This document shows positions 1 to 64,000 of a stretch of DNA of 64,000 nt, one piece after another. Every line of letters starts with the position of its first letter. Position 1 is the first letter of the stretch. The notes below the pieces were generated by a model. The model ran no database searches. It was not told where the DNA came from and saw only the letters and a list, made by a program, of their open reading frames with translations. Source of the DNA: Peteryoungia aggregata LMG 23059 (lineage in GTDB: Bacteria; Pseudomonadota; Alphaproteobacteria; Rhizobiales; Rhizobiaceae); assembly GCF_030814435.1 (NCBI RefSeq), contig NZ_JAUSUW010000002.1, forward strand, positions 248,001 to 312,000. The letters run 5' to 3'. The translations under genes and the position numbers were made by a program.

Positions 1-391
1 CACTCTTGCCGGGGAAAGGCTGGGATCCAGCTGTCTCCAGACCTTCGGGACGCTCGCGACCAAGGGTAGGAACCGTTGCCGTGACGATCTGGTCGACGGG
101 TGCCTCTGCGTCTCCATCACCTCCCTCGTCGTCGCGGTCCACCAGGGCCAGCGGCGAGACACTGAAGACATTGCGGCCGGGACCTTCCGGCAGATCGCGC
201 GTACGCTCCCAATCAGCGACGCGGATCCCGAATTTCTCCTCGTTGAAGAAGACATACCAGGGAAAAAAGGCCGCGCCGCAAGCGAGTGCAATTCCGGTGA
301 GGGCGAGCACGCGATCGATGGTCGGAATGCGGCGTCGAACAACAACCTGCCTCAGCGGGGCCACCGGCTCGTCAGCGTCGAAATCGGTCAT
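1..391 (-). CDS. Conserved hypothetical flagellar-cluster protein (C-terminus cut by window edge)
   Basis: The reading frame starts at the ATG on the minus strand at 391, two bases after the fliI stop codon, and stays open to base 1, so the C-terminus is missing. The visible 130 residues begin MTDFDADEPVAPLRQ and contain one hydrophobic stretch at about residues 29-47 (VLALTGIALACGAAFFPWY), which looks like a single membrane anchor. The rest is acidic and of low complexity. I do not recognise a catalytic domain. From memory, rhizobia carry a hypothetical gene between fliI and flgB at this place, so translational coupling to fliI suggests a flagellar role; that is inference from position only. 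Confidence 0.6.
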   Translation of the reverse strand, partial: MTDFDADEPVAPLRQVVVRRRIPTIDRVLALTGIALACGAAFFPWYVFFNEEKFGIRVADWERTRDLPEGPGRNVFSVSPLALVDRDDEGGDGDAEAPVDQIVTATVPTLGRERPEGLETAGSQPFPGKS

Positions 392-393
392 GG

Positions 394-1785
394 TCAGCCT
401 CTCTGTCTCATGCCCTGTCCGCCACCCGCAGCCGCCTTCAGGGCATTGGCCAGATCGGTATAGGCGTCGAGCGCCGGCTTCTCGCCGGGTGTCTGCTTCA
501 AAATGTCGTAGATGACAGGGACCTGCTTGATCGCCATGTCGAGATCGGGATCCGAACCATTGCGATAACCACCGATCAATCGCAGGTCACGGGTTTCCTC
601 GAATCGATGAATCAATGCCTTGAGGCGCGAAACCAGCTTTTCCTGCTCCGCCGTCCAGGCCTTGCGCGCCAGTCGCGAGATAGAGGTCAGGGGATTGATG
701 GGCGGGTAGCGTCCCTCATCCGCGAGAGCGCGGTCGAGCACGATATGGCCATCCAGGATGCCACGAGTCGAATCGGCAATCGGATCGTTGTGGTTGTCAC
801 CGTCGACGAGGATGGAGATGATGGCGGTGATCGTGCCCGCGCCCTCTGCCCCCGGCCCTGCCCGCTCGAGCAAGCGCGGAAGCTCGGTGAAGACCGAGGC
901 CGGATAGCCACGGGCGATCGGCGGTTCGCCGGCTGCGGTCGCCACTTCGCGGATCGCATGGGCAAAGCGGGTCACGCTGTCGACAATGAAGAGCACGTTC
1001 TGCCCCTGGTCCCGGAAATGCTCGGCAATGGTGATCGCCGTCAGCGGCGCCATTTTCCTGAGCATCGGGCTCTCATCGCTGGTCGCGACCACGGCAATCG
1101 ATTTCGCCATGTTGTCACCCAGCGTGTCTTCGATGAACTCGCGGACTTCGCGGCCACGTTCCCCGACCAGAGCGATGACCACCTTGTCGAAGGCATCGGC
1201 GCGGGCGAGCATCGACAGAAGCGTCGATTTGCCGACCCCGGAACCGGCGAAAATGCCGAGACGCTGGCCGAGGCAAAGCGGGGAGAAGATGTCGATGGCG
1301 CGAACGCCGGTCTTGAAGCCCGTTTCGACGCGCCGGCGGGTCATGGACGGGGGCGCGGTCGTGGAGATCGGACGGCGCTCGGGCCCCGGCGCCAGCGCAG
1401 GACCGTTGTCGATGGGATCGCCGAGCGCATTGATCGTACGACCACACCAGCTGTCATCAGGGGCCACGCGGAACGCACCCTTGCGAATTACCACGTCATG
1501 AATACCGATCGGCTCCCCGGGCTCGATGGGGCAGACATAGCAGACATCCGGCTCCACCCGCACGACTTCGCCCAGATGTACGCCCGAGGCAGACCGGTGC
1601 GCAACAAACTCACCGAGCCGCACATGCCGCGAAAGACCCGTCACCGTATAGTGGCCGGCAGCGATCGTCCGGACGTGCCCACCATGCGTGACGGAGTTGC
1701 TGGCATGGGAATACCGCTGCGCCAGCGCCGCCAGTTGTCCGAGCTTCGGTGAAAGTGGAAATTCGTCGGGTGTCGGGGCAGTCAT
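394..1785 (-). CDS. fliI: Flagellum-specific ATPase FliI
   Basis: This is the ATPase of the flagellar type III export apparatus, which works with FliH and FliJ at the cytoplasmic face of the basal body to drive export of axial subunits. The 463-residue protein has the F1-beta-like fold. A Walker A motif GSGVGKST lies at residues 181-188, the GERGREVREF segment follows, and a Walker B-like hydrophobic strand ends in FIVDSVTRF. Length is normal for the family. It follows flgF on the same strand after an 18-base gap and precedes the hypothetical gene at 1-391 by two bases, so the three genes probably form one transcript. Start chosen at MTAPTPDEF. Confidence 0.96.
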   Translation of the reverse strand: MTAPTPDEFPLSPKLGQLAALAQRYSHASNSVTHGGHVRTIAAGHYTVTGLSRHVRLGEFVAHRSASGVHLGEVVRVEPDVCYVCPIEPGEPIGIHDVVIRKGAFRVAPDDSWCGRTINALGDPIDNGPALAPGPERRPISTTAPPSMTRRRVETGFKTGVRAIDIFSPLCLGQRLGIFAGSGVGKSTLLSMLARADAFDKVVIALVGERGREVREFIEDTLGDNMAKSIAVVATSDESPMLRKMAPLTAITIAEHFRDQGQNVLFIVDSVTRFAHAIREVATAAGEPPIARGYPASVFTELPRLLERAGPGAEGAGTITAIISILVDGDNHNDPIADSTRGILDGHIVLDRALADEGRYPPINPLTSISRLARKAWTAEQEKLVSRLKALIHRFEETRDLRLIGGYRNGSDPDLDMAIKQVPVIYDILKQTPGEKPALDAYTDLANALKAAAGGGQGMRQRG

Positions 1786-1803
1786 GACTCTCCGATCTCA
1801 GGC

Positions 1804-2538
1804 TCAGTTGCCGCCACCGAGGACCTTGATCGCCTCGCTCATTGTGCTTTCGCTCGAACTGATCAGCGCGCTGATCGCCTCGAAGGCGCGATTGACCTGG
1901 ATGAGCTGGGTCATCTCGCCGATACCGTTGACATTGGAGTTCTCGACATAACCCTGAAGCACGGAGACTTCCGGATTGTCGACGACCGGTTGCGGGTTGT
2001 CGACGGTGGTCACACCGCTGTTTTCGAAACGCAGGAAGCCATTGCGCACGTCGGCGGTAAAGATGCCGAGCGTGGCGACCACACGACCGTCCTGCATGAT
2101 CTGACCGCTCGCGCCCACTTCCGGAGGGCCGCCGGCTCGGTTGAGCTGAATGGGAGCTCCGCCGGCATCGAGAACCGGATAGCCACGGGTCGAAACGAGC
2201 TCGCCCGTATCGGTCATGGTGAAGCGTCCGTCGCGGGTCAGGACCTGGCCAACCGGGGTGTCGATCGAAAACCAGGCATCACCCTTGATGGCGAAATCCA
2301 GAACGTTGCCGGTCTCGTGCAACTCGCCGCTCTTGGTGGAGAGGTAATCGTTGCCCTGACTGACGAAGGCGATCTTCGCATTGATCTCGTTGCCGGTGCG
2401 GCTCAGCATTTCGTCGAACTTCACGTCCGTCGAGCGAAAGCCGACCGTGTTCACATTGGCCATGTTGTCGGCAATGGTGGTCAGACGGCGCTCAAGCGCC
2501 ATCTGCGACGACAGGGACACGTAGATACCGGATTGCAC
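1804..2538 (-). CDS. flgF: Flagellar basal-body rod protein FlgF
   Basis: FlgF is a proximal rod component of the flagellar basal body and is exported by the flagellar type III system. The 244-residue protein has the N-terminal rod/hook signature (SSQMALERRLTTIADNMAN followed by VNTVGFR) at residues 10-36. It ends in the conserved helical region around MTQLIQVNRAFEAISALI. Both termini are typical of the FlgF/FlgG family, and the length and the position next to fliI favour FlgF. The start codon is GTG at 2536-2538, preceded by a strong GGAGG about nine bases upstream. It is first in a leftward operon and divergent from motA. Confidence 0.93.
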   Translation of the reverse strand: MQSGIYVSLSSQMALERRLTTIADNMANVNTVGFRSTDVKFDEMLSRTGNEINAKIAFVSQGNDYLSTKSGELHETGNVLDFAIKGDAWFSIDTPVGQVLTRDGRFTMTDTGELVSTRGYPVLDAGGAPIQLNRAGGPPEVGASGQIMQDGRVVATLGIFTADVRNGFLRFENSGVTTVDNPQPVVDNPEVSVLQGYVENSNVNGIGEMTQLIQVNRAFEAISALISSSESTMSEAIKVLGGGN

Positions 2539-2763
2539 CGCTTTGCCTCCGCAGGTGAAGAATATCAGTAAATCATTATTTAACGCAGGATGGCCTACGC
2601 TCTATCCGCTCTTCTTGCGGTAAAAGGCTTGCGCGAAACTGTCGGGGGCAAGCCCGGGAACCGGGCGCCTTATGCAGCCCAAAATTGGAGCCGGGATTCA
2701 GCCTCACGCAAGGCAGGAGCTCTATCGCTTACGGTGAATAGTAACGTTCGGGTGCGGGCAAAA
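2539..2763. promoter_or_regulatory. Divergent flgF / motA control region
   Basis: This 225-base gap separates the leftward flgF-fliI operon from the rightward motA operon and must hold promoters for both. An AT-rich stretch lies at about 2557-2585. A GC hairpin, GCCCGG-GAA-CCGGGC, is at 2652-2666 in the motA leader. In S. meliloti such class II flagellar promoters are under VisNR/Rem control; I cannot identify a confident Rem site by eye. Confidence 0.45.
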
Positions 2764-3642
2764 ATGAACATCATTGTCGGTTTCATCATTACACTGGGCT
2801 GCGTTCTCGGCGGCTACATGGCCATGGGCGGCCACCTGGACGTCCTTTTCCAGCCCTTCGAGCTCGTCATCATCGGCGGCGCCGGTATCGGCGGCTTCAT
2901 CATGGCCAACCCGATGAAGGTCATCAAAGACACTGGCAAGGCGTTCGGCGAAGCCTTCAAACAGACGGTTCCGAAGGAGCGCGACTATCTCGACGTTCTC
3001 GGCGTGCTCTATTCGCTGATGCGCGACCTTCGCACCAAGTCGCGCAACGAGATCGAAGCCCATATCGACAATCCGGAAGAATCCTCGATCTTCACCGCTG
3101 CTCCCAATCTTTTGAAGAACAAGGAGCTCACGGCCTTCATCTGTGACTATGTCCGCCTGATCATCATCGGCAATGCCCGTAGCCATGAGATCGAGGCGTT
3201 GATGGACGAGGAAATCGAGACCATCCACTACGACAAGATGAAGCCGTACCACGCGATGACCGCCATGGGTGACAGCTTCCCGGCGATTGGTATCGTCGCG
3301 GCGGTTCTCGGCGTTATCAAGGCCATGGGTAAGATCAACGAGTCGCCGGAAGTTCTCGGCGGCCTGATCGGCGCCGCACTCGTCGGCACCATGCTCGGCA
3401 TCTTCCTCTCCTACTGCATGTGCAACCCGATCATCTCGCAGATCAAGGCCGTCCGGACCAAGCAGCATCGCCTCTACATCATCGTGAAGCAGACGCTGCT
3501 TGCCTATATGAACGGCTCGGTTCCGCAGGTGGCACTCGAATATGGCCGCAAGACCATCTCGTCCTACGAGCGTCCGTCGATCGATGCCGTCGAACAGGAG
3601 ATGATGAACCCCGGCGGCGGCGGTGAAAGCAAGGCAGCCTGA
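2764..3642 (+). CDS. motA: Flagellar motor stator protein MotA
   Basis: MotA is the stator subunit with four membrane spans that, with MotB, couples ion flow to torque on FliG. I start it at the ATG at 2764 ([18 protein letters not shown]), giving 292 residues, the usual length. The same frame is open upstream to an ATG at 2590, but that 58-residue extension is polar and unlike any MotA. Hydrophobic segments lie at about residues 3-21, 30-48, 168-187 and 200-221. The C-terminal cytoplasmic [13 protein letters not shown] motif is conserved in the family. motB is not in this window; in S. meliloti it lies in a separate motBC cluster. fliM follows after two bases. Confidence 0.95.
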
Positions 3643-3644
3643 CC

Positions 3645-4592
3645 ATGACCGAGACGATCTCTGAAAAAGCCCCCGGGATGGACCGCGCCCTCCTCGCCAA
3701 GCTCACTGGCGGTCTGGGCGATTCCAAGACACTGCAGAAGCTCTGCGCCGACTTTGGCCAGCTCTATGTCGAATTCCTGCCGGACGTCTTTCACAGCGAG
3801 ACCGGACTTTCCATGCAGGTTCACTACAACGGCCACGAAAGTGGTCTGATGACCGACCTGATCGCCGATCTCGGTGACAACGTCTCGTTCGCGGACGGAC
3901 AGTTGCGCAACTGGTCGCCAAACTTCGTGCTGGGCTGCGGCAATGGTTTCGTCATCACGTTGATGGAAAACCTGCTCGGCGCCCTGCCCGAGACGATCCA
4001 GGAACCGATCGAGCGACCGCTTTCGCAAATCGAACTCGATCTGGCCGTGATGGTTTTTGACAAGATCGCGAATGTTCTCAGGTCCGGCGTCAACGCTCAG
4101 GGTGGTTTCGAGCCGCTGCTCGAAAAGGCGCACAACGCCGAAGACCGACTGAAACCGGACGAGGACCACGTCGACGAATATGCGGCGACCGTGAAGCTCG
4201 GCATTACGCTCGGCACGGTGACCTCCGAATTCTACCTGGTCATTCCGCAGAAGGCGCTGCTGAAGACGACGGTGACCATGCCGAAATCGAAGAACCAGGC
4301 AGGGAAATCCAAGAAGGAATGGCAGGAGCAGATTGCGGAACAGGTTCGCCGTTCCCAGGTCACACTGGAAGCGCGGATCCGACTTGATTCGCTCACACTC
4401 GCCACTGTTTCGCGCCTGATCGCCGGCGACGTCATCCCCTTCCGCGACAAGGAAGACGTCATGGTCGACGTCAGCGCCAATGGCAAGAATCTTTACCGCT
4501 GTGAATTCGGTCGCGCCGGCGAAAACTATACGGTGCGCGTCAAGGACAATGTGAGCAGTGAAGATGAAATTCTAAAACATTTGATGAGCTAA
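3645..4592 (+). CDS. fliM: Flagellar motor switch protein FliM
   Basis: FliM is the C-ring protein that binds CheY-P and sits between FliG and FliN. The 315-residue protein has a central CheC-like domain (about residues 40-215) and a C-terminal SpoA domain (about 225-312, with RLDSLTLATVSRLIAGDVIPF). The usual N-terminal CheY-binding peptide of the LSQxEIDALL type is not present in standard form. Instead the N-terminus carries MDRALLAKLTGGLGD, which may be the rhizobial equivalent. It starts two bases after the motA stop and is followed by fliN and fliG in the standard rhizobial order. The call rests on the SpoA domain, the length and this synteny. Confidence 0.9.
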   Translation: MTETISEKAPGMDRALLAKLTGGLGDSKTLQKLCADFGQLYVEFLPDVFHSETGLSMQVHYNGHESGLMTDLIADLGDNVSFADGQLRNWSPNFVLGCGNGFVITLMENLLGALPETIQEPIERPLSQIELDLAVMVFDKIANVLRSGVNAQGGFEPLLEKAHNAEDRLKPDEDHVDEYAATVKLGITLGTVTSEFYLVIPQKALLKTTVTMPKSKNQAGKSKKEWQEQIAEQVRRSQVTLEARIRLDSLTLATVSRLIAGDVIPFRDKEDVMVDVSANGKNLYRCEFGRAGENYTVRVKDNVSSEDEILKHLMS

Positions 4593-4652
4593 GCATTTAC
4601 GGGGCTAGCCCCACGGCAGCTTGAGGCAAGTTTCAAGAGGAATAGTGTACCC

Positions 4653-5282
4653 ATGGCAACGAAGAAGACACCACCGAAGGATGACGACGCACTGGCGATG
4701 CCAGGTGCGAGCGACAGTGATTTCGACCAGGCGGTCGATGACCTTCGCGGCGTCCTGAAGGCAGATGCCGACGGCGGGCTGGGCGACTTCGGCCCCGACC
4801 TCGGTCTCAAGGACGATCCGCTGGCGGCGTTCGAATCGGATTTCGGCGGCGGCGCTGCAGCCTCGCCGAGCGATGACTTCGGTTTGGGCGATTTTGGCGG
4901 ATCGAGCGATCTTGGCGGCGGCAGTGATTTCGGCGGCAGCAGCGATTTCGGTGGGACAAGCGATTTCGGCGGTGGCAGCGATTTCGGTGGCTCGACCGGC
5001 AGCCAGCAGGAGCCTGGCAGCGGGCTGAGCGCCAATCTCGACCTGATCATGGACATCCCGATCGAAGTCCAGATCGTGCTCGGATCAAGCAAAATGCAGG
5101 TTTCCGGGCTGATGAGCCTCGAGGAGGGCGCCATTATCGCGCTCGACAAGAAGATCGGCGAGCCCGTCGAGATCATGGTGAATGGCCGGCGCATCGCGCG
5201 CGGCGAGATCACCGTTCTCGAAAACGACGATACACGATTTGGTGTCAAACTGATTGAAGTGATGGCGACCAAGACATCCTGA
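4653..5282 (+). CDS. fliN: Flagellar motor switch protein FliN with a Gly/Asp/Phe-rich N-terminal region
   Basis: FliN forms the base of the C-ring and contributes to switching and export. The conserved SpoA domain occupies the last ~85 residues: the block beginning NLDLIMDIPIEVQIVLGSSK and ending near NDDTRFGVKLIEVM. The 209-residue protein is longer than the roughly 110-140 residue FliN of enterobacteria. The extra N-terminal 120 residues are acidic and contain tandem (S)DFGG units. A GAGG sits about 14 bases before the ATG, a rather distant ribosome-binding site. It lies 60 bases after fliM and 28 bases before fliG, in the motA operon. Confidence 0.93.
   Translation: MATKKTPPKDDDALAMPGASDSDFDQAVDDLRGVLKADADGGLGDFGPDLGLKDDPLAAFESDFGGGAAASPSDDFGLGDFGGSSDLGGGSDFGGSSDFGGTSDFGGGSDFGGSTGSQQEPGSGLSANLDLIMDIPIEVQIVLGSSKMQVSGLMSLEEGAIIALDKKIGEPVEIMVNGRRIARGEITVLENDDTRFGVKLIEVMATKTS
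4889..5000 (+). repeat. Tandem repeat inside fliN encoding SDFGG-like units
   Basis: About eight degenerate 12-15 base units encode variants of (G)(S/T)SDFGG: DFGG, SSDLGG, GSDFGG, SSDFGG, TSDFGG, GSDFGG. The nucleotide copies differ at third positions but are clearly related. Such in-frame repeats can vary in copy number between strains. The encoded segment should be disordered and acidic, just before the SpoA domain. Confidence 0.8.
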
Positions 5283-5310
5283 CCCATGACGGGCCAGAGA
5301 GGACAAGACC

Positions 5311-6348
5311 ATGATGGACTTTGACGATTTTGGCGGCCCCTTAACCGGAAAACCGCTTTCCCAGGCCGATAAGGCAGCCGCCGTGCTGCTGGCCATGGGG
5401 AAGGGTGTCGCCGGAAAGCTGCTCAAATACTTCACCCAGGCCGAACTGCAGACGATCATCGCATCGGCGCAAACCTTGCGGACCATCCCGCCGGATGAGC
5501 TGACCGAACTCGTCAACGAGTTTGAGGACCTCTTCACCGAGGGCGCCGGGTTGATGGACAATGCGAAGGCCATCGAGAGCATTCTCGAGGAAGGCCTGAC
5601 GCCTGAAGAGGTCGACGGACTGCTCGGTCGTCGCACTGCCTTCCAGGCGTTCGAAGCATCCATCTGGGATCGTCTTCAGGATGCCGATCCTGATTTCATC
5701 GCACGCTTCCTGATGCGCGAGCATCCACAGACCGTGGCCTACATCCTTTCCATGTTGCCCTCCTCCTTCGGTGCAAAGGTGCTGCTCAAGCTGCCGGAAA
5801 GCCGGCGGGCGGATATCATGAACCGCACGGTCAATCTGAAGAATGTCAGTCCCAAGGCAGCCCAGATCATCGAAAACCGTGTTCACGACCTGATTGCGGA
5901 GATCGAAGCCGAGAAGAACTCCACCGGTTCGGCCAAGGTGGCGGAACTCATGAACGAGCTGGAAAAGCCGGAAGTCGACACCTTGCTCCAGTCTCTCGAA
6001 TCGATCAGCAAGGAATCGGTGAACAAGGTTCGCCCGAAGATCTTCCTGTTCGAGGATCTTTTGGTCATGCCGCAGCGCAGCCGCGTGTTGTTGCTGAACG
6101 ACATTTCCGGCGAAATCCTCACCATGGCGCTGCGCGGCGCCAGTGCCGAGATCAAGGAATGCGTGCTGGCCTCGCTTAGCCCGCGTTCCCGCCGCATGAT
6201 CGAATCGGACCTGCAGGCAGGAACCGCCGGCATCAATCCGCGCGAGATCGCAATCGCCCGGCGTGCCGTGGCGCAAGAAGCGATTCGCCTCGCCAATGCC
6301 GGCCAGATCCAGCTCAAAGAGACAGAAGGCGATACCCAGGCCGCCTGA
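5311..6348 (+). CDS. fliG: Flagellar motor switch protein FliG
   Basis: FliG is the C-ring protein that contacts MotA and the FliF MS-ring. The 345-residue length is typical. The N-terminal FliF-binding domain (about residues 15-110) is followed by the middle domain with EHPQTVAYILSMLPS. The C-terminal torque-generating domain around residues 225-320 holds IFLFEDLLVMPQRSRVLLL and the charged helix preceding LSPRSRRMIESD. Two adjacent ATGs are possible (5311 and 5314). It lies 28 bases after fliN. A strong stem-loop begins 35 bases after its stop codon, before flhB. Confidence 0.96.
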   Translation: MMDFDDFGGPLTGKPLSQADKAAAVLLAMGKGVAGKLLKYFTQAELQTIIASAQTLRTIPPDELTELVNEFEDLFTEGAGLMDNAKAIESILEEGLTPEEVDGLLGRRTAFQAFEASIWDRLQDADPDFIARFLMREHPQTVAYILSMLPSSFGAKVLLKLPESRRADIMNRTVNLKNVSPKAAQIIENRVHDLIAEIEAEKNSTGSAKVAELMNELEKPEVDTLLQSLESISKESVNKVRPKIFLFEDLLVMPQRSRVLLLNDISGEILTMALRGASAEIKECVLASLSPRSRRMIESDLQAGTAGINPREIAIARRAVAQEAIRLANAGQIQLKETEGDTQAA

Positions 6349-6383
6349 CATCGTCACCTCTGTTGAAAACCCCAGGCTTTGTC

Positions 6384-6420
6384 CACCCGCCGATTGAACC
6401 GCAATCGGCGGGTGTTTACG
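6384..6420 (+). terminator. Strong stem-loop between fliG and flhB, likely intrinsic terminator or attenuator
   Basis: A perfect 13-bp inverted repeat, CACCCGCCGATTG (6384-6396) and CAATCGGCGGGTG (6402-6414), has a five-base loop and is followed by TTTACGTTCT. The T run is short, so termination may be partial. It lies within an apparent operon, between the fliG stop and flhB. Confidence 0.7.
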
Positions 6421-6529
6421 TTCTCGTGGCCGGTATCTATCCGGCGAGCCGCCAGCGCGGGGCGCTTCCGGCTTCTTCAGCCAGGGCAGCGATCCCGCCC
6501 GGTGCAAGCCTCCGAGGATGGCAGCGGTC

Positions 6530-7612
6530 ATGGCCGATGATGACGACGAAGACAGCAAGACCGAAGACCCTACCGAAAAAAAGCTTCGCGATGCGATGGA
6601 GAAGGGCAACATCCCGACTTCACGGGAGGTGCCGCTCTTTGCGACAGCGCTCGGTTTCTATCTCTATGCCGTATTTTTCCTTCCAGGTTCGATGGCGCGA
6701 CTTGGGCAGGCGCTTAAGGACGTATTCGAGCAACCCGAGCAATGGCGGCTAGGAACGGCCGTCGACGTCGTCTCGCTGTTCACCTTTCTCGCCTGGGAGA
6801 TCGGCACCTTCCTCGCACCGATGCTGATCATTCTGATCCTGCTTGGCGTGGGCGGGAACGTGGCCCAGCACATGCCGGCCTTTGTTCTCGAGCGAATCAG
6901 GCCACAGCTGGATCGCATCTCGCTCTTCAAGGGCTGGCAACGCATCTTCAGCGCGCAGGGTATGGTCGAGTTCGCAAAGTCGATCTTCAAGATCGTCATC
7001 TTGTCGGCGATCCTAGTCTTCGCGCTGCGCAGCGACTATTTCGCCGTCATCGACACCATGTTCTCCGATCCCCAGGTCATCTTCGTCAAGTTCTCGGAGA
7101 TCCTCAACAAAATGATGATCATCGTGGTCATGGCCACGGGTCTGCTGGCGGCGATCGATGTCTTCTGGACTCGCTACCACTGGTACGAGAAGCTGCGCAT
7201 GACCAAGCAGGAGGTCAAGGAGGAGTACAAGCAGGCGCAGGGCGACCCGATCGTCAAGGCACGTCAGCGGTCGATTGCCCGCGACCGCGCCCGCAAGCGC
7301 ATGATCGCGAGCGTGCCCCGGGCGACGCTGGTGATCACCAATCCGACCCACTATGCGGTCGCACTGCGTTACGTCAGGGAGGAGAACGAAGCGCCGATGG
7401 TGGTGGCGAAAGGCCAGGATCTGGTGGCACTGAAGATCCGCGAGATCGCCCGGGAACACGATATCCCCATTTTCGAAGACCCTCCGCTCGCACGCTCCAT
7501 GTTTGCGCAAGTCTCGGTCGATAGCGTCATTCCGTCGATATTTTACAAGGCAGTCGCAGAACTCGTGCACCGGGTCTATGCGTCGAAAGCCCCCAAAAGA
7601 CGGATACGCTAG
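6530..7612 (+). CDS. flhB: Flagellar export apparatus protein FlhB
   Basis: FlhB is the membrane export-gate component that sets substrate specificity by self-cleavage between Asn and Pro. Starting at the second ATG (6530, [18 protein letters not shown]) gives 360 residues. The ATG at 6518 has GAGG directly against it, whereas the same GAGG is 12 bases before 6530, so 6530 is preferred. The EDPTEKK N-terminal signature, four hydrophobic segments (about 33-52, 83-107, 152-167, 193-212) and the NPTH autocleavage site at residues 271-274 are all present. It is separated from fliG by 181 bases with a hairpin and may also be transcribed from its own promoter. Confidence 0.95.
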
Positions 7613-7617
7613 CCCCG

Positions 7618-8058
7618 ATGAAGAAGTGCTCCTATACGAATCAGCGTGAACGCATCGTGGCCGAGGCTATCAGCCCCGTTGCGAGTGAGTTGCGCCTTCT
7701 GGATGCTGCCGATCTTATTTCACTTCTGCGTTTCGAACTTTACGGCAACCTGTCAGACCTCGTGTCCTCGGCTGCTGAACTCTATTTTCATCCCGGCACT
7801 GTCGTCTTCGGGGCGGGCGGGGACTATCGCCTTGAGTGGGGAGGCCCGCCGGAGATCGTGCTCGATCTGGAAATCAAGCCGCGTGGCATCACCATCTATT
7901 CGCAACTGACCCTGACCAACGAGCACGCGGGTCTCGATATCAAGCATATCGCTTTTCACGACACCTCAGGCGACCCCGACACCAATACACGCATGCTGGA
8001 AGACCGCCTCAAGGAGGCGCAATTCGTCAAGGGCCAGGCATCCCCTATGTACGGTTGA
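7618..8058 (+). CDS. Conserved hypothetical protein of the flagellar cluster
   Basis: The 146-residue reading frame begins five bases after the flhB stop and ends seven bases before the convergent visR stop. I do not recognise a named domain. The protein is soluble, without a signal peptide or membrane span. Residues 60-115 have alternating strand-like segments (GGDYRLEWGG, PEIVLDLEIKPRGITIYSQL). From memory, S. meliloti has a hypothetical gene at this same place between flhB and visR, so it is likely conserved in rhizobia and co-transcribed with flhB. Function unknown; a role in flagellar assembly or its control is only a positional guess. Confidence 0.7.
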   Translation: MKKCSYTNQRERIVAEAISPVASELRLLDAADLISLLRFELYGNLSDLVSSAAELYFHPGTVVFGAGGDYRLEWGGPPEIVLDLEIKPRGITIYSQLTLTNEHAGLDIKHIAFHDTSGDPDTNTRMLEDRLKEAQFVKGQASPMYG

Positions 8059-8065
8059 GTTTGTC

Positions 8066-8815
8066 TCAGGTGATGTAGCCGAGGCGAATGGCCTTGGCGA
8101 TCGCCTGGATACGGTTGACCGAATCGAGCTTGATCGTCGCAGATCCGAGATAGGCATTGACCGTATGGACGGACAGGCCGAGACGATCGGCAATTTCTTC
8201 GCTGATCCGGCCGTCGCCCGCCAGCTGCAGACAGGCGATTTCCCGCTCGCTCAGCGTCTCGGACGGCGCCGCCCGCCGTTCATCCAGGGACAGGATGTCG
8301 GTCATGACCTTGTAGCAGCGGCTATGAACGGTGAGGATCAACTCGCCGGGCAGGTCCGCCCCGCCAATCGTCGGGAAGACCACGTAGCCATTCCCGACAG
8401 CGCCCAGACGAACCGGGAAAGCGATGCCGGAATATGGCAGGAGGCGCGCTTCAATCTGCATGGCAAAAGGCATGAAGTCCGAGGCATCAAGGAAACTCGT
8501 CTTCTCCTCTGCACTCCACAGTACGGGAAGCGTGGAGGTCTCGATATGCGCAAGAAGGGTGTCGCCGTAGGCTCCCAGGAAGGCGTCCCGGCCGCTGCTC
8601 AGGCCGCTGCTCCAGTTCTCGAACTCCGGATCGAGCCGCCGCTTGTGTGGCAGGCTGGCGCCGGCGACACGAAAGGCTGCAAAGCCGCGCGCATTGAGTG
8701 ATCGCTGGAGGGAGACAAGCTTTGGAAAAATGTCCGATCGGGAGGTTACAGGTCTCTGGCCTGACCAAGTCGCATCTTCGAGGATAGCTCCGCCTGGTCT
8801 GCTGCTGCTGGCCAT
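8066..8815 (-). CDS. visR: LuxR-family motility regulator VisR
   Basis: VisR forms with VisN the master (class I) regulator of flagellar and chemotaxis genes in S. meliloti and Agrobacterium. I start it at the ATG at 8815 (MASSSRPGG), which has GAGGGAGCAGG just upstream and lies 11 bases after the visN stop; this gives 249 residues. The frame is open a little further upstream, but that would overlap visN. The C-terminal ~60 residues form a GerE-type helix-turn-helix (SEREIACLQLAGDGRISEE, RLGLSVHTVNAYL). The N-terminal part is the putative ligand-binding domain, with unknown ligand. It is co-transcribed with visN. Confidence 0.93.
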   Translation of the reverse strand: MASSSRPGGAILEDATWSGQRPVTSRSDIFPKLVSLQRSLNARGFAAFRVAGASLPHKRRLDPEFENWSSGLSSGRDAFLGAYGDTLLAHIETSTLPVLWSAEEKTSFLDASDFMPFAMQIEARLLPYSGIAFPVRLGAVGNGYVVFPTIGGADLPGELILTVHSRCYKVMTDILSLDERRAAPSETLSEREIACLQLAGDGRISEEIADRLGLSVHTVNAYLGSATIKLDSVNRIQAIAKAIRLGYIT

Positions 8816-8825
8816 TCCTGCTCCC

Positions 8826-9575
8826 TCAGACGAGATTGTTGCGGACCGCATACGCGATCGCTTCCGAGCGGGTCTTCGTCGCGGTCTTGCGCATGACGCT
8901 CGTTATGTAATTGTTGATCGTGTTGCGCGAGATGCCGAGGATCGTAGCGATCTCGTCGCTGGTCTTGCCCTCGGCAATCCAGAACAGGCATTCGAGTTCA
9001 CGGTCGGTCAGATCGAAATCGCGGTCGCTCTTTTGCCCCTTGCTCGTCGACAGGCTGACGGCATAACCCGCCAGAAGACCGACTTCACGCAACCGCTCGG
9101 GCGACAGAACGTAGTCCTGTGGGAACAGCAGCATCAGGGCCAGCCGCGTGCGCCCGACATTCAGGGTCACGATGCAGTACTGACGGCTGATCCCGGCGGG
9201 CACATAGGCCTCATCGGGCAGGATGCCGTATTTGGGCTGGAGAACAGAAAGGCACTTTTCGAGTTCGGTCGACTGGGAATAGGTCAGCGCCAATTCGCTC
9301 TCGAGACGCCTCACCGTATCAAAGGGCCAATCGGAGGCCACGACAAAGTCGAGCCCTTCCTCCTGCACCAGGTCATAGCGCGCCAGCAAGTGATGTGAAG
9401 CACCAACGTAGTCACAAAGAACACGCAGGCAGTGGCCGGTGTCACCCGACAATGCCGGCGTCGCCAGCTTTCGGATCAAAACGTCCTTCGACGAAGAGCC
9501 TTTCTGCAGAAGCTCGGACGAGGCGGCTGCTTGCACCCGCCCCTCTTGCCCTTCTGTTGTCAGCTCGGCATCCAT
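8826..9575 (-). CDS. visN: LuxR-family motility regulator VisN
   Basis: VisN is the partner of VisR; the heterodimer activates rem and thus the flagellar hierarchy. The 249-residue protein has a variable N-terminal sensory domain (about residues 30-170). Its C-terminal LuxR helix-turn-helix contains TDRELECLFWIAEGKTSDEI followed by GISRNTINNYITSV. The ATG at 9575 has AAGGGG about ten bases upstream. visR follows after 10 bases. Position between fliF and visR matches the rhizobial arrangement exactly. The two HTH domains are clearly paralogous. Confidence 0.93.
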   Translation of the reverse strand: MDAELTTEGQEGRVQAAASSELLQKGSSSKDVLIRKLATPALSGDTGHCLRVLCDYVGASHHLLARYDLVQEEGLDFVVASDWPFDTVRRLESELALTYSQSTELEKCLSVLQPKYGILPDEAYVPAGISRQYCIVTLNVGRTRLALMLLFPQDYVLSPERLREVGLLAGYAVSLSTSKGQKSDRDFDLTDRELECLFWIAEGKTSDEIATILGISRNTINNYITSVMRKTATKTRSEAIAYAVRNNLV

Positions 9576-9800
9576 TCAACGTGCCCCTTTGACGTGAGAG
9601 CCTAGCATTTCCATCGCGGCCCTCGCCCCGAAAGACCGCAGCCGACTCACATCGTTCTGCAATCCCATCTTACCGAATCATGTTCGCCGCAAAATATAAA
9701 GTGGCAGAGATCACAAACGTTTGCGGTATTCCCGCATATCCAGAAGAATGCACGGCTCCGTTCCATGATGCAATCCCGCATGCATCTGGGATCACAATGC
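9576..9800 (-). promoter_or_regulatory. visNR promoter region with a LacI-type palindrome
   Basis: The region between the fliF terminator and visN is AT-rich around 9683-9735 and must hold the visNR promoter. A perfect 10-bp palindrome CAAACGTTTG lies at 9714-9723, within CACAAACGTTTGCGG, which resembles LacI/PurR-family operators. CCGCAAA (from 9687) and TTTGCGG (to 9725) form a wider inverted repeat. No regulator binding here is known to me. Confidence 0.4.
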
Positions 9801-9824
9801 AAAACCGCGCCCGGAGGGCGCGGT
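9801..9824 (-). terminator. Intrinsic terminator of the fliF transcript
   Basis: A perfect 9-bp stem, ACCGCGCCC (9804-9812) and GGGCGCGGT (9816-9824), with a three-base loop lies 24 bases downstream of the fliF stop. Read on the minus strand the stem is followed by TTTT and then GCATTG. This fits a rho-independent terminator ending the icpA-to-fliF operon. Confidence 0.75.
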
Positions 9825-9848
9825 CGGTACTGGTTCTTTTCTTTGTGA

Positions 9849-11543
9849 TCAGGCCGCGTTGTCCACAGCCCATTTGCGCAGGATCTTGGCGGCACGCTCT
9901 TCCGAGATTTCCACCATGCGCGAGAGGCGACGTTCGGGGCCTTCCTTGACCCTGCGGTTGAAGCCGCCATTCGGATCGTCGTCCATGGTGAGCAGGTCGT
10001 CGGTGGAGTCGAAACCGAAGTCGGAACCGAAGCCATCCATGAGACCACCGGCGGAGGCACCACCAATGGCCGGCGAGAAGTCCGGCAGTTCCAGACCAGC
10101 CGCCTGCTCGCCGATCCCGCCAGCAAGCGCAGTCTCTGCACCGCCGCCGCCCGCAGTGCGGATCATCGGACGAATGCCCATCCAGACGATCAGGAACGCC
10201 ACGGCAACGAAGGCAAGCGAGTTGATGATGCCACCGATGTTGCGGCTGAGGATTTCCATGAAGCCGGGACCAGTGGCGGATTCCGCCAGCAACTGGTTTT
10301 CGAGGAAATCCATGGCCGTCAGGGTCACGACATCACCGCGGTTCGGATCGAGACCGGAAGCAGAGGTGACGATCTTCTGCATTTCGGCGAGATAGGCGTC
10401 GATCTTGGCCTGGTCGACGGGTTCGCCGACCATCTGGGCGATCCGCCCGCGGTTGACGACGACGGCGACCGAGATCTTCTCGACCGTGAAGCTGTTCTTC
10501 ACCGTCGCGACCGTCTTGCTGTTGATCTCGTAGTTGGTCTGTTCTTCCTTCTTGTCCTGCTCATCGGAGGACTGAGGCCCACCACCGCCGGCCTCAGGCG
10601 CAGCCTGCGGAATGTTCTGCTCGACGGTGGCAGCGGTGTCGGACTGGCTCTGGAGCGACTTCTGCTGCTCTTTCGTTACACGGACCGAGCGCTCGACACG
10701 CGATTCAGGGTCGTAGATGGTTTCCTGGATCTGCTGGCTGTCGGTGTTGATCTGGGCCGTGACGCTGGAACGGAAATTGTCCATGCCCAGGAAGGGCGCC
10801 AGCGCCTTGTCGATGTTCGTTTCGATCTCACGTTGAACCGACTGGACGACGCCGAGCGAGCGCGTCGCTTCACCGCCCGATTCGTCACCGGCAGCCAGCA
10901 GCTGGCCAGTGGAATCGAGAATCGTGACGTCCTCGACATCAAGACCTGGAACGGAGGATGCAACCAACTGGCGGATCGACGCGGCGGCCTTTCGGCCTGC
11001 ATCGGAACCGGCGCGGATCATGACGGATGCGGTCGGCTTCTGTTCGCCGCGGCGGAAATTGCCGATGTCGGGCATGACGATGTGGACGCGCGCGGCCGCG
11101 ATGCCTGCGATCTGCTGGATGGTGCGTGCGACTTCACCCTCCAGAGCGCGGACGCGCGTAACCTCCTGCATGAACGAGGTGAGACCGAGCGAGCCGACAT
11201 TGTCAAAGAGTTCGTAGCCGGCGTTGGCGCTGTTGGGGAGACCTCTTTCGGCGAGCAGGAGACGCGCCTTGCCGGTCATACCGGCGCGCACACTGATGCT
11301 CTGTCCGTCGCTGCCCGTCTCGAAATCGATGCCCGATTCGGCGAGCGCGATACTGATCTGGTTCAAATCGACGGGTTCGAGGCCGACATACAGGGACTCG
11401 TAGGAGGGTTTGTTGACGTAAAGGGCGCCTGCAATGATGATTGCGAAGGAGACAATGGCGACACCGGCCATGGCGAACAGCTTCGCCTGCCCCATCGCCG
11501 CGAAATTTTTAGGTATCTGAAGTAATTGATTTAACAGACTCAT
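9849..11543 (-). CDS. fliF: Flagellar MS-ring protein FliF
   Basis: FliF is the inner-membrane ring on which the basal body and C-ring assemble. Starting at MSLLNQLLQI (11543) gives 564 residues; an in-frame ATG five codons upstream (11558) is possible, but neither has a clear ribosome-binding site. The N-terminal membrane span is about residues 20-43 and the second lies near 430-455 (LAFVAVAFLIVWMGI). Between them is the YscJ/FliF ring-building domain (VTRVRALEGEVARTIQQI, AARVHIVMP). The C-terminal tail RAAKILRKWAVDNAA is the expected FliG-binding helix. It is the last gene of the che operon, 160 bases downstream of cheT. Confidence 0.95.
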   Translation of the reverse strand: MSLLNQLLQIPKNFAAMGQAKLFAMAGVAIVSFAIIIAGALYVNKPSYESLYVGLEPVDLNQISIALAESGIDFETGSDGQSISVRAGMTGKARLLLAERGLPNSANAGYELFDNVGSLGLTSFMQEVTRVRALEGEVARTIQQIAGIAAARVHIVMPDIGNFRRGEQKPTASVMIRAGSDAGRKAAASIRQLVASSVPGLDVEDVTILDSTGQLLAAGDESGGEATRSLGVVQSVQREIETNIDKALAPFLGMDNFRSSVTAQINTDSQQIQETIYDPESRVERSVRVTKEQQKSLQSQSDTAATVEQNIPQAAPEAGGGGPQSSDEQDKKEEQTNYEINSKTVATVKNSFTVEKISVAVVVNRGRIAQMVGEPVDQAKIDAYLAEMQKIVTSASGLDPNRGDVVTLTAMDFLENQLLAESATGPGFMEILSRNIGGIINSLAFVAVAFLIVWMGIRPMIRTAGGGGAETALAGGIGEQAAGLELPDFSPAIGGASAGGLMDGFGSDFGFDSTDDLLTMDDDPNGGFNRRVKEGPERRLSRMVEISEERAAKILRKWAVDNAA

Positions 11544-11703
11544 TCTGTCTCGCACCATCTAAACGAAGGGTCTGGGCGCTTTTGCCCTTGGCGCGACAAT
11601 AGAAATCGAAACTTGTGCGAACGTTTCGCAGGGCGGGAAAGCCGAATTCATTTCGGCAAATCACGTAACCGGCTTACCTGCGGCCCCTCTTCCGCCGATG
11701 TCT

Positions 11704-12093
11704 TTAAAAGAAGTCGAAGTCGCCAGCCGCCTTGACCAGCGGTTGGGAATGCCCATGGCGAAGACCTGCCCCCAGCGCCTTCTGCATGTCGGCAAGCTTG
11801 ACGAGGCTGAGCGCCGTCGTCATGTCGATCATCCAATCATTCGGGATGGTCGCGGTGATGGTGTCGACGAATTCCGCCAATCCACGCGCCTTCTGCACGG
11901 CAAGATCGATGCCCTGCAGCACCTTGAGGCTGTCCGGATGCTCGAGGACCTTCGGGCCACCGAGTTCGAGGAGGTGCGGTTCCACACGCTCGATCAGATA
12001 AGCCACGTCGTGCAGCTCGCTGACGATACGCATGAGGATCTCGGGAAGTTCTTCCCGGGTATCCTGGTTTGCCGCCATGTGTTCGTTTTGCAT
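11704..12093 (-). CDS. cheT: Chemotaxis protein CheT, remote CheZ-like phosphatase candidate
   Basis: This 129-residue protein corresponds in position (between cheD and fliF) and character to S. meliloti Orf10/CheT. It is predicted mostly helical. Residues 63-67 read DLAVQ, matching the D-x-x-x-Q catalytic pattern of CheZ, in the helix GIDLAVQKARGLAEFVDTI. The C-terminus ends AAGDFDFF, resembling the short acidic-hydrophobic CheY-binding tail of CheZ. From memory S. meliloti CheT has been described as a remote CheZ homologue acting on CheY1-P; I cannot verify this here. Start codon ATG 15 bases after the cheD stop, with a weak ribosome site; a second in-frame ATG lies at 12078. Confidence 0.78.
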   Translation of the reverse strand: MQNEHMAANQDTREELPEILMRIVSELHDVAYLIERVEPHLLELGGPKVLEHPDSLKVLQGIDLAVQKARGLAEFVDTITATIPNDWMIDMTTALSLVKLADMQKALGAGLRHGHSQPLVKAAGDFDFF

Positions 12094-12107
12094 CCGATAA
12101 TCCAGTA

Positions 12108-12662
12108 CTAGAAAAACTCGATTGACGTTTCCACCGGCTTGGAAACAGGAACCGGACGCTGCTCAAGCGCCACCGTCTTCTGTGTCTCTGCACCCGTGAG
12201 CGGATACTGCCTTGCCCGGCCACTGACCGGCCAGAACTCCAGTTTGCGGCCGTGATCCCCGCCCGTGGAGGACCCGACCACTTTGATGCCTTCGTCGCGC
12301 AGGAACTGCATGGCGAAGGCGGCGTTCTGTTCACCGACATTGGAGAATGTCGCGATCGTCTTGGCGCCGCCGAAGATCTTCGCCTCAAGGCGATCCCTGC
12401 GTGCGCCCTGCTTCAGAAGACCGTTGATCAGGAGTTCCATGAGATGAACCCCGTAGCGCGTGGCGTCGCCGCCACCGGCCCCCGGCACTGCCGATCCCGG
12501 CAGGAGGAAGTGATTCATGCCTCCTACTCCTGCAATCGGATCCCGAATACAGGCAGCAACACACGAACCCAGGATAGTCGACAGAACCACGTTCGGGTCC
12601 TTGCTGACCTTCCATTCCCCTTGAATGATATGGACGCGCTTTGCTGCACTGTCTTCGATCAT
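12108..12662 (-). CDS. cheD: Chemoreceptor glutamine deamidase CheD
   Basis: CheD deamidates specific glutamines on chemoreceptors and in some systems exchanges with CheC or CheY. The 184-residue protein shows the catalytic region: the Cys in [17 protein letters not shown] and the His in [11 protein letters not shown]. Its start overlaps the cheY2 stop by four bases (ATGA). The last residues, ETSIEFF, form an acidic-aromatic tail much like the end of the neighbouring CheT. Length and position (cheY2-cheD-cheT) match rhizobial che operons. Confidence 0.95.
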
Positions 12663-13048
12663 TTTAACGCTCCGAATACGGCCTCGATGGCCGCCTTCAT
12701 CTTTTCGATGGTGAAAGGCTTGGCCAGGACATTGTTGGCACCCAGCTGTGCGGCCTTCTGGACCAGAGCACGGTCGCCCTGTGCCGTCAGGATGATGAAG
12801 GCAGCCTTCTTGGTGTTGGGATTGGTTCGCACGGCCTGCAGAAGACCCAGTCCGTCCATCTTCGGCATGTTGAAGTCCGAGATGACGAGATGATGGGGCT
12901 GCTGCTCCATGATCTTCATGCCCTGCTCGCCGTCACCGGCGGCAGTGATCTGCTTGAAGCCGAGCTGAGTCAGCGCGTCGCTGAGCAGCAGGCGACTTGT
13001 GACCTGATCGTCGACGATCAGAACTTTGATTTTTTCGGCTAGTGACAT
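12659..13048 (-). CDS. cheY2: Chemotaxis response regulator CheY2
   Basis: CheY2 is the main motor-control regulator in S. meliloti, slowing or stopping the motor after phosphorylation by CheA. The 129-residue single receiver domain has the acidic pocket DD at 13-14, the phospho-acceptor Asp58 in [13 protein letters not shown], the conserved Thr in IILTAQGD and Lys in LAKPF. Asp58 is the same position as in S. meliloti CheY2. The start overlaps the cheB stop by one base (TAATG) and the stop overlaps cheD by four, so translation is tightly coupled. Confidence 0.95.
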
Positions 13049-14094
13049 TATTCTATACCTTCTTTTCGGGCAGCAGTGAGTTTGAGGATTTCCTCCCCAA
13101 TGGAGGCAAGGGGCAATTGATGCTCGACAGCGCCCAACTCATGGGCGACTCGTGGCATCCCATAGACCACACAGGTCTTTTCGTTCTGGCCGATGGTACG
13201 AGCACCGGCGTGACGCATCTTCAGCAGACCAGAGGCGCCGTCGCGCCCCATGCCTGTCAGAATGACGCCAACAGCATTGCGGCCGGCGAGTTCGGCGACC
13301 GAATCGAACAGCACGTCGACCGACGGGCGGTGACCGTTGACCGGCGCGCGCTCGACGAGACGGCAGCACGGAGCCGAAGCATTCGACACCTGCAGATGCC
13401 GCTCACCGCCCGGGGCCAGATAGATCTTGCCGATCTCGAGCCGTGCACCATCCGTGGCCTCCTCCACCACGGGGGCGCAAAGCCGATTGAGACGTTCGGC
13501 AAAACTCTTGGTGAAGGTCGGCGGCATGTGCTGCGTGATCACCGTTGGCGGGCAATTGCGCGGGAATTTCTGCAAAACTGCGATCAATGCCTCGACACCA
13601 CCGGTCGATGAACCGATGGCCACGATCTTGCGCCCGACCCGGAAGTCCGCAGTCGGCGCCGCTGCCACGGGCTGAGCCTGCGGCGCGGCATGATAGCGGT
13701 GCTGCGAACGTGCGGCCGCCTTCACCTTGTCAGCCAGTTCGCCGAAGGGGCGCGGCTCACCCGGCTGGGGCTTGGCAACGCAGTCGAAGGCTCCGATTTC
13801 GAGCGCTGCGAGGGTGGCTTCGGCGCCGCGATGCGTCATCGTCGATACCATGATCACCGGCATCGGCCGGAGTTTCATGATCTTTTCCAGGAACTCCAGG
13901 CCGTTCATGTTAGGCATCTCGATGTCGAGGGTAACGACGTCGGGATTGAGCTGCTTGATTGCGGCGCGGGCCTCCATGGCATCGCCGGCCTGGCCGACGA
14001 CACTGACATCAGGGTCCTGGCTCAGGATGGCCGTGATCAGGCCGCGCATGGTCGGGCTGTCGTCGACGACGAGAACGCGTGCGGGTGCCGGCAT
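13048..14094 (-). CDS. cheB: Chemoreceptor methylesterase / response regulator CheB
   Basis: CheB removes methyl groups from chemoreceptor glutamates and is activated by CheA. The 348-residue protein has an N-terminal receiver domain with DD at 11-12 and phospho-acceptor Asp57 ([13 protein letters not shown]). A linker follows, then the methylesterase domain with the catalytic Ser ([12 protein letters not shown]), His ([17 protein letters not shown]) and Asp ([12 protein letters not shown]). Start overlaps the cheR stop by one base. Normal length and a complete catalytic triad. Confidence 0.97.
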
Positions 14095-14996
14095 TATTTG
14101 CGCCCTCCGTTCTTGCCCTGATACCGATAGGTGGTGATGCCAATGTTGTCGAAATCGTTCTTCGAGTCGCCCGATACGCGCTCAGAGTGGCCGATGTAGA
14201 GGTGGCCGCCAACTGGCAGCAAGTCGGCGAAACGGGTCCAGATGCGCATCTGGGTCGGCTCGTCGAAGTAGATCACCACGTTGCGGCAGAAGATGACGTC
14301 GAACTTGCCCTTGAACGGCCATTGCGCCATCAGGTTCAGTTCATTGTAGGTGATCAGACGCTTCAGGCGATCATCTACCTGGAACTTGCGACGCCCCGCG
14401 ATCTCGACTTCCTTGAACCACTGCTTGCGAATGGCGGGCGAGACGGTTTCCAGCGCCTGCTCGTCATAGGCACCCTGACGGGCGATCGCCAGGATCTTGG
14501 GGTCGATGTCGGTCGCCAGGATCTTGAAATCATAGTCGAGCACGTTGGGGAAGGCTTGAAAGACCGTGAGCGCAATCGAATACGGTTCCTGGCCGTCGGA
14601 ACTGGCCGCCGACCAGATCCGCACGCGGCCACCGGATTTCGCACGCTGTATAAGGCCAGGCAGCACCTCGTCGCGCAGATGCTCGAAGTGATGGTTTTCG
14701 CGGAAGAACCGGGTGAAATTCGTCGTCAGGTGCGACAGCATTTCGCGCCGCTCGCCGGCCCCTTCCGGAGAAGCGACGAGCTGACAATAGGCGCGGAAGC
14801 CCGAGAGGCCAAGGTTGCGGATATGCTTGGACAGACGCGAGTAGACCAGCGAGGCCTTGCTGTCGTTCAGCGCGATCCCCGCATCCGAATAGATCATGGC
14901 AGCAATCTCGTTCAGATCCCGTCGGGTCAGCGGGTATTCGCCGCTGGCCAGGACTTCATCGTCCGATTGACGGGATGTACTCATTGCAATGGTCAT
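14094..14996 (-). CDS. cheR: Chemoreceptor methyltransferase CheR
   Basis: CheR methylates receptor glutamates using S-adenosylmethionine. The 300-residue protein has the helical N-terminal domain (residues 1-105). The SAM-binding domain follows, with [18 protein letters not shown], the [18 protein letters not shown] loop, and [18 protein letters not shown]. There is no pentapeptide-binding TPR extension. It overlaps cheW by four bases and cheB by one. Start chosen at [16 protein letters not shown] four codons on is an alternative. Confidence 0.96.
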
Positions 14997-15463
14997 GCAG
15001 CCTCGCTTTCGGCGGCTTCGTTGAAGAGGGCACCCAGATCGATCATGCAGATCATCCGCTTGTCGATCGCGAGAATGCCTCGGGCATATTGTCTCTCGAG
15101 GTCGGAGGAAACCTCCGGCGTCGGCTGTATGTTGTCATCGGTCACCGTCAGGATGTCCGAAACGGCCTCCACCAGCAGCCCCACGACCCGGGACTTGACC
15201 TGGGCCACAATGATGACGTGGCGGGCGGTCGGTTCGGCGGGCTTCATGCCCAGGCGCATAGAAAGGTCGATGATCGGCAGGACGGCACCACGCAGGTTGA
15301 TGACGCCCAGGACATAGCGCGGGGAATTCGGCATCGGGGTCGCGGGGGTCCAACCCCGGATCTCCCGTACCGACATGATGTTCACGCAGAACTCCTGATC
15401 GCCTATACGGAAGGCAATGAGCTCCCGATCTCCCTGACCTACGTTTTTGACCGCATACGACAT
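14993..15463 (-). CDS. cheW: Chemotaxis adaptor protein CheW
   Basis: CheW couples CheA to chemoreceptors. The 156-residue protein is a single CheW domain: [20 protein letters not shown], then [17 protein letters not shown], then [15 protein letters not shown]. It starts four bases downstream of the cheA stop and overlaps the start of cheR by an ATGA. Length and sequence are ordinary for the family. Confidence 0.96.
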
Positions 15464-15467
15464 ACTT

Positions 15468-17750
15468 TTACCCTGCGACGGCTAGTGACATTTCCTGTTT
15501 GAGGGACTGACCGCGCGAAGCGGCGACGACGGCATCCACATCAAGGATCAGCGCCACGCGGCCATCACCGAGGATGGTTGCGGCAGCGATACCCGGGACA
15601 TGGGTGTAGTTTGCTTCAAGCGACTTGATGACGACCTGGCGCTGGCCCTGGATCGCATCGACCATGAGAGCGCGCTGGCCACCACCTTCGGATTCCACCA
15701 GGAGGGCTACGCCTTCCATCGGGTTTGCCTGAGTGCCGCGGAAGTTCAGGATCCGGCCGACATCCACCAGTGGGCAGAAGGAGTTGCGGATCGAGATCAG
15801 GCGCTGGTTGGCACCGAAAGAGTGAATGTTCTGCGCTTCCGGCTGCAGTGTCTCGACGATCGCGGTGAGCGGAACGACGAGGGTCTGGCCGGCGACCGTG
15901 ACCACCATGCCGTCGAGGACGGCGAGCGTCAGCGGAAGGCTCATGGTGAAGGTGGAACCCTGGCCCGGGCGCGAGGTGATCGAGATGCGACCACCGAGTG
16001 CCTGGATCGAGCGCTTGACCACGTCCATGCCGACGCCACGACCGGAGATGTCGGAGATCTTGTCAGCGGTGGAGAAGCCCGGCGCGAAGATCAGGTTGTC
16101 GATTTCCTCGTCGGTCAGATTGCTGTCGGCCGCGATCAGGTCGTTATCGATGGCCTTCTGGCGGACACGCTCGCGGTTGATGCCGGCACCGTCGTCGACG
16201 AGTTCGATGACGATACGGCCAGAGCGATGCTTTGCGGTCAACTTGACCGTGCCTTCGGGGTTCTTGCCGGCGGCTGCGCGCTTTTCCGGCGTCTCAATAC
16301 CGTGGTCGACGGCATTTCGGATCATGTGGGTCAGCGGCTCTGCCAGCTTGTCGATAACCGTCTTGTCGACTTCGGTGTTTTCACCTTCGGTGACGAGGCG
16401 GATCGACTTGCCGACCATGTCGGCCACTTCGCGAACGATACGCGACATGCGCTGGAAGACCGGCTTCACAGGCTGTGCGCGGATCGCCATGACCGAGTCC
16501 TGGATCTCGCGGGTGAGCTGCTGCAGCTCATCGAGGCCCATGTTGACGGCTGACGTACCGGTCGCATCGTTTTCGATGACGCTCTGGGAGAGCATCGCCT
16601 GGTTGATGACAAGCTCGCCGACAAGGTTGATCAGGCGGTCGACGCGGTCGAGGTCGACGCGGATGGTCTGGCCGGCTGCATTGTTGGCCTGTGCGGCGGC
16701 GGCAGCAGCTGCTGCTGCAGCGGCCGCTGCAGGCGATTCCTTCTTTTCCGCCTTGGCGGCACCGGCTGCCATCTTCATGACATTGCTAGCGGTCTCGGCA
16801 GCTTCAACGGCCGCCGTAACCGTATCGTCGGAGCCTTCGTCGCCCACTTCCGGGCCATCGTCGAGAGCCGAGAGATCGAAGGGAACCGGGACCATCGGCA
16901 GTTCTTCGCCGTCGGCCTTGGTTTCGGCCTCGCGAAGCTTCACCTCGAGATCACAGTCCCATTCGGCGAATTCGAAGACCTGGCGAATTGCTTCCTCACC
17001 CTTTTCAGCGGCGATCTGGATCGTCCAGTTGAAATAGGCACCTTCGGGATCCAGATCGTCGAGTGACGGCAGATCGTCCATATTGCAGTTGATGCTCATC
17101 TCGCCCAGGCGAGAGAGATCGCGCAGAAGCAGTGCTGCTTCATTGCCCTTGGCGTAAAGGTCGCGACGCGGCTTAAAGGTCACGTCGAAGGTGGATGGAA
17201 CGATCGTGTCCTCCTCTTCGCCTCCGAAACCGTCGAAGGTGAAGGGAATCGGCTGGAAGCCGCTGTCGTCCGACGGCGCAGGCGCCGCAACCGGAGCAGG
17301 CGCCGGAGCGGCCGCCTTCGCGGCCGGCTTTGCGGCAGGTACCGGCGCTGCAGACGGAGCCGGCACCTCGCCGTTTGCCAGCGCCTCCAGTTCCTTTACC
17401 AACCCGCTTGAGCGGCTTTCGTCGACACTGCCGCCATCCCGGGAGGCACTGACCAGGTCGGCCAGAACGTCGGCCGACTTGAGCATGACCTTCATGACTT
17501 CCGGGCCGGGCTCCAGCTTGTTGGAACGAACGCAATCAAGAGTCGTCTCGAAGACGTGTGCGAAGGCGACCAGGTCGTCGAGACCGAAGGCGCCAGCACC
17601 GCCCTTGATGGAGTGAACCGCACGGAAAACGGCATTGACCGTCTCCGGATCGCGATCCCCATCATTCATTTTCAGAAGACCGGATTCCAGTTCCGCGAGC
17701 TGCTCCTCGCATTCCTGGAAGAAGATCTCTTTGATTTCGTTCATATCCAT
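15468..17750 (-). CDS. cheA: Chemotaxis histidine kinase CheA
   Basis: CheA phosphorylates CheY1, CheY2 and CheB in response to receptor state. The 760-residue protein carries a P1/Hpt domain with phospho-accepting His46 ([13 protein letters not shown]), an alanine/proline linker (about 125-165), a regulator-binding region, and a second alanine-rich linker (about 335-355, a run of 13 Ala). These are followed by the dimerisation domain ([18 protein letters not shown]), the ATPase with N box [18 protein letters not shown] and G box [15 protein letters not shown], and a C-terminal CheW-like P5 domain. A second possible ATG lies two codons in. cheY1 is 16 bases upstream and cheW follows closely. 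Confidence 0.97.
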
Positions 17751-17766
17751 AGGAGAAAATCCCGGC

Positions 17767-18132
17767 TTAGGCGGTTACACGCTCGATGGCATCGATCAGC
17801 TTGGTCGGATCGAAGGGCTTGACGATCCAGCCCGTCGCGCCGGCCTGGCGAGCGCGGTTCTTCTTCTCGGCATCGCTTTCCGTGGTCAGGACCAGGATCG
17901 GAACCGCACGATACTTTTCGTTCTTGCGAACGCCCTCGATGAAACCAAACCCATCGAGACGCGGCATGTTGATGTCGGTCACGATGACGTCGGGATTGCA
18001 TTCCTCGAGCACTTCCAGGCCCTCGACGCCGTCTTCGGCCTGGATGGTCTCGAAGCCTGCATTGTTGAGGGTGACCAGAAGCATGTTACGAATGGTTCTG
18101 GAGTCATCCACGGTGAGCACTTTTTTCTTCAT
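17767..18132 (-). CDS. cheY1: Chemotaxis response regulator CheY1
   Basis: CheY1 in S. meliloti acts as a phosphate sink that drains CheY2-P through CheA. The 121-residue receiver domain has DD at 9-10, phospho-acceptor Asp53 (VIVTDINMPRLDG), the switch Thr in VLTTESD and the conserved Lys in IVKPFDP. Asp53 matches the S. meliloti numbering. Its ATG overlaps the stop of the STAS-like gene by four bases. It differs clearly from cheY2, so this is an old paralogue pair. Confidence 0.95.
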   Translation of the reverse strand: MKKKVLTVDDSRTIRNMLLVTLNNAGFETIQAEDGVEGLEVLEECNPDVIVTDINMPRLDGFGFIEGVRKNEKYRAVPILVLTTESDAEKKNRARQAGATGWIVKPFDPTKLIDAIERVTA

Positions 18133-18428
18133 TGCCGGATCTCCTTAGCGAGCAGATGATCGATGTTCACGCCAATCAGTTGAAGGGTCTTCAGGAAAGC
18201 CTCAGAGGCTTTTCCGTATGAGAAGGGATGCTTGTCAGCTTCCCAGGCCTTGGCTGCCGCCATGAGGACCTGAACGCACTGCGCGCCGACACGCTCGACG
18301 CCAGACGCGTCGATCGTTAGTGGAGCACCCCGCATCGAGAGAATGTTGGCCTTGAGATTGGAGGCCTCGTTCAGGTCCAATATCGCGGCCAGCTTCAGGG
18401 CCTTCTGTTCGCCTTTCTTACTTGCCAT
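18129..18428 (-). CDS. cheS: CheS, STAS-like CheA-binding protein
   Basis: A 99-residue protein between the chemoreceptor gene and cheY1, the place of S. meliloti CheS (formerly Orf2). CheS binds CheA and improves CheY1 binding and dephosphorylation in that species. The sequence looks like a STAS fold (LAAILDLNEASNLKANIL, APLTIDASGVERVGAQCVQVL). Two adjacent ATGs (18431, 18428) follow AAGGAAAG, which serves as ribosome site; the frame runs further upstream but without a site. The four-base overlap with cheY1 fits joint function. Confidence 0.88.
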   Translation of the reverse strand: MASKKGEQKALKLAAILDLNEASNLKANILSMRGAPLTIDASGVERVGAQCVQVLMAAAKAWEADKHPFSYGKASEAFLKTLQLIGVNIDHLLAKEIRQ

Positions 18429-18563
18429 CATTTCTTTCCTTGTGTCCCGAGGCTGCCGCAACCCGACCCGAACCGGGGTTCCAGGAGAACCATTCTCCCG
18501 GTCGGACTGCCGCATTTCCCGCCCGTAGCCTTCTTGTGTAGCGCATGGTGGTAAACAATCCCC

Positions 18564-20228
18564 TCAACCTCCGAGCCCTGCGATGTGGACCGAGAAACCA
18601 TAGTCATCTGCTTCGGCAGGCTGTGGGTGCCCCATGGCGTCTGCCATCGCACGAAGTGAGTCCGCCGCTGTCTGACGCCCCGTGTCCTGATGAACAGACA
18701 GCTGGACGCGTCCCGTCGGCGCCTTGGGAGCGCGTGTCTGGCGCTCGATGTGAAACTCGCGGATCGTCGCCCCCAGCTCCAGGATAACCTTGTGCAGGTC
18801 GTCCGAGCCTTCGCTGGCATGGCGTGCAATGTCTGCGGTGTTGCCGACATCCGAACCGAGACCGGCGACCGTGCCGGCTATGCCCGCGAGCTCGCTCGCC
18901 TGGCGGTCGGTGCGTGCCGCAATATCGGAGACCGTGCCGCTGATATCACCCACTTGCACAACGATGTCTGCGATGGCTCCCTGTGTCTTCGCGACCATCT
19001 CGACCCCGGCTTCGACCTGGCTCTTGGTGGTCGCCACCAGCGTCTTGATCTCCCGGGCGGCATCTGCAGACCGCTGCGCAAGAGCGCGGACTTCCTGGGC
19101 AACCACCGCAAAGCCCCGACCGCTGTCGCCCGCGCGGGCAGCTTCAATGCCGGCGTTGAGCGCCAGGAGATTGGTTTGGAAGGCGATTTCGTCGATCGCG
19201 CCGATGATGTGCCCGATCTGCTCGGCGGATGTCTCGATATCGGCCATGGCGGAGATTGCCTGCCCGACGACCTGGCCGCTTGCCTCAACCGAGTTGCGCG
19301 TGGCGGCCACCGTCGCTTCAGCGCGCTTGGTCTGGCCCGCACTTTCACGAACACTGCCCGTCAGGTCATGCAGCGCAAGGCTTGTCTCATGGAGCGAACC
19401 GGCCTGGTTCTGCGCCCGTCCTGCATAGTCGCGCGCCGTCTCGGCCATGCGACCGGTCGCGTCACGGGCAAAGGCAAGCTTCTCCTCGGAGGACAGGAAG
19501 GCCGTCTGAAGCTGTTCGAGCGCCTCGTTCATGCGACCCGCCAGCTCGGCATAGGCTTCCGGCACGTCGGTCGCCGCACGAATAGTGAGGTCTCCCGAAG
19601 CCAGACCGTCGACCACAGGGCGGAAGATGCCCTCGAATTCGGCACGATCCTGTTCACGCTGGGTGGCGAGGTCACGGTGATGTTTGAGGCGTAGCTCGTT
19701 GAAGCGCAACGAGACGGCGATCTCGACATCGACCATCACCAGCCGAACCAATGCGGCAACGAGATCGCTCGTTTCGCGCTGGCGGCGACGGCTTGATGGG
19801 AGGAGACCGGAGGCGGATGTTTCCGTCAGAGTGGCCGTGAGGAGGTGTTCCAGGACCACGGCATGGCCTGCTACGTGCCAACGGGGATCAAGCCCCATGC
19901 GGCTTTCGCTGTCCGACAGCACTTTCACCCGCTCGGCATAAAGTGCGTCGAAACGGGCGTCAGTCAGGACGTCCCAATGGGAGGAAAGCAGATCGTGAAG
20001 CCGATCGTATTGGCGCTCGCTGGTAAAGGCACGTGCAGCATCCGGCGAACTCTGCAGGCGCTGGAAAAGGTCGCGCAGTGCCGTCTTCAGAGGCGACGAC
20101 AAGAGATGTCTGTTCTGGCGCAGGAGTTCGCACTGGGCTTCGTCGAGGCCGGCAAAGCGCAACCGATCACGCAGGCTGCCTGCCTGTGATCCCGTCGCCC
20201 GCTCCGTGGACATCCCCTGACCCGTCAT
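18564..20228 (-). CDS. icpA: Cytoplasmic chemoreceptor with N-terminal sensor-globin-like domain (IcpA type)
   Basis: This is the first gene of the che operon, as icpA is in S. meliloti. With the ATG at 20228 it has 554 residues; MSTER at 20213 is an alternative, and the open frame upstream is not convincing. There is no membrane span. Residues 20-165 resemble a protoglobin/sensor-globin domain ([21 protein letters not shown]). The position of the proximal haem-binding His in haem sensor globins appears to be Glu108 here. The C-terminal half is a normal MCP signalling domain with hairpin tip [20 protein letters not shown]. No C-terminal CheR/CheB docking pentapeptide is visible. Confidence 0.88.
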
Positions 20229-20878
20229 TCGTCCCGCACAATGCCGCCCGTGAGGCGGACTTTCTGTCCGTCCGACGATCCTGCAGTCAAAATGCGGTCT
20301 AACAGGTGTCCGGGATTCTGATCCCGTGCCGTCCGCATCATGGTCTGCCGGTCCCCCGAACTGCTCCATGAGAAATACAGACCGGACCAGAACCGGTACG
20401 ACGGGATGGCGTCATGCCCGAAGGAAACCCACTCTTTGAGTCCCACTCCGACGTGTCCATCAATCTTTATGGTTAATTCCTTGCTTGAAGGTTAATGAAA
20501 TCTCCACTTCAAGCCGCAAACCCTAATATGAGAAAATAATTGTATAATTTGATTTTTCGGTGCCAACAGCAGGTTGAACAGGGCCTGAAGGTCTCGTGCT
20601 GACAGAGGCACCGGCTCCGCCGGTGGGCAAGGCGTCCAGGAGCCGGAGGGGATGACGATCGTGGCCGGTGTCGGTCTTTCCATCGCCTCAGCCGGGAGCG
20701 GTGCATCCAGCGAGTACGGCCGCCTCGATCGCGACGAAGACGAGGCTACCCTTGCCGGAATTTTCCACACGCTTGTGTCCCGATGTTCTTCGAGATGGGA
20801 TACCGAAACCCTAACCCGACGAAACTCTCGATCTTGCCGGCGCGGAGCCCGGCGTGGGTTTGTGTGCGTCCTTAGACG
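20229..20878. promoter_or_regulatory. 650-base intergenic region upstream of the che operon
   Basis: No convincing gene is seen. The che operon promoter should lie here. The only strongly AT-rich stretch is 20463-20562, with TTAA at both ends of a 23-base imperfect palindrome (20473-20495) and AATAATTGTATAATTTG at about 20536-20552. The part from 20600 to 20870 has no recognisable coding content on either strand; short open frames exist but lack codon-position bias evident by eye. Confidence 0.4.
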
Positions 20879-21982
20879 TCAACGCAGGCCGGCCACACGC
20901 TCCCAGCTCTTCTTGCCGGCGACCCAGTTCTGCCAGTCGGAGACGGAACCGTAGAAGACGTTCAGATCGATCTTGCCGTCGACGCCCTGGGAGAGGCCCG
21001 AACCGGAATATTGCCAGAAGACCCACTTGCGTCCTGGATAGATCTTTGACGGGTGGGCCGCGACCGAACGCAGCCAGAAGGGGTAGTCGAGGAACTGACC
21101 CTGCAGGTTATCCTTGTAGAAGTCGGGCGCGGTATAGATCACGGGCCGCTTGCCGTAATGCTGCTCCAACCGGTCCATGAAGACCTGCATCTTCTCGCGT
21201 GCCTTTTCGGGCGACAGCCTGAAGCGGCAGCTCGACTCGCCGTTGTATTCGACATCGATTACCGGCGGCAGGGCATCCGGATCGCGTGGCACGTTGCGGA
21301 TGAACCAGTCCGCCTGCTCCGACGCCACGCGGCACCAATAGAAGAAGTGATAGGCGCCACGCTTCACACCGGCATCCTTGGCGCGCTTCCAGTTGGTGTG
21401 GAACATGGGATCGAGATGATCGCCGCCATCGGTCGCCTTGATATAGGCAAAATTGGCACCCTGGCTGCGTAGCTTCGCCCAATCGATGTCGGCCTGCCAG
21501 CGGGACACATCGACACCATGCACGGGATGATGCTTTGGCTTGACCTTGCCGAAATTAATCGGCTTGGCATCACTGAAACGCTGATTGAAAACGCGGTGGC
21601 GGGTGGCGGAGCGCGCGGCCGGCTCTTGCGGAGCCACCAGCGGCGAGGCCGGCGGGGCGAGCATGGCAACCGGGCGCTGGTCGGGCACAGGCATGCCGGC
21701 TGTGACGGTCGCCGTGTCGAAATGCGTCTGATTGGGTGTGTTGCCGGCCCAGGCGAGAGCCTGGGGGTTTGCGGCACCGATTTCTGCTGAAGGCCGGATC
21801 GCGCCCGTCTGCTCATCCATCGCGACAGCTGGCACCGGCGCTTGAGCCTGCGCGGTGGCCGCGCTTGCGGCCTGCGGCTGCGGGGCACCCAAGCGCAAAG
21901 CTTCCACCGGGCTGGTTCTGGCACTGCAACTGGTTAGCACCAGACAGCTCACGAGGAGCGATGACAGGGTCTTGGAACGCAT
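20879..21982 (-). CDS. Predicted lipoprotein with GH25 lysozyme-like domain
   Basis: The 367-residue protein begins with a lipoprotein signal (MRSKTLSSLLVSCLVLTSC, lipidation at Cys19). An Ala/Pro/Gln-rich linker to about residue 150 follows, then a glycoside hydrolase family 25 domain: VHGVDVSRWQADIDWAKL, ANFAYIKATDGGDH, KRGAYHFFYW, and the catalytic DxE in PPVIDVEYNGESS. GH25 enzymes are N,O-diacetylmuramidases cutting peptidoglycan. A membrane-anchored periplasmic muramidase is the likely form. It stands alone, divergent from the next gene and tail-to-head with the che operon promoter region. Lysis, cell-wall remodelling and flagellar passage are all possible roles; sequence does not decide. 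Confidence 0.88.
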   Translation of the reverse strand: MRSKTLSSLLVSCLVLTSCSARTSPVEALRLGAPQPQAASAATAQAQAPVPAVAMDEQTGAIRPSAEIGAANPQALAWAGNTPNQTHFDTATVTAGMPVPDQRPVAMLAPPASPLVAPQEPAARSATRHRVFNQRFSDAKPINFGKVKPKHHPVHGVDVSRWQADIDWAKLRSQGANFAYIKATDGGDHLDPMFHTNWKRAKDAGVKRGAYHFFYWCRVASEQADWFIRNVPRDPDALPPVIDVEYNGESSCRFRLSPEKAREKMQVFMDRLEQHYGKRPVIYTAPDFYKDNLQGQFLDYPFWLRSVAAHPSKIYPGRKWVFWQYSGSGLSQGVDGKIDLNVFYGSVSDWQNWVAGKKSWERVAGLR

Positions 21983-22104
21983 GACACACGGACCTGCATA
22001 TTGGCGAGCGCGACGATAGCGTCAGGTACGCCCGGAAACTTCAGACTGATGACTAACAAAAGCTTTACCGACAAATGCTGAATTGAATCTTTACGGACGG
22101 GGTT

Positions 22105-22140
22105 AACGCAAGGGCGCCCCTTGTTGGACGCCCTTGCGTT
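22105..22140. other. 12-bp perfect stem-loop between divergent genes
   Basis: AACGCAAGGGCG (22105-22116) and CGCCCTTGCGTT (22129-22140) form a perfect 12-bp stem with a 12-base loop. Neither side has a long T run. It lies upstream of both the GH25 gene and the small secreted protein gene, so it is not a normal gene-end terminator. It may be a leader structure or the end of an unannotated small RNA. Confidence 0.6.
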
Positions 22141-22188
22141 GTGAGAGACATCATGGAAACCTGTGGCCGGACCAATCGGGAGTTCAGT

Positions 22189-22500
22189 ATGAAGAACATC
22201 ATGAGCGCACTTGTCATCTTCGCCACGATATGGCCGGGCCAAGTGCAAGCGGCCCTGTCAGGCTATTATGACAGCGCGGAGAAGATCGGCCGCATCCTGG
22301 GTGATGCCCGCATCGCCGACCTGCTCCGGCAGCAACCGATAGGCGCAATCAGCAACACCGGCACGCGCGCCGACGGCGCAGGCGAATGGACGATCCGTAG
22401 CCAGGATTGCGACCTGAAGGTCTATCTCATCCCAATCCTCCCAGATGGTCCCGGCAAGACGACCTATGACCTGGATGTGCCCGTAGGCCAGTGCGAATAA
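22189..22500 (+). CDS. Small secreted hypothetical protein
   Basis: A 103-residue protein with a clear Sec signal peptide (MKNIMSALVIFATIWPGQVQA, cleavage probably after residue 21). The mature part has one Trp and two Cys (SQDCDLKV and the terminal VPVGQCE) that could form a disulfide. The ATG at 22189 is preceded by GGGAG; the frame is open to 22141 but that would place a polar leader before the signal. No known family recognised. It is monocistronic, downstream of the 12-bp stem-loop. Confidence 0.65.
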   Translation: MKNIMSALVIFATIWPGQVQAALSGYYDSAEKIGRILGDARIADLLRQQPIGAISNTGTRADGAGEWTIRSQDCDLKVYLIPILPDGPGKTTYDLDVPVGQCE

Positions 22501-22710
22501 GACAACCGCGCTCACGCGCTGAACCGGTTTCGTCGACAGAAGCTCGATTCCAGTGGGACAGGTTCTCCGGCGCGGCATGCCGGACATTCGGTGCAGAGAG
22601 CTGATGCAGCCATCCGGCAAAGGAAGACCAGCACCTCCGGCTTCGACACATCGGCAAGGCGGATCGTTTTGCACTTTCGGCAGAGGATCAGCTGCGCTAG
22701 GCTCCAAACC

Positions 22711-23100
22711 ATGAAAACGGCTATCAATCCCCCATCGGTGCGCCGCCCCTTTGGCCACTACAATCACGGTCTCCTCGTGCCAGAGGGTGCCCGCCTCCTT
22801 GTGACGTCGGGACAGCTCGGTATCCGTCCGGACGACACGATCCCACCCGATCTGACGGGTCAGGCTGAGCTTTGCTTCGAGGCGATCGGTGCCATTCTCA
22901 ATGAAGCCGGGATGAGTTTCGCCGACGTCATCCGCATTTCGGGTTTCGTGACGCGGCGCGAGGATTTTCCGGCCTATATGGCGGTGCGTGATCGCTACAC
23001 GCTCGACCCCAAACCGGTCTCGACGCTGCTGGTGGTGGGTGGCTTCACCCGGCCCGAATTCCTCGTTGAAGTCGAGGTGACGGCGGCCAAGGTGGTTTGA
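22711..23100 (+). CDS. RidA/YjgF-family protein lacking the catalytic arginine
   Basis: The 129-residue protein has the Rid fold pattern: the stretch around LLVTSGQLGI, then GAILNEAGMSFADVIRISGFVTRREDF, and the terminal FLVEVEVTAAKVV. Canonical RidA deaminates enamines/imines using an Arg in a PARS-like motif; here the aligned residues read KPVST, without that Arg. It thus belongs to one of the Rid subgroups whose chemistry is unclear. ATG at 22711 is preferred over the longer open frame from 22591. It is convergent with the flavoprotein gene at 23116. Confidence 0.85.
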   Translation: MKTAINPPSVRRPFGHYNHGLLVPEGARLLVTSGQLGIRPDDTIPPDLTGQAELCFEAIGAILNEAGMSFADVIRISGFVTRREDFPAYMAVRDRYTLDPKPVSTLLVVGGFTRPEFLVEVEVTAAKVV

Positions 23101-23115
23101 CCGCCAGCCTCTCTC

Positions 23116-23697
23116 TCAGAAATTTTCCATCTCGCGGCGCACCTTGGCCATGAAGGCGGCACGGGTTTCTTCCGTGCAGTTGTTCATGTCGTAATGGGCA
23201 AGATATTTGACCGGCGCACCGATCTTGATCTGGGCGCGGATGACACGCTTGACGATCTTCTTTGGCGGATTGCCGGCGAGGAAGGCGCGCATCGGGGTGG
23301 CACCATAGGTCATGACAGCGGCGAGCTTGCGGATATGGCGCAGCGTCGGGGTGAGTTGGCCATCCACGAGGTCAAAGGAGACGCCGGGCAGCCAGACGCG
23401 GTCGAAATAGCCCTTCAGCATGGCCGGGAAGCCGAAATTCCAGACGGGGGTGACGATAACAAGTGCTTCGGCTTGTTTCAGGCGGTCGACATAGGGCTGC
23501 ACCAGCGAGAGGTTGTCGGGAATGTCGTGATAGACGCGCCGGTCATGGGCCGAGAGCACCGGGTCGAAACCCTCCTCATAGAGATTGCAGCCATCGACCT
23601 CATGACCGGCCTTTTCCAGGCTCTCGCAGGTGAGCTTGTAAAGCGCCCGGCCGAAGCTTTCATCGAGGGGATGGGAGTGGAGGACGAGTACGCGCAT
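23116..23697 (-). CDS. NAD(P)H-dependent flavin oxidoreductase (quinone reductase / KefF-MdaB type)
   Basis: The 193-residue protein has a flavodoxin-like fold: MRVLVLHSHPLDESFGRAL at the N-terminus binds the FMN/FAD phosphate, and VTPVWNFGFPAMLKGYFDRVW is the family signature for the flavin-binding loop. Such enzymes reduce quinones or other electrophiles by two electrons. The ORF start at MRVLVLHSH is standard. It is a single gene, followed on the far side by a repeat-rich gap. Confidence 0.88.
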   Translation of the reverse strand: MRVLVLHSHPLDESFGRALYKLTCESLEKAGHEVDGCNLYEEGFDPVLSAHDRRVYHDIPDNLSLVQPYVDRLKQAEALVIVTPVWNFGFPAMLKGYFDRVWLPGVSFDLVDGQLTPTLRHIRKLAAVMTYGATPMRAFLAGNPPKKIVKRVIRAQIKIGAPVKYLAHYDMNNCTEETRAAFMAKVRREMENF

Positions 23698-23918
23698 GTG
23701 AAAAGCTCCAAGTCGTTGCCCGCCGCTTTCGCAGCCGGGGTCCAGTTGAAAACTTCCGCGCCGTTTGTCCCAGCATCCCGATCCTTCGCCGCCAGATGCC
23801 GAGGGGTGGGGAATGCCATGTCAGGTGTTGCATGGGCCGGAGGGCCGGCCGGGAGTACCTTCGGAATGGGGGTGGTGTGGCGGTTGGTGTGGTTCCTTAT
23901 CTGTCGTCTGTTGAGTGT

Positions 23919-24158
23919 GGGGTACCCCCCTCTGTCCTGCCGGACATCTCCCCCTCAAGGGGGGGAGATTGGACGGGGCTGCCGTTCGCGGTTGCGTCAT
24001 CCGTTGAGTTCGTGGATGTCTGCGTTTGGCGGTCAGTGGGTTTTAGGCCTTCATTGCCTCGTCCGCGGATCAGTATTTCGGTGTGGGCGAGGCGTTGGCT
24101 GAGCCCCAATCTCCCCCCTTGAGGGGGAGATGCCCGGCAGGGCAGAGGGGGGGTAACC
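23919..24158. repeat. Inverted pair of palindromic GC-rich repeats
   Basis: Two ~55-base copies of one repeat face each other at 23919-23975 and 24103-24158. Each holds the small palindrome CTCCCCCTCAAGGGGG(A)G, a second CTGCCGG(A/G)CA segment and a C-run. The intervening ~125 bases show no gene. A third copy in the first orientation lies at 28613-28665. These look like dispersed non-coding repeats of the sort common between genes in rhizobial chromosomes. Confidence 0.8.
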
Positions 24159-24198
24159 TCAGTCACCGACCGAAGCTAGGCCCAACCTGGCGCGACTC

Positions 24199-25611
24199 CT
24201 ACTCCCCCGCCTCCGCAAACACCTCGAGCCCCGGGAACAGGTAATTCTTTCCCGCCGAGAAATCGAAGTCCGGGTTCTCCCAGGCGATCATCTTGCCGGG
24301 GTTCAGCAGGCCCTTCGGATCGGTTTCCTTCTTGAAATCCAGCTGCACCTGATCGGTCTGCTTCATGCCGCCTTCTTCCAGGGTGTAGCGATGCGGGTTG
24401 AAGATCGGGCAGCCGTTTTCCTCGTGGATGCGGATGATCTCCTCCAACCGCTCCTTTGTCGTGTAGCGCACCAGCGGCAAGCCGGCGCACTGGATCTGGC
24501 CGTCGAACTTGATGAATTCGAGATGGCCGATGACCTCGTCGGGGAAGAGCTCGGTCATGATCCGAACCTTCTCGACATGATCGGGGCCGGGATACTGGAC
24601 CTGTAGATAGGTGATGTTGGTGTCGAGCTTGAGCGCCCGCAGCGTCGTGTGGTTCCAGGTGAGCTCATAGGCATGCGGGATGCCCTTCATGCTTTCGACC
24701 GTGTCAGAGCGGAAGCGAACGTCGCCCTTCATCCGCTCGGCGAGCGCCAGGAAAGGCTCCATCGAATGGGGGGCGACCATCAGCACCACCACCGCCTGGC
24801 CTTCCTTCAGCCAGGGCTTGTGGCGGGTGAAATAGTCGAAGGGAATGGGGGCGGCGATCGGGGCGACTTCCTTCAAAAGGATGCCGTTCTTGTGGGAGAG
24901 CGCATCGGCGAATTTTACCGCGTCCATGAACTCGTCATAACCGACGATGACGTCGACCCAGTCGTAAGCCGGCGCCAGAGGCATCTCGACTTCGGTGATG
25001 ATGCCGTTGGTGCCATAGGCATGGGAGACCTTCTGCAGGTCCCAGGCGGAAAGTTCGAGCACGCGCGGCTCGGCTTCCATGGTGACGACACGCAGGCGCA
25101 GGATGTTGCCGAGGTCGCGCAACCCGCCCCAAGTGATCGAGCCAACGCCGCCGGAGCCGCCAGCGATGAAGCCGGCGACTGAGGCTGTCTGCTTGGTCGA
25201 GGGATGGAAGCGCAGTTCCTGGCCCGAATGTTCCTTGGTCTGGCGGTCAAGCTCGGAGATGATGATGCCGGGCTCGCAGATGACGCGACCGGGCAGGATC
25301 TCCTTCACCTTGTTCATGTTGATGAGGTTCAAGATGATGCCACCTGACAGCGGCATGGCCTGGCCGTAATTGCCAGTGCCGCCGCCGCGCGGGGTGACGG
25401 GAACGCCATGGGCATAGGCCACTTTCAGCGTCCGGATGACCTCTTCTTCCGTCGTCGGCGAGACGACGAGGTCTCCGACGACATTGTCGAGTTCTTCCTT
25501 CAGGATCGGTGAATACCAGTAGAAGTCGCGGCTCTTCTGCTTGACGAGTGCCGGATTGTCCTCGACGGCGATGCCGTCCAGTTCCTGTTTGATCCTGGCG
25601 TAGTCGGCCAT
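24199..25611 (-). CDS. FAD-binding (GlcD/PCMH-type) oxidoreductase
   Basis: The 470-residue protein is a FAD-linked oxidase of the vanillyl-alcohol-oxidase/GlcD superfamily. The FAD-binding PCMH domain covers about residues 40-220: VVSPTTEEEVIRTLKVAYAH, VPVTPRGGGTGNYGQAMPL, and SVAGFIAGGSGGVGSITWGGL. The C-terminal cap domain ends with TDPKGLLNPGKMIAWENP, the usual GlcD-type ending. The substrate is unknown. It lies two bases after the CodA-like gene, at the end of the ABC operon, so it probably acts in the same catabolic route, on the product of the hydrolase or of the imported compound. Confidence 0.88.
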   Translation of the reverse strand: MADYARIKQELDGIAVEDNPALVKQKSRDFYWYSPILKEELDNVVGDLVVSPTTEEEVIRTLKVAYAHGVPVTPRGGGTGNYGQAMPLSGGIILNLINMNKVKEILPGRVICEPGIIISELDRQTKEHSGQELRFHPSTKQTASVAGFIAGGSGGVGSITWGGLRDLGNILRLRVVTMEAEPRVLELSAWDLQKVSHAYGTNGIITEVEMPLAPAYDWVDVIVGYDEFMDAVKFADALSHKNGILLKEVAPIAAPIPFDYFTRHKPWLKEGQAVVVLMVAPHSMEPFLALAERMKGDVRFRSDTVESMKGIPHAYELTWNHTTLRALKLDTNITYLQVQYPGPDHVEKVRIMTELFPDEVIGHLEFIKFDGQIQCAGLPLVRYTTKERLEEIIRIHEENGCPIFNPHRYTLEEGGMKQTDQVQLDFKKETDPKGLLNPGKMIAWENPDFDFSAGKNYLFPGLEVFAEAGE

Positions 25612-25613
25612 GT

Positions 25614-26927
25614 CTATGCTCCAAGCAACGGGTCAAGTTCGCGGTAATCCGGCAGGCTGCGGTCGATGCCCATGCCATTCCGCATCACGATGCGGTCAGC
25701 CTGCGGACGGGAAAGGAATTCGCTCCAGCGGCGTGCGCTGAAGAGGACGAGATCTGCCTTGGCGCCAACCGCAATGCGGCCATGGTCGGAGCGTTTCAGG
25801 ATATCGGCGGGCATGCGGGTGACGACCCTCGCTGCGGTATCCAGCGGATGGTCGAGATGGATGATGCGCACCGCCTCGCGAAAGACCTCGACGGGATCGA
25901 GATCGCCATAGGCATAGAAGGGGTCGCGGGTGTTGTCGGAGGAGACGGCGGTCGCGACGCCTGCGGCAGTGAGTTCATGGAACAGGGTGACACCGCGCTG
26001 GCGGGGCGTGCGGCCGGACACGCGGTCCTGCAGATACATGTTGCACATCGGAAGCGAGACGACCGAGAGGCCGGCCTCTGCCACCAGATCGATGGTGCGC
26101 TTGGCCAGGTCGTCGTCCTGACGCGCAAGCGAGCAGCAATGGCCGACGGTGACTGCGCCCTCAAAGCCGTTGCGGATCTTGGCTTCCGCGATCGTCTTCA
26201 GCGTCAGGGTTTCCTTGTCCTGCGTCTCGTCGACATGCAGGTCGATGTCCAAGCCGTTTTCGGAGGCGGTGCGGAAGAGGATGTCGAGCTTTTCGTCGAG
26301 CCCCGGCATCAGATAGGTGACGCCGCCGAGCAGACCCTTGTTGGCGACGATGACCTCGACCAGATCCTTGAAGAAGGCTTCGTCGGTGATCTGGTCGAAG
26401 GGGAAGAGGGCGGCTGCCTGCAGGTCGATCTTGCCGGCCCAGGCGTCACGGACTTCGGCGAAGACCTCGAAAGAGATGCGGTGCTGGGGCGCCAGGCTAT
26501 CGAGATGGGTGCGGATCAGGCTGGTCCCATGGACGTAAGCCGTGCGCAGCGAAAACTCCATGCGGGCCTTGACGTCTGCAGCCGACCAGCGGGCCTCACG
26601 ATCGGTTTTCACGGCTTCGAGCGCGCCGATGAAATCGCCCGAGGGGTTCGGCCGGCGGTCCCAGATATGGCCCTTGTCGAGATGGGTGTGCATGTCGACG
26701 AAAGTCGGCCAGACCATGCCGTTGCGGAGATCCGTCGAGGGGAGGCCCGATGGGGCGGTGCCGGGCTTCAGGATCGCTTCGACCTTGCCCTCGGCCACCA
26801 CGATGTCGGCGCTGATCAGGCCCTCGCAGGCGGGCGCCTCGACACCATCGACACAGATTTCGGGCAGCGTCGCATTGGCAAGGACGAAGCGCTTGGCGGC
26901 GGGCAGATTGGCAATCGGGCTCGACAT
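25614..26927 (-). CDS. CodA-type amidohydrolase (cytosine deaminase family)
   Basis: Starting at MSSPIANLPAAKRF (ATG overlapping the permease stop as TGATG) gives 437 residues; the open frame extends much further upstream but runs through the permease gene. The protein is a metal-dependent amidohydrolase with HTHLDKGH (His80, His82), LHVDETQDKE, VTVGHCCSLA and the catalytic Asp in SSDNTRDPFYAYG, all as in CodA. CodA relatives deaminate cytosine, isoguanine, creatinine and other rings. Coupling to an importer, a FAD oxidase and a creatininase-family gene suggests a nitrogen heterocycle as substrate, not salvage alone. Confidence 0.85.
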   Translation of the reverse strand: MSSPIANLPAAKRFVLANATLPEICVDGVEAPACEGLISADIVVAEGKVEAILKPGTAPSGLPSTDLRNGMVWPTFVDMHTHLDKGHIWDRRPNPSGDFIGALEAVKTDREARWSAADVKARMEFSLRTAYVHGTSLIRTHLDSLAPQHRISFEVFAEVRDAWAGKIDLQAAALFPFDQITDEAFFKDLVEVIVANKGLLGGVTYLMPGLDEKLDILFRTASENGLDIDLHVDETQDKETLTLKTIAEAKIRNGFEGAVTVGHCCSLARQDDDLAKRTIDLVAEAGLSVVSLPMCNMYLQDRVSGRTPRQRGVTLFHELTAAGVATAVSSDNTRDPFYAYGDLDPVEVFREAVRIIHLDHPLDTAARVVTRMPADILKRSDHGRIAVGAKADLVLFSARRWSEFLSRPQADRIVMRNGMGIDRSLPDYRELDPLLGA

Positions 26928-27721
26928 CAGTTTTCTCGTTTCAGGCTGCTCTCGTGCCAGCGATGCAGCGCCAGCCAGGAAATGAAGGAGGTGATGGCGA
27001 AGATCACGACGCCGAGGCAGGAGAGCAGGAAAAGGGCTGCGAAAAGGCGTGGAATGTTCAGACGGAACTGGGCCTCGAGCAGGCGGAAGGCAAGGCCCGA
27101 ACCGGCGCCCGCGGAACCGGCCGCAAATTCGGCAACGACGGCAGCGATCAGCGCGAGGCCGCCACCGATCCGGAGCCCCGTCATGAAATAGGGGAGCGAG
27201 GCCGGCAGCTTCAGATAGAGCAGCGTCTGCCAGCGGGAGGCGCCGTAGAGATCGAACAGGTTCAGGAGATTGTGGTCGACGCTCTTCAGGCCCTGGACCA
27301 TGTTGGAGAGGATCGGAAAGAAGGCGACGAGGAAGGCGCAGATCAGGAGCGCAACCTGCGTGGACGGCGAATAGATCAGGATCAGCGGGGCGATGGCGAC
27401 GATCGGGGTCACCTGGAGGATGACGGTGATCGGGTAGAAGGCGATCTCGATCCATTTCGACTGGACGAGGGCAACGGCGATGCCGACGCCGCCGAGAAGC
27501 GCCAAGCCCAGCGACATCAGCGTGATCTTGGTGGTGACCCAGAGTGCTGGCGACAGCGTGCCCCAGTCCTTGAAGAGGGCACCGGCAATGGCGATCGGGC
27601 CGGGCAGAATGTATTGCGGCACGCCGGAGACCCAGACGCCGACCTGCCAGATGACCAGCAGGGTGCAGACGACGAGGATGGGGACGAGGATCTTTGCGAG
27701 CGTTTCGGCCGTTCCGGTCAT
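26927..27721 (-). CDS. ABC importer permease (SsuC/TauC type)
   Basis: Starting at MTGTAETLAKILVPILV gives 264 residues with about six membrane spans and the coupling (EAA-like) loop LFDLYGASRWQTLLYLKLPASLPY. The ATG overlaps the ATPase stop (TGATG), and the stop overlaps the CodA start in the same way. The SsuC/TauC/ThiX group serves sulfonate, nitrate and pyrimidine-type importers. It is the only permease gene here and should act as a homodimer. Confidence 0.9.
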   Translation of the reverse strand: MTGTAETLAKILVPILVVCTLLVIWQVGVWVSGVPQYILPGPIAIAGALFKDWGTLSPALWVTTKITLMSLGLALLGGVGIAVALVQSKWIEIAFYPITVILQVTPIVAIAPLILIYSPSTQVALLICAFLVAFFPILSNMVQGLKSVDHNLLNLFDLYGASRWQTLLYLKLPASLPYFMTGLRIGGGLALIAAVVAEFAAGSAGAGSGLAFRLLEAQFRLNIPRLFAALFLLSCLGVVIFAITSFISWLALHRWHESSLKREN

Positions 27722-28551
27722 CAATGTTCCTCCCCGCCGATCGCTTCGAGCAGTGTCCTGGAGACGGTTTCGCAGGCTTGGCGATAATCCTCCGAGGTGC
27801 GGTAGAAAGCGTCTCGGTCCAGGCTGGTCTGCAGCGGGAAATCGGCGTGGACGCGACCGGGGCGGGCCTTCATCACCACAATGCGGCTTGAGAGATAGGC
27901 GCTTTCGAACACCGAATGGGTGACGAAAATGACCGTGATGCCGGTTTCCTTCCACAGGGCCAGCACGTCGTCGTTCAGCTTCTGCCGGGTGATTTCGTCG
28001 AGGGCTGCGAAGGGCTCGTCCATCAAGAGAAGCTTCGGCTTGGTGACGAGGGCGCGGGCGATCGAGACGCGCATCTTCATGCCGCCGGAGAGTTCTCGCG
28101 GATAGGCGTCGGTGAAATCCTTGAGGCCCACGCGGTCGAGGGCGGCCAGGATGTCAGCCCTGGCGGCAGACTTGGAGACGCCGCGCAGCTTGAGCGGCAG
28201 GTAGACATTGCCGAAGACGGTCGCCCAGGGCATCAGCGTCGGTTCCTGGAAGACGAAGGAGATATCGCCTTCGGGCAGGCCTTTGGAGTTTATGCGCGAA
28301 CTCGGCCAGTCGATTGTGCCTGATGTGGTGTCGCCGAGGCCGGCGATGATCCGGAGCGCCGTCGACTTGCCACAGCCGGAGGGGCCGAGCAGCGAAACGA
28401 ACTCGCCGCCATTGACGGTGAGCGACATGCCGGTCAAGGCCACCGTGCCGCTGGAGAACACCTTGGATACGTCCTTCATCACTACAAGCGCCCGGCGCTG
28501 TTCGGGAGGGGGCGGGGTGATGGGGTCTTCCGTGGATGGCAAACTGGTCAT
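27721..28551 (-). CDS. ABC importer ATPase (SsuB/TauB type)
   Basis: From the ATG at 28551 (MTSLPSTEDP) the protein has 276 residues. It has Walker A GPSGCGKST, the Q-loop FVFQEPTLMPW, signature LSGGMKMRVSIARAL, Walker B LLLMDEPFAALD and the switch His in FVTHSV. The close TauB/SsuB resemblance fits the permease. The frame remains open upstream into the repeat region; the chosen start has GAGACAG as a modest ribosome site. It is separated from the binding-protein gene by 250 bases of palindromic repeat. Confidence 0.92.
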   Translation of the reverse strand: MTSLPSTEDPITPPPPEQRRALVVMKDVSKVFSSGTVALTGMSLTVNGGEFVSLLGPSGCGKSTALRIIAGLGDTTSGTIDWPSSRINSKGLPEGDISFVFQEPTLMPWATVFGNVYLPLKLRGVSKSAARADILAALDRVGLKDFTDAYPRELSGGMKMRVSIARALVTKPKLLLMDEPFAALDEITRQKLNDDVLALWKETGITVIFVTHSVFESAYLSSRIVVMKARPGRVHADFPLQTSLDRDAFYRTSEDYRQACETVSRTLLEAIGGEEH

Positions 28552-28612
28552 TCTGTCTCGCGTTACATCCGCGTTGCATTCTGGTGTTGCGGCAGGGGTG
28601 GCGTTGCGAGGT

Positions 28613-28803
28613 GGGGTACACCCCCTCTGTCCTGCCGGACATCTCCCCCTCAAGGGGGAGATCGGATTGCGGTGCGCTTCTACCCTCCCCTTGAGGGGAG
28701 GGTCGGCACGCAGTGCCGGGGTGGGGTGACATCATTGGGATACGATCGATCACCCCCACCCGCAGCTTCGCTGCGACCTCCCCCCTCAAGGGGGAGGTGG
28801 GCA
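28613..28803. repeat. Composite palindromic repeat between binding-protein and ATPase genes
   Basis: Three GC-rich palindromic units: a copy of the 23919-type repeat at 28613-28665, a CCTCCCCTTGAGGGGAGG unit near 28684-28701, and CGCAGC-TTC-GCTGCG followed by ACCTCCCCC-CTCAA-GGGGGAGGT (28776-28798). The last stem ends five bases after the stop of the binding-protein gene. The element probably stabilises or attenuates the transcript between these genes. Confidence 0.75.
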
Positions 28804-29820
28804 TTACTTCTTCAGCGCCATCCCTACACCCTTGCAGACGAACTGGGTGGTGTAGGCCTTCTTGTAGTCGAGGTCCGCCGGCTGGACGCCGATCTGGACC
28901 ATGGCGTCGAAGAAGGCCTTGTACTTCTCGTCGGTCATGCAGCCGATGCCCTTGTCGAGCGCTTCGGCGGATTCGACGATGCCATATTCCTTCATCTTCT
29001 TGATCGAATATTCGATCTGACCATCCGTCATTTCCGGATTGTCCTTCTTGATGAGGTCATTGGCGGCCTTGTTGTCACCGTAGAGGTAGTTGTACCAGCC
29101 TTCAGCCGAGGCATCGACGAAGCGCTGCACAACATCCGGCTTGCTTTCGACCATGGTCGTCGTGGTCGTGATCATCGTCGAATAGGGGTTGTAGCCGTTG
29201 TCGGCGAGCAGGAAGACCTTCGGTGCCCAGCCGGCCTGCTTCTCGATCTCGTAGGGTTCCGACGTCAGGTAACCCTGCTGCGCGGACTTCGGGTCGGCGA
29301 TGAAGGGGGCCGGGTTGAAGGTGTAGGGCTTGTACTTTTCGTCGGTGAAGCCCTCGAAGTTCTTCTTCATCCACTCGTAATAGGTGACATAACCGTCCTT
29401 GCCCATGAAGATGCTATCGAGCTTGGCGAGGTCGGCAAAGGTCTCGATGCCCTGATCGGGATGGGCGAGCAGGACCTGCGGGTCCTTCTGGAAGATGGCC
29501 GCGACGTCGATCAGCGGGATGCCTTCCTTGACGGCGTCCATTTCGCCGAGCGGGCTGCCCATGTAGAAATCGACCTTGCCGGCGATCAGCAGCGCGCGGT
29601 TGGCGGCCTGCGGGCCGCCCTGGATCACGGTGACCTTCAGGCCATACTTCTCATAGGTGCCGTCGGCCACGGCCTGATAAAAGCCGCCGTGTTCGGCCTG
29701 GGCCAGCCAGTTTGTGCCGTAACTGACCTCATCGAGGGCGTAAGCCGAGGTGCCGGCGGCCAGCGATGTCGCGAGGCCGAATAGGGCGAAAAGGCTGGTC
29801 TTGGTGAGCGTGTCGCGCAT
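28804..29820 (-). CDS. ABC importer substrate-binding protein (NMT1/THI5-like)
   Basis: The 338-residue periplasmic protein starts at 29820 with a Sec signal (MRDTLTKTSLFALFGLATSL and cleavage near residues 25-28). It has the NMT1/THI5/SsuA-type fold: YGTNWLAQAEHGGFYQAVA, YGLKVTVIQGGPQAANRALL, and KVDFYMGS. A GGGGA site lies about 10 bases upstream. Relatives bind thiamine precursors, pyrimidines, sulfonates and riboflavin. With a CodA-like enzyme in the operon a pyrimidine-like or other N-heterocyclic ligand is the best guess. First gene of the operon, divergent from LysR. Confidence 0.88.
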   Translation of the reverse strand: MRDTLTKTSLFALFGLATSLAAGTSAYALDEVSYGTNWLAQAEHGGFYQAVADGTYEKYGLKVTVIQGGPQAANRALLIAGKVDFYMGSPLGEMDAVKEGIPLIDVAAIFQKDPQVLLAHPDQGIETFADLAKLDSIFMGKDGYVTYYEWMKKNFEGFTDEKYKPYTFNPAPFIADPKSAQQGYLTSEPYEIEKQAGWAPKVFLLADNGYNPYSTMITTTTTMVESKPDVVQRFVDASAEGWYNYLYGDNKAANDLIKKDNPEMTDGQIEYSIKKMKEYGIVESAEALDKGIGCMTDEKYKAFFDAMVQIGVQPADLDYKKAYTTQFVCKGVGMALKK

Positions 29821-29898
29821 TCGATTGTTCCCCTGTTCGTTCCGGGGCCCGTTTTCGAGCTCCCTTTGATCGCATTTGAACGGCTGCCTTGCGTCTTG

Positions 29899-29932
29899 AA
29901 AAGCATCAAAATTCGTCCGCATCGATGCTTTT
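29899..29932. promoter_or_regulatory. Inverted repeat in the LysR / ABC operon divergent promoter
   Basis: AAAAGCATC (29899-29907) and GATGCTTTT (29924-29932) form a perfect 9-bp inverted repeat with a 16-base spacer in the 179-base gap between the binding-protein gene and the LysR gene. The position suits a LysR-type site controlling both directions. It could also fold in RNA, but no gene ends here. Confidence 0.5.
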
Positions 29933-29999
29933 TTTGCACTGCTCGTGGGAATGCTGCATAGTGAAGCGGCATGGCTAATTTTTGCGCAGCGGAGGTCTC

Positions 30000-30953
30000 G
30001 TGCTTCACTCCCGAAAGCTCGTCTATATCAATGAAATCGTTCGCTGCGGCTCGATCCGCAAGGCTGCAGCCAGGCTCAACGTTGCGTCGTCGGCGGTCAA
30101 CCGGCAGATCCTTGCGCTGGAGGAGGAACTGGGCGCGCCGATCTTCGAGCGGTTGCCGAAAGGTCTGCGGCTTACGGCGGCGGGCGAACTCTGTGTCGAA
30201 CATATCCGCGACGTATTGAAGAATTACGAGCGTCTTGAGGGGCGGCTGAGGGGATTGAAGACGCCGCAGGTCGGCAAGGTTTCGCTGGTCACGACGGTTG
30301 GCCTCGCCTCCGGTCCGCTGCCGGCGATCCTGGCCGGTTTTATCGCGAAACATTCGCGCGTGCAGATCAAGCTGCGCAATGACGGTGGTTCAACGACGAT
30401 CAACCCGGTGCTGACAGGCGAGGTCGATCTGGGGCTGGGCTTCAACATTCCGGCGACGCCCGGCATACGAACGCTTGCCAATTTCGACGTGCCGGTTGGC
30501 GTCGTGCTGCCGCCCGGGCATCGGCTGGCGCGCGAGGAGGGACCGATCGACCTCGTGGATGTGGTGCAGGAGCCGCTGATCCTGGCGCAATCGGGGACCA
30601 GCCTGCGCAATATCATCGATCTGGCGCTGGCGCCGCTGCCGCTGCTCGTTGACCCGGTGGTCGAAACCAATTCATCGGAACTGATGAAGCAGCTGGTGAA
30701 GGCCGGAACGGGGCTGACCCTGCTCAATCCACTGGATGCGGTGGCGGAATGCCGGCGCGGCGAACTGGTGTTTCGTGCGCTGACCGAAGCGCATGTGCGA
30801 CACCAGCCCATGAAGCTCTTTGCCCGCGCGAGGGCGCCGCTCGATTCGGCGACAAGCCTGTTTGTCGAATATCTGATGCAGGAACTGCTTGGCCTTGTAC
30901 AGGAACTGAAGGCCTGCGGGCATATTCCCGAGACGATCCGAAGCGGAAGCTGA
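30000..30953 (+). CDS. LysR-family transcriptional regulator
   Basis: The start is GTG at 30000, with GGAGG four bases upstream and the usual LysR beginning (MLHSRKLVYINEIVRCGSI); this gives 317 residues. The N-terminal helix-turn-helix reads SIRKAAARLNVASSAVNRQI. The effector domain spans about residues 90-300. It is divergent from the ABC/CodA operon and upstream of the convergent creatininase-family gene, so it probably controls the operon in response to the imported compound. An inverted repeat lies in the shared promoter. Confidence 0.92.
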   Translation: MLHSRKLVYINEIVRCGSIRKAAARLNVASSAVNRQILALEEELGAPIFERLPKGLRLTAAGELCVEHIRDVLKNYERLEGRLRGLKTPQVGKVSLVTTVGLASGPLPAILAGFIAKHSRVQIKLRNDGGSTTINPVLTGEVDLGLGFNIPATPGIRTLANFDVPVGVVLPPGHRLAREEGPIDLVDVVQEPLILAQSGTSLRNIIDLALAPLPLLVDPVVETNSSELMKQLVKAGTGLTLLNPLDAVAECRRGELVFRALTEAHVRHQPMKLFARARAPLDSATSLFVEYLMQELLGLVQELKACGHIPETIRSGS

Positions 30954-30964
30954 GGTTTGTGCGG

Positions 30965-31765
30965 TCAGCCTGGAGTGTATAGGTTTTCCAGCGGATAGGC
31001 GGTGACATCGCGCAAAAGGTCGATAAAGCCGGCCACCTGGTGCCGGCAGATCGCCGCGCCCTTTTCTGCCGTGCCCTTCGAGGCATCGCCGACCACGCCA
31101 TGTGGGTTGAGATCATGGGCGATCCACGCCAGCGAATGCGGCGGTAGCGGGGTCAGGAATTTTGAATTGGAGCGCATATCCTCGGCCTTGGAGATGAAGT
31201 TCTCAGCCTTTTCCATGCGCACCAGCTCGGGGCGGAAATGCAGCATCAGCGATGTCTCGACCTCGCCGCCATGGATGCCGTAGCGGCTTTCATGTTCTGA
31301 AATCATGCCGTCGGGATTGCCGAAACGGCCCCACTGGGTGGAGACAACGACCATCTGGTGGCGGACGCGCAATTCCCTGCCGACGATGCTCATGACGTCG
31401 ACATTGCCGCCATGCGAATTGACGATGACGAGCTTGCGAATGCCGGCTTCCGCGACCTTTGCGCCGATCGCGGTCCAGGCGGGGATGAGGATCTCGGGGC
31501 CGAAGGACAGGCTGCCGGGGCCATAGACATGTTCGTTGGCCTTGCCGATTTCCTGTGTCGGCAGGACAAGGAAATCGAGATCGTCGGGACGCTGTGCCTT
31601 CAGTTCCGCGAGCATGCCGTTGGCGATGGCGACGTCGGTTGCGATCGGCAGATGGGGCCCGTGCTGCTCCGTCGAGGCGATCGGCAGGATGGCGACGGTG
31701 GTGTCTGCAGACAGGCTGGCAAAATCGGTCGTCGTCAATTCGTTCCAGAAAAATGGTTTGCTCAT
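30965..31765 (-). CDS. Creatininase-family amidohydrolase
   Basis: The 266-residue protein (ATG 31765, with an in-frame GTG just before) has the metal-binding pattern of the creatininase family: PIASTEQHGPHLPIATDVAIA (Glu, His, Asp), IVNSHGGNVDV, and the Glu in IHGGEVETSLMLHF. Members hydrolyse creatinine to creatine, or cyclic and formylamido compounds in other pathways. It is convergent with the LysR gene (11-base gap) and near, but not in, the ABC/CodA operon. Together they suggest use of a cyclic amide such as creatinine or a related heterocycle; this is inference. Confidence 0.88.
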   Translation of the reverse strand: MSKPFFWNELTTTDFASLSADTTVAILPIASTEQHGPHLPIATDVAIANGMLAELKAQRPDDLDFLVLPTQEIGKANEHVYGPGSLSFGPEILIPAWTAIGAKVAEAGIRKLVIVNSHGGNVDVMSIVGRELRVRHQMVVVSTQWGRFGNPDGMISEHESRYGIHGGEVETSLMLHFRPELVRMEKAENFISKAEDMRSNSKFLTPLPPHSLAWIAHDLNPHGVVGDASKGTAEKGAAICRHQVAGFIDLLRDVTAYPLENLYTPG

Positions 31766-31988
31766 CACCGTGCCCCGCTGTCTCTTTCCATGTTCGATTA
31801 GGCAAAATCGCGGGTCTCGAAAAGCACCATATTGCGCTCGCGCCGATGCCGAAATTCGCTCGCAGCAGCAGAAGAGGCCATGAAGATGAATGTCAGCGAA
31901 CCTCCCGGCTTGGGTGTGATTTCCCTGAATCTGTCGAGGGCGGCGAAGGGAGAGGATCGCCGTTTCGAGGCTGGATCACGACGCATCG

Positions 31989-32312
31989 TTAATTGCCCCA
32001 GACCACGGCCTCCTCATGCCGCTTGATGAGATGCTTCAGGCTGTCGAAACTCGAGCGAATGAAGGTCGAGAACTGTTCGACAGGCGGAGATCGTGGCGCA
32101 TCGACGCGGCGAAGGATGGCGAGCGCTCGTTCCGGGTGGGGAATGTTGATCGGCAGGGCCGTAATCGTTCGTTCCTTGCGCTGTGAAAACACAACGCTGT
32201 GCGGCATGACCGTGAGGGCATCGGCAGACTTCAGACAACTGACGACGCTTGCGAGCGCGCCGTCGGAATAGCGGATTCCGGGTGGTGCCACCCAGGCATA
32301 GTCGGGGAGCTT
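31989..32312 (-). pseudogene. 3' half of a LysR-family regulator gene (5' part lost)
   Basis: The minus-strand frame encodes about 107 residues of a LysR effector-binding domain: LPDYAWVAPPGIRYSDG, then SADALTVMPHSVVF and a normal C-terminal tail ending RHEEAVVWGN. No helix-turn-helix part precedes it. Homology stops near 32305-32330, where sequence from an aminotransferase gene on the other strand begins. A truncated relic. Confidence 0.65.
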
Positions 32313-32497
32313 GCCTATCAGAGTGACGAGATCGTCATGTCCAGCACGGCTAGTGGCGTCATGGCGATCACCGAGCTTGATGGCGCGCCGGTTGGTGATG
32401 GGACGGTGGGGCGATCACTCACCAGATTTGGCAAGCCTATTGGGAACTGCACTACGATGATCGTCTGAGCTTTGCGATCGACTACACTGCGGCCTGA
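32307..32497 (+). pseudogene. 3' end of a class IV aminotransferase gene with a frameshift
   Basis: The plus strand encodes YQSDEIVMSSTASGVMAI and DGAPVGDGTVG, typical of the C-terminal part of class IV (branched-chain/D-amino acid) aminotransferases. A one-base deletion near 32411 then shifts the frame; reading on from 32411 gives AITHQIWQAYWELHYDD and a normal stop at 32495-32497. The 5' two thirds are missing. It abuts the truncated LysR relic head to head. Confidence 0.65.
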
Positions 32498-32861
32498 ATG
32501 ACTATCTAAGAGGGACCGCCATGTCCCTAGCTGGGCAATTGCGCGCGCGGCAATCTCCGACAGGCAAGGCTCATGCCGCCAAACCGCTGAAGGGGCTGAA
32601 CCTTCCGGACGCGTGAATTGGCGGCGTGCCCAGCTACTGCGGCAGACCTAGAAAAGGACCCTGCCCCCGGCACCGACAAAACAGGTTGACCATGTCCCGC
32701 AATTAAAGGGCCGAAACACATGCAGTCCACATATATCGCGAACCCGGTCTATTTGACTGCCATTTGGGCCGACGGTCGCAGTCTTCCGCAACCGTTCCAA
32801 GCGCGATCAGGCTTATACTGAAGGCGTCTGGCTCGTCCCATTTAGATTCGCAAGTTTCCGG
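32498..32861. other. Non-coding stretch
   Basis: No convincing gene between the aminotransferase relic and the stop of the AruI-like gene. Short frames on both strands lack recognisable protein sequence. Confidence 0.5.
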
Positions 32862-34475
32862 TCAGCGGGTCACGCCGCGGGTTTTTGTCTGGTGTATCTC
32901 GATCAGACTTGGCCCGTTGCGCGTCGCTGCCTGCGCAAGGGCGGACGGCAGATCGTCCAGAGATCCCAGCCGTATCGCCGGGACGCCGTAGGCCTTGGCC
33001 ACAAGGCAAAAATCGGGAGCGGCGGGACGAACGCCTTCCGGCGTGATCCCGTTTTCGACCATATAGGTCTCGATTTCCTGATAGCCGTCATTGTTCCAGA
33101 CGAGATAGATCACGCGAGCACAGATATCGGCCGCCGATCCGATTTCGGCCAGCGAGAACTGAAAACCGCCATCGCCCGTCAGGCAAACCACCGGTGAGGA
33201 AAGATCCGCCACAGCCGCCCCCACGGCTGCCGGTGCCGCATAGCCAAGCGTGCCGTAGCCGGTGGCCGAATTGAACCAGCGACCGGGGGCCGGAACATCA
33301 CAATAAAGATTGCCGGCATAGACGGGCTGTGTGGAGTCGCCAACGATACGGCAGCCGGGCAGCGCTTTGTAGACCGCGTCGATGATGCCGATCTCCATCC
33401 TGATTTTCGGCGACAGCTCCTCAAGCGCTTCGCTCCGAGCGGCTTTGGCGTGCGCCTGCCCGCTGCCGAGAGGCTCAGTCTCGGGGAGCAACGCACTCAG
33501 ACCTGCAACGGCCTCGCGCGCAGTCGACAGGATCGATAACGAAGCATGAGGGCCGCGCGCCAGCTGTGTCGCATCGATGTCGATGCGGATCAGGTTGGCA
33601 AGAACCGGAAACCTGCCGTCGACATACATATCGAAATCTGTCTGCCCCATCTCAGTACCGATGGCGACCACAAGGTCGGCATCGGCCAGAAGCCTGCGGA
33701 CTGTCTCGAGGCTGGGGCTTGCCGGTACGCGCAGTGGATGGCCGGCAAGGAGACCACGCGCATTGACCGTGGTCACCACTGGCGCATCGATGCGTTCTGC
33801 CAGTCCCCGTATCTCAGCCTCCGCAGTCAGGGCTCCGCCGCCGCACACAATCACTGGGCGACTGGCGCTGGCGACGAGGTTGGCGGCCGCCTGCAGCATG
33901 TCGCTGTCGGCGCGCGGTCGTGTGGAAAGCGGTTTGCGGACGGGGGGCGCTGGAATTCGGATCGACATGACGTCGGTCGGTATCTCCACATGAACCGGTC
34001 CCGGTCGTCCAGACGACAGGATCGAGAATGCGTGCTCCATGACACTGGCGAGGTCGCCGGGATTGAGCAGGGTGTGCGAATAAAGCGCAACGGTGCCGAT
34101 CATTGCATGCTGATCGGGCAATTCATGCAGCAGGCCACGCCCGTGACCCAGAGAATCGCGCCGGTTGACACCGGAAATCACCAGCATCGGGATCGAATCC
34201 TGGCGCGCCTGCGCCATGGCGGTGATGATGTTGGTCAGCCCCGGTCCGGTAATCACAAGCGCCACGCCGGGCTTGCCACTGACCCGCGCGTATCCGTCGG
34301 CCATGAAGCCGGCCCCCTGTTCGTGGCGCGGGGTGACATGGCGTATCGATGAAGCGGCGAGACCGCGATAGAGTTCAACCGTGTGTACGCCAGGAATGCC
34401 GAACACGACATCAACCTGGTGCGCCTCCAGGAGATCGACAAGTGTTTCTCCGACCGTCTTCATCGGGACTGTCAT
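32862..34475 (-). CDS. aruI: ThDP-dependent 2-ketoarginine (5-guanidino-2-oxopentanoate) decarboxylase, AruI-like
   Basis: The 537-residue protein belongs to the acetolactate-synthase-like thiamine diphosphate enzymes. It has the N-terminal pyrimidine-binding region (VVFGIPGVHTVELYRGL, RHVTPRHEQGAGFMADGYAR with the catalytic Glu nearby). The C-terminal ThDP/Mg site is GDGGFQFSLAEI with NNDGY. The HTVELYRGL and RHEQGAGFMADGYAR segments are as I know them from AruI, which decarboxylates 2-ketoarginine to 4-guanidinobutanal. Overlap by four bases with the upstream transaminase gene supports the arginine transaminase route. Acetolactate synthase itself is unlikely: no small subunit follows. Confidence 0.82.
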   Translation of the reverse strand: MTVPMKTVGETLVDLLEAHQVDVVFGIPGVHTVELYRGLAASSIRHVTPRHEQGAGFMADGYARVSGKPGVALVITGPGLTNIITAMAQARQDSIPMLVISGVNRRDSLGHGRGLLHELPDQHAMIGTVALYSHTLLNPGDLASVMEHAFSILSSGRPGPVHVEIPTDVMSIRIPAPPVRKPLSTRPRADSDMLQAAANLVASASRPVIVCGGGALTAEAEIRGLAERIDAPVVTTVNARGLLAGHPLRVPASPSLETVRRLLADADLVVAIGTEMGQTDFDMYVDGRFPVLANLIRIDIDATQLARGPHASLSILSTAREAVAGLSALLPETEPLGSGQAHAKAARSEALEELSPKIRMEIGIIDAVYKALPGCRIVGDSTQPVYAGNLYCDVPAPGRWFNSATGYGTLGYAAPAAVGAAVADLSSPVVCLTGDGGFQFSLAEIGSAADICARVIYLVWNNDGYQEIETYMVENGITPEGVRPAAPDFCLVAKAYGVPAIRLGSLDDLPSALAQAATRNGPSLIEIHQTKTRGVTR

Positions 34476-35662
34476 GCGCGGCGCTCCCTGCGGCTAACGC
34501 AGCGCATGGCAAGCGCGCGAATGCGCAGGCAAGCCTCCTCGATCAACGCGTCGGGTACGGTCAGGCTAAGACGCAGGAAAGATGCAGCCTTGTCACCAAA
34601 GGATGAGCCCGGCATGACGGCCACGCCTTCTTCCTCCAGAAGTGCCCAGGCGAAGGCCTCACCAGTCATGCCTGTCTCGGAGACATCGACCAGGATGAAC
34701 ATGCCCGCTTCCGGAGGATGCGCTCTCAGACCCGGCGCGCCTGCAAGTGCTTCGGCGATGCGCGATGCGCGCGCGCCGTAGGAGGCACGCATGTGCCGTG
34801 AGGTCTCGATGTCATGCGTCAGGGCATAGGCGGTCATGTCGGAAATGAAGGGTTGGACGCCAAACAGCATGGTCTCCGATAACGGCAGGATGCGCCTGGT
34901 GAAATCGACAGGGCCGACCGCCCAGCCGCTGCGAAAGCCAGGTGCCGCGTGGGACTTGGAAATCGACGATACCACGACCGTGCGGTCGGCGAGTTCCGGA
35001 TTGTCGAATGGCGAGGCGAAGCTGCCCTTGAAAACCAGTTCCTCGTAGACCTCGTCGCAGACGATCCATAGATTGTGACGACGGCAGACGTCGCCGATGG
35101 CTGCCAGTTCTGTACGGTTGAGCACTGCCCCGCTCGGATTGTGCGGGGTGTTGAGAAGCAGGACGCGGCAAGCGGGCGTGATTGCTGCTTCCAGGTCTGC
35201 GGCCTGCATGTGAAAGCCTGCCTGGGGGCGAAGCGGCACGGTCACACGATGCGCCCCGGTCGACTGTATGACCCCGTCATAGGTTGCATAAAGGGGGTCG
35301 CCGACCAGCACGGCGTCGCCGGCCTCGACCAGGCCCAGCATCACGCAGAACAGGGCTGTCTGTGTGCCGGGAAAACACAGCACGTTCTCCTCAGTCACGT
35401 CAGCGCGCCTTTTTGCATACTTGGCAGCAAGCGCTGCCAGTATTGCGGGTTCGCCGCGGCCGCTGGAATAGCGATAGCGTCCGGCCAGCATGGCACGCTG
35501 GCATTCTGCCAACAGACGTTCATCCGGTGGCAGGTCCGGCTCGCCAATGGTCAACTCGATGATGTCTAGACCGGTCTCCTTCATCTGGCGGGCGCGGATA
35601 TGCAGCGCCCATTTTCCGGAACCGAGATCGGCCAGCCTGTCGGTGATCGAAGCGTAGTGCAT
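34472..35662 (-). CDS. aruH: Arginine:pyruvate transaminase-like aminotransferase, AruH-like
   Basis: A 396-residue class I/II PLP aminotransferase with LTIGEPDLPPDERLL, NTPHNPSGAVLNRTEL, the pair Asp/Tyr in CDEVYEEL, the PLP-lysine in SSISKSHAAPGFRSGW and the substrate-binding Arg in ASFLRLSLTVP. In the arginine transaminase pathway AruH makes 2-ketoarginine from arginine and pyruvate. The overlap with the AruI-like gene and the nearby opine/arginine-type importer favour this over a generic aspartate transaminase. Substrate remains inferred from context. Confidence 0.82.
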   Translation of the reverse strand: MHYASITDRLADLGSGKWALHIRARQMKETGLDIIELTIGEPDLPPDERLLAECQRAMLAGRYRYSSGRGEPAILAALAAKYAKRRADVTEENVLCFPGTQTALFCVMLGLVEAGDAVLVGDPLYATYDGVIQSTGAHRVTVPLRPQAGFHMQAADLEAAITPACRVLLLNTPHNPSGAVLNRTELAAIGDVCRRHNLWIVCDEVYEELVFKGSFASPFDNPELADRTVVVSSISKSHAAPGFRSGWAVGPVDFTRRILPLSETMLFGVQPFISDMTAYALTHDIETSRHMRASYGARASRIAEALAGAPGLRAHPPEAGMFILVDVSETGMTGEAFAWALLEEEGVAVMPGSSFGDKAASFLRLSLTVPDALIEEACLRIRALAMRCVSRRERRA

Positions 35663-36054
35663 GTGGAATGGTCCCCATTGTCTTCAGTTTCGCCCATCGC
35701 ACCCGGCCAGAGTCTGCCCGAAGCCTGGCGCCGAATGCATGTCGTCAGGCCCGTCCATGCGCGTGGAGAAAGTCCGGCAGACGACTCTACTGTTCCTGGT
35801 CTAACCCGAGGCGCTTCTCGCGATACACCTCGGCGATCAAGTGTTAGGCGCCCAGTGACCGATGCTACTGACTGGGTGAGGCAACCTTTGATGCGCTTTT
35901 CGTTGTTCTCGGCTCCGACGCCGACTGCGTTCAATCAGATAGAGGCGAATAAGTGCCGTTTAAGCATCCGCCAAGGTCCCGTTCCATCGTCACGCAAGCA
36001 GCAACAATCCCATTGTGGCATCGGCGCGAGAGGCTATTGCGGCTGTCTCTCGCG
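35663..36054. other. 392-base gap between aruH and the deiminase-like gene
   Basis: No gene is recognised. Both flanking genes are on the minus strand, so the aruHI promoter should lie in this gap, near 35665-35800. I see no clear operator or terminator. Confidence 0.4.
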
Positions 36055-36930
36055 TCAGTGCCTGCGTAGAATCGGGCGGGTCAGGCAAGTCGGGCCGCCC
36101 TCGCAGGCAATGCAAAGGGCGTCGGCGGCGAAGGTGGTGACCGTGCAGCCGGCAGTTTCCATCGCTGCTTTCGTCGCGGGGAAACCATCCACCATCACCA
36201 CATGCAGCGGCTTGAGAGGCAAGACATTAAGGCTGAGCCCGTTGCTGGCGTAAAACTCGTCGGCAGACGCCTCTATCAAGCGGATGCCGCGGGCCTTCAG
36301 CAGTTGATAGAATGCAGCCGGCATAAGCGGCGCAAAGACGAGCGCCAGGTCACGGGCCAGCGGGCTGATCACCGACATCAGATGCAGGCATGCTTCCTCC
36401 CCTTGCCAAAGCGGCAGGTCGAAGCCGAGCACTTCGACGCCCAGCGGTGCCAGTATCTCGGACAGTTGCGTGATACCTTCCTGATTGGTGCGCACACCGC
36501 GTCCGACGACGAGGGTCTTCTCATCGAGCCAGATGCAGTCACCGCCCTCGACGCTGCCCGGAGCAACGATCCGGCCAAGGATCGGAATACCAGCCGCTCG
36601 ATAGGCGTGCTCGTGCAGAACCGTTTCGGGCAAGCGCAGCGGCTTGCCCATCCGCAGAAGGATCGCCCCCCTGTCCGTCATCAGCGACGGATCATGGGTA
36701 AACATGGAATCGGCCAGTCCGTCGCCCGTATCCTCCAACCAGAGTATCTCTGCTCCGGAAGCCTCCACGATGCGCGCGAAATCCTTGTACTGCTCGACAG
36801 CCTTCGGCCCGTCGAATGTCGGACCGTAATGCCAGTGCCGGGCGTCTGCCGTGGCAAGACTCGGGCCCGGCCGCCGCATCAGGACGCGCTCGAGGCGGGC
36901 AGACATTTCCTGCGAACCGAAACCGGTCAT
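36055..36930 (-). CDS. Arginine deiminase / dimethylargininase-family protein
   Basis: The 291-residue protein has the amidinotransferase/deiminase fold: the FTHDPSLMTDRGAILLRMG loop, SVEGGDCIWLDEKTLVVGRG, the catalytic His region EEACLHLMSVISPL and the nucleophile Cys in EGGPTCLTRP near the C-terminus. Size is nearer to dimethylarginine dimethylaminohydrolase or its relatives than to the ~410-residue arginine deiminase of the ADI pathway. ATG at 36930 has AGGAG at a good distance. Divergent from the ABC importer genes. It may act on arginine, a methylarginine or a related guanidino compound. Confidence 0.8.
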   Translation of the reverse strand: MTGFGSQEMSARLERVLMRRPGPSLATADARHWHYGPTFDGPKAVEQYKDFARIVEASGAEILWLEDTGDGLADSMFTHDPSLMTDRGAILLRMGKPLRLPETVLHEHAYRAAGIPILGRIVAPGSVEGGDCIWLDEKTLVVGRGVRTNQEGITQLSEILAPLGVEVLGFDLPLWQGEEACLHLMSVISPLARDLALVFAPLMPAAFYQLLKARGIRLIEASADEFYASNGLSLNVLPLKPLHVVMVDGFPATKAAMETAGCTVTTFAADALCIACEGGPTCLTRPILRRH

Positions 36931-37143
36931 GCACTACTCCTGTCGGATTTTTCATCACACTTGCCAAATGCCACAAAAAGTGGCGGGCGCCTTGTTGTAC
37001 GCTTGCATAATTTCTCGACAGGTGTCAACATATTGAAGATTGGACGGCGTGACGGGCCGAAGATGCCGCGCGCCGGGGAAAAAACTGGGGATGACTGGCA
37101 TGCAAAACGCGTCGCTTGCGCGCGGTCCCAAGTGTGACCGCAC
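36931..37143. promoter_or_regulatory. Divergent promoter region, deiminase-like gene / amino-acid ABC operon
   Basis: This 213-base gap separates the leftward deiminase-like gene from the rightward importer operon and should hold both promoters. AT-rich sequence lies around 36945-37040. No operator is assigned with confidence. Confidence 0.4.
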
Positions 37144-37917
37144 ATGACGGAAAGGCCCCTTGCCATTGATGTTTGCGGCCTGCACAAGCATTTCGGGCCA
37201 CTGGAGGTTCTCAAGGGCATATCGCTGACCGCCAGAGAGGGAGACGTGATCGCCATTATCGGCGGCAGCGGCTCGGGAAAATCCACCTTCTTGCGTTGCA
37301 TCAACATGCTGGAGCTTCCCAGCGCCGGATCAATCGCCATTCACGGCGAAACAATTGCACTCAAAAAGGATGGCCATGGCGGATTGATGCCGGCCGACCG
37401 AAATCAGATCCAGCGTATTCGTTCCAGGCTCGGAATGGTGTTCCAGAATTTCAATCTCTGGCAGCACATGACCGTGATTGAGAACGTCATTGAAGTCCCG
37501 ATACAGGTCCTTGGCAAACCGAAGACGGAAGCGATCGAACTTGCCGAGACCATCCTGCGCCGGGTCGGGCTCTACGAGAAGCGTGACGTCTACCCCGCCT
37601 TCATGTCAGGCGGGCAGCAGCAGCGAGCAGCCATCGCGCGGGCCCTCGCCATACAGCCGTTGGTCATGCTCTTCGACGAGCCGACCTCGGCACTGGACCC
37701 GGAGTTGGTCGGTGAGGTTCTGACAGTGATCGGTGACCTCGCCATGGAAAAGCGCACGATGATCCTTGTGACACACGAGATGAAGTTCGCCCGCGACGTG
37801 GCGAACCACATTGTGTTTCTGCACAATGGCCTGATCGAGGAGCAAGGGTCGCCGGATGCCATTTTCGGGGCGCCAAAATCGGAGCGGCTGAAGAAGTTCA
37901 TCAGCTCGAGCCGTTAG
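37144..37917 (+). CDS. Polar amino acid/opine ABC importer ATPase
   Basis: A 257-residue ATPase of the HisP/OccP group with Walker A GGSGSGKST, Q-loop MVFQNFNLWQHMTV, signature SGGQQQRAAIARAL, Walker B LVMLFDEPTSALDPE and switch His VTHEM. Its insertion with KKDGHGGLMPADRNQIQRI resembles HisP/OccP-type proteins. First gene of the operon, followed by binding protein and two permeases, an order seen in the octopine and nopaline systems. Confidence 0.92.
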   Translation: MTERPLAIDVCGLHKHFGPLEVLKGISLTAREGDVIAIIGGSGSGKSTFLRCINMLELPSAGSIAIHGETIALKKDGHGGLMPADRNQIQRIRSRLGMVFQNFNLWQHMTVIENVIEVPIQVLGKPKTEAIELAETILRRVGLYEKRDVYPAFMSGGQQQRAAIARALAIQPLVMLFDEPTSALDPELVGEVLTVIGDLAMEKRTMILVTHEMKFARDVANHIVFLHNGLIEEQGSPDAIFGAPKSERLKKFISSSR

Positions 37918-38009
37918 CCAAGAACTCGGAGTCCGGTTGTCGGCTGTGTTCAGTCTGCATGCCGCAACCGGGCTTTAAACAACCTGCCAAAACAAAAAAG
38001 GGGAACATC

Positions 38010-38792
38010 ATGAAAAACATCATCAGGACATTTGCAATCGCAATGACTCTCGGCGTTGCGAGTGCCAGCGGCGCACTTGCGCAGCAGGTCAAGGTCGGCT
38101 TTGCGGCTGAGCCCTACCCTCCCTTCACCTCGCCGGACGCCTCGGGCAACTGGGAAGGATGGGAAGTCGAGTTCCAGAAGGCGATCTGTGCCGAAGCCAA
38201 GCTCGACTGCGTGATCACGCCCGTCGCCTGGGACGGGATCATTCCAGCGCTGACATCGGGAAAGATCGACATGATCATCGGCTCCATGTCGATCACCGAG
38301 GAGCGCATGAAGACCATCGATTTCTCCGACAAGTACTACAACACGCCAACCGCCGTCATCGGCACCAAGGGCGAAGCCTTCGATGCCACCCCTGAAGGGC
38401 TTGCCGGCAAGGTTATAGGCGTGCAGGTGTCAACCATCCACCAAGACTACGCCACCAAGTATTTTGGCCCCACTGCAGCTTCGATCAAAGAATACCAGAC
38501 ACAGGATGAGGCCAACAACGACCTGGCCGCCGGTCGCATCGATGCGGTGCAGGCCGACTCGCTGACGCTGGACGCGTTCCTGAAAACCGAACAGGGTGCA
38601 GCATGCTGCGAACTCAAGGGCAATGTCGTCGATGATCCGGCGATCCTAGGCGCCGGTGTCGGTGTCGGCCTGCGCAAGGGCGAAAACGAGCTGAAGGGCA
38701 AGATCAACGCTGCCATCGCCGCCATCCGTGCGAACGGCACCTATGACGCGTTCTCGAAGAAGTATTTCGACTTCGATATCTACGGCAAGTGA
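38010..38792 (+). CDS. Polar amino acid/opine substrate-binding protein
   Basis: From the ATG at 38010 (AAGGGG just upstream) the protein has 260 residues with a Sec signal ending GALAQQ. It is a family 3 binding protein (PPFTSPDASGNWEGWEVEF, AWDGIIPALTSGKIDMIIGS, ITEERMKTIDFSDKYY) close in type to arginine, lysine/ornithine, octopine and nopaline binders. Its place with AruHI and a deiminase-like gene points to arginine or an arginine-derived opine. A 9-bp stem-loop lies 16 bases after the stop. Confidence 0.9.
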   Translation: MKNIIRTFAIAMTLGVASASGALAQQVKVGFAAEPYPPFTSPDASGNWEGWEVEFQKAICAEAKLDCVITPVAWDGIIPALTSGKIDMIIGSMSITEERMKTIDFSDKYYNTPTAVIGTKGEAFDATPEGLAGKVIGVQVSTIHQDYATKYFGPTAASIKEYQTQDEANNDLAAGRIDAVQADSLTLDAFLKTEQGAACCELKGNVVDDPAILGAGVGVGLRKGENELKGKINAAIAAIRANGTYDAFSKKYFDFDIYGK

Positions 38793-38807
38793 GGCAGCCA
38801 ATCGGAT

Positions 38808-38829
38808 GGCCGGCGGTTGACCGCCGGCC
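38808..38829 (+). other. Intercistronic stem-loop after the binding-protein gene
   Basis: GGCCGGCGG (38808-38816), loop TTGA, CCGCCGGCC (38821-38829): a perfect 9-bp GC stem without a T run, 16 bases after the stop. Such structures commonly protect the binding-protein mRNA or reduce read-through into permease genes. Confidence 0.7.
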
Positions 38830-38853
38830 TCCACAGACATTGCCGGGAACATC

Positions 38854-39585
38854 ATGGCCGCCGAAACCGCATCCTTCATCAACTGGGGTCTGCTCGCGCT
38901 TTCGCCGCCTGGCTGGGGCGGCGTTCTCCTCTGGGGTTTCTTGAACTCCCTCCAGATCGCCATCGGCGGTTATTGTCTCGGGCTGATTTTGGGTGTCGGC
39001 GGAGCCTCCGGCAAGCTTTATGGCGGGCCGGTCACGCGTGATCTGCTCGCCTGCTACACGACTGTCGTACGCGCCGTTCCGGAACTGGTCCTGATCGTTC
39101 TTCTTTACTATGCGGGCACCGATGCCATCAATGCCCTGCTTCGGCTCGCGGGCCTCGGCACCGTGGACATCAGTGGCCTCACTGCGGGCATTCTCGTCAT
39201 CGGTATCGTGCAGGGAGCCTATTCGACGGAGGTTCTGCGTGGTGCGATCAAGGCGGTGCCGGTCGGGCAGATCGAAGCAGCCCGCGCCTATGGCATGTCG
39301 CCATGGAAAGTGATGCGTCGTGTGACCCTGCCGGCGATGTTGCCTCATGCCATTCCCGGTCTGTCCAATCTCTGGCTGATCGCGACCAAAGATACAGCAC
39401 TGCTTGCGGTGGTCGGCTTCAGCGAATTGACGCTGGTAACCCGCCAAGCTGCGGGAACCACGAAAGCCTATATTCTTTTCTTCTGCGCAGCCGGCGTGCT
39501 CTACCTGGCGCTGACGCTGGTTTCCAATGTGATCATCAAGATCATCGAGCGGCGGTCGCGCCGCGGATTTGCTGAGGTGATCTGA
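38854..39585 (+). CDS. Polar amino acid/opine ABC permease (HisQ/OccQ type)
   Basis: A 243-residue permease with about five membrane spans and the coupling loop QIEAARAYGMSPWKVMRRVTLPAMLPHAI. The N-terminal segment holds GFLNSLQIAIGGYCLGLILG. Two bases separate it from the second permease, so the two proteins form the heterodimeric channel. Length and sequence are typical. Confidence 0.92.
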   Translation: MAAETASFINWGLLALSPPGWGGVLLWGFLNSLQIAIGGYCLGLILGVGGASGKLYGGPVTRDLLACYTTVVRAVPELVLIVLLYYAGTDAINALLRLAGLGTVDISGLTAGILVIGIVQGAYSTEVLRGAIKAVPVGQIEAARAYGMSPWKVMRRVTLPAMLPHAIPGLSNLWLIATKDTALLAVVGFSELTLVTRQAAGTTKAYILFFCAAGVLYLALTLVSNVIIKIIERRSRRGFAEVI

Positions 39586-39587
39586 CC

Positions 39588-40406
39588 ATGAGCACCGTCA
39601 CTCCGCCGCTCCAGAAGACGGGTGAGTTTGCCAACCCATCGAGCTTCTTCAGACCGCATCGCATCATCTTGATGCTCATTTTCGTTGCCATTGTCGCCAG
39701 CTGCGCATGGTTCATGCGCTGGGACTGGCTGCCGCGCTATATTCCGCGTCTTGGGCAAGGGGTCCTGGTGACGCTCGCCATGCTGTTCAGCACTGCGTTC
39801 CTGGGTTTCCTGCTTGCTGTTCCTTTGGGGTTGGTGCAGGTGATCGGCCCCTGGCCGATCAAGTGGCTTGCCTCAGGCTTCTGTACCGTCATTCGCGGCA
39901 CACCACTGTTGCTGCAACTCTGGCTACTTTACTACGGGCTCGGATCGCTGTTTCCTCAGTTCCCCGAGATCCGCCAGTCCTTCCTCTGGCCCTATCTTCG
40001 CGAGGCCTGGCCCTATGGCGTTGCCGCGCTGACGATTTCCTTTGCCGCCTATGAAGGCGAAGTGATGCGCGGCGCCTTTGCCGGCGTGCCTGCCGGCGAA
40101 CTTGAGGCTGGCCGTGCCTATGGCATGAAACCCTTTACGCTGTTTCGCCGCATCTGGCTGCCGCGCGCGATTCACCGAGCGCTGCCGACACTCAACGGTG
40201 AGATGGTGCTGCAGCTGAAGTCTACGCCGCTGGTGGCAACCATCACGGTGGTGGATGTCTATGCCATCATTTCGCGTGTACGCCAGGAGACCTTCCTGAC
40301 TTATGAACCACTGCTACTGCTTGCCTTGATCTACCTTTGCCTGACCGGTGTCCTGGTCTACGGTTTCAAGAAGCTCGAAGATCGCATACCCACTCGTGGC
40401 GTATGA
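39588..40406 (+). CDS. Polar amino acid/opine ABC permease (HisM/OccM type)
   Basis: A 272-residue permease with GVLVTLAMLFSTAFLGFLLA, the segment VIRGTPLLLQLWLLYYGLG and the coupling loop ELEAGRAYGMKPFTLFRRIWLPRAIHRALP. It ends the importer operon; an IS-like relic and a GlxA-type regulator on the other strand follow. Confidence 0.92.
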   Translation: MSTVTPPLQKTGEFANPSSFFRPHRIILMLIFVAIVASCAWFMRWDWLPRYIPRLGQGVLVTLAMLFSTAFLGFLLAVPLGLVQVIGPWPIKWLASGFCTVIRGTPLLLQLWLLYYGLGSLFPQFPEIRQSFLWPYLREAWPYGVAALTISFAAYEGEVMRGAFAGVPAGELEAGRAYGMKPFTLFRRIWLPRAIHRALPTLNGEMVLQLKSTPLVATITVVDVYAIISRVRQETFLTYEPLLLLALIYLCLTGVLVYGFKKLEDRIPTRGV

Positions 40407-40716
40407 TTTCGGCGGCTATCGACGGTATCGTGACCAGCGCGCTGTTGCGGTGGACATATTCTTCGTTGTGCCACTGAACGAAGTCAAAGCCTCCAGGTCT
40501 CGACCGAAGAAGAGTCTTCGCTGCGGAGTGACGGCTTTTGCACTGCTTATTCTCCGCGCCGCGCAGAGCGCTCGGTTCAGCCGCCAAAGCGCATCGGCGA
40601 TGCGGGCTCGCTACGTCTGTCGCCTGCCAGATTGAAGAATGCAGCATCGCTCCTTCCAGGAGGCTGCATGATCTATCCGTCTGGCGACAGGCCTCCTCAT
40701 CAAACAATGTGGGAGT
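40407..40716. mobile_element. Gap with a probable IS3-family transposase relic
   Basis: On the minus strand at about 40438-40490 a short segment reads FVQWHNEEYVHRNSAL, which resembles the C-terminal WYN-x-x-RxHSAL region of IS3-family integrase-type transposases. The surrounding frame is broken and no ends or direct repeats are seen. The rest of the 310-base gap shows no gene. Confidence 0.35.
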
Positions 40717-41694
40717 TCATGTCGGACGCGCATCCCTGTCACGTTGGGCTCTCAGATCGCGCGGCGTGATGGAAAACTCCTTGCGGAAGGCGCGTGTCAT
40801 CGCGCTGGCATCGCGGTAGCCGCAACGCGTCGCGATTTCGGCAACAGAAATGCTGGATTGCTCGACCATTCTTTTCGCCTCGCGCAGGCGCGTTGCCAGA
40901 TAGAGCCGACCGGGGCCGATCCCGTAGCGGTCGATACAGCGTTTTTCGAAAGCCTTGCGGCTCATGCCGAGTTTGCGGGCAATCTCGATCACCGGAAGAG
41001 GCGCTTCGATCGAACGGCGCATCAGTGCGATGCCGGCCTCCGGCACCTTGCCGGGGCGTACCGGTTGCACAGGTGAAGCATCGCCGGTCATGAACAGGGC
41101 GCCAAGCTCGAGCCGCAGCATCGCGCCATGATGGATCTCGACAAGATCGAGCACGAGATCGAATGCGGTTGTGGCGCCTCCGCAGGACAGAATATTGCCG
41201 TCATGCACGACGCGGTCGGATGATACATCAACGTCTGGAAATCGTTCGGCAAGATTGTTGAGCTCTTCCCAGTGGATCGTGGCACGCCGCCCGGCGAGAA
41301 GGCCTGCCGATGCCAGGAGCCAGGTTCCGGTATCCATGCCGACCAGCGTCGTGAAACGATTTTGTGCGGCACGCAGCGAGCGTGCGCAGGGCGCTGTGGC
41401 GTGACTGAGGAAGTCGTAGCTTGGCATCACGAAGAGATAGTCGGCGCCCGGATGATCTGTCAGCGCGCTATCGACCTGCACGGTCAGCCCGCTTGATGAC
41501 GTGACCGGACGGCCGTCCAGGCTCAGATATTTCCAGCGATAGAGGGTTTTGCCCGAGAGGTTGTTCGCCCCGCGAAGCGGTTCGATCGTGTTTGCCAGGC
41601 AAAGGTTGGAGAAGGACCGGAAGAGAAGCACGGCGACGTCGCGCGGACTGTCGGAATTTTTCCGTTTCTGCATGATGATCGGCCCGATCTGCAT
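40717..41694 (-). CDS. GlxA-family (DJ-1/AraC) transcriptional regulator, CdhR-like
   Basis: The 325-residue protein has an N-terminal DJ-1/PfpI-like (class I amidotransferase-fold) domain (residues 15-190, GADYLFVMPSYDF, IHWEELNNLAERFPDV) and a C-terminal AraC helix-turn-helix pair (VIEIARKLGMSRKAFEKR; VAEIATRCGYRDASAMTRAF). This architecture is shared by CdhR, GbdR and ArgR of Pseudomonas, which sense carnitine, glycine betaine and arginine. It is divergent from a carnitine-type operon 86 bases away, so CdhR-like control is the best reading; control of the arginine genes on its other side is possible. Start at 41694 or 41673; neither has a good ribosome site. Confidence 0.85.
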   Translation of the reverse strand: MQIGPIIMQKRKNSDSPRDVAVLLFRSFSNLCLANTIEPLRGANNLSGKTLYRWKYLSLDGRPVTSSSGLTVQVDSALTDHPGADYLFVMPSYDFLSHATAPCARSLRAAQNRFTTLVGMDTGTWLLASAGLLAGRRATIHWEELNNLAERFPDVDVSSDRVVHDGNILSCGGATTAFDLVLDLVEIHHGAMLRLELGALFMTGDASPVQPVRPGKVPEAGIALMRRSIEAPLPVIEIARKLGMSRKAFEKRCIDRYGIGPGRLYLATRLREAKRMVEQSSISVAEIATRCGYRDASAMTRAFRKEFSITPRDLRAQRDRDARPT

Positions 41695-41780
41695 GATGAC
41701 ATATGACCCTGCCTCTCATGTTTCTCAAGGACAGACAAGGCATTTCGCGCCTTGCTTCGCGGCCTTTGATGGAGTTGGCA

Positions 41781-42941
41781 ATGCAATTCGGGTTAACGGA
41801 CGAACAGGAGATGATCGTCTCCACCGTGCGGAGTTTTGTCGAGAACGAAATCTATCCGCATGAGGCCCTGGTCGAGAAGACAGGCGAGGTCCCGCACGAG
41901 CTGGGCGAGGAGATCAAGCGCAAGGTTATCGAGCTTGGTTTCTATGCGCCAAACTTCCCGGAAAGTGTTGGCGGCGCTGGTCTTTCGCATCTGGATTTTG
42001 CCCTTGTGGAGCGCGAACTCGGGCGCGGGTCCATGGCGTTGAACCACTTCTTCGGCCGTCCCCAGAATATCCTGATGGCCTGCAAGGGAGATCAGATCGA
42101 ACGCTATCTCCTGCCGGCTGTGCGCGGTGAGCGCATGGATGCGCTGGCGATGACGGAGCCGGATGCGGGCTCTGATGTCCGGGGCATGAAATGCAGCGCC
42201 GTGCGCCAAGGCGGTGACTGGGTGGTCAATGGCTCGAAACATTTCATCTCGGGCGCCGAGCATGCTGATTTCATCATCGTCTTCGTGGCGACCGGCGTCG
42301 ACGAGACCCCGCGCGGCCCGAAAAAGCGGATCACCTGCTTTCTCGTCGATCGCGGCACACCTGGCTTTGAAATCCGCCCCGGCTATAACTCGGTCTCGCA
42401 TCGCGGCTACAAGAACAGCATTCTCTATTTCGACAATTGCCGTCTGTCTGACGCCCAGGTTCTGGGGGAGGTCGATGGCGGTTTTGATGTGATGAACGAC
42501 TGGCTCTATGCGACGCGGATCACTGTTGCGACGATGTCGGTGGGGCGTGCCCGCCGTGTCTTCGACATGGCGGTCGACTATGCCGCGCAGCGTCGGCAGT
42601 TTGGTCAGGAGATCGGGCGGTTCCAAGGCGTCAGTTTCCAGATCGCCGACATGATCACGGAGATCGATGCCGCCGATTGGCTGACGCTTGCCGCGGCCTG
42701 GCGTCTCGATCAGGGCCTGCCGGCCAATCGCGAGATTGCTTCCGCCAAGCTCTATGCTTCCGAAATGCTCGCCCGCGTGACCGACCGGGCCCTGCAGATT
42801 CACGGCGGCATGGGCCTGATGGACGAATTGCCGATCGAACGCTTCTGGCGCGATGCGAGGGTGGAGCGGATCTGGGACGGAACCAGCGAAATCCAGCGTC
42901 ACATCATCAGTCGCGAACTCTTCCGGCCACTTGGGGTGTGA
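41781..42941 (+). CDS. Acyl-CoA dehydrogenase, probable gamma-butyrobetainyl-CoA dehydrogenase
   Basis: From ATG 41781 (GGAG six bases upstream) the protein has 386 residues. It has the full acyl-CoA dehydrogenase plan: LTDEQEMIVSTVRSFVENE, AMTEPDAGSDVRGM, FDNCRLSDAQVLGE, the FAD-binding C-terminal half and QIHGGMGLMDELPIERFWRDA with WDGTSEIQRHIISREL at the end. The catalytic base is expected near the C-terminus; the residue before GTSEIQ region should be checked by alignment. First gene of an operon with CaiD-, CdhC- and CdhA-like genes, which suggests oxidation of gamma-butyrobetainyl-CoA to crotonobetainyl-CoA. Confidence 0.85.
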   Translation: MQFGLTDEQEMIVSTVRSFVENEIYPHEALVEKTGEVPHELGEEIKRKVIELGFYAPNFPESVGGAGLSHLDFALVERELGRGSMALNHFFGRPQNILMACKGDQIERYLLPAVRGERMDALAMTEPDAGSDVRGMKCSAVRQGGDWVVNGSKHFISGAEHADFIIVFVATGVDETPRGPKKRITCFLVDRGTPGFEIRPGYNSVSHRGYKNSILYFDNCRLSDAQVLGEVDGGFDVMNDWLYATRITVATMSVGRARRVFDMAVDYAAQRRQFGQEIGRFQGVSFQIADMITEIDAADWLTLAAAWRLDQGLPANREIASAKLYASEMLARVTDRALQIHGGMGLMDELPIERFWRDARVERIWDGTSEIQRHIISRELFRPLGV

Positions 42942-42943
42942 GC

Positions 42944-44989
42944 ATGCAGATGGAGCCCCTGCATCGTCTCTTCAGTCCTCTGTCCATTGCCGTGATCGGC
43001 GGCGGCACCTGGTGCGAGGCGGTTGTCCGGCAGTGCCGTGCGACCGGTTATACGGGTGAAATCTGGCCGGTTCATCCGACAAAGGACATGATCGGTGGCA
43101 TCAGCGCCTATCCTTCACTCGCCGCCTTGCCGGGTGTTCCGGATGCCGCCTTTATCGGCGTCAACCGCGAGGCGACCGTTACGGTTGCGGGCGAGTTGTC
43201 AGCCATGGGCTGCGGTGGCGCTGTCTGCTTTGCCGCCGGCTATCGTGAGGCAATCGCCGAGCTTTCCGATGGGGCCGAATTGCAGGACAGGCTTGTCGCG
43301 GCTGCCGGGCCCATGCGCATTCTCGGGCCGAATTGCTATGGCTTCGTCAATGCGCTGGATCGCGTCTCGCTCTGGCCGGATCTGCATGGACTGGTGCCGG
43401 TTTCAAGCGGTGTGGCCATCGTTGGACAATCGTCCAATGTGCTGATCAACATGACCATGCAAAGGCGCGGCCTGCCGATTGCGACCGTGGTCGCGGCGGG
43501 AAACCAGGCGCAGGCGACGATGGCCGGCATTGGTGCCGCACTGCTCGAAGATCCACGCATCACGGCGCTTGGCCTGCATGTCGAGGGTTTGACCGACCTG
43601 CCGGCCTTTACGGCGCTCGCCGCACGCGCCTTTGACTTGCGAAAGCCGGTCATCGTGCTGAAGGTCGGGCGCTCCGATCAGGCCCAGCAGGCGGCGATTT
43701 CCCATACCGCCTCACTTGCCGGCTCCCATGCGGGTGCCCGCGCCTTGTTCGAGCGCCTGGGCATGGGCCAGGTTGACAGTCCCGCAGAGATGATGGAGGC
43801 GCTGAAAATTGCCCATGTCACCGGTGGTTTGAGATCTGCCCGGATCATGTCGGCCTCCTGCTCGGGGGGGGAGGCCTCGATCATGGCGGATCTAGGCCTG
43901 GCAAAAGGCGTCGAATTTCCGCCGCTCATGCCAGACCAGACCGAAGCGCTGCGCAAGGCTCTGGGGCCGAAGGTCGCCCTGGCCAATCCGCTCGACTACA
44001 ACACCTATATCTGGGACAACGAGCCGGCACTCGTCGATGCCTTCGGGGCCATGATGCACGGTGATCTGGCCATGGGATGCGTGGTGCTGGACCTGCCGCG
44101 TGCCGACCGGTTCGAAGCGCCATCCTATGACAAGGTGGTACGCGCGGTGATCACCGTGGCGCAGTCGACCGAAACACCGATGGCGGTTCTCTCCCTGTTG
44201 CAGGAGGGGCTTCCGGAGGATGTGTCCGAGCGGTTGATTGCGAACGGTGTCATCCCGCTCTGCGGCATGGCCGATTCCCTGGCCGCAATCCGGGCTCTGG
44301 CCGGCATCGGGCAGAGGGCTCCCGGCACAGTCTTGCTGCCGGCTCCCGGCTTTGATGGCGCGGGGCGTGTGATCGGCGAGGCGGAGGCCAAGCGTCTGTT
44401 GACGGCGGCGGGCCTTCCGGTTCCGCGCTCCATCGCGGCTTCAAGCCCCGCAGAGGCTGGTGCAGCAGCAGCTGAACTCGGTGGCCTTGTTGTCCTGAAG
44501 GGGGAGGGCATTGCCCACAAGACCGAGGCAGGCGCTGTCGTTTTGAACCTCAGCGATCCAGCCAAGGTCACTCTGGCCGCCGAGGCGATGCCGGCCAGGA
44601 GCTTTCTGGTCGAGGAGATGATCACCGGCGCCGTCGTCGAATTCCTGGTCGGCGTCCTTCGCGATCCCGCACATGGCTTTGTCCTGACGATCGGGCTCGG
44701 CGGGGTTCTCACCGAACTGATGCGGGATACGGTCTCGGTGCTGGTTCCGGCGTCGCCGCAGGATGTCCGCGCGGCCCTGGCATCGCTTAAAATTGCTCCG
44801 CTGTTGAGCGGCTATCGCGGCAAGCCGGGGGCATCCATCGATCATGTTGTGGCCGCCATCATGGCGGTCCAGAACTTTGTGACCGCCCATGCCGATACGC
44901 TGGACGAGTTGGAAATCAATCCATTGATTGCCACAGTGGACAGGGCCGTTGCGGCTGATGCGCTGATACGAATGGGAGAGGCGGGATGA
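42944..44989 (+). CDS. NDP-forming acyl-CoA synthetase, alpha-beta fusion
   Basis: A 681-residue protein of the ADP-forming acetyl-CoA synthetase superfamily. It has the N-terminal CoA-binding domain (IAVIGGGTWCEAVVRQ, MRILGPNCYGFVN), the ligase-CoA domains with the phospho-His motif ISHTASLAGSHAGAR (His254), and a C-terminal ATP-grasp domain (GLVVLKGEGIAHKTEAGAV, VEFLVGVLRDP). Starts two bases after the dehydrogenase stop; the frame is open further upstream within that gene but without meaning. It probably activates gamma-butyrobetaine or another carnitine-related acid to its CoA ester. Confidence 0.85.
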   Translation: MQMEPLHRLFSPLSIAVIGGGTWCEAVVRQCRATGYTGEIWPVHPTKDMIGGISAYPSLAALPGVPDAAFIGVNREATVTVAGELSAMGCGGAVCFAAGYREAIAELSDGAELQDRLVAAAGPMRILGPNCYGFVNALDRVSLWPDLHGLVPVSSGVAIVGQSSNVLINMTMQRRGLPIATVVAAGNQAQATMAGIGAALLEDPRITALGLHVEGLTDLPAFTALAARAFDLRKPVIVLKVGRSDQAQQAAISHTASLAGSHAGARALFERLGMGQVDSPAEMMEALKIAHVTGGLRSARIMSASCSGGEASIMADLGLAKGVEFPPLMPDQTEALRKALGPKVALANPLDYNTYIWDNEPALVDAFGAMMHGDLAMGCVVLDLPRADRFEAPSYDKVVRAVITVAQSTETPMAVLSLLQEGLPEDVSERLIANGVIPLCGMADSLAAIRALAGIGQRAPGTVLLPAPGFDGAGRVIGEAEAKRLLTAAGLPVPRSIAASSPAEAGAAAAELGGLVVLKGEGIAHKTEAGAVVLNLSDPAKVTLAAEAMPARSFLVEEMITGAVVEFLVGVLRDPAHGFVLTIGLGGVLTELMRDTVSVLVPASPQDVRAALASLKIAPLLSGYRGKPGASIDHVVAAIMAVQNFVTAHADTLDELEINPLIATVDRAVAADALIRMGEAG

Positions 44990-45771
44990 CCATGGAAGCG
45001 CTTAAAATCGAACGTCGCGGCGCCGTGCTGGAGGTTACCCTCGACCGGCCCAAGGCCAATGCGATCGACCTTGAGACCAGTCGCGCGATGGGCGAGATCT
45101 TCACCGGTTTTCGCGATGATCCGGATCTCAGGGTCGCCATCATCACCGGGGGTGGGCCGAAATTCTTCTGCGCCGGATGGGATCTCAAGGCTGCCGCCGG
45201 TGGGGATGCCGTTGACGGCAATTACGGCAGAGGCGGCTTTGGCGGCCTGCAGGAATTGCGTGGCCTGAACAAGCCGGTGATCGCAGCCGTCAACGGCATC
45301 TGCTGTGGCGGTGGCTTCGAACTGGCGCTCAGCGCGGACATCATCCTGGCTGCCGAGCATGCCACATTCGCGCTTCCCGAAATCCGCTCCGGCACGGTGG
45401 CTGATGCCGCCTCGATCCGGCTGCCGAAGCGCATTCCCTATCACATCGCGATGGAAATGCTGCTGACCGGTCGCTGGTTCGATGCCGAAGAGGCGCATCG
45501 TTGGGGCGTCGTCAATCGTATCCTGCCGGCTGACCGACTGATGGCTGAGGCCCGCATCCTGGCCGACGACCTTGCAGCCGGTCCTCCCCTGGTGTTTGCG
45601 GCGATCAAGGAGATCGTCCGTGAAGCCGAAGACATGAAGTTCCAGGATGCAATGAACCGCATTACCCGCAGCCAGTTTGAAACGGTCGAACGGCTCTACC
45701 GGTCGGAAGACCAGCTCGAAGGCGCACGCGCCTTTGCGGAGAAGCGCGATCCGGTCTGGAAAGGCCGCTAA
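44986..45771 (+). CDS. Enoyl-CoA hydratase, CaiD-like (carnitinyl-CoA dehydratase)
   Basis: A 261-residue crotonase-family protein. The stretch GFRDDPDLRVAIITGGG and KFFCAGWDLKAAAGGD is strikingly like CaiD. It has the oxyanion-hole Gly region NGICCGGGFELALSAD and the acidic region LPEIRSGTVADAASI. CaiD hydrates crotonobetainyl-CoA to carnitinyl-CoA, exactly the step needed between the dehydrogenase upstream and the carnitine dehydrogenase downstream. ATG overlaps the ligase stop (ATGA); a second start, MEALKIERRG, is at 44992. Confidence 0.88.
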   Translation: MTMEALKIERRGAVLEVTLDRPKANAIDLETSRAMGEIFTGFRDDPDLRVAIITGGGPKFFCAGWDLKAAAGGDAVDGNYGRGGFGGLQELRGLNKPVIAAVNGICCGGGFELALSADIILAAEHATFALPEIRSGTVADAASIRLPKRIPYHIAMEMLLTGRWFDAEEAHRWGVVNRILPADRLMAEARILADDLAAGPPLVFAAIKEIVREAEDMKFQDAMNRITRSQFETVERLYRSEDQLEGARAFAEKRDPVWKGR

Positions 45772-45785
45772 GGAGAGACGAGACC

Positions 45786-46706
45786 ATGCCGCTGACCATG
45801 ACCAAAGAGGTCTTCATCACCTGCGCCGTGACCGGCTCCGGCAATACGCAGGATCGTTCGGCCCATGTGCCGCGCAGTCCAAAGCAGATTGCCGACAGCG
45901 CGATTGCGGCTGCAAAGGCCGGGGCGGCAATCGTCCATTGCCATGTGCGGGATCCGGAGACTGGTCGGCCCTCGCGCCGTCTTGATCTCTACCGCGAGGT
46001 CACCGAGCGCATCCGGGATGCCGAAGTCGATATTGTCCTGAACCTCACGGCAGGCATGGGCGGCGATATCATGCTCGGCCCGGTCGAGACGCCTCTGCCA
46101 CTATCCGCCGGCACCGACATGGCCGGCGCGACCGAGCGCCTTGCCCATGTCGCCGACTGCCTGCCGGAAATCTGCACGCTGGATTGCGGCACGATGAATT
46201 TTGCCGAGGCCGATTACATCATGGTCAACACGCCGGGCATGCTGCGCGCCATGGGGGCGATGATGGAGCAGCTGGGCGTGAAGCCGGAAATCGAGGCTTT
46301 CGACACCGGGCATCTGTGGTTTGCCAAGCAATTGGTGGCGGAGGGCGTCTTGTCGAGCCCGGCCCTTGTGCAGCTTTGCATGGGTGTGCCCTGGGGCGCG
46401 CCGAATGATCTCAATACCTTTCTTGCCATGGTCAACAATGTGCCCGCCGATTGGTGCTGGTCGGCCTTCAGCCTCGGTCGCGACCAGATGCCCTATGTGG
46501 CTGCAGCTGTGCTCGCCGGCGGGCATGTGCGTGTTGGTCTGGAAGACAACCTCTGGCTCGGCAAGGGACAATTGGCGACCAATGCGCAACTGGTCGAGCG
46601 GGCGGTCACGATCGCCGAAAATCTCGGCGCGCGGGTGATCGGTCCCGATGAGGTGCGCAAGAAGCTTGGCCTGATCAAGCGCCAGCCGAAGGAAAAGGCT
46701 GCATGA
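45786..46706 (+). CDS. BKACE-family beta-keto acid cleavage enzyme, probable dehydrocarnitine cleavage (CdhC-like)
   Basis: The 306-residue protein is of the BKACE (3-keto-5-aminohexanoate cleavage) family: EVFITCAVTGSGNTQ, AAIVHCHVRDPETGRPSRR with the zinc-binding His pair, NLTAGMGGD, and HVRVGLEDNLWLGKGQLATNAQLV. In carnitine breakdown CdhC reacts dehydrocarnitine with acetyl-CoA, giving betainyl-CoA and acetoacetate. AAGGAG lies before the ATG. It overlaps the next gene (ATGA), which encodes the enzyme making its substrate. Confidence 0.88.
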   Translation: MPLTMTKEVFITCAVTGSGNTQDRSAHVPRSPKQIADSAIAAAKAGAAIVHCHVRDPETGRPSRRLDLYREVTERIRDAEVDIVLNLTAGMGGDIMLGPVETPLPLSAGTDMAGATERLAHVADCLPEICTLDCGTMNFAEADYIMVNTPGMLRAMGAMMEQLGVKPEIEAFDTGHLWFAKQLVAEGVLSSPALVQLCMGVPWGAPNDLNTFLAMVNNVPADWCWSAFSLGRDQMPYVAAAVLAGGHVRVGLEDNLWLGKGQLATNAQLVERAVTIAENLGARVIGPDEVRKKLGLIKRQPKEKAA

Positions 46707-48121
46707 GCAAGGCGGCAATCGTCGGCGGCGGGGTTATCGGTGGCGGCTGGGCCGCACGCTTCCTGCTGAATGGCTGGGACGTGGCCGTCTTTGATCTGGA
46801 CCCTGAGGCCGAGCGCAAGATCTCAGCGGTTCTCACCAATGCGCGCCGGTCCCTGCCGTCCCTTTACGATCGGGCTCTGCCGCCGGAAGGACGACTGACA
46901 TTCCATGCCGATCTTGCCGAGGCGATTGACGGTGCCGACTGGGTGCAGGAAAGCGTTTCGGAACGGCTGGAGGTGAAGCTGCGGGTTTACCGCGAGATTT
47001 CCCGCCATGCGCCGGATCTGCTGATCGGTTCCTCGACATCCGGCTTCAAGGCGAGCGAGCTTACATCCGAAGGCGCAAAGGTCGTCGTCGTCCATCCCTT
47101 CAATCCCGTCTATCTGCTGCCGCTCATTGAGCTTTCCGGCGATCCGGCGCTTTGCGCCAGGGCGGAAATCCTGGTTCGGTCGATCGGCATGTATCCCCTG
47201 ACACTTCGCAAGGAGAACGACGCCTTTATCGGCAACCGCTTCCAGGAGGCCGTCTGGCGCGAGGCCTTGTGGATGATCCGCGATGGCTATGCCACGACAG
47301 CCGAAGTCGACGAGGCGATCCGCCTTGGGTTCGGCCTTCGCTGGGGACAGATGGGCATGTTCGAGACCTATCGGATCGCAGGCGGTGAGGCGGGCTTTGA
47401 GAGTTATCTGGCACAGTTCGGGCCGTCTCTCTCCTGGCCCTGGTCGAAGCTGACAGATGTGCCGGAGCTTGATGATGCCCTTGTCCGGCAGATCACCAGC
47501 CAGTCGGATGCGCAATCGGGCATGCGCTCGATCCGCGAGCTTGAGCAAATGCGCGACGACAATCTCGTCGGCTTCATTCGCTCGCTGCGCCACAGCGGAA
47601 CGGCGGCAGGCAAGGTCGTCCTCGACCATGAAGCAGGCCTTCCCGAAGGCGGCGACCATCTTGGCCTGCCGATCACCTCGTCCCGCCAGGTTCCCCAGAC
47701 CTGGACGGATTATAATGGCCACATGAACGAGGCCTGCTATCTGGAGGCCGGCAGTTGGGCGACCGACGGGCTGATGCGCCGGATCGGTGTTGACGCGGCC
47801 TATATTTCGAGCGGCTACAGCTTTTTCACCGTCGACACGCGGCTCCGCTATCTGGCCGAGGTCCATGCCGGTGACCGGCTGACCATCACCACACAGGTTC
47901 TTGCCGGCGAAGGCCGCAAGATGCAACTGTTTCACCGGATCTGGCGCGGCGATGGTGTCTTGTCAGCGACGATTGAGACGCTGCTGCTGCACACGGATCT
48001 CGCCAGTCGACGCAGCTGTCCGCCAATGCCTGCCGTGGCCGACAGGCTGGCTGAGCTGCACGCCGCCCATGCCGGCATGTCGGCTGAGGGAGCCGGCGGC
48101 GCGGTGGGCGACCGGGGTTGA
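46703..48121 (+). CDS. L-carnitine dehydrogenase fused to a betainyl-CoA-type thioesterase
   Basis: The 472-residue protein has two parts. Residues 1 to about 315 are a 3-hydroxyacyl-CoA-dehydrogenase-like carnitine dehydrogenase with the NAD site AIVGGGVIGGGWAARFLL, GADWVQESVSERLEVK and VVVHPFNPVYLLPLIE. Residues 335-450 are a hot-dog thioesterase (TWTDYNGHMNEACYLEAGS, YSFFTVDTRLRYLAEV). In Pseudomonas these are separate CdhA and CdhB; fused forms are known from rhizobia. The products would be dehydrocarnitine, and glycine betaine after BKACE action. Last gene of the operon. Confidence 0.9.
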   Translation: MSKAAIVGGGVIGGGWAARFLLNGWDVAVFDLDPEAERKISAVLTNARRSLPSLYDRALPPEGRLTFHADLAEAIDGADWVQESVSERLEVKLRVYREISRHAPDLLIGSSTSGFKASELTSEGAKVVVVHPFNPVYLLPLIELSGDPALCARAEILVRSIGMYPLTLRKENDAFIGNRFQEAVWREALWMIRDGYATTAEVDEAIRLGFGLRWGQMGMFETYRIAGGEAGFESYLAQFGPSLSWPWSKLTDVPELDDALVRQITSQSDAQSGMRSIRELEQMRDDNLVGFIRSLRHSGTAAGKVVLDHEAGLPEGGDHLGLPITSSRQVPQTWTDYNGHMNEACYLEAGSWATDGLMRRIGVDAAYISSGYSFFTVDTRLRYLAEVHAGDRLTITTQVLAGEGRKMQLFHRIWRGDGVLSATIETLLLHTDLASRRSCPPMPAVADRLAELHAAHAGMSAEGAGGAVGDRG

Positions 48122-48609
48122 CGCAGGATGGCCGATTTCCGGCCCAATCTGGGTCTAAAGGAACAACGATGACACCGAGTGCAAACGTCACTATGGCAGC
48201 CCCTCGGCGGCTTTAGTCAATCTGGCGATGGCCAAGAGGTTGGTATCTTCGGGATTGGGGATATCCTTGTATCAAACACGCTTCATTGAGCTGATGCGAC
48301 GCAGCGCAGACTGAACCGCGCCGCGTTTGCCGGAGGCGATTTCGTTTAAGTTATAGAGCCATGGTGGGGTGCCCAGCACGGCGCAGGCCCGCTGCTCGGC
48401 CGCGGTTTTTGGTAGCTTTCACGATAACTGTCTAACCCGGGGATGGCTTATTCTTGTGGCTCGACTCCACAAAGTTAGCCCAAGAGAAAAGTATGGGGGC
48501 GCGGACTGTTATCCCGATCTGCCAGGGACCGTTCCCCAGAGTTGACATTCCACGAATTCGACAGACGGTCTGCCTCGCTGTTTCAGTGTTCGAGTGGTGC
48601 ACACAGGCG
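48122..48609. other. 488-base gap with degraded coding-like fragments
   Basis: No intact gene. The plus strand at about 48183-48315 and the minus strand at about 48285-48420 each have short stretches with protein-like sequence (for example GTPPWLYNLNEIASGKRG on minus) but I do not recognise a family and the frames are short. The gap separates two converging transcripts, the carnitine operon and the TetR-binding-protein operon. No strong terminator hairpin was seen. Confidence 0.4.
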
Positions 48610-49692
48610 TCAATACCCGGCTTTGATCTTCTCGAATTCGGCGATCATCTTCTGCCGCAGTTCGGTCGGCATGGGAGACTGGAACAGGGTATTGGCCGTG
48701 AATTTGTCGATATCGGCGAAGCCCTTGTCGGCAAGGATGCCGGGGGCGACGGCGGCCATGCCGCGGGCATTGGAGTGACCATAGCCCCAATTCTCCACCA
48801 TATAGGCGCTGATTGCGGGTTCGGTGATGGCATTGAGAAAGGCATATTGCTGCTCTTGGCTGCCTTCGGCCCCCTTCAGCCGGACATAGCCGCAGACCCA
48901 GGTGGATAGACCTTCGACGGTGTCCTTTTTCATCGCCACCGGCACGCCATCGGCCAGAAGCGTGGTCGCCGTTTCATTCCAAGCCCAGGCAAGATCCACC
49001 TCGCCGCCGGCAATCGCCTGGCTGAGATCGGTATTGTCCGTCCAATAGAGCCTGACATTCTGATGCACGGCGCGCAGGAAGTCGGAGGCCTGTTTGAACT
49101 GCGCGTCCGATAGCGTGGTCCAGTCCCGCACGCCGATGGCAAGGCTTGCCAGCGCATAGGCATCGTCAACATTGTCCCCGATCGATACCCGATCCTTGAA
49201 CTTGGGATCGGCGAAGGCTTTCAAGGAGGTGACCTCCTCCGGCTTCACCGTATCGGTGCGATAGGTCAGCACGGTATTGCCCCATTCGAAGGGCAGGAAA
49301 TAGGCGGTACCGTCAGCCGCCGTCATCAGGCCCTGCATCGCCTTGATGCCGGGCAGGACATCGTTCCAATGGGTAAGCTTCGATGTGTCGAGCGGCTCCA
49401 GCAGGCCGGCGTCACGCCACTTGGCCACGCTCTGCGAACAGGGATGTGCCAGATCCGCCTTGAAGCCGGAACGCAGCTTCTGGAACGCCTCTTCCTCATC
49501 GCCGAAAAAGGAGAAATCGGGCTCCGTTCCGAATTTTTCGGTATAGGCAGGGTGGAAGGCCGGATCCTCGTAGCCGGCCCAGTCAAAGACCACAATGTTA
49601 TCGGCGGCCATCGCCGGCGGCGCGACACCCGAAAGGAGACCAGACAGCAGGACGGACGGAATGGACAGTCGCATTGCAATGATGGGCTTCAT
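48610..49692 (-). CDS. PotD-type ABC substrate-binding protein
   Basis: The 360-residue periplasmic protein has a Sec signal (cleavage after PAMAADN near residue 30). The fold is of the spermidine/putrescine-binding class: IVVFDWAGYEDPAFHPAYTE, LRSGFKADLAHPCSQSVAKW, and IAGGEVDLAWAWNETATTLL. The tryptophans and acids suggest a cationic ligand. It follows the TetR gene by 31 bases on the same strand, apart from its likely permease and ATPase genes at 55.4-58.3 kb, which have no binding protein of their own. Confidence 0.9.
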   Translation of the reverse strand: MKPIIAMRLSIPSVLLSGLLSGVAPPAMAADNIVVFDWAGYEDPAFHPAYTEKFGTEPDFSFFGDEEEAFQKLRSGFKADLAHPCSQSVAKWRDAGLLEPLDTSKLTHWNDVLPGIKAMQGLMTAADGTAYFLPFEWGNTVLTYRTDTVKPEEVTSLKAFADPKFKDRVSIGDNVDDAYALASLAIGVRDWTTLSDAQFKQASDFLRAVHQNVRLYWTDNTDLSQAIAGGEVDLAWAWNETATTLLADGVPVAMKKDTVEGLSTWVCGYVRLKGAEGSQEQQYAFLNAITEPAISAYMVENWGYGHSNARGMAAVAPGILADKGFADIDKFTANTLFQSPMPTELRQKMIAEFEKIKAGY

Positions 49693-49723
49693 GGCCGGTC
49701 TCCTTGATCGATTTCAGGATGTG

Positions 49724-50410
49724 CTATGCTTTGTTGGGTCCCTCACGGGTGATGTGCTGCGGAAAAAGCCCGACGAGGAATTCGATTGCTGCCGCATGCG
49801 CGTCTTCGCGCGTCAGCCCGTCACTCATCATCAACCGCCACCAAAGGCCTTCAAGCGTGGCGCAGAGCGCAAGCGTTGTCGATCTGGGCTCGAGGGCATA
49901 TCCGCCTTCCGCCTTCAACCCGACGATCAGATCCTCGAACAGCTGCTGGTAACGGGCATCGCGCGCGCCGCAGAGTGCCTGATAGGTCGGTCGCGATTTC
50001 GCCTCCCCCCAGAAGGCGCACCAGGCTGCAAGCTTGCGTCGCGTCGTGATCCGGCGGTCGAAATCCGCAGCCACAAGCGCCCAGAGCTTGGCGGCAAGGG
50101 AAGGGCCGGCCTTCTCGTAGGCCGCCATCCAATGGGTAGAATACTCATCCGCCATCGACTGCAGGGTCGCGACCAGCAAGCGCTCCTTGCTTTCAAAATG
50201 GAAGTTGACGATGCCGCGCGACAGGCCGGCACCATCGGCCACATTGGCAAGCGTCGTCTCGGCATAGCCACGCTTGGCAAGCGAATCGATCGTTGCCTCA
50301 ATCAGCTGCTGCTGACGGGTTTCCTTGGAGGCCTTGCGCGTTCTCCTGTCCCCTGGAGCTGTCGCATCGGCGAGCGCGCCCGCATCCGAGTGAACGTTTG
50401 TCGATTTCAT
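49724..50410 (-). CDS. TetR-family regulator, BetI-like
   Basis: From the ATG at 50410 (MKSTNVHSD) the protein has 228 residues. The helix-turn-helix is at about residues 30-78 (QQQLIEATIDSLAKRGYAET, LANVADGAGLSRGIVNFHF). The C-terminal domain (AAWCAFWGEAKSRPTYQAL) resembles BetI, the choline-sensing repressor. It is divergent from the flavoprotein operon. An 18-base palindrome, 5'-GCTGAATGTTCATTCAGT, lies in the gap at 50668-50685, and a close copy lies at 58403-58420 before the aminotransferase/importer genes. It therefore probably represses the whole cluster until its ligand, likely a quaternary or cationic amine, appears. Confidence 0.88.
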   Translation of the reverse strand: MKSTNVHSDAGALADATAPGDRRTRKASKETRQQQLIEATIDSLAKRGYAETTLANVADGAGLSRGIVNFHFESKERLLVATLQSMADEYSTHWMAAYEKAGPSLAAKLWALVAADFDRRITTRRKLAAWCAFWGEAKSRPTYQALCGARDARYQQLFEDLIVGLKAEGGYALEPRSTTLALCATLEGLWWRLMMSDGLTREDAHAAAIEFLVGLFPQHITREGPNKA

Positions 50411-50667
50411 GCTATCGGTCCAGTCCTCAGCGTCTTGTCCTGAATGCAAGGGCATCATCACCTCACACACGGTTCATCAGGACCAAGATGAGTGCGACCG
50501 CACGCTTCCCTGTCAAGAACCTTCTGGCCGATCCTGCGGCTCTCCACGCAAAGACGGCGGCCTACATTCGCGGAAACCGGATCTCGTGGGTCTGAACCGC
50601 TACCAATCATCGCCATCCTCTCGTCTGACAAGAGATTAGCGCATTAATCGGGCTTTGCAATGATTTT

Positions 50668-50685
50668 GCTGAATGTTCATTCAGT
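50668..50685. promoter_or_regulatory. Candidate TetR operator, copy 1
   Basis: GCTGAATGTTCATTCAGT has 7-bp inverted arms CTGAATG/CATTCAG around two bases. It lies between the TetR and flavoprotein gene starts, 62 bases before the latter. It shares TGAAyGTyCATTCA with the site at 58403-58420. Confidence 0.7.
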
Positions 50686-50746
50686 ATCTCTGGACAAACA
50701 TCCGTTTTCCATGCCAATTTCCGTAAACACGGAGAACGGGGACAAG

Positions 50747-52366
50747 ATGAAAACCCATGACGTGGTGATGATCGGTGGCGGCCATAACGGCCTTGTCGCC
50801 GCCTGCTATCTGCAAAAGGCGGGGCTTGATGTCCTGGTGCTCGAGAAAAATGACTGGGTCGGCGGCGCAGCCACCAGCCGTGAGATGACGCCGGGCTTTG
50901 TCTATTCAAACTGCTCCTATGTCTGCTCCCTCTTCCGGCCCGAGATCATGCGCGATCTCGAATTGCCGAAACATGGATTGCAGGTCATTTCCTACGAGGG
51001 TGGCGCGGTTTTCACGCGTGATGGCGACTACCTCGCCTCCTACCGCGACCATGACAGCCATCGGCGCGAATTCGCCCGCTGGTCGAAACGCGACGCGGAA
51101 GCCTATGACCGCTATGCACGCGACGTGACGCGCCAGTGCCGCTTCATCCAGCCGCTTCTGATGCGCACACCGCCCGACCCCTTCTCCTTCAAACCGCGCG
51201 ACATCGGTGAGCTCCTGTTTCTTGCGAAACGCTTCGGCACATTTTCGCCAGAGGATATGGCCGCGACCCTGCGCTTCTGGACCATGTCGATCTCGGATTT
51301 CCTCGACGAATACTTCGAGACCGACCTGGTGAAGGCTTATCTGGCGCTATCAGGCATTATCGGCACGGCGCTTGGGCCCATGTCGCCGGGAACCGCCTAT
51401 GTGCTTCTGCACCATTACATGGGCGAAGTGGACGGCTCGGTCGGCGCCTGGGGTTATGCGCGCGGCGGCATGGGGGCCATCAGTCGAGCGCTTGCCAGTT
51501 CCTTTCAGGCCGCCGGCGGCACGATCCGCACCGGCGCCGATGTGATGAAGGTTCTGACGCGCAACGGCGAGGCGGAAGGCGTCGTGCTGGCCGATGGTGA
51601 AGAGATCCGCGGCCGCACGATCGTGTCGAATGCCGACGTCAAGCGGACCTTCCTCAAACTCGTCGACGAAAAGGACCTGCCCGAACGCTTCTTGCACCGG
51701 GTCAGGCATTTCAAGATGCGCGGATCCTCGGGCAAGCTGAACATCGCGCTCGACAGCCTGCCGGAGTTTCCAGCCCTGCCACAGGGTTCAAATTGCATTC
51801 GTGGCGACATGCATTTCACCGACAGTGTCGAGCGCATGGAACGTGCCTATGACGACTGGAAGGACGGTCGCTGGTCCGCCGATCCCTTTGTTGACATGAT
51901 GATCCCGACCACGCTCGATCCGACCATGGCCCCGCCCGGCAAACATTTCATGAGCTGCTTCGTGCAGTATTGCCCACCCAAGGTCGAAGGACGCGACTGG
52001 ACGGATGCCGACCGCGATGCCTTTGCCGAAACCGTCATCAGCCAGATTGCTGCCTATTCCCCCGGCTTCCGGGATCGCATCCTGCATATGGAAGTGCGCA
52101 CCCCGCGCGAGATCGAGGAAGAGGTCGGTCTGACCGAAGGCAATATCTTCCAGGGCGAACTGACCTTCGACCAGCTTCTCTTCAACCGACCGGTCCCCGG
52201 CTACGCCCAGTATCGCAGCCCCGTGAAAGGCCTCTATCTCTGCGGCTCCTCCACCCATCCGGGCGGCGGTGTCATGGGCGCACCAGGCCGCAATGCTGCC
52301 GCTGAAATCCTGCGCGACCTCAAACGTGGCCGGCAACATATGAGTGGGGCCCATGACGTCATATGA
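50747..52366 (+). CDS. FAD-dependent oxidoreductase of the phytoene dehydrogenase-like group (first of a tandem pair)
   Basis: From the ATG at 50747 (GGGGA upstream) the protein has 539 residues. The FAD-binding GGGHNGL motif is at residues 10-16 (VVMIGGGHNGLVAACYL) and the C-terminal FAD/substrate region reads LYLCGSSTHPGGGVMGAPG. This group (COG1233 type) holds desaturases and amine-oxidising enzymes; carotenoid genes are absent nearby, so a role in oxidising an amine or carbon-nitrogen bond fits the context better. Its stop overlaps the second copy by 14 bases, implying coupled synthesis and perhaps a heteromer. Confidence 0.85.
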   Translation: MKTHDVVMIGGGHNGLVAACYLQKAGLDVLVLEKNDWVGGAATSREMTPGFVYSNCSYVCSLFRPEIMRDLELPKHGLQVISYEGGAVFTRDGDYLASYRDHDSHRREFARWSKRDAEAYDRYARDVTRQCRFIQPLLMRTPPDPFSFKPRDIGELLFLAKRFGTFSPEDMAATLRFWTMSISDFLDEYFETDLVKAYLALSGIIGTALGPMSPGTAYVLLHHYMGEVDGSVGAWGYARGGMGAISRALASSFQAAGGTIRTGADVMKVLTRNGEAEGVVLADGEEIRGRTIVSNADVKRTFLKLVDEKDLPERFLHRVRHFKMRGSSGKLNIALDSLPEFPALPQGSNCIRGDMHFTDSVERMERAYDDWKDGRWSADPFVDMMIPTTLDPTMAPPGKHFMSCFVQYCPPKVEGRDWTDADRDAFAETVISQIAAYSPGFRDRILHMEVRTPREIEEEVGLTEGNIFQGELTFDQLLFNRPVPGYAQYRSPVKGLYLCGSSTHPGGGVMGAPGRNAAAEILRDLKRGRQHMSGAHDVI

Positions 52367-53909
52367 TGCGATCGTGATCGGCGGCGGCCACAATGGCCTG
52401 ACCGCGGCAGCCGCACTGGCCAGCGCTGGGCGCCGGGTCGTGGTTCTGGAGGCGGATACAGCTGCCGGCGGGATCCTGCGCGGCGACGAGTTTCATCCGG
52501 GCTTCCGGTCGAACGGCCCTGCCCAGATCATCAACCGGCTCGACCCCGATGTGATAAAGCTGCTCAGCCTGCCGGCTCATCTGTCCGACGGCCCGCAGCT
52601 TGAAACCATCCTCCTGTCGCAGGGCAGGCCTCCGGCCATTCTCGAAGGGGCCTATGGCGAGCGGATCACCGGCGTGCCGGATGATGAGGCTGAGGCCTTC
52701 CGCATGCTTCGTGACAAATTGCTGTTTCAGGCCGGCATCTTGCGGCGTTTCCTCAAGCGGACGCCGCCAAGGATGGGCAGTGTGCAAGGCGGCGATCTTG
52801 CGGCGTTCGGCGCAGCCGGCCTTGGTCTGCTTGTGACGGGTCGCGAGGAGGGCCGTGATTTCCTGCGCATGCTCTTGATGAATGTCGCCGATGTCGGGGA
52901 TGAGTATCTGAGTGACGACCGCCTGAAGGCATTGCTCGCCTTCGACGCCACGCTCGGCATCCAGCTGGGACCCCGCTCGCCCACCTCGCTTCTCGGCCTC
53001 TATTACCGCCTGACCGGCACGCTGAACGGACGCGCGGGTGGCCAGTTCGTTCCGGAAGGCGGGATAGCGGCACTGGGCGAGGCCTTCGTCGCGGGTGCGA
53101 TCAAGGCAGGCGTCACCATCCGCACCGGGACACCGGTCGCCCGCATCCTGGCCGACAGGGGCATTGCCAGCGGCGTCGTTCTCGCCGGAGGCGAGACCCT
53201 GAGGGCACCGCTTATCGTGTCGGCTGTTCACCCGAAGACCACTTTCCTTACCCTTGTGGATGCCGCAGAAATCGGCACGGGCTTCCGCCGTGCGGTCACC
53301 AACATCCGCTCGCAGGGCAACGTCGCGCGGCTAGACCTGGCGCTCGATGGACAGCCTGCCTTTTCAGGCCTGCCGCAGGAGGCGCTTCGGGGTCGGCTGG
53401 TCATCGCCCGTTCCATGGACCATGTCGAGACCGCCTTCAATGCGTCGAAATACGGTGAATTCCACGAGGACCCGGTCATGGAAGTGACGGTACCCAGCCT
53501 TGCGCAGCCCTCGCTCGCGCCAAAAGGCGCGGCAACCCTGTCCGCGCTGATCCCCTTTGTTCCCTATGCGGCAAAGGGCGGATGGGACGATCAGAGAGCA
53601 AGACTTCAGGCCGCCATCCTGTCCGTGCTGGAGAGCCATGCACCCGGGATAACGGCAACGGCAAAGGGCGCAAGGCTGATGCTGCCGCCGGATATCGAGG
53701 CTTCGTATCACCTGCCCGGTGGCCATTGGCATCATGGCGAGTTGCAGGCGGATCAGCTTCTCGTCAACCGACCGGTCCATGCCGCTTCACGTTACGCAAC
53801 TCCGTTGCAGGGCCTTTTCCTTGCCAGTGCAGGCTCGCATCCAGGCGGCGGCATATCCGGCCTGCCGGGACTGCTCGCGGCACGCCAAATTCTCGCTGGA
53901 GGCAGATGA
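52353..53909 (+). CDS. FAD-dependent oxidoreductase of the phytoene dehydrogenase-like group (second of a tandem pair)
   Basis: The 518-residue protein begins MTSYDAIVIGGGHNGLTAA and ends with LFLASAGSHPGGGISGLPG, clearly paralogous to the preceding gene (both share GGGHNGL, QLLxNRPV and SHPGGG/THPGGG). The two have diverged widely, so duplication is old. A GTG at 52344 is an alternative start. The next gene begins on the overlapping ATGATG. Reaction unknown; oxidation of an N-methyl or amine group feeding the GcvT-fold protein is plausible. Confidence 0.85.
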   Translation: MTSYDAIVIGGGHNGLTAAAALASAGRRVVVLEADTAAGGILRGDEFHPGFRSNGPAQIINRLDPDVIKLLSLPAHLSDGPQLETILLSQGRPPAILEGAYGERITGVPDDEAEAFRMLRDKLLFQAGILRRFLKRTPPRMGSVQGGDLAAFGAAGLGLLVTGREEGRDFLRMLLMNVADVGDEYLSDDRLKALLAFDATLGIQLGPRSPTSLLGLYYRLTGTLNGRAGGQFVPEGGIAALGEAFVAGAIKAGVTIRTGTPVARILADRGIASGVVLAGGETLRAPLIVSAVHPKTTFLTLVDAAEIGTGFRRAVTNIRSQGNVARLDLALDGQPAFSGLPQEALRGRLVIARSMDHVETAFNASKYGEFHEDPVMEVTVPSLAQPSLAPKGAATLSALIPFVPYAAKGGWDDQRARLQAAILSVLESHAPGITATAKGARLMLPPDIEASYHLPGGHWHHGELQADQLLVNRPVHAASRYATPLQGLFLASAGSHPGGGISGLPGLLAARQILAGGR

Positions 53910-55129
53910 TGACGCTCACCCCTGCCCTGCGTCGTGTCGGACAAGCCCATATCGCCACGCCACGGCTCGAAACACCGTTCCATCCCAGGCTACAGGCGCT
54001 TTCAACCACGAATGACTGGTACACCTGGGCGGGCTACAAGGCGCCGCACTCGGTGTTTGACGAGGAGCTCGAGTATTTCGCAATCCGGTCCACTGCCGCG
54101 CTTTTCGATATCTCCCCCATGGTGAAATATCGCATCAGCGGCGGCGACGCCGAGCGCTTTCTCAATCGCGTGACGCTACGGGATGTCCGAAAGCTGCGCC
54201 CCGGCCGCGTACAATACACAGCCTGGTGCGACGATCACGGCCATGTGCTGGACGATGGCACGCTGTTCCGGCTGGCCGAAACAGATTTCCGCCTGTGCTG
54301 TCAGGAACGTCACCTGCCGTGGTTGGCTGACAGCGCCGAGGGCTTCAGTGTCACGATCGAGGAGGAAACCGAAACGCTCGCGGCGCTCGCGCTTCAGGGG
54401 CCAACCAGCTTTTCGGTGCTCGATGCCGCGGGATTTTCGGGCATCGAGACACTGAAACCGTTCCAGCTTGCTGCATTCCTGCATGAGGGCCACGAGATCA
54501 TCGTATCGCGCACAGGTTTCACCGGCGACCTGGGTTACGAGCTGTTTGCACCAGCCGGCATCGCCCTGTCGCTCTGGGACCGGCTCTGGCAGGCCGGCGA
54601 ACTCTTCGGCCTTCGGGCGATCGGCTATAACGCCCTCAACCGTGCCCGTATTGAAGCTGGCTTCATCGTCGCCAATGCCGATTTCACCACTGCCGAGACG
54701 GCCCTGCGGCCCGATCGCGAACGGATGCCGGACGAAATCGGCCTCGACTGGCTGGTTGATCCCGAAAAGCCGTTCTTCAACGGGCGCGATGCGATCCTGA
54801 ACGCACGGCAGAAGAAATCGTTGCGCTACAGTCTCGTCGGGCTTGAAATCGAGGGAAATATCCCGGCAGAGCACGCCATCGTCTACCACCGCAAGAGCCG
54901 TGAGGCGGGGATTGTCACCGCCGGCATCTGGTCGCCCCTGGCCAAGCGCAATATCGCCATCGCCACGCTGTCGCGGCCCTTCGGCGCGTCCATCGTCGAT
55001 GACCTCTGGGTCGAAATCTATGCGCTGAAGGAACTGCAATACCAGAAACTGATGAAACGCGCGAAAATCGTACCACGCCCCTTCATCAAACTGGAGCGGC
55101 GAACGGCGACGCCGCCGTTTCGGTTCTGA
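53909..55129 (+). CDS. GcvT-fold aminomethyltransferase/demethylase-like protein
   Basis: The 406-residue protein resembles the T-protein of the glycine cleavage system and related folate-dependent demethylases: AALFDISPMVKYRISGGDAE, NRVTLRDVRKLRPGRVQYTA, ISRTGFTGDLGYELF-like ISGF (here IVSRTGFTGDLGYELFAP) and GYNALNRARIEAGF. No other gcv genes are near, so the glycine cleavage system is unlikely. It probably transfers a one-carbon unit from a methylated amine to tetrahydrofolate. Start at 53909 has GGAGG at a better distance than the ATG three bases before. Confidence 0.87.
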   Translation: MTLTPALRRVGQAHIATPRLETPFHPRLQALSTTNDWYTWAGYKAPHSVFDEELEYFAIRSTAALFDISPMVKYRISGGDAERFLNRVTLRDVRKLRPGRVQYTAWCDDHGHVLDDGTLFRLAETDFRLCCQERHLPWLADSAEGFSVTIEEETETLAALALQGPTSFSVLDAAGFSGIETLKPFQLAAFLHEGHEIIVSRTGFTGDLGYELFAPAGIALSLWDRLWQAGELFGLRAIGYNALNRARIEAGFIVANADFTTAETALRPDRERMPDEIGLDWLVDPEKPFFNGRDAILNARQKKSLRYSLVGLEIEGNIPAEHAIVYHRKSREAGIVTAGIWSPLAKRNIAIATLSRPFGASIVDDLWVEIYALKELQYQKLMKRAKIVPRPFIKLERRTATPPFRF

Positions 55130-55139
55130 GGCGAAAGCG

Positions 55140-55394
55140 ATGGACAGCGATCCGGATGGCGAAGCTGCAACCCAATGGCAGACAGTCACACTGCTGCCGG
55201 GCATAGAATGGTCCGGGCGCGCGCGCTATGCGGCAGCCATGTATTTCCATGCGCGCGGCGACATGGATGGACAAACGCTGGAGGTCTATCGCTACCTCGC
55301 GCGCCTTGATGACGAGGATCCCACAGATGTTCTACGGCGCTACAGGATCGGCGCAGACTGGCTCGTCAGGCTGACGGGATCAAGGCTGGACTGA
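55140..55394 (+). CDS. Small uncharacterised protein of the flavoprotein-GcvT operon
   Basis: An 84-residue acidic protein (MDSDPDGEAATQWQTV...) rich in Tyr/Trp/Arg, without signal peptide, membrane span or cysteines. It starts 10 bases after the GcvT stop and ends 15 bases before the convergent ATPase stop. The lack of Cys excludes the zinc-binding small subunit (SoxD) of heterotetrameric sarcosine oxidase, the obvious analogy. I recognise no family. It may be a small subunit or chaperone of the flavoprotein complex. Confidence 0.6.
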   Translation: MDSDPDGEAATQWQTVTLLPGIEWSGRARYAAAMYFHARGDMDGQTLEVYRYLARLDDEDPTDVLRRYRIGADWLVRLTGSRLD

Positions 55395-55409
55395 CGTCTG
55401 CGCCGCCCG

Positions 55410-56531
55410 TCAGACCAGCGTGCGGATGCGGTCTTCGACCTTGTCGTCGGCCAGCGCGACAAAGGCCTCGGGATCATAGGCAAGCCGGATCCTCTCTCCG
55501 ATCGGCAGGTCATCGGCCCCATAGGTATTGGTCTCGATCATCTGGAGAGGCTGTTCCAGCCCCTCAACCCGGACGGACAGATGTGTCGTCTCACCGAAAT
55601 AGGCCCGATCGCTGACGATGCCGTGCAATTCGTGGTCGGCGTGATCTCCGTCCCACAGGAGACGCAGACGCTCTGGCCTGATCCCGAGCGTGATCCGATC
55701 CCCCAGCCTGCCACCGGAAGCCGCCGCCGCAAGCCGCAGCCGTCCAAAGCGCTCGGTGTCCACCGCCAGCATGTCACCAACCGTCTCCACGACGCGACCG
55801 GAGAGGAAGTTCATACCGCCGAGGAAATCGGCGGTGAGCCGCGTCAGCGGATGCTGGTAGAGCTCCTTCGGCGTCGCGACCTGCGCGATACGCCCGCCGA
55901 ACATGACGGCGACCCGGTCAGAGAGCGCCAGCGCTTCATATTGGTCATGCGTGACCAGGACAAAGGTGATGCCGACCGCCTTCTGCAACGCGCGCAGTTC
56001 GGATTGCATCTCCTCGCGCAGTTTCTTGTCGAGGGCAGACAGCGGTTCGTCGAGCAACAACACCTTGGGTCGAAGCACCAGGGCGCGCGCCAGAGCCACC
56101 CGTTGTCGCTGGCCGCCTGACAATTCGTGGCCACGCCGCCTGCCGAGATCGCCAAGCCGCACCTGCTCAAGCGCCTCGGCCACGCGGCGACGCTCCTCGA
56201 CCTCTCCGAGTTTCAGGCGTTTCAGCCCATAGGAGACGTTTTCCTCGACATTCAGATGCGGAAAGATCGCATAGCTCTGGAACACCATGTTGGTCGGCCT
56301 GCGGTTTGGCGGAACGCCGATCACCGACTGACCATCGATGCGGATATCGCCGGAACTGGGGGTCTCGAAACCGGCAATGGAGCGCAGCAAGGTGGTCTTG
56401 CCGCAACCCGAGGGGCCAAGCAGCGAGAAGAATTCCCCGGAGGCAATGTCGAGCGAGATATCGGTCAGCGCCTTGTAGATCCCGTAGAACTTGTTCACCC
56501 CCGAAATTGCGATCATCGGCATATCAGACAT
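55410..56531 (-). CDS. PotA-type ABC importer ATPase
   Basis: From the ATG at 56531 the protein has 373 residues. It has Walker A GPSGCGKTT, Q-loop MVFQSYAIFPHLNV, signature LSGGQRQRVALARAL, Walker B VLLLDEPLSALD, switch His VTHDQ, and a C-terminal TOBE-type regulatory domain (about 285-370). It overlaps the permease stop by eight bases and shares the operon with two permeases; the binding protein is at 48610-49692. The frame is open upstream through the permease gene and does not mark a longer protein. Confidence 0.92.
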   Translation of the reverse strand: MSDMPMIAISGVNKFYGIYKALTDISLDIASGEFFSLLGPSGCGKTTLLRSIAGFETPSSGDIRIDGQSVIGVPPNRRPTNMVFQSYAIFPHLNVEENVSYGLKRLKLGEVEERRRVAEALEQVRLGDLGRRRGHELSGGQRQRVALARALVLRPKVLLLDEPLSALDKKLREEMQSELRALQKAVGITFVLVTHDQYEALALSDRVAVMFGGRIAQVATPKELYQHPLTRLTADFLGGMNFLSGRVVETVGDMLAVDTERFGRLRLAAAASGGRLGDRITLGIRPERLRLLWDGDHADHELHGIVSDRAYFGETTHLSVRVEGLEQPLQMIETNTYGADDLPIGERIRLAYDPEAFVALADDKVEDRIRTLV

Positions 56532-57345
56532 GGGCTGCGGCTCCCGCGGACAGGTGTCGCTCGGCACGCCGGCGCAAGAGCTCGGCGGCAACAAGCAGGC
56601 AGATGGACAAGACAAGCATGATGCTGCCAAGCGCCAGGACGCCCGGCAGCTTGGCGGTGAAACGAAGCTGTCCCCAGATGTAGACAGGCAGCGTCGGCTC
56701 GGTGCCGGAGAGAAAGAAAGCCAGCAGGAATTCATCAAGCGAGATGGTGAAGGACACAAGAAGACTGGACAGGATGGCAGGAGCGACGACAGGCAGCGTG
56801 ACCCGGAAAAACGTGCCGAAGGCTGTCTCGCCAAGATCGAGTGATGCCTCCTCCAGCGATCGGTCAAACCCGTCGAAGCCGGCGGTCAGAACGGCCATCG
56901 AATAGGGAAGGCAGAAAACCACCTGCCCGAGGATCACGGTGGCGAGTGAAAGCTCCAGGCCAACCTGGAGGATGATCATCAGCAGCGAAACGGCAACGAT
57001 GATCTCGGGCAGGAACAGCGGGGCCATGATCAGGCCATTTGCAGCCGCCCGCCCCCGGAATCGATAGCGCGTGACCGCACGCGCCGCGCAGATCGCCAGT
57101 CCCGTTGACAGGACGGAGACGCAGAGGCCGACGACGAGACTGTTGAAGGCCGCATCGAGCATTTCGCTATTGCCCCAAAGTGATGCGTACCATTTGGTGG
57201 TGAACCCGGAGAGCGGAAAACGGGGGGCCGCCGCATCATTGAAGGAAAACACCGGAAGCAGCAGGAGCGGCAGATAGAGAAAGGCAAGATAGATCGCCAT
57301 GTAGATGGGCAGGAGGCGCCAGCGGGAGGGGTTGAGAACACTCAT
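56524..57345 (-). CDS. PotC-type ABC importer permease
   Basis: A 273-residue permease with about six spans and the coupling loop SLEEASLDLGETAFGTFFRVTLPVVAPAI. It starts on an ATGA overlap with the PotB-type permease gene and its stop lies within the start of the ATPase gene, so all three are translated together. PotC-type sequence supports a polyamine, quaternary-amine or similar cation as substrate. Confidence 0.92.
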   Translation of the reverse strand: MSVLNPSRWRLLPIYMAIYLAFLYLPLLLLPVFSFNDAAAPRFPLSGFTTKWYASLWGNSEMLDAAFNSLVVGLCVSVLSTGLAICAARAVTRYRFRGRAAANGLIMAPLFLPEIIVAVSLLMIILQVGLELSLATVILGQVVFCLPYSMAVLTAGFDGFDRSLEEASLDLGETAFGTFFRVTLPVVAPAILSSLLVSFTISLDEFLLAFFLSGTEPTLPVYIWGQLRFTAKLPGVLALGSIMLVLSICLLVAAELLRRRAERHLSAGAAAHV

Positions 57346-58262
57346 CGGATCCGCCTCGCCACCAGTTTCACTGCAAGCGCAATGGACAAGGCCATCAACG
57401 ATACAATGACCATCGTGGTGACGGACAGAGCAGCACCAAGGGGCCAGTTCGCAGCCTTGCCGAATTGCGCCTGGATGGCATTGGCGATCATGACGCCGTC
57501 CTTGCCGCCGACAAGACGGGGCGTGACATAATCGCCGACGGTCGGAATCATGACGATCAGCAGTGCGGAAATGACACCCGGCATGGAGAGCGGCAGCACC
57601 ACACGCAGGAAACTGCGAACCGGCCCGTCGCCGAGATCCCGCGCCGCCTCGACCAGCGATCGATCGATCTTTTCCAGAGAGACATAGATCGGCAGAATGG
57701 CAAAGGCCGCCCAGCTATGGACAAGGGTGATCGTCACGGCGGTGGAATTGTAGAGCAGCGAACCGATCGGCTCGGTGATGGCACCCGCCGACATCAGCCC
57801 GGTGTTCAAAACGCCCTGATAGCCGAGGATCATCTTCCAGGACATCACGCGCAGAAGGTAGCTGGTCCAGCACGGCACCGTGATGAGGAATAGCAGCAGG
57901 TTCTTGTGCCGCCCGCCATGGAAGGAAATGAACCAGGCGACCGGATAGGAGGCGACGAGCGTGATGACGCTGACGACGAGGCTGATGGTCAGCGAGCGGG
58001 TCAGCAGATCGCGGTAGATCGGCTCCGTCAGGGCAGCACGGTAGTTTTCCAGCGTGAAGCTGCGGTCGATCTCAAGATAGTTCTGCGACCAGAAACTATA
58101 GGCAAAAACCATGAGAATGGGGATGCCGAGCATGAAGAGCGCAAACAGCACCGTCGGTGAAATCAGCGTGAGGCCGACCGCCTCTTCGCTGCGCAGCCAG
58201 GCGCGTCGTTGGTCCGTGGGCTCGTCCAGCCCCTTGGCCGATTGATCCGCCGCCAGAACCAT
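57342..58262 (-). CDS. PotB-type ABC importer permease
   Basis: I start at the ATG at 58262 because GGGGAGGGG lies five bases before it; this gives 306 residues, normal for PotB. The frame is open to 58415, but that start falls inside the candidate operator. Features are LISPTVLFALFMLGIPILMVF as first span and the coupling loop LVEAARDLGDGPVRSFLRVVLPLSMPGV. First gene of a leftward operon, divergent from the class III aminotransferase gene. Confidence 0.9.
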   Translation of the reverse strand: MVLAADQSAKGLDEPTDQRRAWLRSEEAVGLTLISPTVLFALFMLGIPILMVFAYSFWSQNYLEIDRSFTLENYRAALTEPIYRDLLTRSLTISLVVSVITLVASYPVAWFISFHGGRHKNLLLFLITVPCWTSYLLRVMSWKMILGYQGVLNTGLMSAGAITEPIGSLLYNSTAVTITLVHSWAAFAILPIYVSLEKIDRSLVEAARDLGDGPVRSFLRVVLPLSMPGVISALLIVMIPTVGDYVTPRLVGGKDGVMIANAIQAQFGKAANWPLGAALSVTTMVIVSLMALSIALAVKLVARRIR

Positions 58263-58402
58263 CAGGACCCCTCCCCACAACGGCAACAGGCATAAGACAG
58301 CAATCGTCGCATGACAGGCCCCCGGCTTTTCGCGGTGTTCGCGTCCCTTGAGCATGATGAACGCAATCGGCAGCAAATTGCAAGCACACCTCTCGATATT
58401 TG

Positions 58403-58420
58403 ATTGAACGTCCATTCAAT
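58403..58420. promoter_or_regulatory. Candidate TetR operator, copy 2
   Basis: ATTGAACGTCCATTCAAT lies in the gap between the PotB-type permease and aminotransferase genes, 59 bases before the aminotransferase ATG. It shares TGAAyGTyCATTCA with the palindrome at 50668-50685 and has perfect 6-bp outer arms ATTGAA/TTCAAT. Confidence 0.7.
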
Positions 58421-58478
58421 ATGATGCTATTACATAAGAAGTTTCAGTTGCTTGAAACGATAGCTGAAAGGCAAGCCC

Positions 58479-59897
58479 ATGGTTGAAATGCGCAAAGTCA
58501 AAGGTCTGAGCCAGCAGGCGCGGGACGCATTTGCCGAAAGCGCCAGAGCGCATCTCATTCAACCCTGGCCGGTGGCTGGAGAGATCGGTGCGGAATCGCG
58601 CGGCGGCATCGTCTCCGGCAACGGCATTTATGTGACGGATATCGAAGGCCGGCGGCAGATTGATGGCCCGGCTGGCATGTGGTGCACCAATGTCGGTCAT
58701 GGCTGCGAGCCGATTGCCCGGACGCTTTACGAACAGGCCATGGCGCTTTCCTACAATTCGCCCTGGTACACGGCAAACGACCCGTCGGTCCGCCTGTCAG
58801 AGCGCCTAGCGAACCATGCCCCCGGAGATCTCAATCACGTCTTTTATACGACTGGCGGCTCTTCAGCGGTGGAGACCGCGCTGCGCTTCATGCAGTTTGC
58901 CAACAACGTGCTGGGGCGAGCCGACAAGAAGATGATCGTGGCGCGCCAGGGCGCCTATCACGGCTCGACCTATCTCTCGGCCTCCTTGAACGGTCGCCCC
59001 CGCGATCACGACTGGATGGACAGTGCCGGCGAGTTGGTCATCAAGCTCACTTGCCCCAATCCCTTCCGCCGCCCGGCCGGTGTCTCGGTCGAGGCCTTCT
59101 GCGACATGCTCGTCGACGAGTTCCGCAACACGATTGAAACCTATGGCGCCGAGCGCATCGGCGCCTTCATTGCCGAGCCGATCATGGCCTCGGGCGGCGT
59201 GATCGTGCCGCCGGAGGGCTATCTTGACCGCATGCGCGCACTCTGCACCGAACACGATATCCTGTTCATTGCAGACGAGGTGGTGACAGCCTTTGGGAGG
59301 CTTGGTCATGTCTTTGCCTCGAAGGAAGTCTTCGGCATCGAGCCCGATATCATCACCTTTGCCAAGGGCGTCACCTCAGGCTATTTCCCGCTCGGCGGCG
59401 CGATGATCTCGTCACGGCTTCTGGAGCGGCTGCGCCAATCCAATCATGCCGACGCCATGTTCGCGCATGGCCTCACCTATAGCAGTCATCCGATCGGCTG
59501 CGCGGTGGCTGAAACCAATCTGGATCTTCTGGAAGGCGGCATTCTCGCCCAGGCGCGCGCGAATGCCCCCTATTTCCAGGCTCAATTGAAAAGCCTGGAA
59601 GATCTCCCCCTTGTCGGAGAGGTGCGTGGCCTCGGTCTGATGGCCTGTGTGGAATGCGTGGCCGATCGGGAGAGCAACAATCCGCTGGCACTCGACCTCG
59701 AAGTCGGCAAGAGGATCGATGCCCATTGCCAGCAACTGGGCCTGCTGGTGCGCCCGCTCATCCATATGTGCGTGATGTCGCCACCGCTGACGATTTCCAG
59801 ACCGCAGATCGACGACCTGGTCTCCATTCTTCGGCAGGGCATCTCGCTGACCCAGGATGAACTCACGCGCGAAGGGTTATGGAAGGGCTGCCCCTGA
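58479..59897 (+). CDS. Class III (omega) aminotransferase
   Basis: A 472-residue PLP enzyme with YTTGGSSAVETALRFMQF, the YHGSTYLSASLNG loop, FIADEVVTAFGRLGHVFAS and the PLP-lysine in FAKGVTSGYFPLGGAM. Class III members use beta-alanine, GABA, putrescine or taurine-like substrates with pyruvate. The gene is alone on its strand, but its promoter carries the same palindrome as the flavoprotein operon, so it likely works in the same route, perhaps removing an amino group after demethylation. A 780-base gene-free region follows. Confidence 0.9.
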   Translation: MVEMRKVKGLSQQARDAFAESARAHLIQPWPVAGEIGAESRGGIVSGNGIYVTDIEGRRQIDGPAGMWCTNVGHGCEPIARTLYEQAMALSYNSPWYTANDPSVRLSERLANHAPGDLNHVFYTTGGSSAVETALRFMQFANNVLGRADKKMIVARQGAYHGSTYLSASLNGRPRDHDWMDSAGELVIKLTCPNPFRRPAGVSVEAFCDMLVDEFRNTIETYGAERIGAFIAEPIMASGGVIVPPEGYLDRMRALCTEHDILFIADEVVTAFGRLGHVFASKEVFGIEPDIITFAKGVTSGYFPLGGAMISSRLLERLRQSNHADAMFAHGLTYSSHPIGCAVAETNLDLLEGGILAQARANAPYFQAQLKSLEDLPLVGEVRGLGLMACVECVADRESNNPLALDLEVGKRIDAHCQQLGLLVRPLIHMCVMSPPLTISRPQIDDLVSILRQGISLTQDELTREGLWKGCP

Positions 59898-60056
59898 GAA
59901 AACGGCACCGTAGCGGAAATGAATTCAGCCTTGCGCCTCCATCATTCCGGCCTTTCGGTCATGTTTCTGTTCCCCCTGGAAGCGGACCTGCAAAGCTATC
60001 AGATCGAAGTTTTGATTGTCGTTGTCCTATCGCCAGAACAAGCCCTTGCCGCACAC

Positions 60057-60070
60057 CGCAAACGTTTGCG
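60057..60070. promoter_or_regulatory. Perfect LacI/PurR-like palindrome
   Basis: CGCAAACGTTTGCG is a perfect 14-bp palindrome of the kind bound by LacI/GalR regulators. It is not next to an intact gene start, so it is probably either a relic operator or chance. A shorter related palindrome (CAAACGTTTG) lies upstream of visN. Confidence 0.4.
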
Positions 60071-60131
60071 TGAAAGCCAGTAGTCGCGTCCAACTCCGCA
60101 ACCAGCCTCCGTCTCACGCCAATTGTTCGAC

Positions 60132-60246
60132 GACCATCCTGATGCCCGAGCAGGTCATGGGCGGTGGCGGATCCCACAATCCGTCCATCCTCCACAACGA
60201 TGATCCTGTCTGAATGTACGACCGTTGCCAGTGACCTGGGTCCCAC
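60132..60246 (-). pseudogene. Relic of an ABC exporter ATPase C-terminus
   Basis: The minus strand encodes RSLATVVHSDRIIVVEDGRIV and TAHDLL, which match the end of exporter-type ABC ATPases (normally HRLATVxxADRIIVLxxGRIVExGxHxELL). Upstream ABC motifs are missing and the sequence after HDLL is unrelated. It is a broken remnant, not a functioning gene. Confidence 0.6.
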
Positions 60247-60680
60247 TTTCCCTTGAGCTTTAGGATCAGAGCAGTCATTTGCTTATCGCTCGAACAATCA
60301 AACAACGGTTGCGTTCGCTCCCAAGCGCCGACCGAAGCACCCAATGAGATACATCGTACGCAACGGATTCTGGCCGTCTGCCGGCTCGCGCCCCAGCGCC
60401 CCAACCCAAGCGATATGCTGACGGCATCACGGCGGCGCAATCGTCTGGTCGGACCGCTGCGACCTCTTGCTGTTCGGCGGTGTCGGCGGGTGGACCGCCA
60501 TGTCTTGAACATTGGGCGCCGGGACTTCGTCGGGCACTCATCATCGACGGCGCTTGAATGACGCTCCTCCAGCGACGACGGAGAGGCAAATGATCGTCAC
60601 GGGATCTAGGTCGTCCCGGCGGCGAACAGGTGCCGGAAGCATTGCCTGTCAGCGCCCTATCTTGTGGCTTTCGAGAATTT

Positions 60681-61469
60681 TCAAGTGCCGCTTTTGACCA
60701 TACGTCTGCGAATTTCGATGATCAGCACGCCAAGCAGAGTGGCTACAATCAAGATGACGCAAAGCGCATTGATCGTTGGTGTGATGCCGCTTCTCACCTT
60801 TGAAAATACATAGACCGTCAAGGTATCGTAAGGGCCGCGCGTAAAGAGTGTAACGTTGAAATTTTCGATCGACTGAAAGAAGGCGATGACCGCTCCTGCC
60901 CCGAGTGCCGGGTAGAGGTGCGGCATCAAAATGCGGCGTATCACCATCATATGGCTTGCGCCAAGATCAAGGGCCGCTTCCTCCAGCGAACGATCGAAAC
61001 TCTGCAAGCGCGCGAGGACCAAAAGCATCACGAAGGCCGAGATATAGGAGGCTTGGCCGAGGACGGCGATATGGAGACCGGGCGCGACGCCAAGCGTGTT
61101 CCATAGAAGCAGCGTGGAGATCCCGATCACGGCGCCAGGGGTGAGCACGGGTGCGACCATCATGCCGTAGAGCGTGGACCTCAGCGTGCCACGAAGATTG
61201 TTGACCAGGATGGCGGCTGCGGTGCCGATCGGCACCGAGATCGCGACGACAGCGAGGGCAACCAGCAGCGTATTCTTGAAGGCGTTGAGCAGGCGGGCGT
61301 CGTTCCACAATTCCACGAACCACTGCAGGGTAAACCCATACCAAGGAAAGACGGAGGGGAAACGTGTGTCGTTGAAGGCAGCGCCCCCCATGACCAGCAA
61401 TGGCAGCAACAGATAGGCCAGAAAGATGACGAGATAGACGCGAAACAGCCAGTCGGATTTCTGGGTCAT
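60681..61469 (-). CDS. PotC-type ABC importer permease (second system)
   Basis: A 262-residue permease with about six spans and the coupling loop SLEEAALDLGASHMMVIRRILMPHLYPAL. It starts seven bases after the PotB-type gene and is the last gene of a leftward operon: binding protein, ATPase, PotB-type, PotC-type. It is related to but distinct from the permease at 56524, so the window has two importers of this class. Confidence 0.92.
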   Translation of the reverse strand: MTQKSDWLFRVYLVIFLAYLLLPLLVMGGAAFNDTRFPSVFPWYGFTLQWFVELWNDARLLNAFKNTLLVALAVVAISVPIGTAAAILVNNLRGTLRSTLYGMMVAPVLTPGAVIGISTLLLWNTLGVAPGLHIAVLGQASYISAFVMLLVLARLQSFDRSLEEAALDLGASHMMVIRRILMPHLYPALGAGAVIAFFQSIENFNVTLFTRGPYDTLTVYVFSKVRSGITPTINALCVILIVATLLGVLIIEIRRRMVKSGT

Positions 61470-61476
61470 GCGGTCC

Positions 61477-62361
61477 TCACTTCGCGATGTCGGACAGTTT
61501 GACGCGGAAGATCCGCATGACTGCTGTTACGAAGAGCGTACACAGGATCAGGAGCAGGAAGGCGTAAGCGGCACCCGTATTCCAGTCGAGTGACTCGAAC
61601 ATCCATTGCTGGATGATTTCCGTGAACCAGCGCGAGTTGGTCGAGGCGAGCAAGGTCGGCACGAGGATGGAGCCCGCCGACAGCATGAAGACCATCACGG
61701 ACCCGGACGCAATGCCGGGTTTGGCATGGGGCAGGATGACGCGCCAGTGGATCCGCCACCACGACGCCCCGAGATCGTCTGCCGCCTCGATCTGGCTCGT
61801 GTCGAGCGACTGGATCGCGTTGTAGACCGGGAACAGCATGAACAGGACATAGGTGTAAACGAGGCCGATCATCACGCTGCGGAAGCCCGTCATCCATCGG
61901 ATTGGGCGTTCGATGATGCCGATATCGAGCAGGATGTAGTTGAGCGGGCCCTTGAGCGACAGGATGATGAACCAGGCGAAGGAGCGCATGATTTCGCTGA
62001 CCCACAACGGAATGGTGAGCAGCAGGAAGATGGTTGGCAGGCTCTTCGGCGACGCCCTCTTCGAGAGGTAGTAGGCCAGCGGATAGGCAATAGCGAAACA
62101 GATGGCGGTCACGATCGAGGAATAGAGGACCGTCCAGACAAAGACAGAGATGTGGATCGGGCTCTGGAAGAAGGTCAGGTAGTTCTTGAGCGTATAGACA
62201 TCCTTCGGGCCGCCCATCTCCTGCACCGGCAGATAGGGCCGGAAGGAGTTCTCGAACAGATAGAGGTTTGGCACGATCACCAGCAGCAGGAGCCAGAAGG
62301 CGACCAGCAGGCACATGATCAGGGTCAGGCCGCCACCATAACGTTCGACGAGGTCCTTCAT
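61477..62361 (-). CDS. PotB-type ABC importer permease (second system)
   Basis: The 294-residue permease starts on an ATGA overlap with the ATPase stop. Coupling loop DTSQIEAADDLGASWWRIHWRVILPHAKPGI and six spans are visible. The long frame of 360 codons in another register over the same DNA has no protein-like features. Heterodimer partner of the PotC-type permease. Confidence 0.92.
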   Translation of the reverse strand: MKDLVERYGGGLTLIMCLLVAFWLLLLVIVPNLYLFENSFRPYLPVQEMGGPKDVYTLKNYLTFFQSPIHISVFVWTVLYSSIVTAICFAIAYPLAYYLSKRASPKSLPTIFLLLTIPLWVSEIMRSFAWFIILSLKGPLNYILLDIGIIERPIRWMTGFRSVMIGLVYTYVLFMLFPVYNAIQSLDTSQIEAADDLGASWWRIHWRVILPHAKPGIASGSVMVFMLSAGSILVPTLLASTNSRWFTEIIQQWMFESLDWNTGAAYAFLLLILCTLFVTAVMRIFRVKLSDIAK

Positions 62362-63452
62362 GCTGGCTCTGCCGCGCTGGTGGTGGTTTCGTCGGCAAGG
62401 ATGAAGGCGTGGTCCATATCGAAGTTGGCAAACAGCCGGGCGCCGCGTTCCGGAATGGCGGCTGATCCGTCGTTGCGAATTTCGGAGACGAGCACCCGGC
62501 CCGAGGCATCCTGCGTCTTGATCGAGATGAAATTGCCCTCAAAGGCAATGTCCGTGACTTCTACCGCAATCGTGTTGCCATCTGCTTCGCCGGCATCCAG
62601 GCGCACATGCTCCGGGCGGACGTAGAGTTTTGCGCCACTATCGATGTCAGCGCCAAGCTTGCCGCGAAAAACGCCATTCTCGGTCTGGAAATCGCCGACG
62701 GCACCCGAGCGGGCAGAAAGCGTGCCCGTGAAGCAATTGGTTTCGCCGACGAAGGTTGCAACGAAGCCATTTGCAGGATTGTTGTAGACCTCGCGGGGGG
62801 CTGCCACCTGCTGCAGCTTGCCATGCGACATGACGGCAACCCGGTCGGACATGGCAAGCGCCTCACCCTGGTCATGGGTGATGTAGATGAAAGTGACATT
62901 GGTACGCTTCTGGATCGCGCGCAGTTCGGCGCGCATGTGCTGGCGCAACTTCAGATCCAGCGCCGACAAAGGCTCGTCGAGCAGCATGACGGAGGGTTCG
63001 ACGGCCAGCGCGCGGGCAATGGCCACGCGCTGCTTCTGACCACCCGAGAGCTGGCTGACCGCCTTGTCGGCCGCGTTCGGCAGATCGACGAGGGCCAGAA
63101 GTTCCTCTGCCTTCCGGCGGCGGGTCTTCTTGTCGACACCTCTCGCCTCCAGCCCAAAGGCGATGTTTTCCCAGATCGGCATCAGCGGAAAGAGTGCGAG
63201 GTTCTGGAAGATCAGCGCCGTGGGACGCTGATTGGGGCGCTGCCCCTGCATATCCTTGCCGCCGATCCGGATTGTGCCTGACGTTGGCGCGATGAAGCCC
63301 GAAACCATGCGCAGAATGGTTGTCTTGCCGCAGCCGGACGGACCGAGAAAGGAGAAGAATTCACCGGCCCCGATTGACAGCGACACATTGTCGACGGCGC
63401 GGAACGTGCCGAAATCGGCGCATACATCTTGAAGTTCGACACTGGCACTCAT
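62358..63452 (-). CDS. PotA-type ABC importer ATPase (second system)
   Basis: From the ATG at 63452 (MSASVELQDV) the protein has 364 residues: Walker A GPSGCGKTT, Q-loop LIFQNLALFPLMPI, signature LSGGQKQRVAIARAL, Walker B VMLLDEPLSALD, switch His ITHDQ and a TOBE-type C-terminal domain. The frame is open upstream into the binding-protein gene region in another register. It is 89 bases after the binding-protein gene, with a stem-loop between. Confidence 0.92.
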   Translation of the reverse strand: MSASVELQDVCADFGTFRAVDNVSLSIGAGEFFSFLGPSGCGKTTILRMVSGFIAPTSGTIRIGGKDMQGQRPNQRPTALIFQNLALFPLMPIWENIAFGLEARGVDKKTRRRKAEELLALVDLPNAADKAVSQLSGGQKQRVAIARALAVEPSVMLLDEPLSALDLKLRQHMRAELRAIQKRTNVTFIYITHDQGEALAMSDRVAVMSHGKLQQVAAPREVYNNPANGFVATFVGETNCFTGTLSARSGAVGDFQTENGVFRGKLGADIDSGAKLYVRPEHVRLDAGEADGNTIAVEVTDIAFEGNFISIKTQDASGRVLVSEIRNDGSAAIPERGARLFANFDMDHAFILADETTTSAAEPA

Positions 63453-63500
63453 TGCGTGTGGTTCATTCCCTTGGCCCGGCGCGGGCTTCGTTTGGCTCCG

Positions 63501-63526
63501 ATGCCGGCCGCAAAGGCGGCCGGCAT
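63501..63526 (-). other. Intercistronic stem-loop after the second binding-protein gene
   Basis: ATGCCGGCCGC (63501-63511), loop AAAG, GCGGCCGGCAT (63516-63526): a perfect 11-bp GC stem 15 bases after the binding-protein stop, without a T run. It parallels the hairpin at 38808-38829 in position and form. Confidence 0.7.
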
Positions 63527-63541
63527 GATCCGTCAAATCGC

Positions 63542-64000
63542 TCAGGCAGCCTTGTACTTGTCGGCATATTCGCCGCGCTTGGCGAGGAACCATGCGGCCT
63601 GGCTCGGCCACCAATAGAGCTTGCTCACGGCATCGCCGGGGAAGCTTGCCTTGTAGAATTCGGAGACGGTCGGATCCATGAGGTCGATGCCGCCCTTGCC
63701 GACGGGATTTGCCGAGAAGGCGGTGGCCCAGAGGGCGGAGCCTTCTGCCGTCGACACCCATTTGGCGAATTCATGCGCCTGTTCGACATTCTTGGCGTTC
63801 TTCAGCAGGACCAGGCCCTGGTTCCAGGCAAAGGCGCCTTCCTTCGGGGCGACGTAGCTGTAGCCGCCTTCCTTCTTCAGGTTGAAGCCGGTGGAATCCC
63901 AGCAGAGGCCGAGGACCGCGCCATTGGTGCGGAAGGCCGCCTGTGCGTCATTCTCGCCAGACCAGAACTGGACGATGTTGCCCTTGGCCTTGATCGCCTC
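63542..64000 (-). CDS. PotD-type substrate-binding protein (N-terminus beyond window edge)
   Basis: The C-terminal 152 residues are present, up to a TGA at 63542-63544; the N-terminus lies beyond base 64000. The visible part has IVQFWSGENDAQAAFRTNG, the AVLGLCWDSTGFNL strand and GAFAWNQGLVLLKNAKNVEQ, typical of spermidine/putrescine-type (ABC family 1) binding proteins. It should serve the PotABC-type importer downstream. Ligand unknown. Confidence 0.85.
   Translation of the reverse strand, partial: EAIKAKGNIVQFWSGENDAQAAFRTNGAVLGLCWDSTGFNLKKEGGYSYVAPKEGAFAWNQGLVLLKNAKNVEQAHEFAKWVSTAEGSALWATAFSANPVGKGGIDLMDPTVSEFYKASFPGDAVSKLYWWPSQAAWFLAKRGEYADKYKAA

Follow-up and report, generated by a model that had tools for sequence, protein, structure and literature searches.

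What does the gene cluster at positions 48610–59897 of a 64,000-nucleotide stretch of Peteryoungia aggregata LMG 23059 DNA (the window, meaning the whole stretch that was analyzed) act on, and do its parts belong together? A first-pass annotation had read it as a single regulon for the import and breakdown of a methylated or quaternary amine. That interpretation was sustained in part: the regulon, the co-occurrence of the genes and the type of amine held, whereas the flavoprotein label, the assignment to BetI, the polyamine element and the universality of an 84-aa protein did not. In Rhizobium-type bacteria, this gene set, with its matching control sites, likely imports a methylated amine. All genes of the cluster are open, and their order and strands are those originally described:

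48610–49692, minus strand: PotD-like periplasmic binding protein (SBP) that keeps the aromatic box, with other residues at three of the four acidic contacts for polyamines
49724–50410, minus strand: BetI-related TetR regulator, below both BetI cut-offs (start more likely at ATG 50410; the longest ORF extends to 50470)
50669–50684, no strand: operator CTGAATGTTCATTCAG, about 62 bp before FAD1
50747–52366, plus strand: FAD1, PYROXD2-type flavoprotein, with Lys330
52344–53909, plus strand: FAD2, second PYROXD2-type flavoprotein, faster-diverging, with Arg329 at the Lys330 position
53906–55129, plus strand: GcvT-fold (aminomethyltransferase folate-binding) protein, resembling most closely, by sequence, the C-terminal region of TMAO demethylase
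55140–55394, plus strand: 84-aa protein, predicted all-helical
55410–56531, minus strand: PotA-type ATPase (start judged to be ATG at 56531)
56524–57345, minus strand: PotC-type permease
57342–58262, minus strand: PotB-type permease (start placed at ATG 58262 to agree with the length of an annotated orthologue; longest ORF to 58415)
58404–58419, no strand: operator TTGAACGTCCATTCAA, between PotB and the aminotransferase
58479–59897, plus strand: class III (omega) aminotransferase, PRK07036 above its cut-off

FAD1 and FAD2 overlap by 23 bases, with GTG as the FAD2 start, and FAD2 overlaps the GcvT gene by 4 bases. The 84-aa gene begins 10 bases past the GcvT gene, so the earlier description of four overlapping genes fits the first two junctions but not the third.

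An operator common to both ends of the cluster had been claimed, and one palindrome indeed lies in both promoter regions, before FAD1 and between PotB and the aminotransferase gene, with three strand-matches at two places in the window, compared with 0.17 on average over 100 shuffles. The refined pattern YTGAAYGNNCRTTCAR, derived from the sites themselves, occurs at exactly three places in the 4.83-Mb genome (none for the reversed-pattern control): before FAD1, at PotB/aminotransferase, and before a gene for a GbcA-like Rieske oxygenase located 7 to 8 kb beyond the window end. Sites, defined as at most two mismatches to TTGAAYGNNCRTTCAA within 300 bp upstream of a gene, were surveyed across the window, 80 genome loci and 5 plasmid loci (86 sequences in all), leaving out genes preceded by less than 200 bp, matches of no more than 40% identity, and two Rieske-type genes of locus L036 annotated as SRPBCC. 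A site was present upstream of FAD1 in 83 of 86 cases, of the aminotransferase gene in 70 of 72, and of the Rieske gene in 23 of 27. The same survey detected none upstream of FAD2 (0/85), GcvT (0/83), the ATPase (0/85), the SBP (0/110), PotC (0/72), carnitine dehydrogenase (0/2) or BKACE (0/1). The misses, comprising FAD1 of L034, L035 and L036, the aminotransferase of L069 and L036, and both Rieske genes of L035 and of L036, point to two Rhodobacterales loci without such a site. Within the genus, genomes with FAD1 have three or four sites and those without it almost none. The three genomic sites and the site-gene association across the 86 sequences thus argue that the genes probably form one regulon, as had been proposed.

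The gene set is widespread. At least 568 stretches encode some FAD1 relative, and the whole set was assessed in the best 80 of these, drawn from one species-genome scan and all at least 82% identical. Among eligible loci with FAD1, that is, those on a contig long enough, FAD2 was found in 84/84, GcvT in 82/82, TetR in 83/83, and the aminotransferase and the SBP each in 63/68; five more distant genomes (L157–L161) all kept FAD1-FAD2-GcvT. The anticipated co-occurrence of the flavoprotein pair with GcvT in other genomes was therefore observed. The 84-aa protein is not universal: it is absent in L035 and L036 and went undetected in L157–L161. Annotated plasmid records name the genes of the set as oxidoreductases, aminomethyltransferase family protein and hypothetical protein. 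One could suppose that these are unrelated neighbors which acquired a common regulator by drift only, as some relatives lack the importer and the transaminase or have others in their place; the site-gene association and the FAD1-FAD2-GcvT linkage exceed chance by so much that we regard this as extremely improbable.

The importer genes are of PotABCD type, as first annotated, but the binding protein does not reproduce the four acids of PotD. Its five aromatics, forming the aromatic box, are retained. The acidic ligand residues of PotD are taken to be E36, D168, E171 and D257. Among 112 homologous matches, 110 or 111 have G in place of the first, N in place of the second and C in place of the last, the remainder not covering the position; E171 corresponds to D, both in the window protein and in no fewer than 110 of these matches. 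The window protein likewise has G, N and C at the other three positions. Judged from sequence, the loss of three of the four acidic ligands makes a polyamine an unlikely substrate. A single acid kept in the site also sits poorly with N6-trimethyllysine, which bears two cations. The TetR regulator is related to BetI, as its "BetI-like" label implied, but reaches neither NCBIfam equivalog cut-off (106.8 bits versus 201.3 for TIGR03384; 98.2 versus 118 for NF001978). Consequently, despite the PotABCD- and BetI-type names, an ordinary polyamine or choline/glycine-betaine utilization locus with mislabeled parts is very unlikely; furthermore, no choline or betaine-aldehyde dehydrogenase was recognized beside this genome's three operators.

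The flavoproteins had been labeled phytoene dehydrogenase-like, but they are better described as relatives of PYROXD2 (pyridine nucleotide-disulfide oxidoreductase domain-containing protein 2). FAD1 is homologous to mouse PYROXD2 over its full length (41% identity, 551 columns, E 9e-142), and FAD2 shows 31% identity (E 6e-68). FAD1 and PYROXD2 have in common the FAD-binding start, the C-terminal HPGGGVMGA-GRNAA block and Lys330, a residue invariant in FAD1 (86/86) and found in 119 of 120 among the PYROXD2 records listed; CrtI has Val there. At this position, FAD2 (n=86) carries Lys in 73 sequences, Arg in 12, the window included, and Gln in one. The Arg of the window FAD2, in place of the Lys of FAD1, suggests that FAD2 may not be an oxidase. 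In a midpoint-rooted tree of 37 rows (L138 misaligned), mammalian PYROXD2 falls outside the bacterial group, and single-copy PYROXD2-like genes elsewhere have a GcvT neighbor in 1 of 21 loci. As a carotenoid desaturase or ketolase, FAD1 scored below the cut-offs (132.2 versus 238.1 for crtI_fam; 315.2 versus 1000 for CrtO), and the same was true of the sarcosine oxidase models (FAD1, 25.8 versus 529.45 for soxB; FAD2, 20.1 versus 1164 for soxA).

The GcvT-fold protein exceeds the Pfam cut-offs for GCV_T and GCV_T_C. In both PDB and NCBIfam, its best match is TMAO demethylase (Tdm), over the C-terminal part of that enzyme, and the two have an identical DDGTLFR stretch. It is not a whole TMAO demethylase (244.7 versus a cut-off of 1100, over profile positions 375–724 of 763 only), the N-terminal domain of Tdm being absent; nor does it score as a glycine cleavage T protein (207.2/300 and 153.7/235.85 bits, below the GcvT cut-offs) or as SoxA (146.6 versus 1164 bits). 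The named relatives of the 84-aa protein are all from Rhizobiales, and a Pfam scan of 58 members returned no sarcosine oxidase delta family. Its hhalign score against SdhE/SDHAF2 was 11.9, at least 10 of 100 column shuffles reaching 13.5 or more. The SdhE/SDHAF2 flavinylation factor also occupied the top row of a Foldseek comparison, but with an E of 2.2.

The best PDB matches of the aminotransferase are one unnamed entry followed by 4-aminobutyrate transaminases. The transaminase adjoining the cluster in L157, L158, L159 and Fuscovulum (L035) is also of class III but only distantly related; it is GntE-like, with a score under the GntE cut-off. A transaminase thus looks required, while its type changes. 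GbcA was the best NCBIfam model for five Rieske proteins from relatives' clusters, at 124.8–151.3 bits, below the NF058607 cut-off of 670; the two Rhizobiaceae proteins tested gave 124.8 and 137.4 bits. The scan covered relatives' proteins, and the Rieske protein of this genome is 89% identical to that of L032. The L034 cluster Rieske protein has carnitine monooxygenase as its best PDB match. A Rieske gene was found within the compared stretch in only 32 of 68 relatives, and a survey not aimed at such genes recognized no Rieske reductase gene beside it. Its placement under the same operator strengthens the originally suggested methylated or quaternary amine, which is likely on this sequence evidence. 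A SAM methyltransferase gene adjoins TetR/FAD1 in 67 of 84 relatives and has no match in this genome.

Carnitine/butyrobetaine-type genes adjoin the cluster in the window (45786–48121), occur beside the Rieske gene (L156) and in L159 and L060, and surround a related FAD-GcvT pair in L037. These nearby genes point to a betaine as readily as to a lysine derivative. The same machinery could accordingly act on an omega-amino acid betaine (gamma-butyrobetaine, carnitine-like or valerobetaine), yielding GABA or 5-aminovalerate for transamination, an option that the 4-aminobutyrate transaminase matches and the one acidic residue remaining in the binding site also favor. The carnitine genes tested have no operator and look like a separate route, and we consider this option rather unlikely.

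Our preferred reading, which we hold to be probable by a slight degree, is that the genes sharing the operator import a trimethylated omega-amine, strip its three N-methyls stepwise and then remove the amine with the class III aminotransferase. The PotD-like protein and PotABC would bring in a cation bearing a single head caged by aromatics; the GbcA-like Rieske oxygenase would take off the first methyl as formaldehyde; FAD1 and FAD2 would oxidize first the tertiary amine and next the secondary one; the GcvT-fold protein would hand the one-carbon units to tetrahydrofolate; and the aminotransferase would convert the primary amine to an aldehyde. The BetI-related TetR would repress all three promoters until it binds the substrate. 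Alternatively, FAD1 and FAD2 might cleave the backbone C-N bond, setting methylamines free, with the GcvT-fold protein serving only to guard against formaldehyde from the Rieske step. That scheme would leave the separate transaminase without an amine to act on and does not sit well with the 4-base overlap of the GcvT gene with FAD2; it is quite improbable. For stepwise demethylation, N6-trimethyllysine is a tentative best single guess as substrate, followed by a betaine such as gamma-butyrobetaine. In a plasma study (PMC8109053), human PYROXD2 is the strongest locus for N6-methyllysine, and a PYROXD2 variant accounts for about half of the plasma variance in N6-methyllysine and N6,N6-dimethyllysine; another report (PMC9730628) gives the association as replicated.

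Since three sites make a small regulon, the substrate can be searched for through a single repressor and a single binding protein. Should a methylated lysine or related betaine prove to be the substrate, a gap in the recycling of methylated amines by soil bacteria would be filled, and the function of PYROXD2, which is a strong metabolite locus in humans, would become directly testable. No description of this gene set was found in the literature searched, in line with the earlier remark that no demethylase with two phytoene-dehydrogenase-like subunits could be named. We put forward, as a possibility we still rather doubt, a new class of tetrahydrofolate-linked N-demethylase for free methylated lysine. 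It would combine a GcvT-fold protein with a pair of PYROXD2-type flavoproteins and, in the Rhizobiales, also with a small helical protein; such a class would offer a bacterial, genetically tractable key to PYROXD2 action in animals.

Dimethylglycine oxidase/dehydrogenase, heterotetrameric sarcosine oxidase and N-methylglutamate dehydrogenase likewise couple flavin-dependent N-methyl oxidation to a GcvT-fold partner, and some folate-linked flavoenzyme demethylases have a small extra subunit. These enzymes use DAO-type flavoproteins, whereas those of the cluster are of the PYROXD2/CrtI type, CrtI and CrtO having a distant flavoprotein family in common with them. The Rieske oxygenases nearest to the relatives' cluster proteins are GbcA, carnitine monooxygenase and stachydrine demethylase. 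Finally, mammalian PYROXD2 is taken to be a single protein, whereas the cluster encodes two diverged copies coupled to a GcvT-fold protein.

ORF and profile checks established that the genes named in the first-pass annotation are real and lie in the order and on the strands it had given, with FAD2 and the GcvT-fold gene overlapping by 4 bases. By its nearest relatives the organism belongs to the Rhizobiaceae. The layout is:

minus strand: BetI-related TetR gene, then PotD-like binding protein (SBP) gene
50747-52366, plus strand: flavoprotein FAD1, facing the TetR/binding-protein pair
52344-53909, plus strand: flavoprotein FAD2
53906-55129, plus strand: GcvT-fold gene
55140-55394, plus strand: 84-codon gene
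minus strand: PotABC, between the 84-codon gene and the aminotransferase
58479-59897, plus strand: class III aminotransferase

Searching species genomes with an alignment of FAD1 yielded at least 568 stretches encoding a relative, of which the best 80, mostly from Rhizobium, Shinella, Mesorhizobium and Phyllobacterium relatives, were kept and counted together with five plasmid loci. Only long-enough loci were eligible, and importer or transaminase matches below 40% identity were left out. The expectation that the flavoprotein pair and GcvT travel together elsewhere was borne out, FAD2 being present in 84/84 and GcvT in 82/82 eligible loci; since the loci were picked by FAD1, such counts show its companions, not the partners' frequency alone. 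TetR was present in 83/83 loci and the 84 aa gene in 80/82; the further counts were SBP (63/68), ATPase (62/68), PotB and PotC (61/68 each), aminotransferase (63/68) and a Rieske oxygenase (32/68). Median identity to the window copy was 84% for FAD1, 72% for GcvT, 57% for FAD2 and 55% for the 84 aa protein. Across the phylum, 53 of 398 genomes held a FAD1-like match at 1e-100, 11 of them at 60% identity or more. The five more distant genomes (L157-L161) all carried FAD1-FAD2-GcvT together, with no 84 aa gene detected. Three of these (L157, L158, L159) and the Fuscovulum locus L035 encode a transaminase of another, GntE-like type (420-472 bits, below the cut-off of 525); no transaminase was found within the stretch read of L160, and the contig of L162 ends after FAD2. 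Mostly in Mesorhizobium (L066-L117), a sulfatase-like ORF (32/85 loci) and an M19-dipeptidase-like ORF (27/85) were also noted, their families assigned by eye.

The proposal that both cluster ends share one operator was confirmed by a 16-base palindrome at 50669 and 58404. The pattern YTGAAYGNNCRTTCAR, derived from the sites themselves, matched the 4.83 Mb genome at exactly three places; the reversed control pattern matched none. One site precedes FAD1, one separates PotB from the aminotransferase, and the third, at C2:320274 (C2 being the contig that holds the window), lies 17 bp upstream of the following ORF:

C2:319058-320257, 7 to 8 kb beyond the window end: Rieske oxygenase, 89% identical to the cluster-adjacent Rieske of Rhizobium sp. 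SL42

A stricter pattern with one mismatch allowed matched five genome places, three of them off the promoters of this set. Among 40 genomes of the genus, which are relatives and therefore not independent trials, six bear FAD1, five of them with 3 sites and one with 4; of the 30 lacking FAD1 that were examined for both, 29 were site-free and one (G035) had one site, and four further site-free genomes fall outside the FAD1 survey. In 3 of these 40 genomes the reversed pattern matched once. Across 86 sequences, 176 of 198 sites lay within 300 bp upstream of a listed gene, including FAD1 (83/86), the aminotransferase (70/72) and Rieske (23/27); in this search the operator was not found in two Rhodobacterales loci (L035, L036). 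The first 20 loci contained 54 sites, and zero after mononucleotide shuffling. We infer that TetR binds these sites.

The earlier likening of the flavoproteins to phytoene dehydrogenases held insofar as CrtO/CrtI are nearest in NCBIfam, but it failed as a family assignment, the scores lying far under the cut-offs. Mouse PYROXD2 is a closer comparison, FAD1 being 41% identical to it over its length and FAD2 31%. In a plasma study, a PYROXD2 missense variant showed the strongest of all genetic links, with N6-methyllysine, explaining about half of its variance and about half of that of N6,N6-dimethyllysine; N-methylpipecolate was also linked to PYROXD2, as were trimethylamine and dimethylamine in other work (PMC8109053). 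The methyllysine association is described as replicated in a second report (PMC9730628). All 86 of 86 FAD1 proteins have Lys at position 330, and its equivalent occurs in 119/120 PYROXD2 records; the search expression did not match the remaining record. In FAD2 this position is Lys in 73, Arg in 12 (including the window copy) and Gln in 1 of 86, whereas CrtI has Val, as read off the alignment. In amine oxidases, MAO and LSD1 among them, a lysine sits close to the flavin; position 330 is probably its equivalent. In a 37-row tree that includes one misaligned row (L138), the FAD1 clade had support 1.0 and the FAD2 clade 0.72. Single-copy PYROXD2-like genes elsewhere had a Rieske neighbour at 5/21 loci (L197, L202, L205, L211 and L148, from other lineages) versus a GcvT neighbour at 1/21, indicating that the flavoprotein-Rieske link is wider than that of the flavoprotein pair with GcvT; at a further locus, L146, a gene annotated as aminomethyltransferase lies 9 kb away, truncated where the stretch ends. 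In Agrobacterium (L147:1-8860), a PYROXD2-like gene adjoins phosphotransferase, class III aminotransferase-family and aminobutyraldehyde dehydrogenase genes, a set reminiscent of hydroxylysine breakdown.

The best match of the GcvT-fold protein was the C-terminal part of TMAO demethylase, which transfers formaldehyde to tetrahydrofolate. The relatives' Rieske proteins resemble GbcA and carnitine monooxygenase, whose substrates are quaternary amines. No reductase gene to partner the Rieske oxygenase stood out among its neighbours. Aligned to PotD, the binding protein retains the aromatics Trp34, Tyr37, Trp229, Trp255 and Tyr293, and has Gly for Glu36, Asn for Asp168, Cys for Asp257 and Asp for Glu171; at least 110 of the 112 homologous matches share this pattern. 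Given the roles of these PotD residues, the pattern fits a ligand with a caged cationic head rather than a polyamine. The aminotransferase scored above the PRK07036 cut-off, and omega-amine transaminases are nearest. The 84 aa protein is predicted with high confidence to be all-helical and gave no significant match in fold or family searches; among its 83 family matches, the named ones come from Rhizobium, Ensifer, Mesorhizobium and relatives.

The tally of three methyls against one Rieske oxygenase, a pair of flavoproteins and a single transaminase suggests that a trimethylated omega-amino group would lose its methyls stepwise and then be deaminated, although this enzyme-count arithmetic is suggestive only. 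The PYROXD2 link favours trimethyllysine as the substrate. A butyrobetaine-type betaine is favoured instead by neighbouring carnitine genes, which recur in the window (45786-48121), in our genome beyond it (L156) and in relatives (L159, L060, L037). A gamma-butyrobetaine/carnitine-type set (41703-48121: acyl-CoA dehydrogenase; CoA ligase and enoyl-CoA hydratase, these two assigned by eye; BKACE; and a carnitine 3-dehydrogenase carrying a fused thioesterase domain) adjoins the cluster, as a similar set does in L159; the site-to-gene count placed no regulon operator at its BKACE and carnitine dehydrogenase. BKACE and carnitine 3-dehydrogenase genes are paired a second time near the regulon's Rieske gene (L156:12446-14926 = C2:321445-323925). 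About 1 kb past the cluster lie a second PotABCD importer, a gene of the agmatinase family and a further class III aminotransferase (60681-64000 and L156:478-8108), and upstream (36055-41694) a deiminase-family gene, a polar amino-acid ABC transporter and a GlxA-type regulator, identified by eye.

In 67/84 relatives a SAM-dependent methyltransferase gene stands between TetR and FAD1 (e.g. L042:9000, L157:5819-6658), divergent from FAD1 and sharing its operator site in 66/67; no match to it was found in this genome. This methyltransferase does not fit the demethylation scheme, in which it has no role.

In summary, the gene set is a real, tight regulon, undescribed in the literature as far as our searches reach. 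It joins parts of known kinds in a new combination, and its PYROXD2-type flavoproteins offer a useful lead on an animal enzyme.
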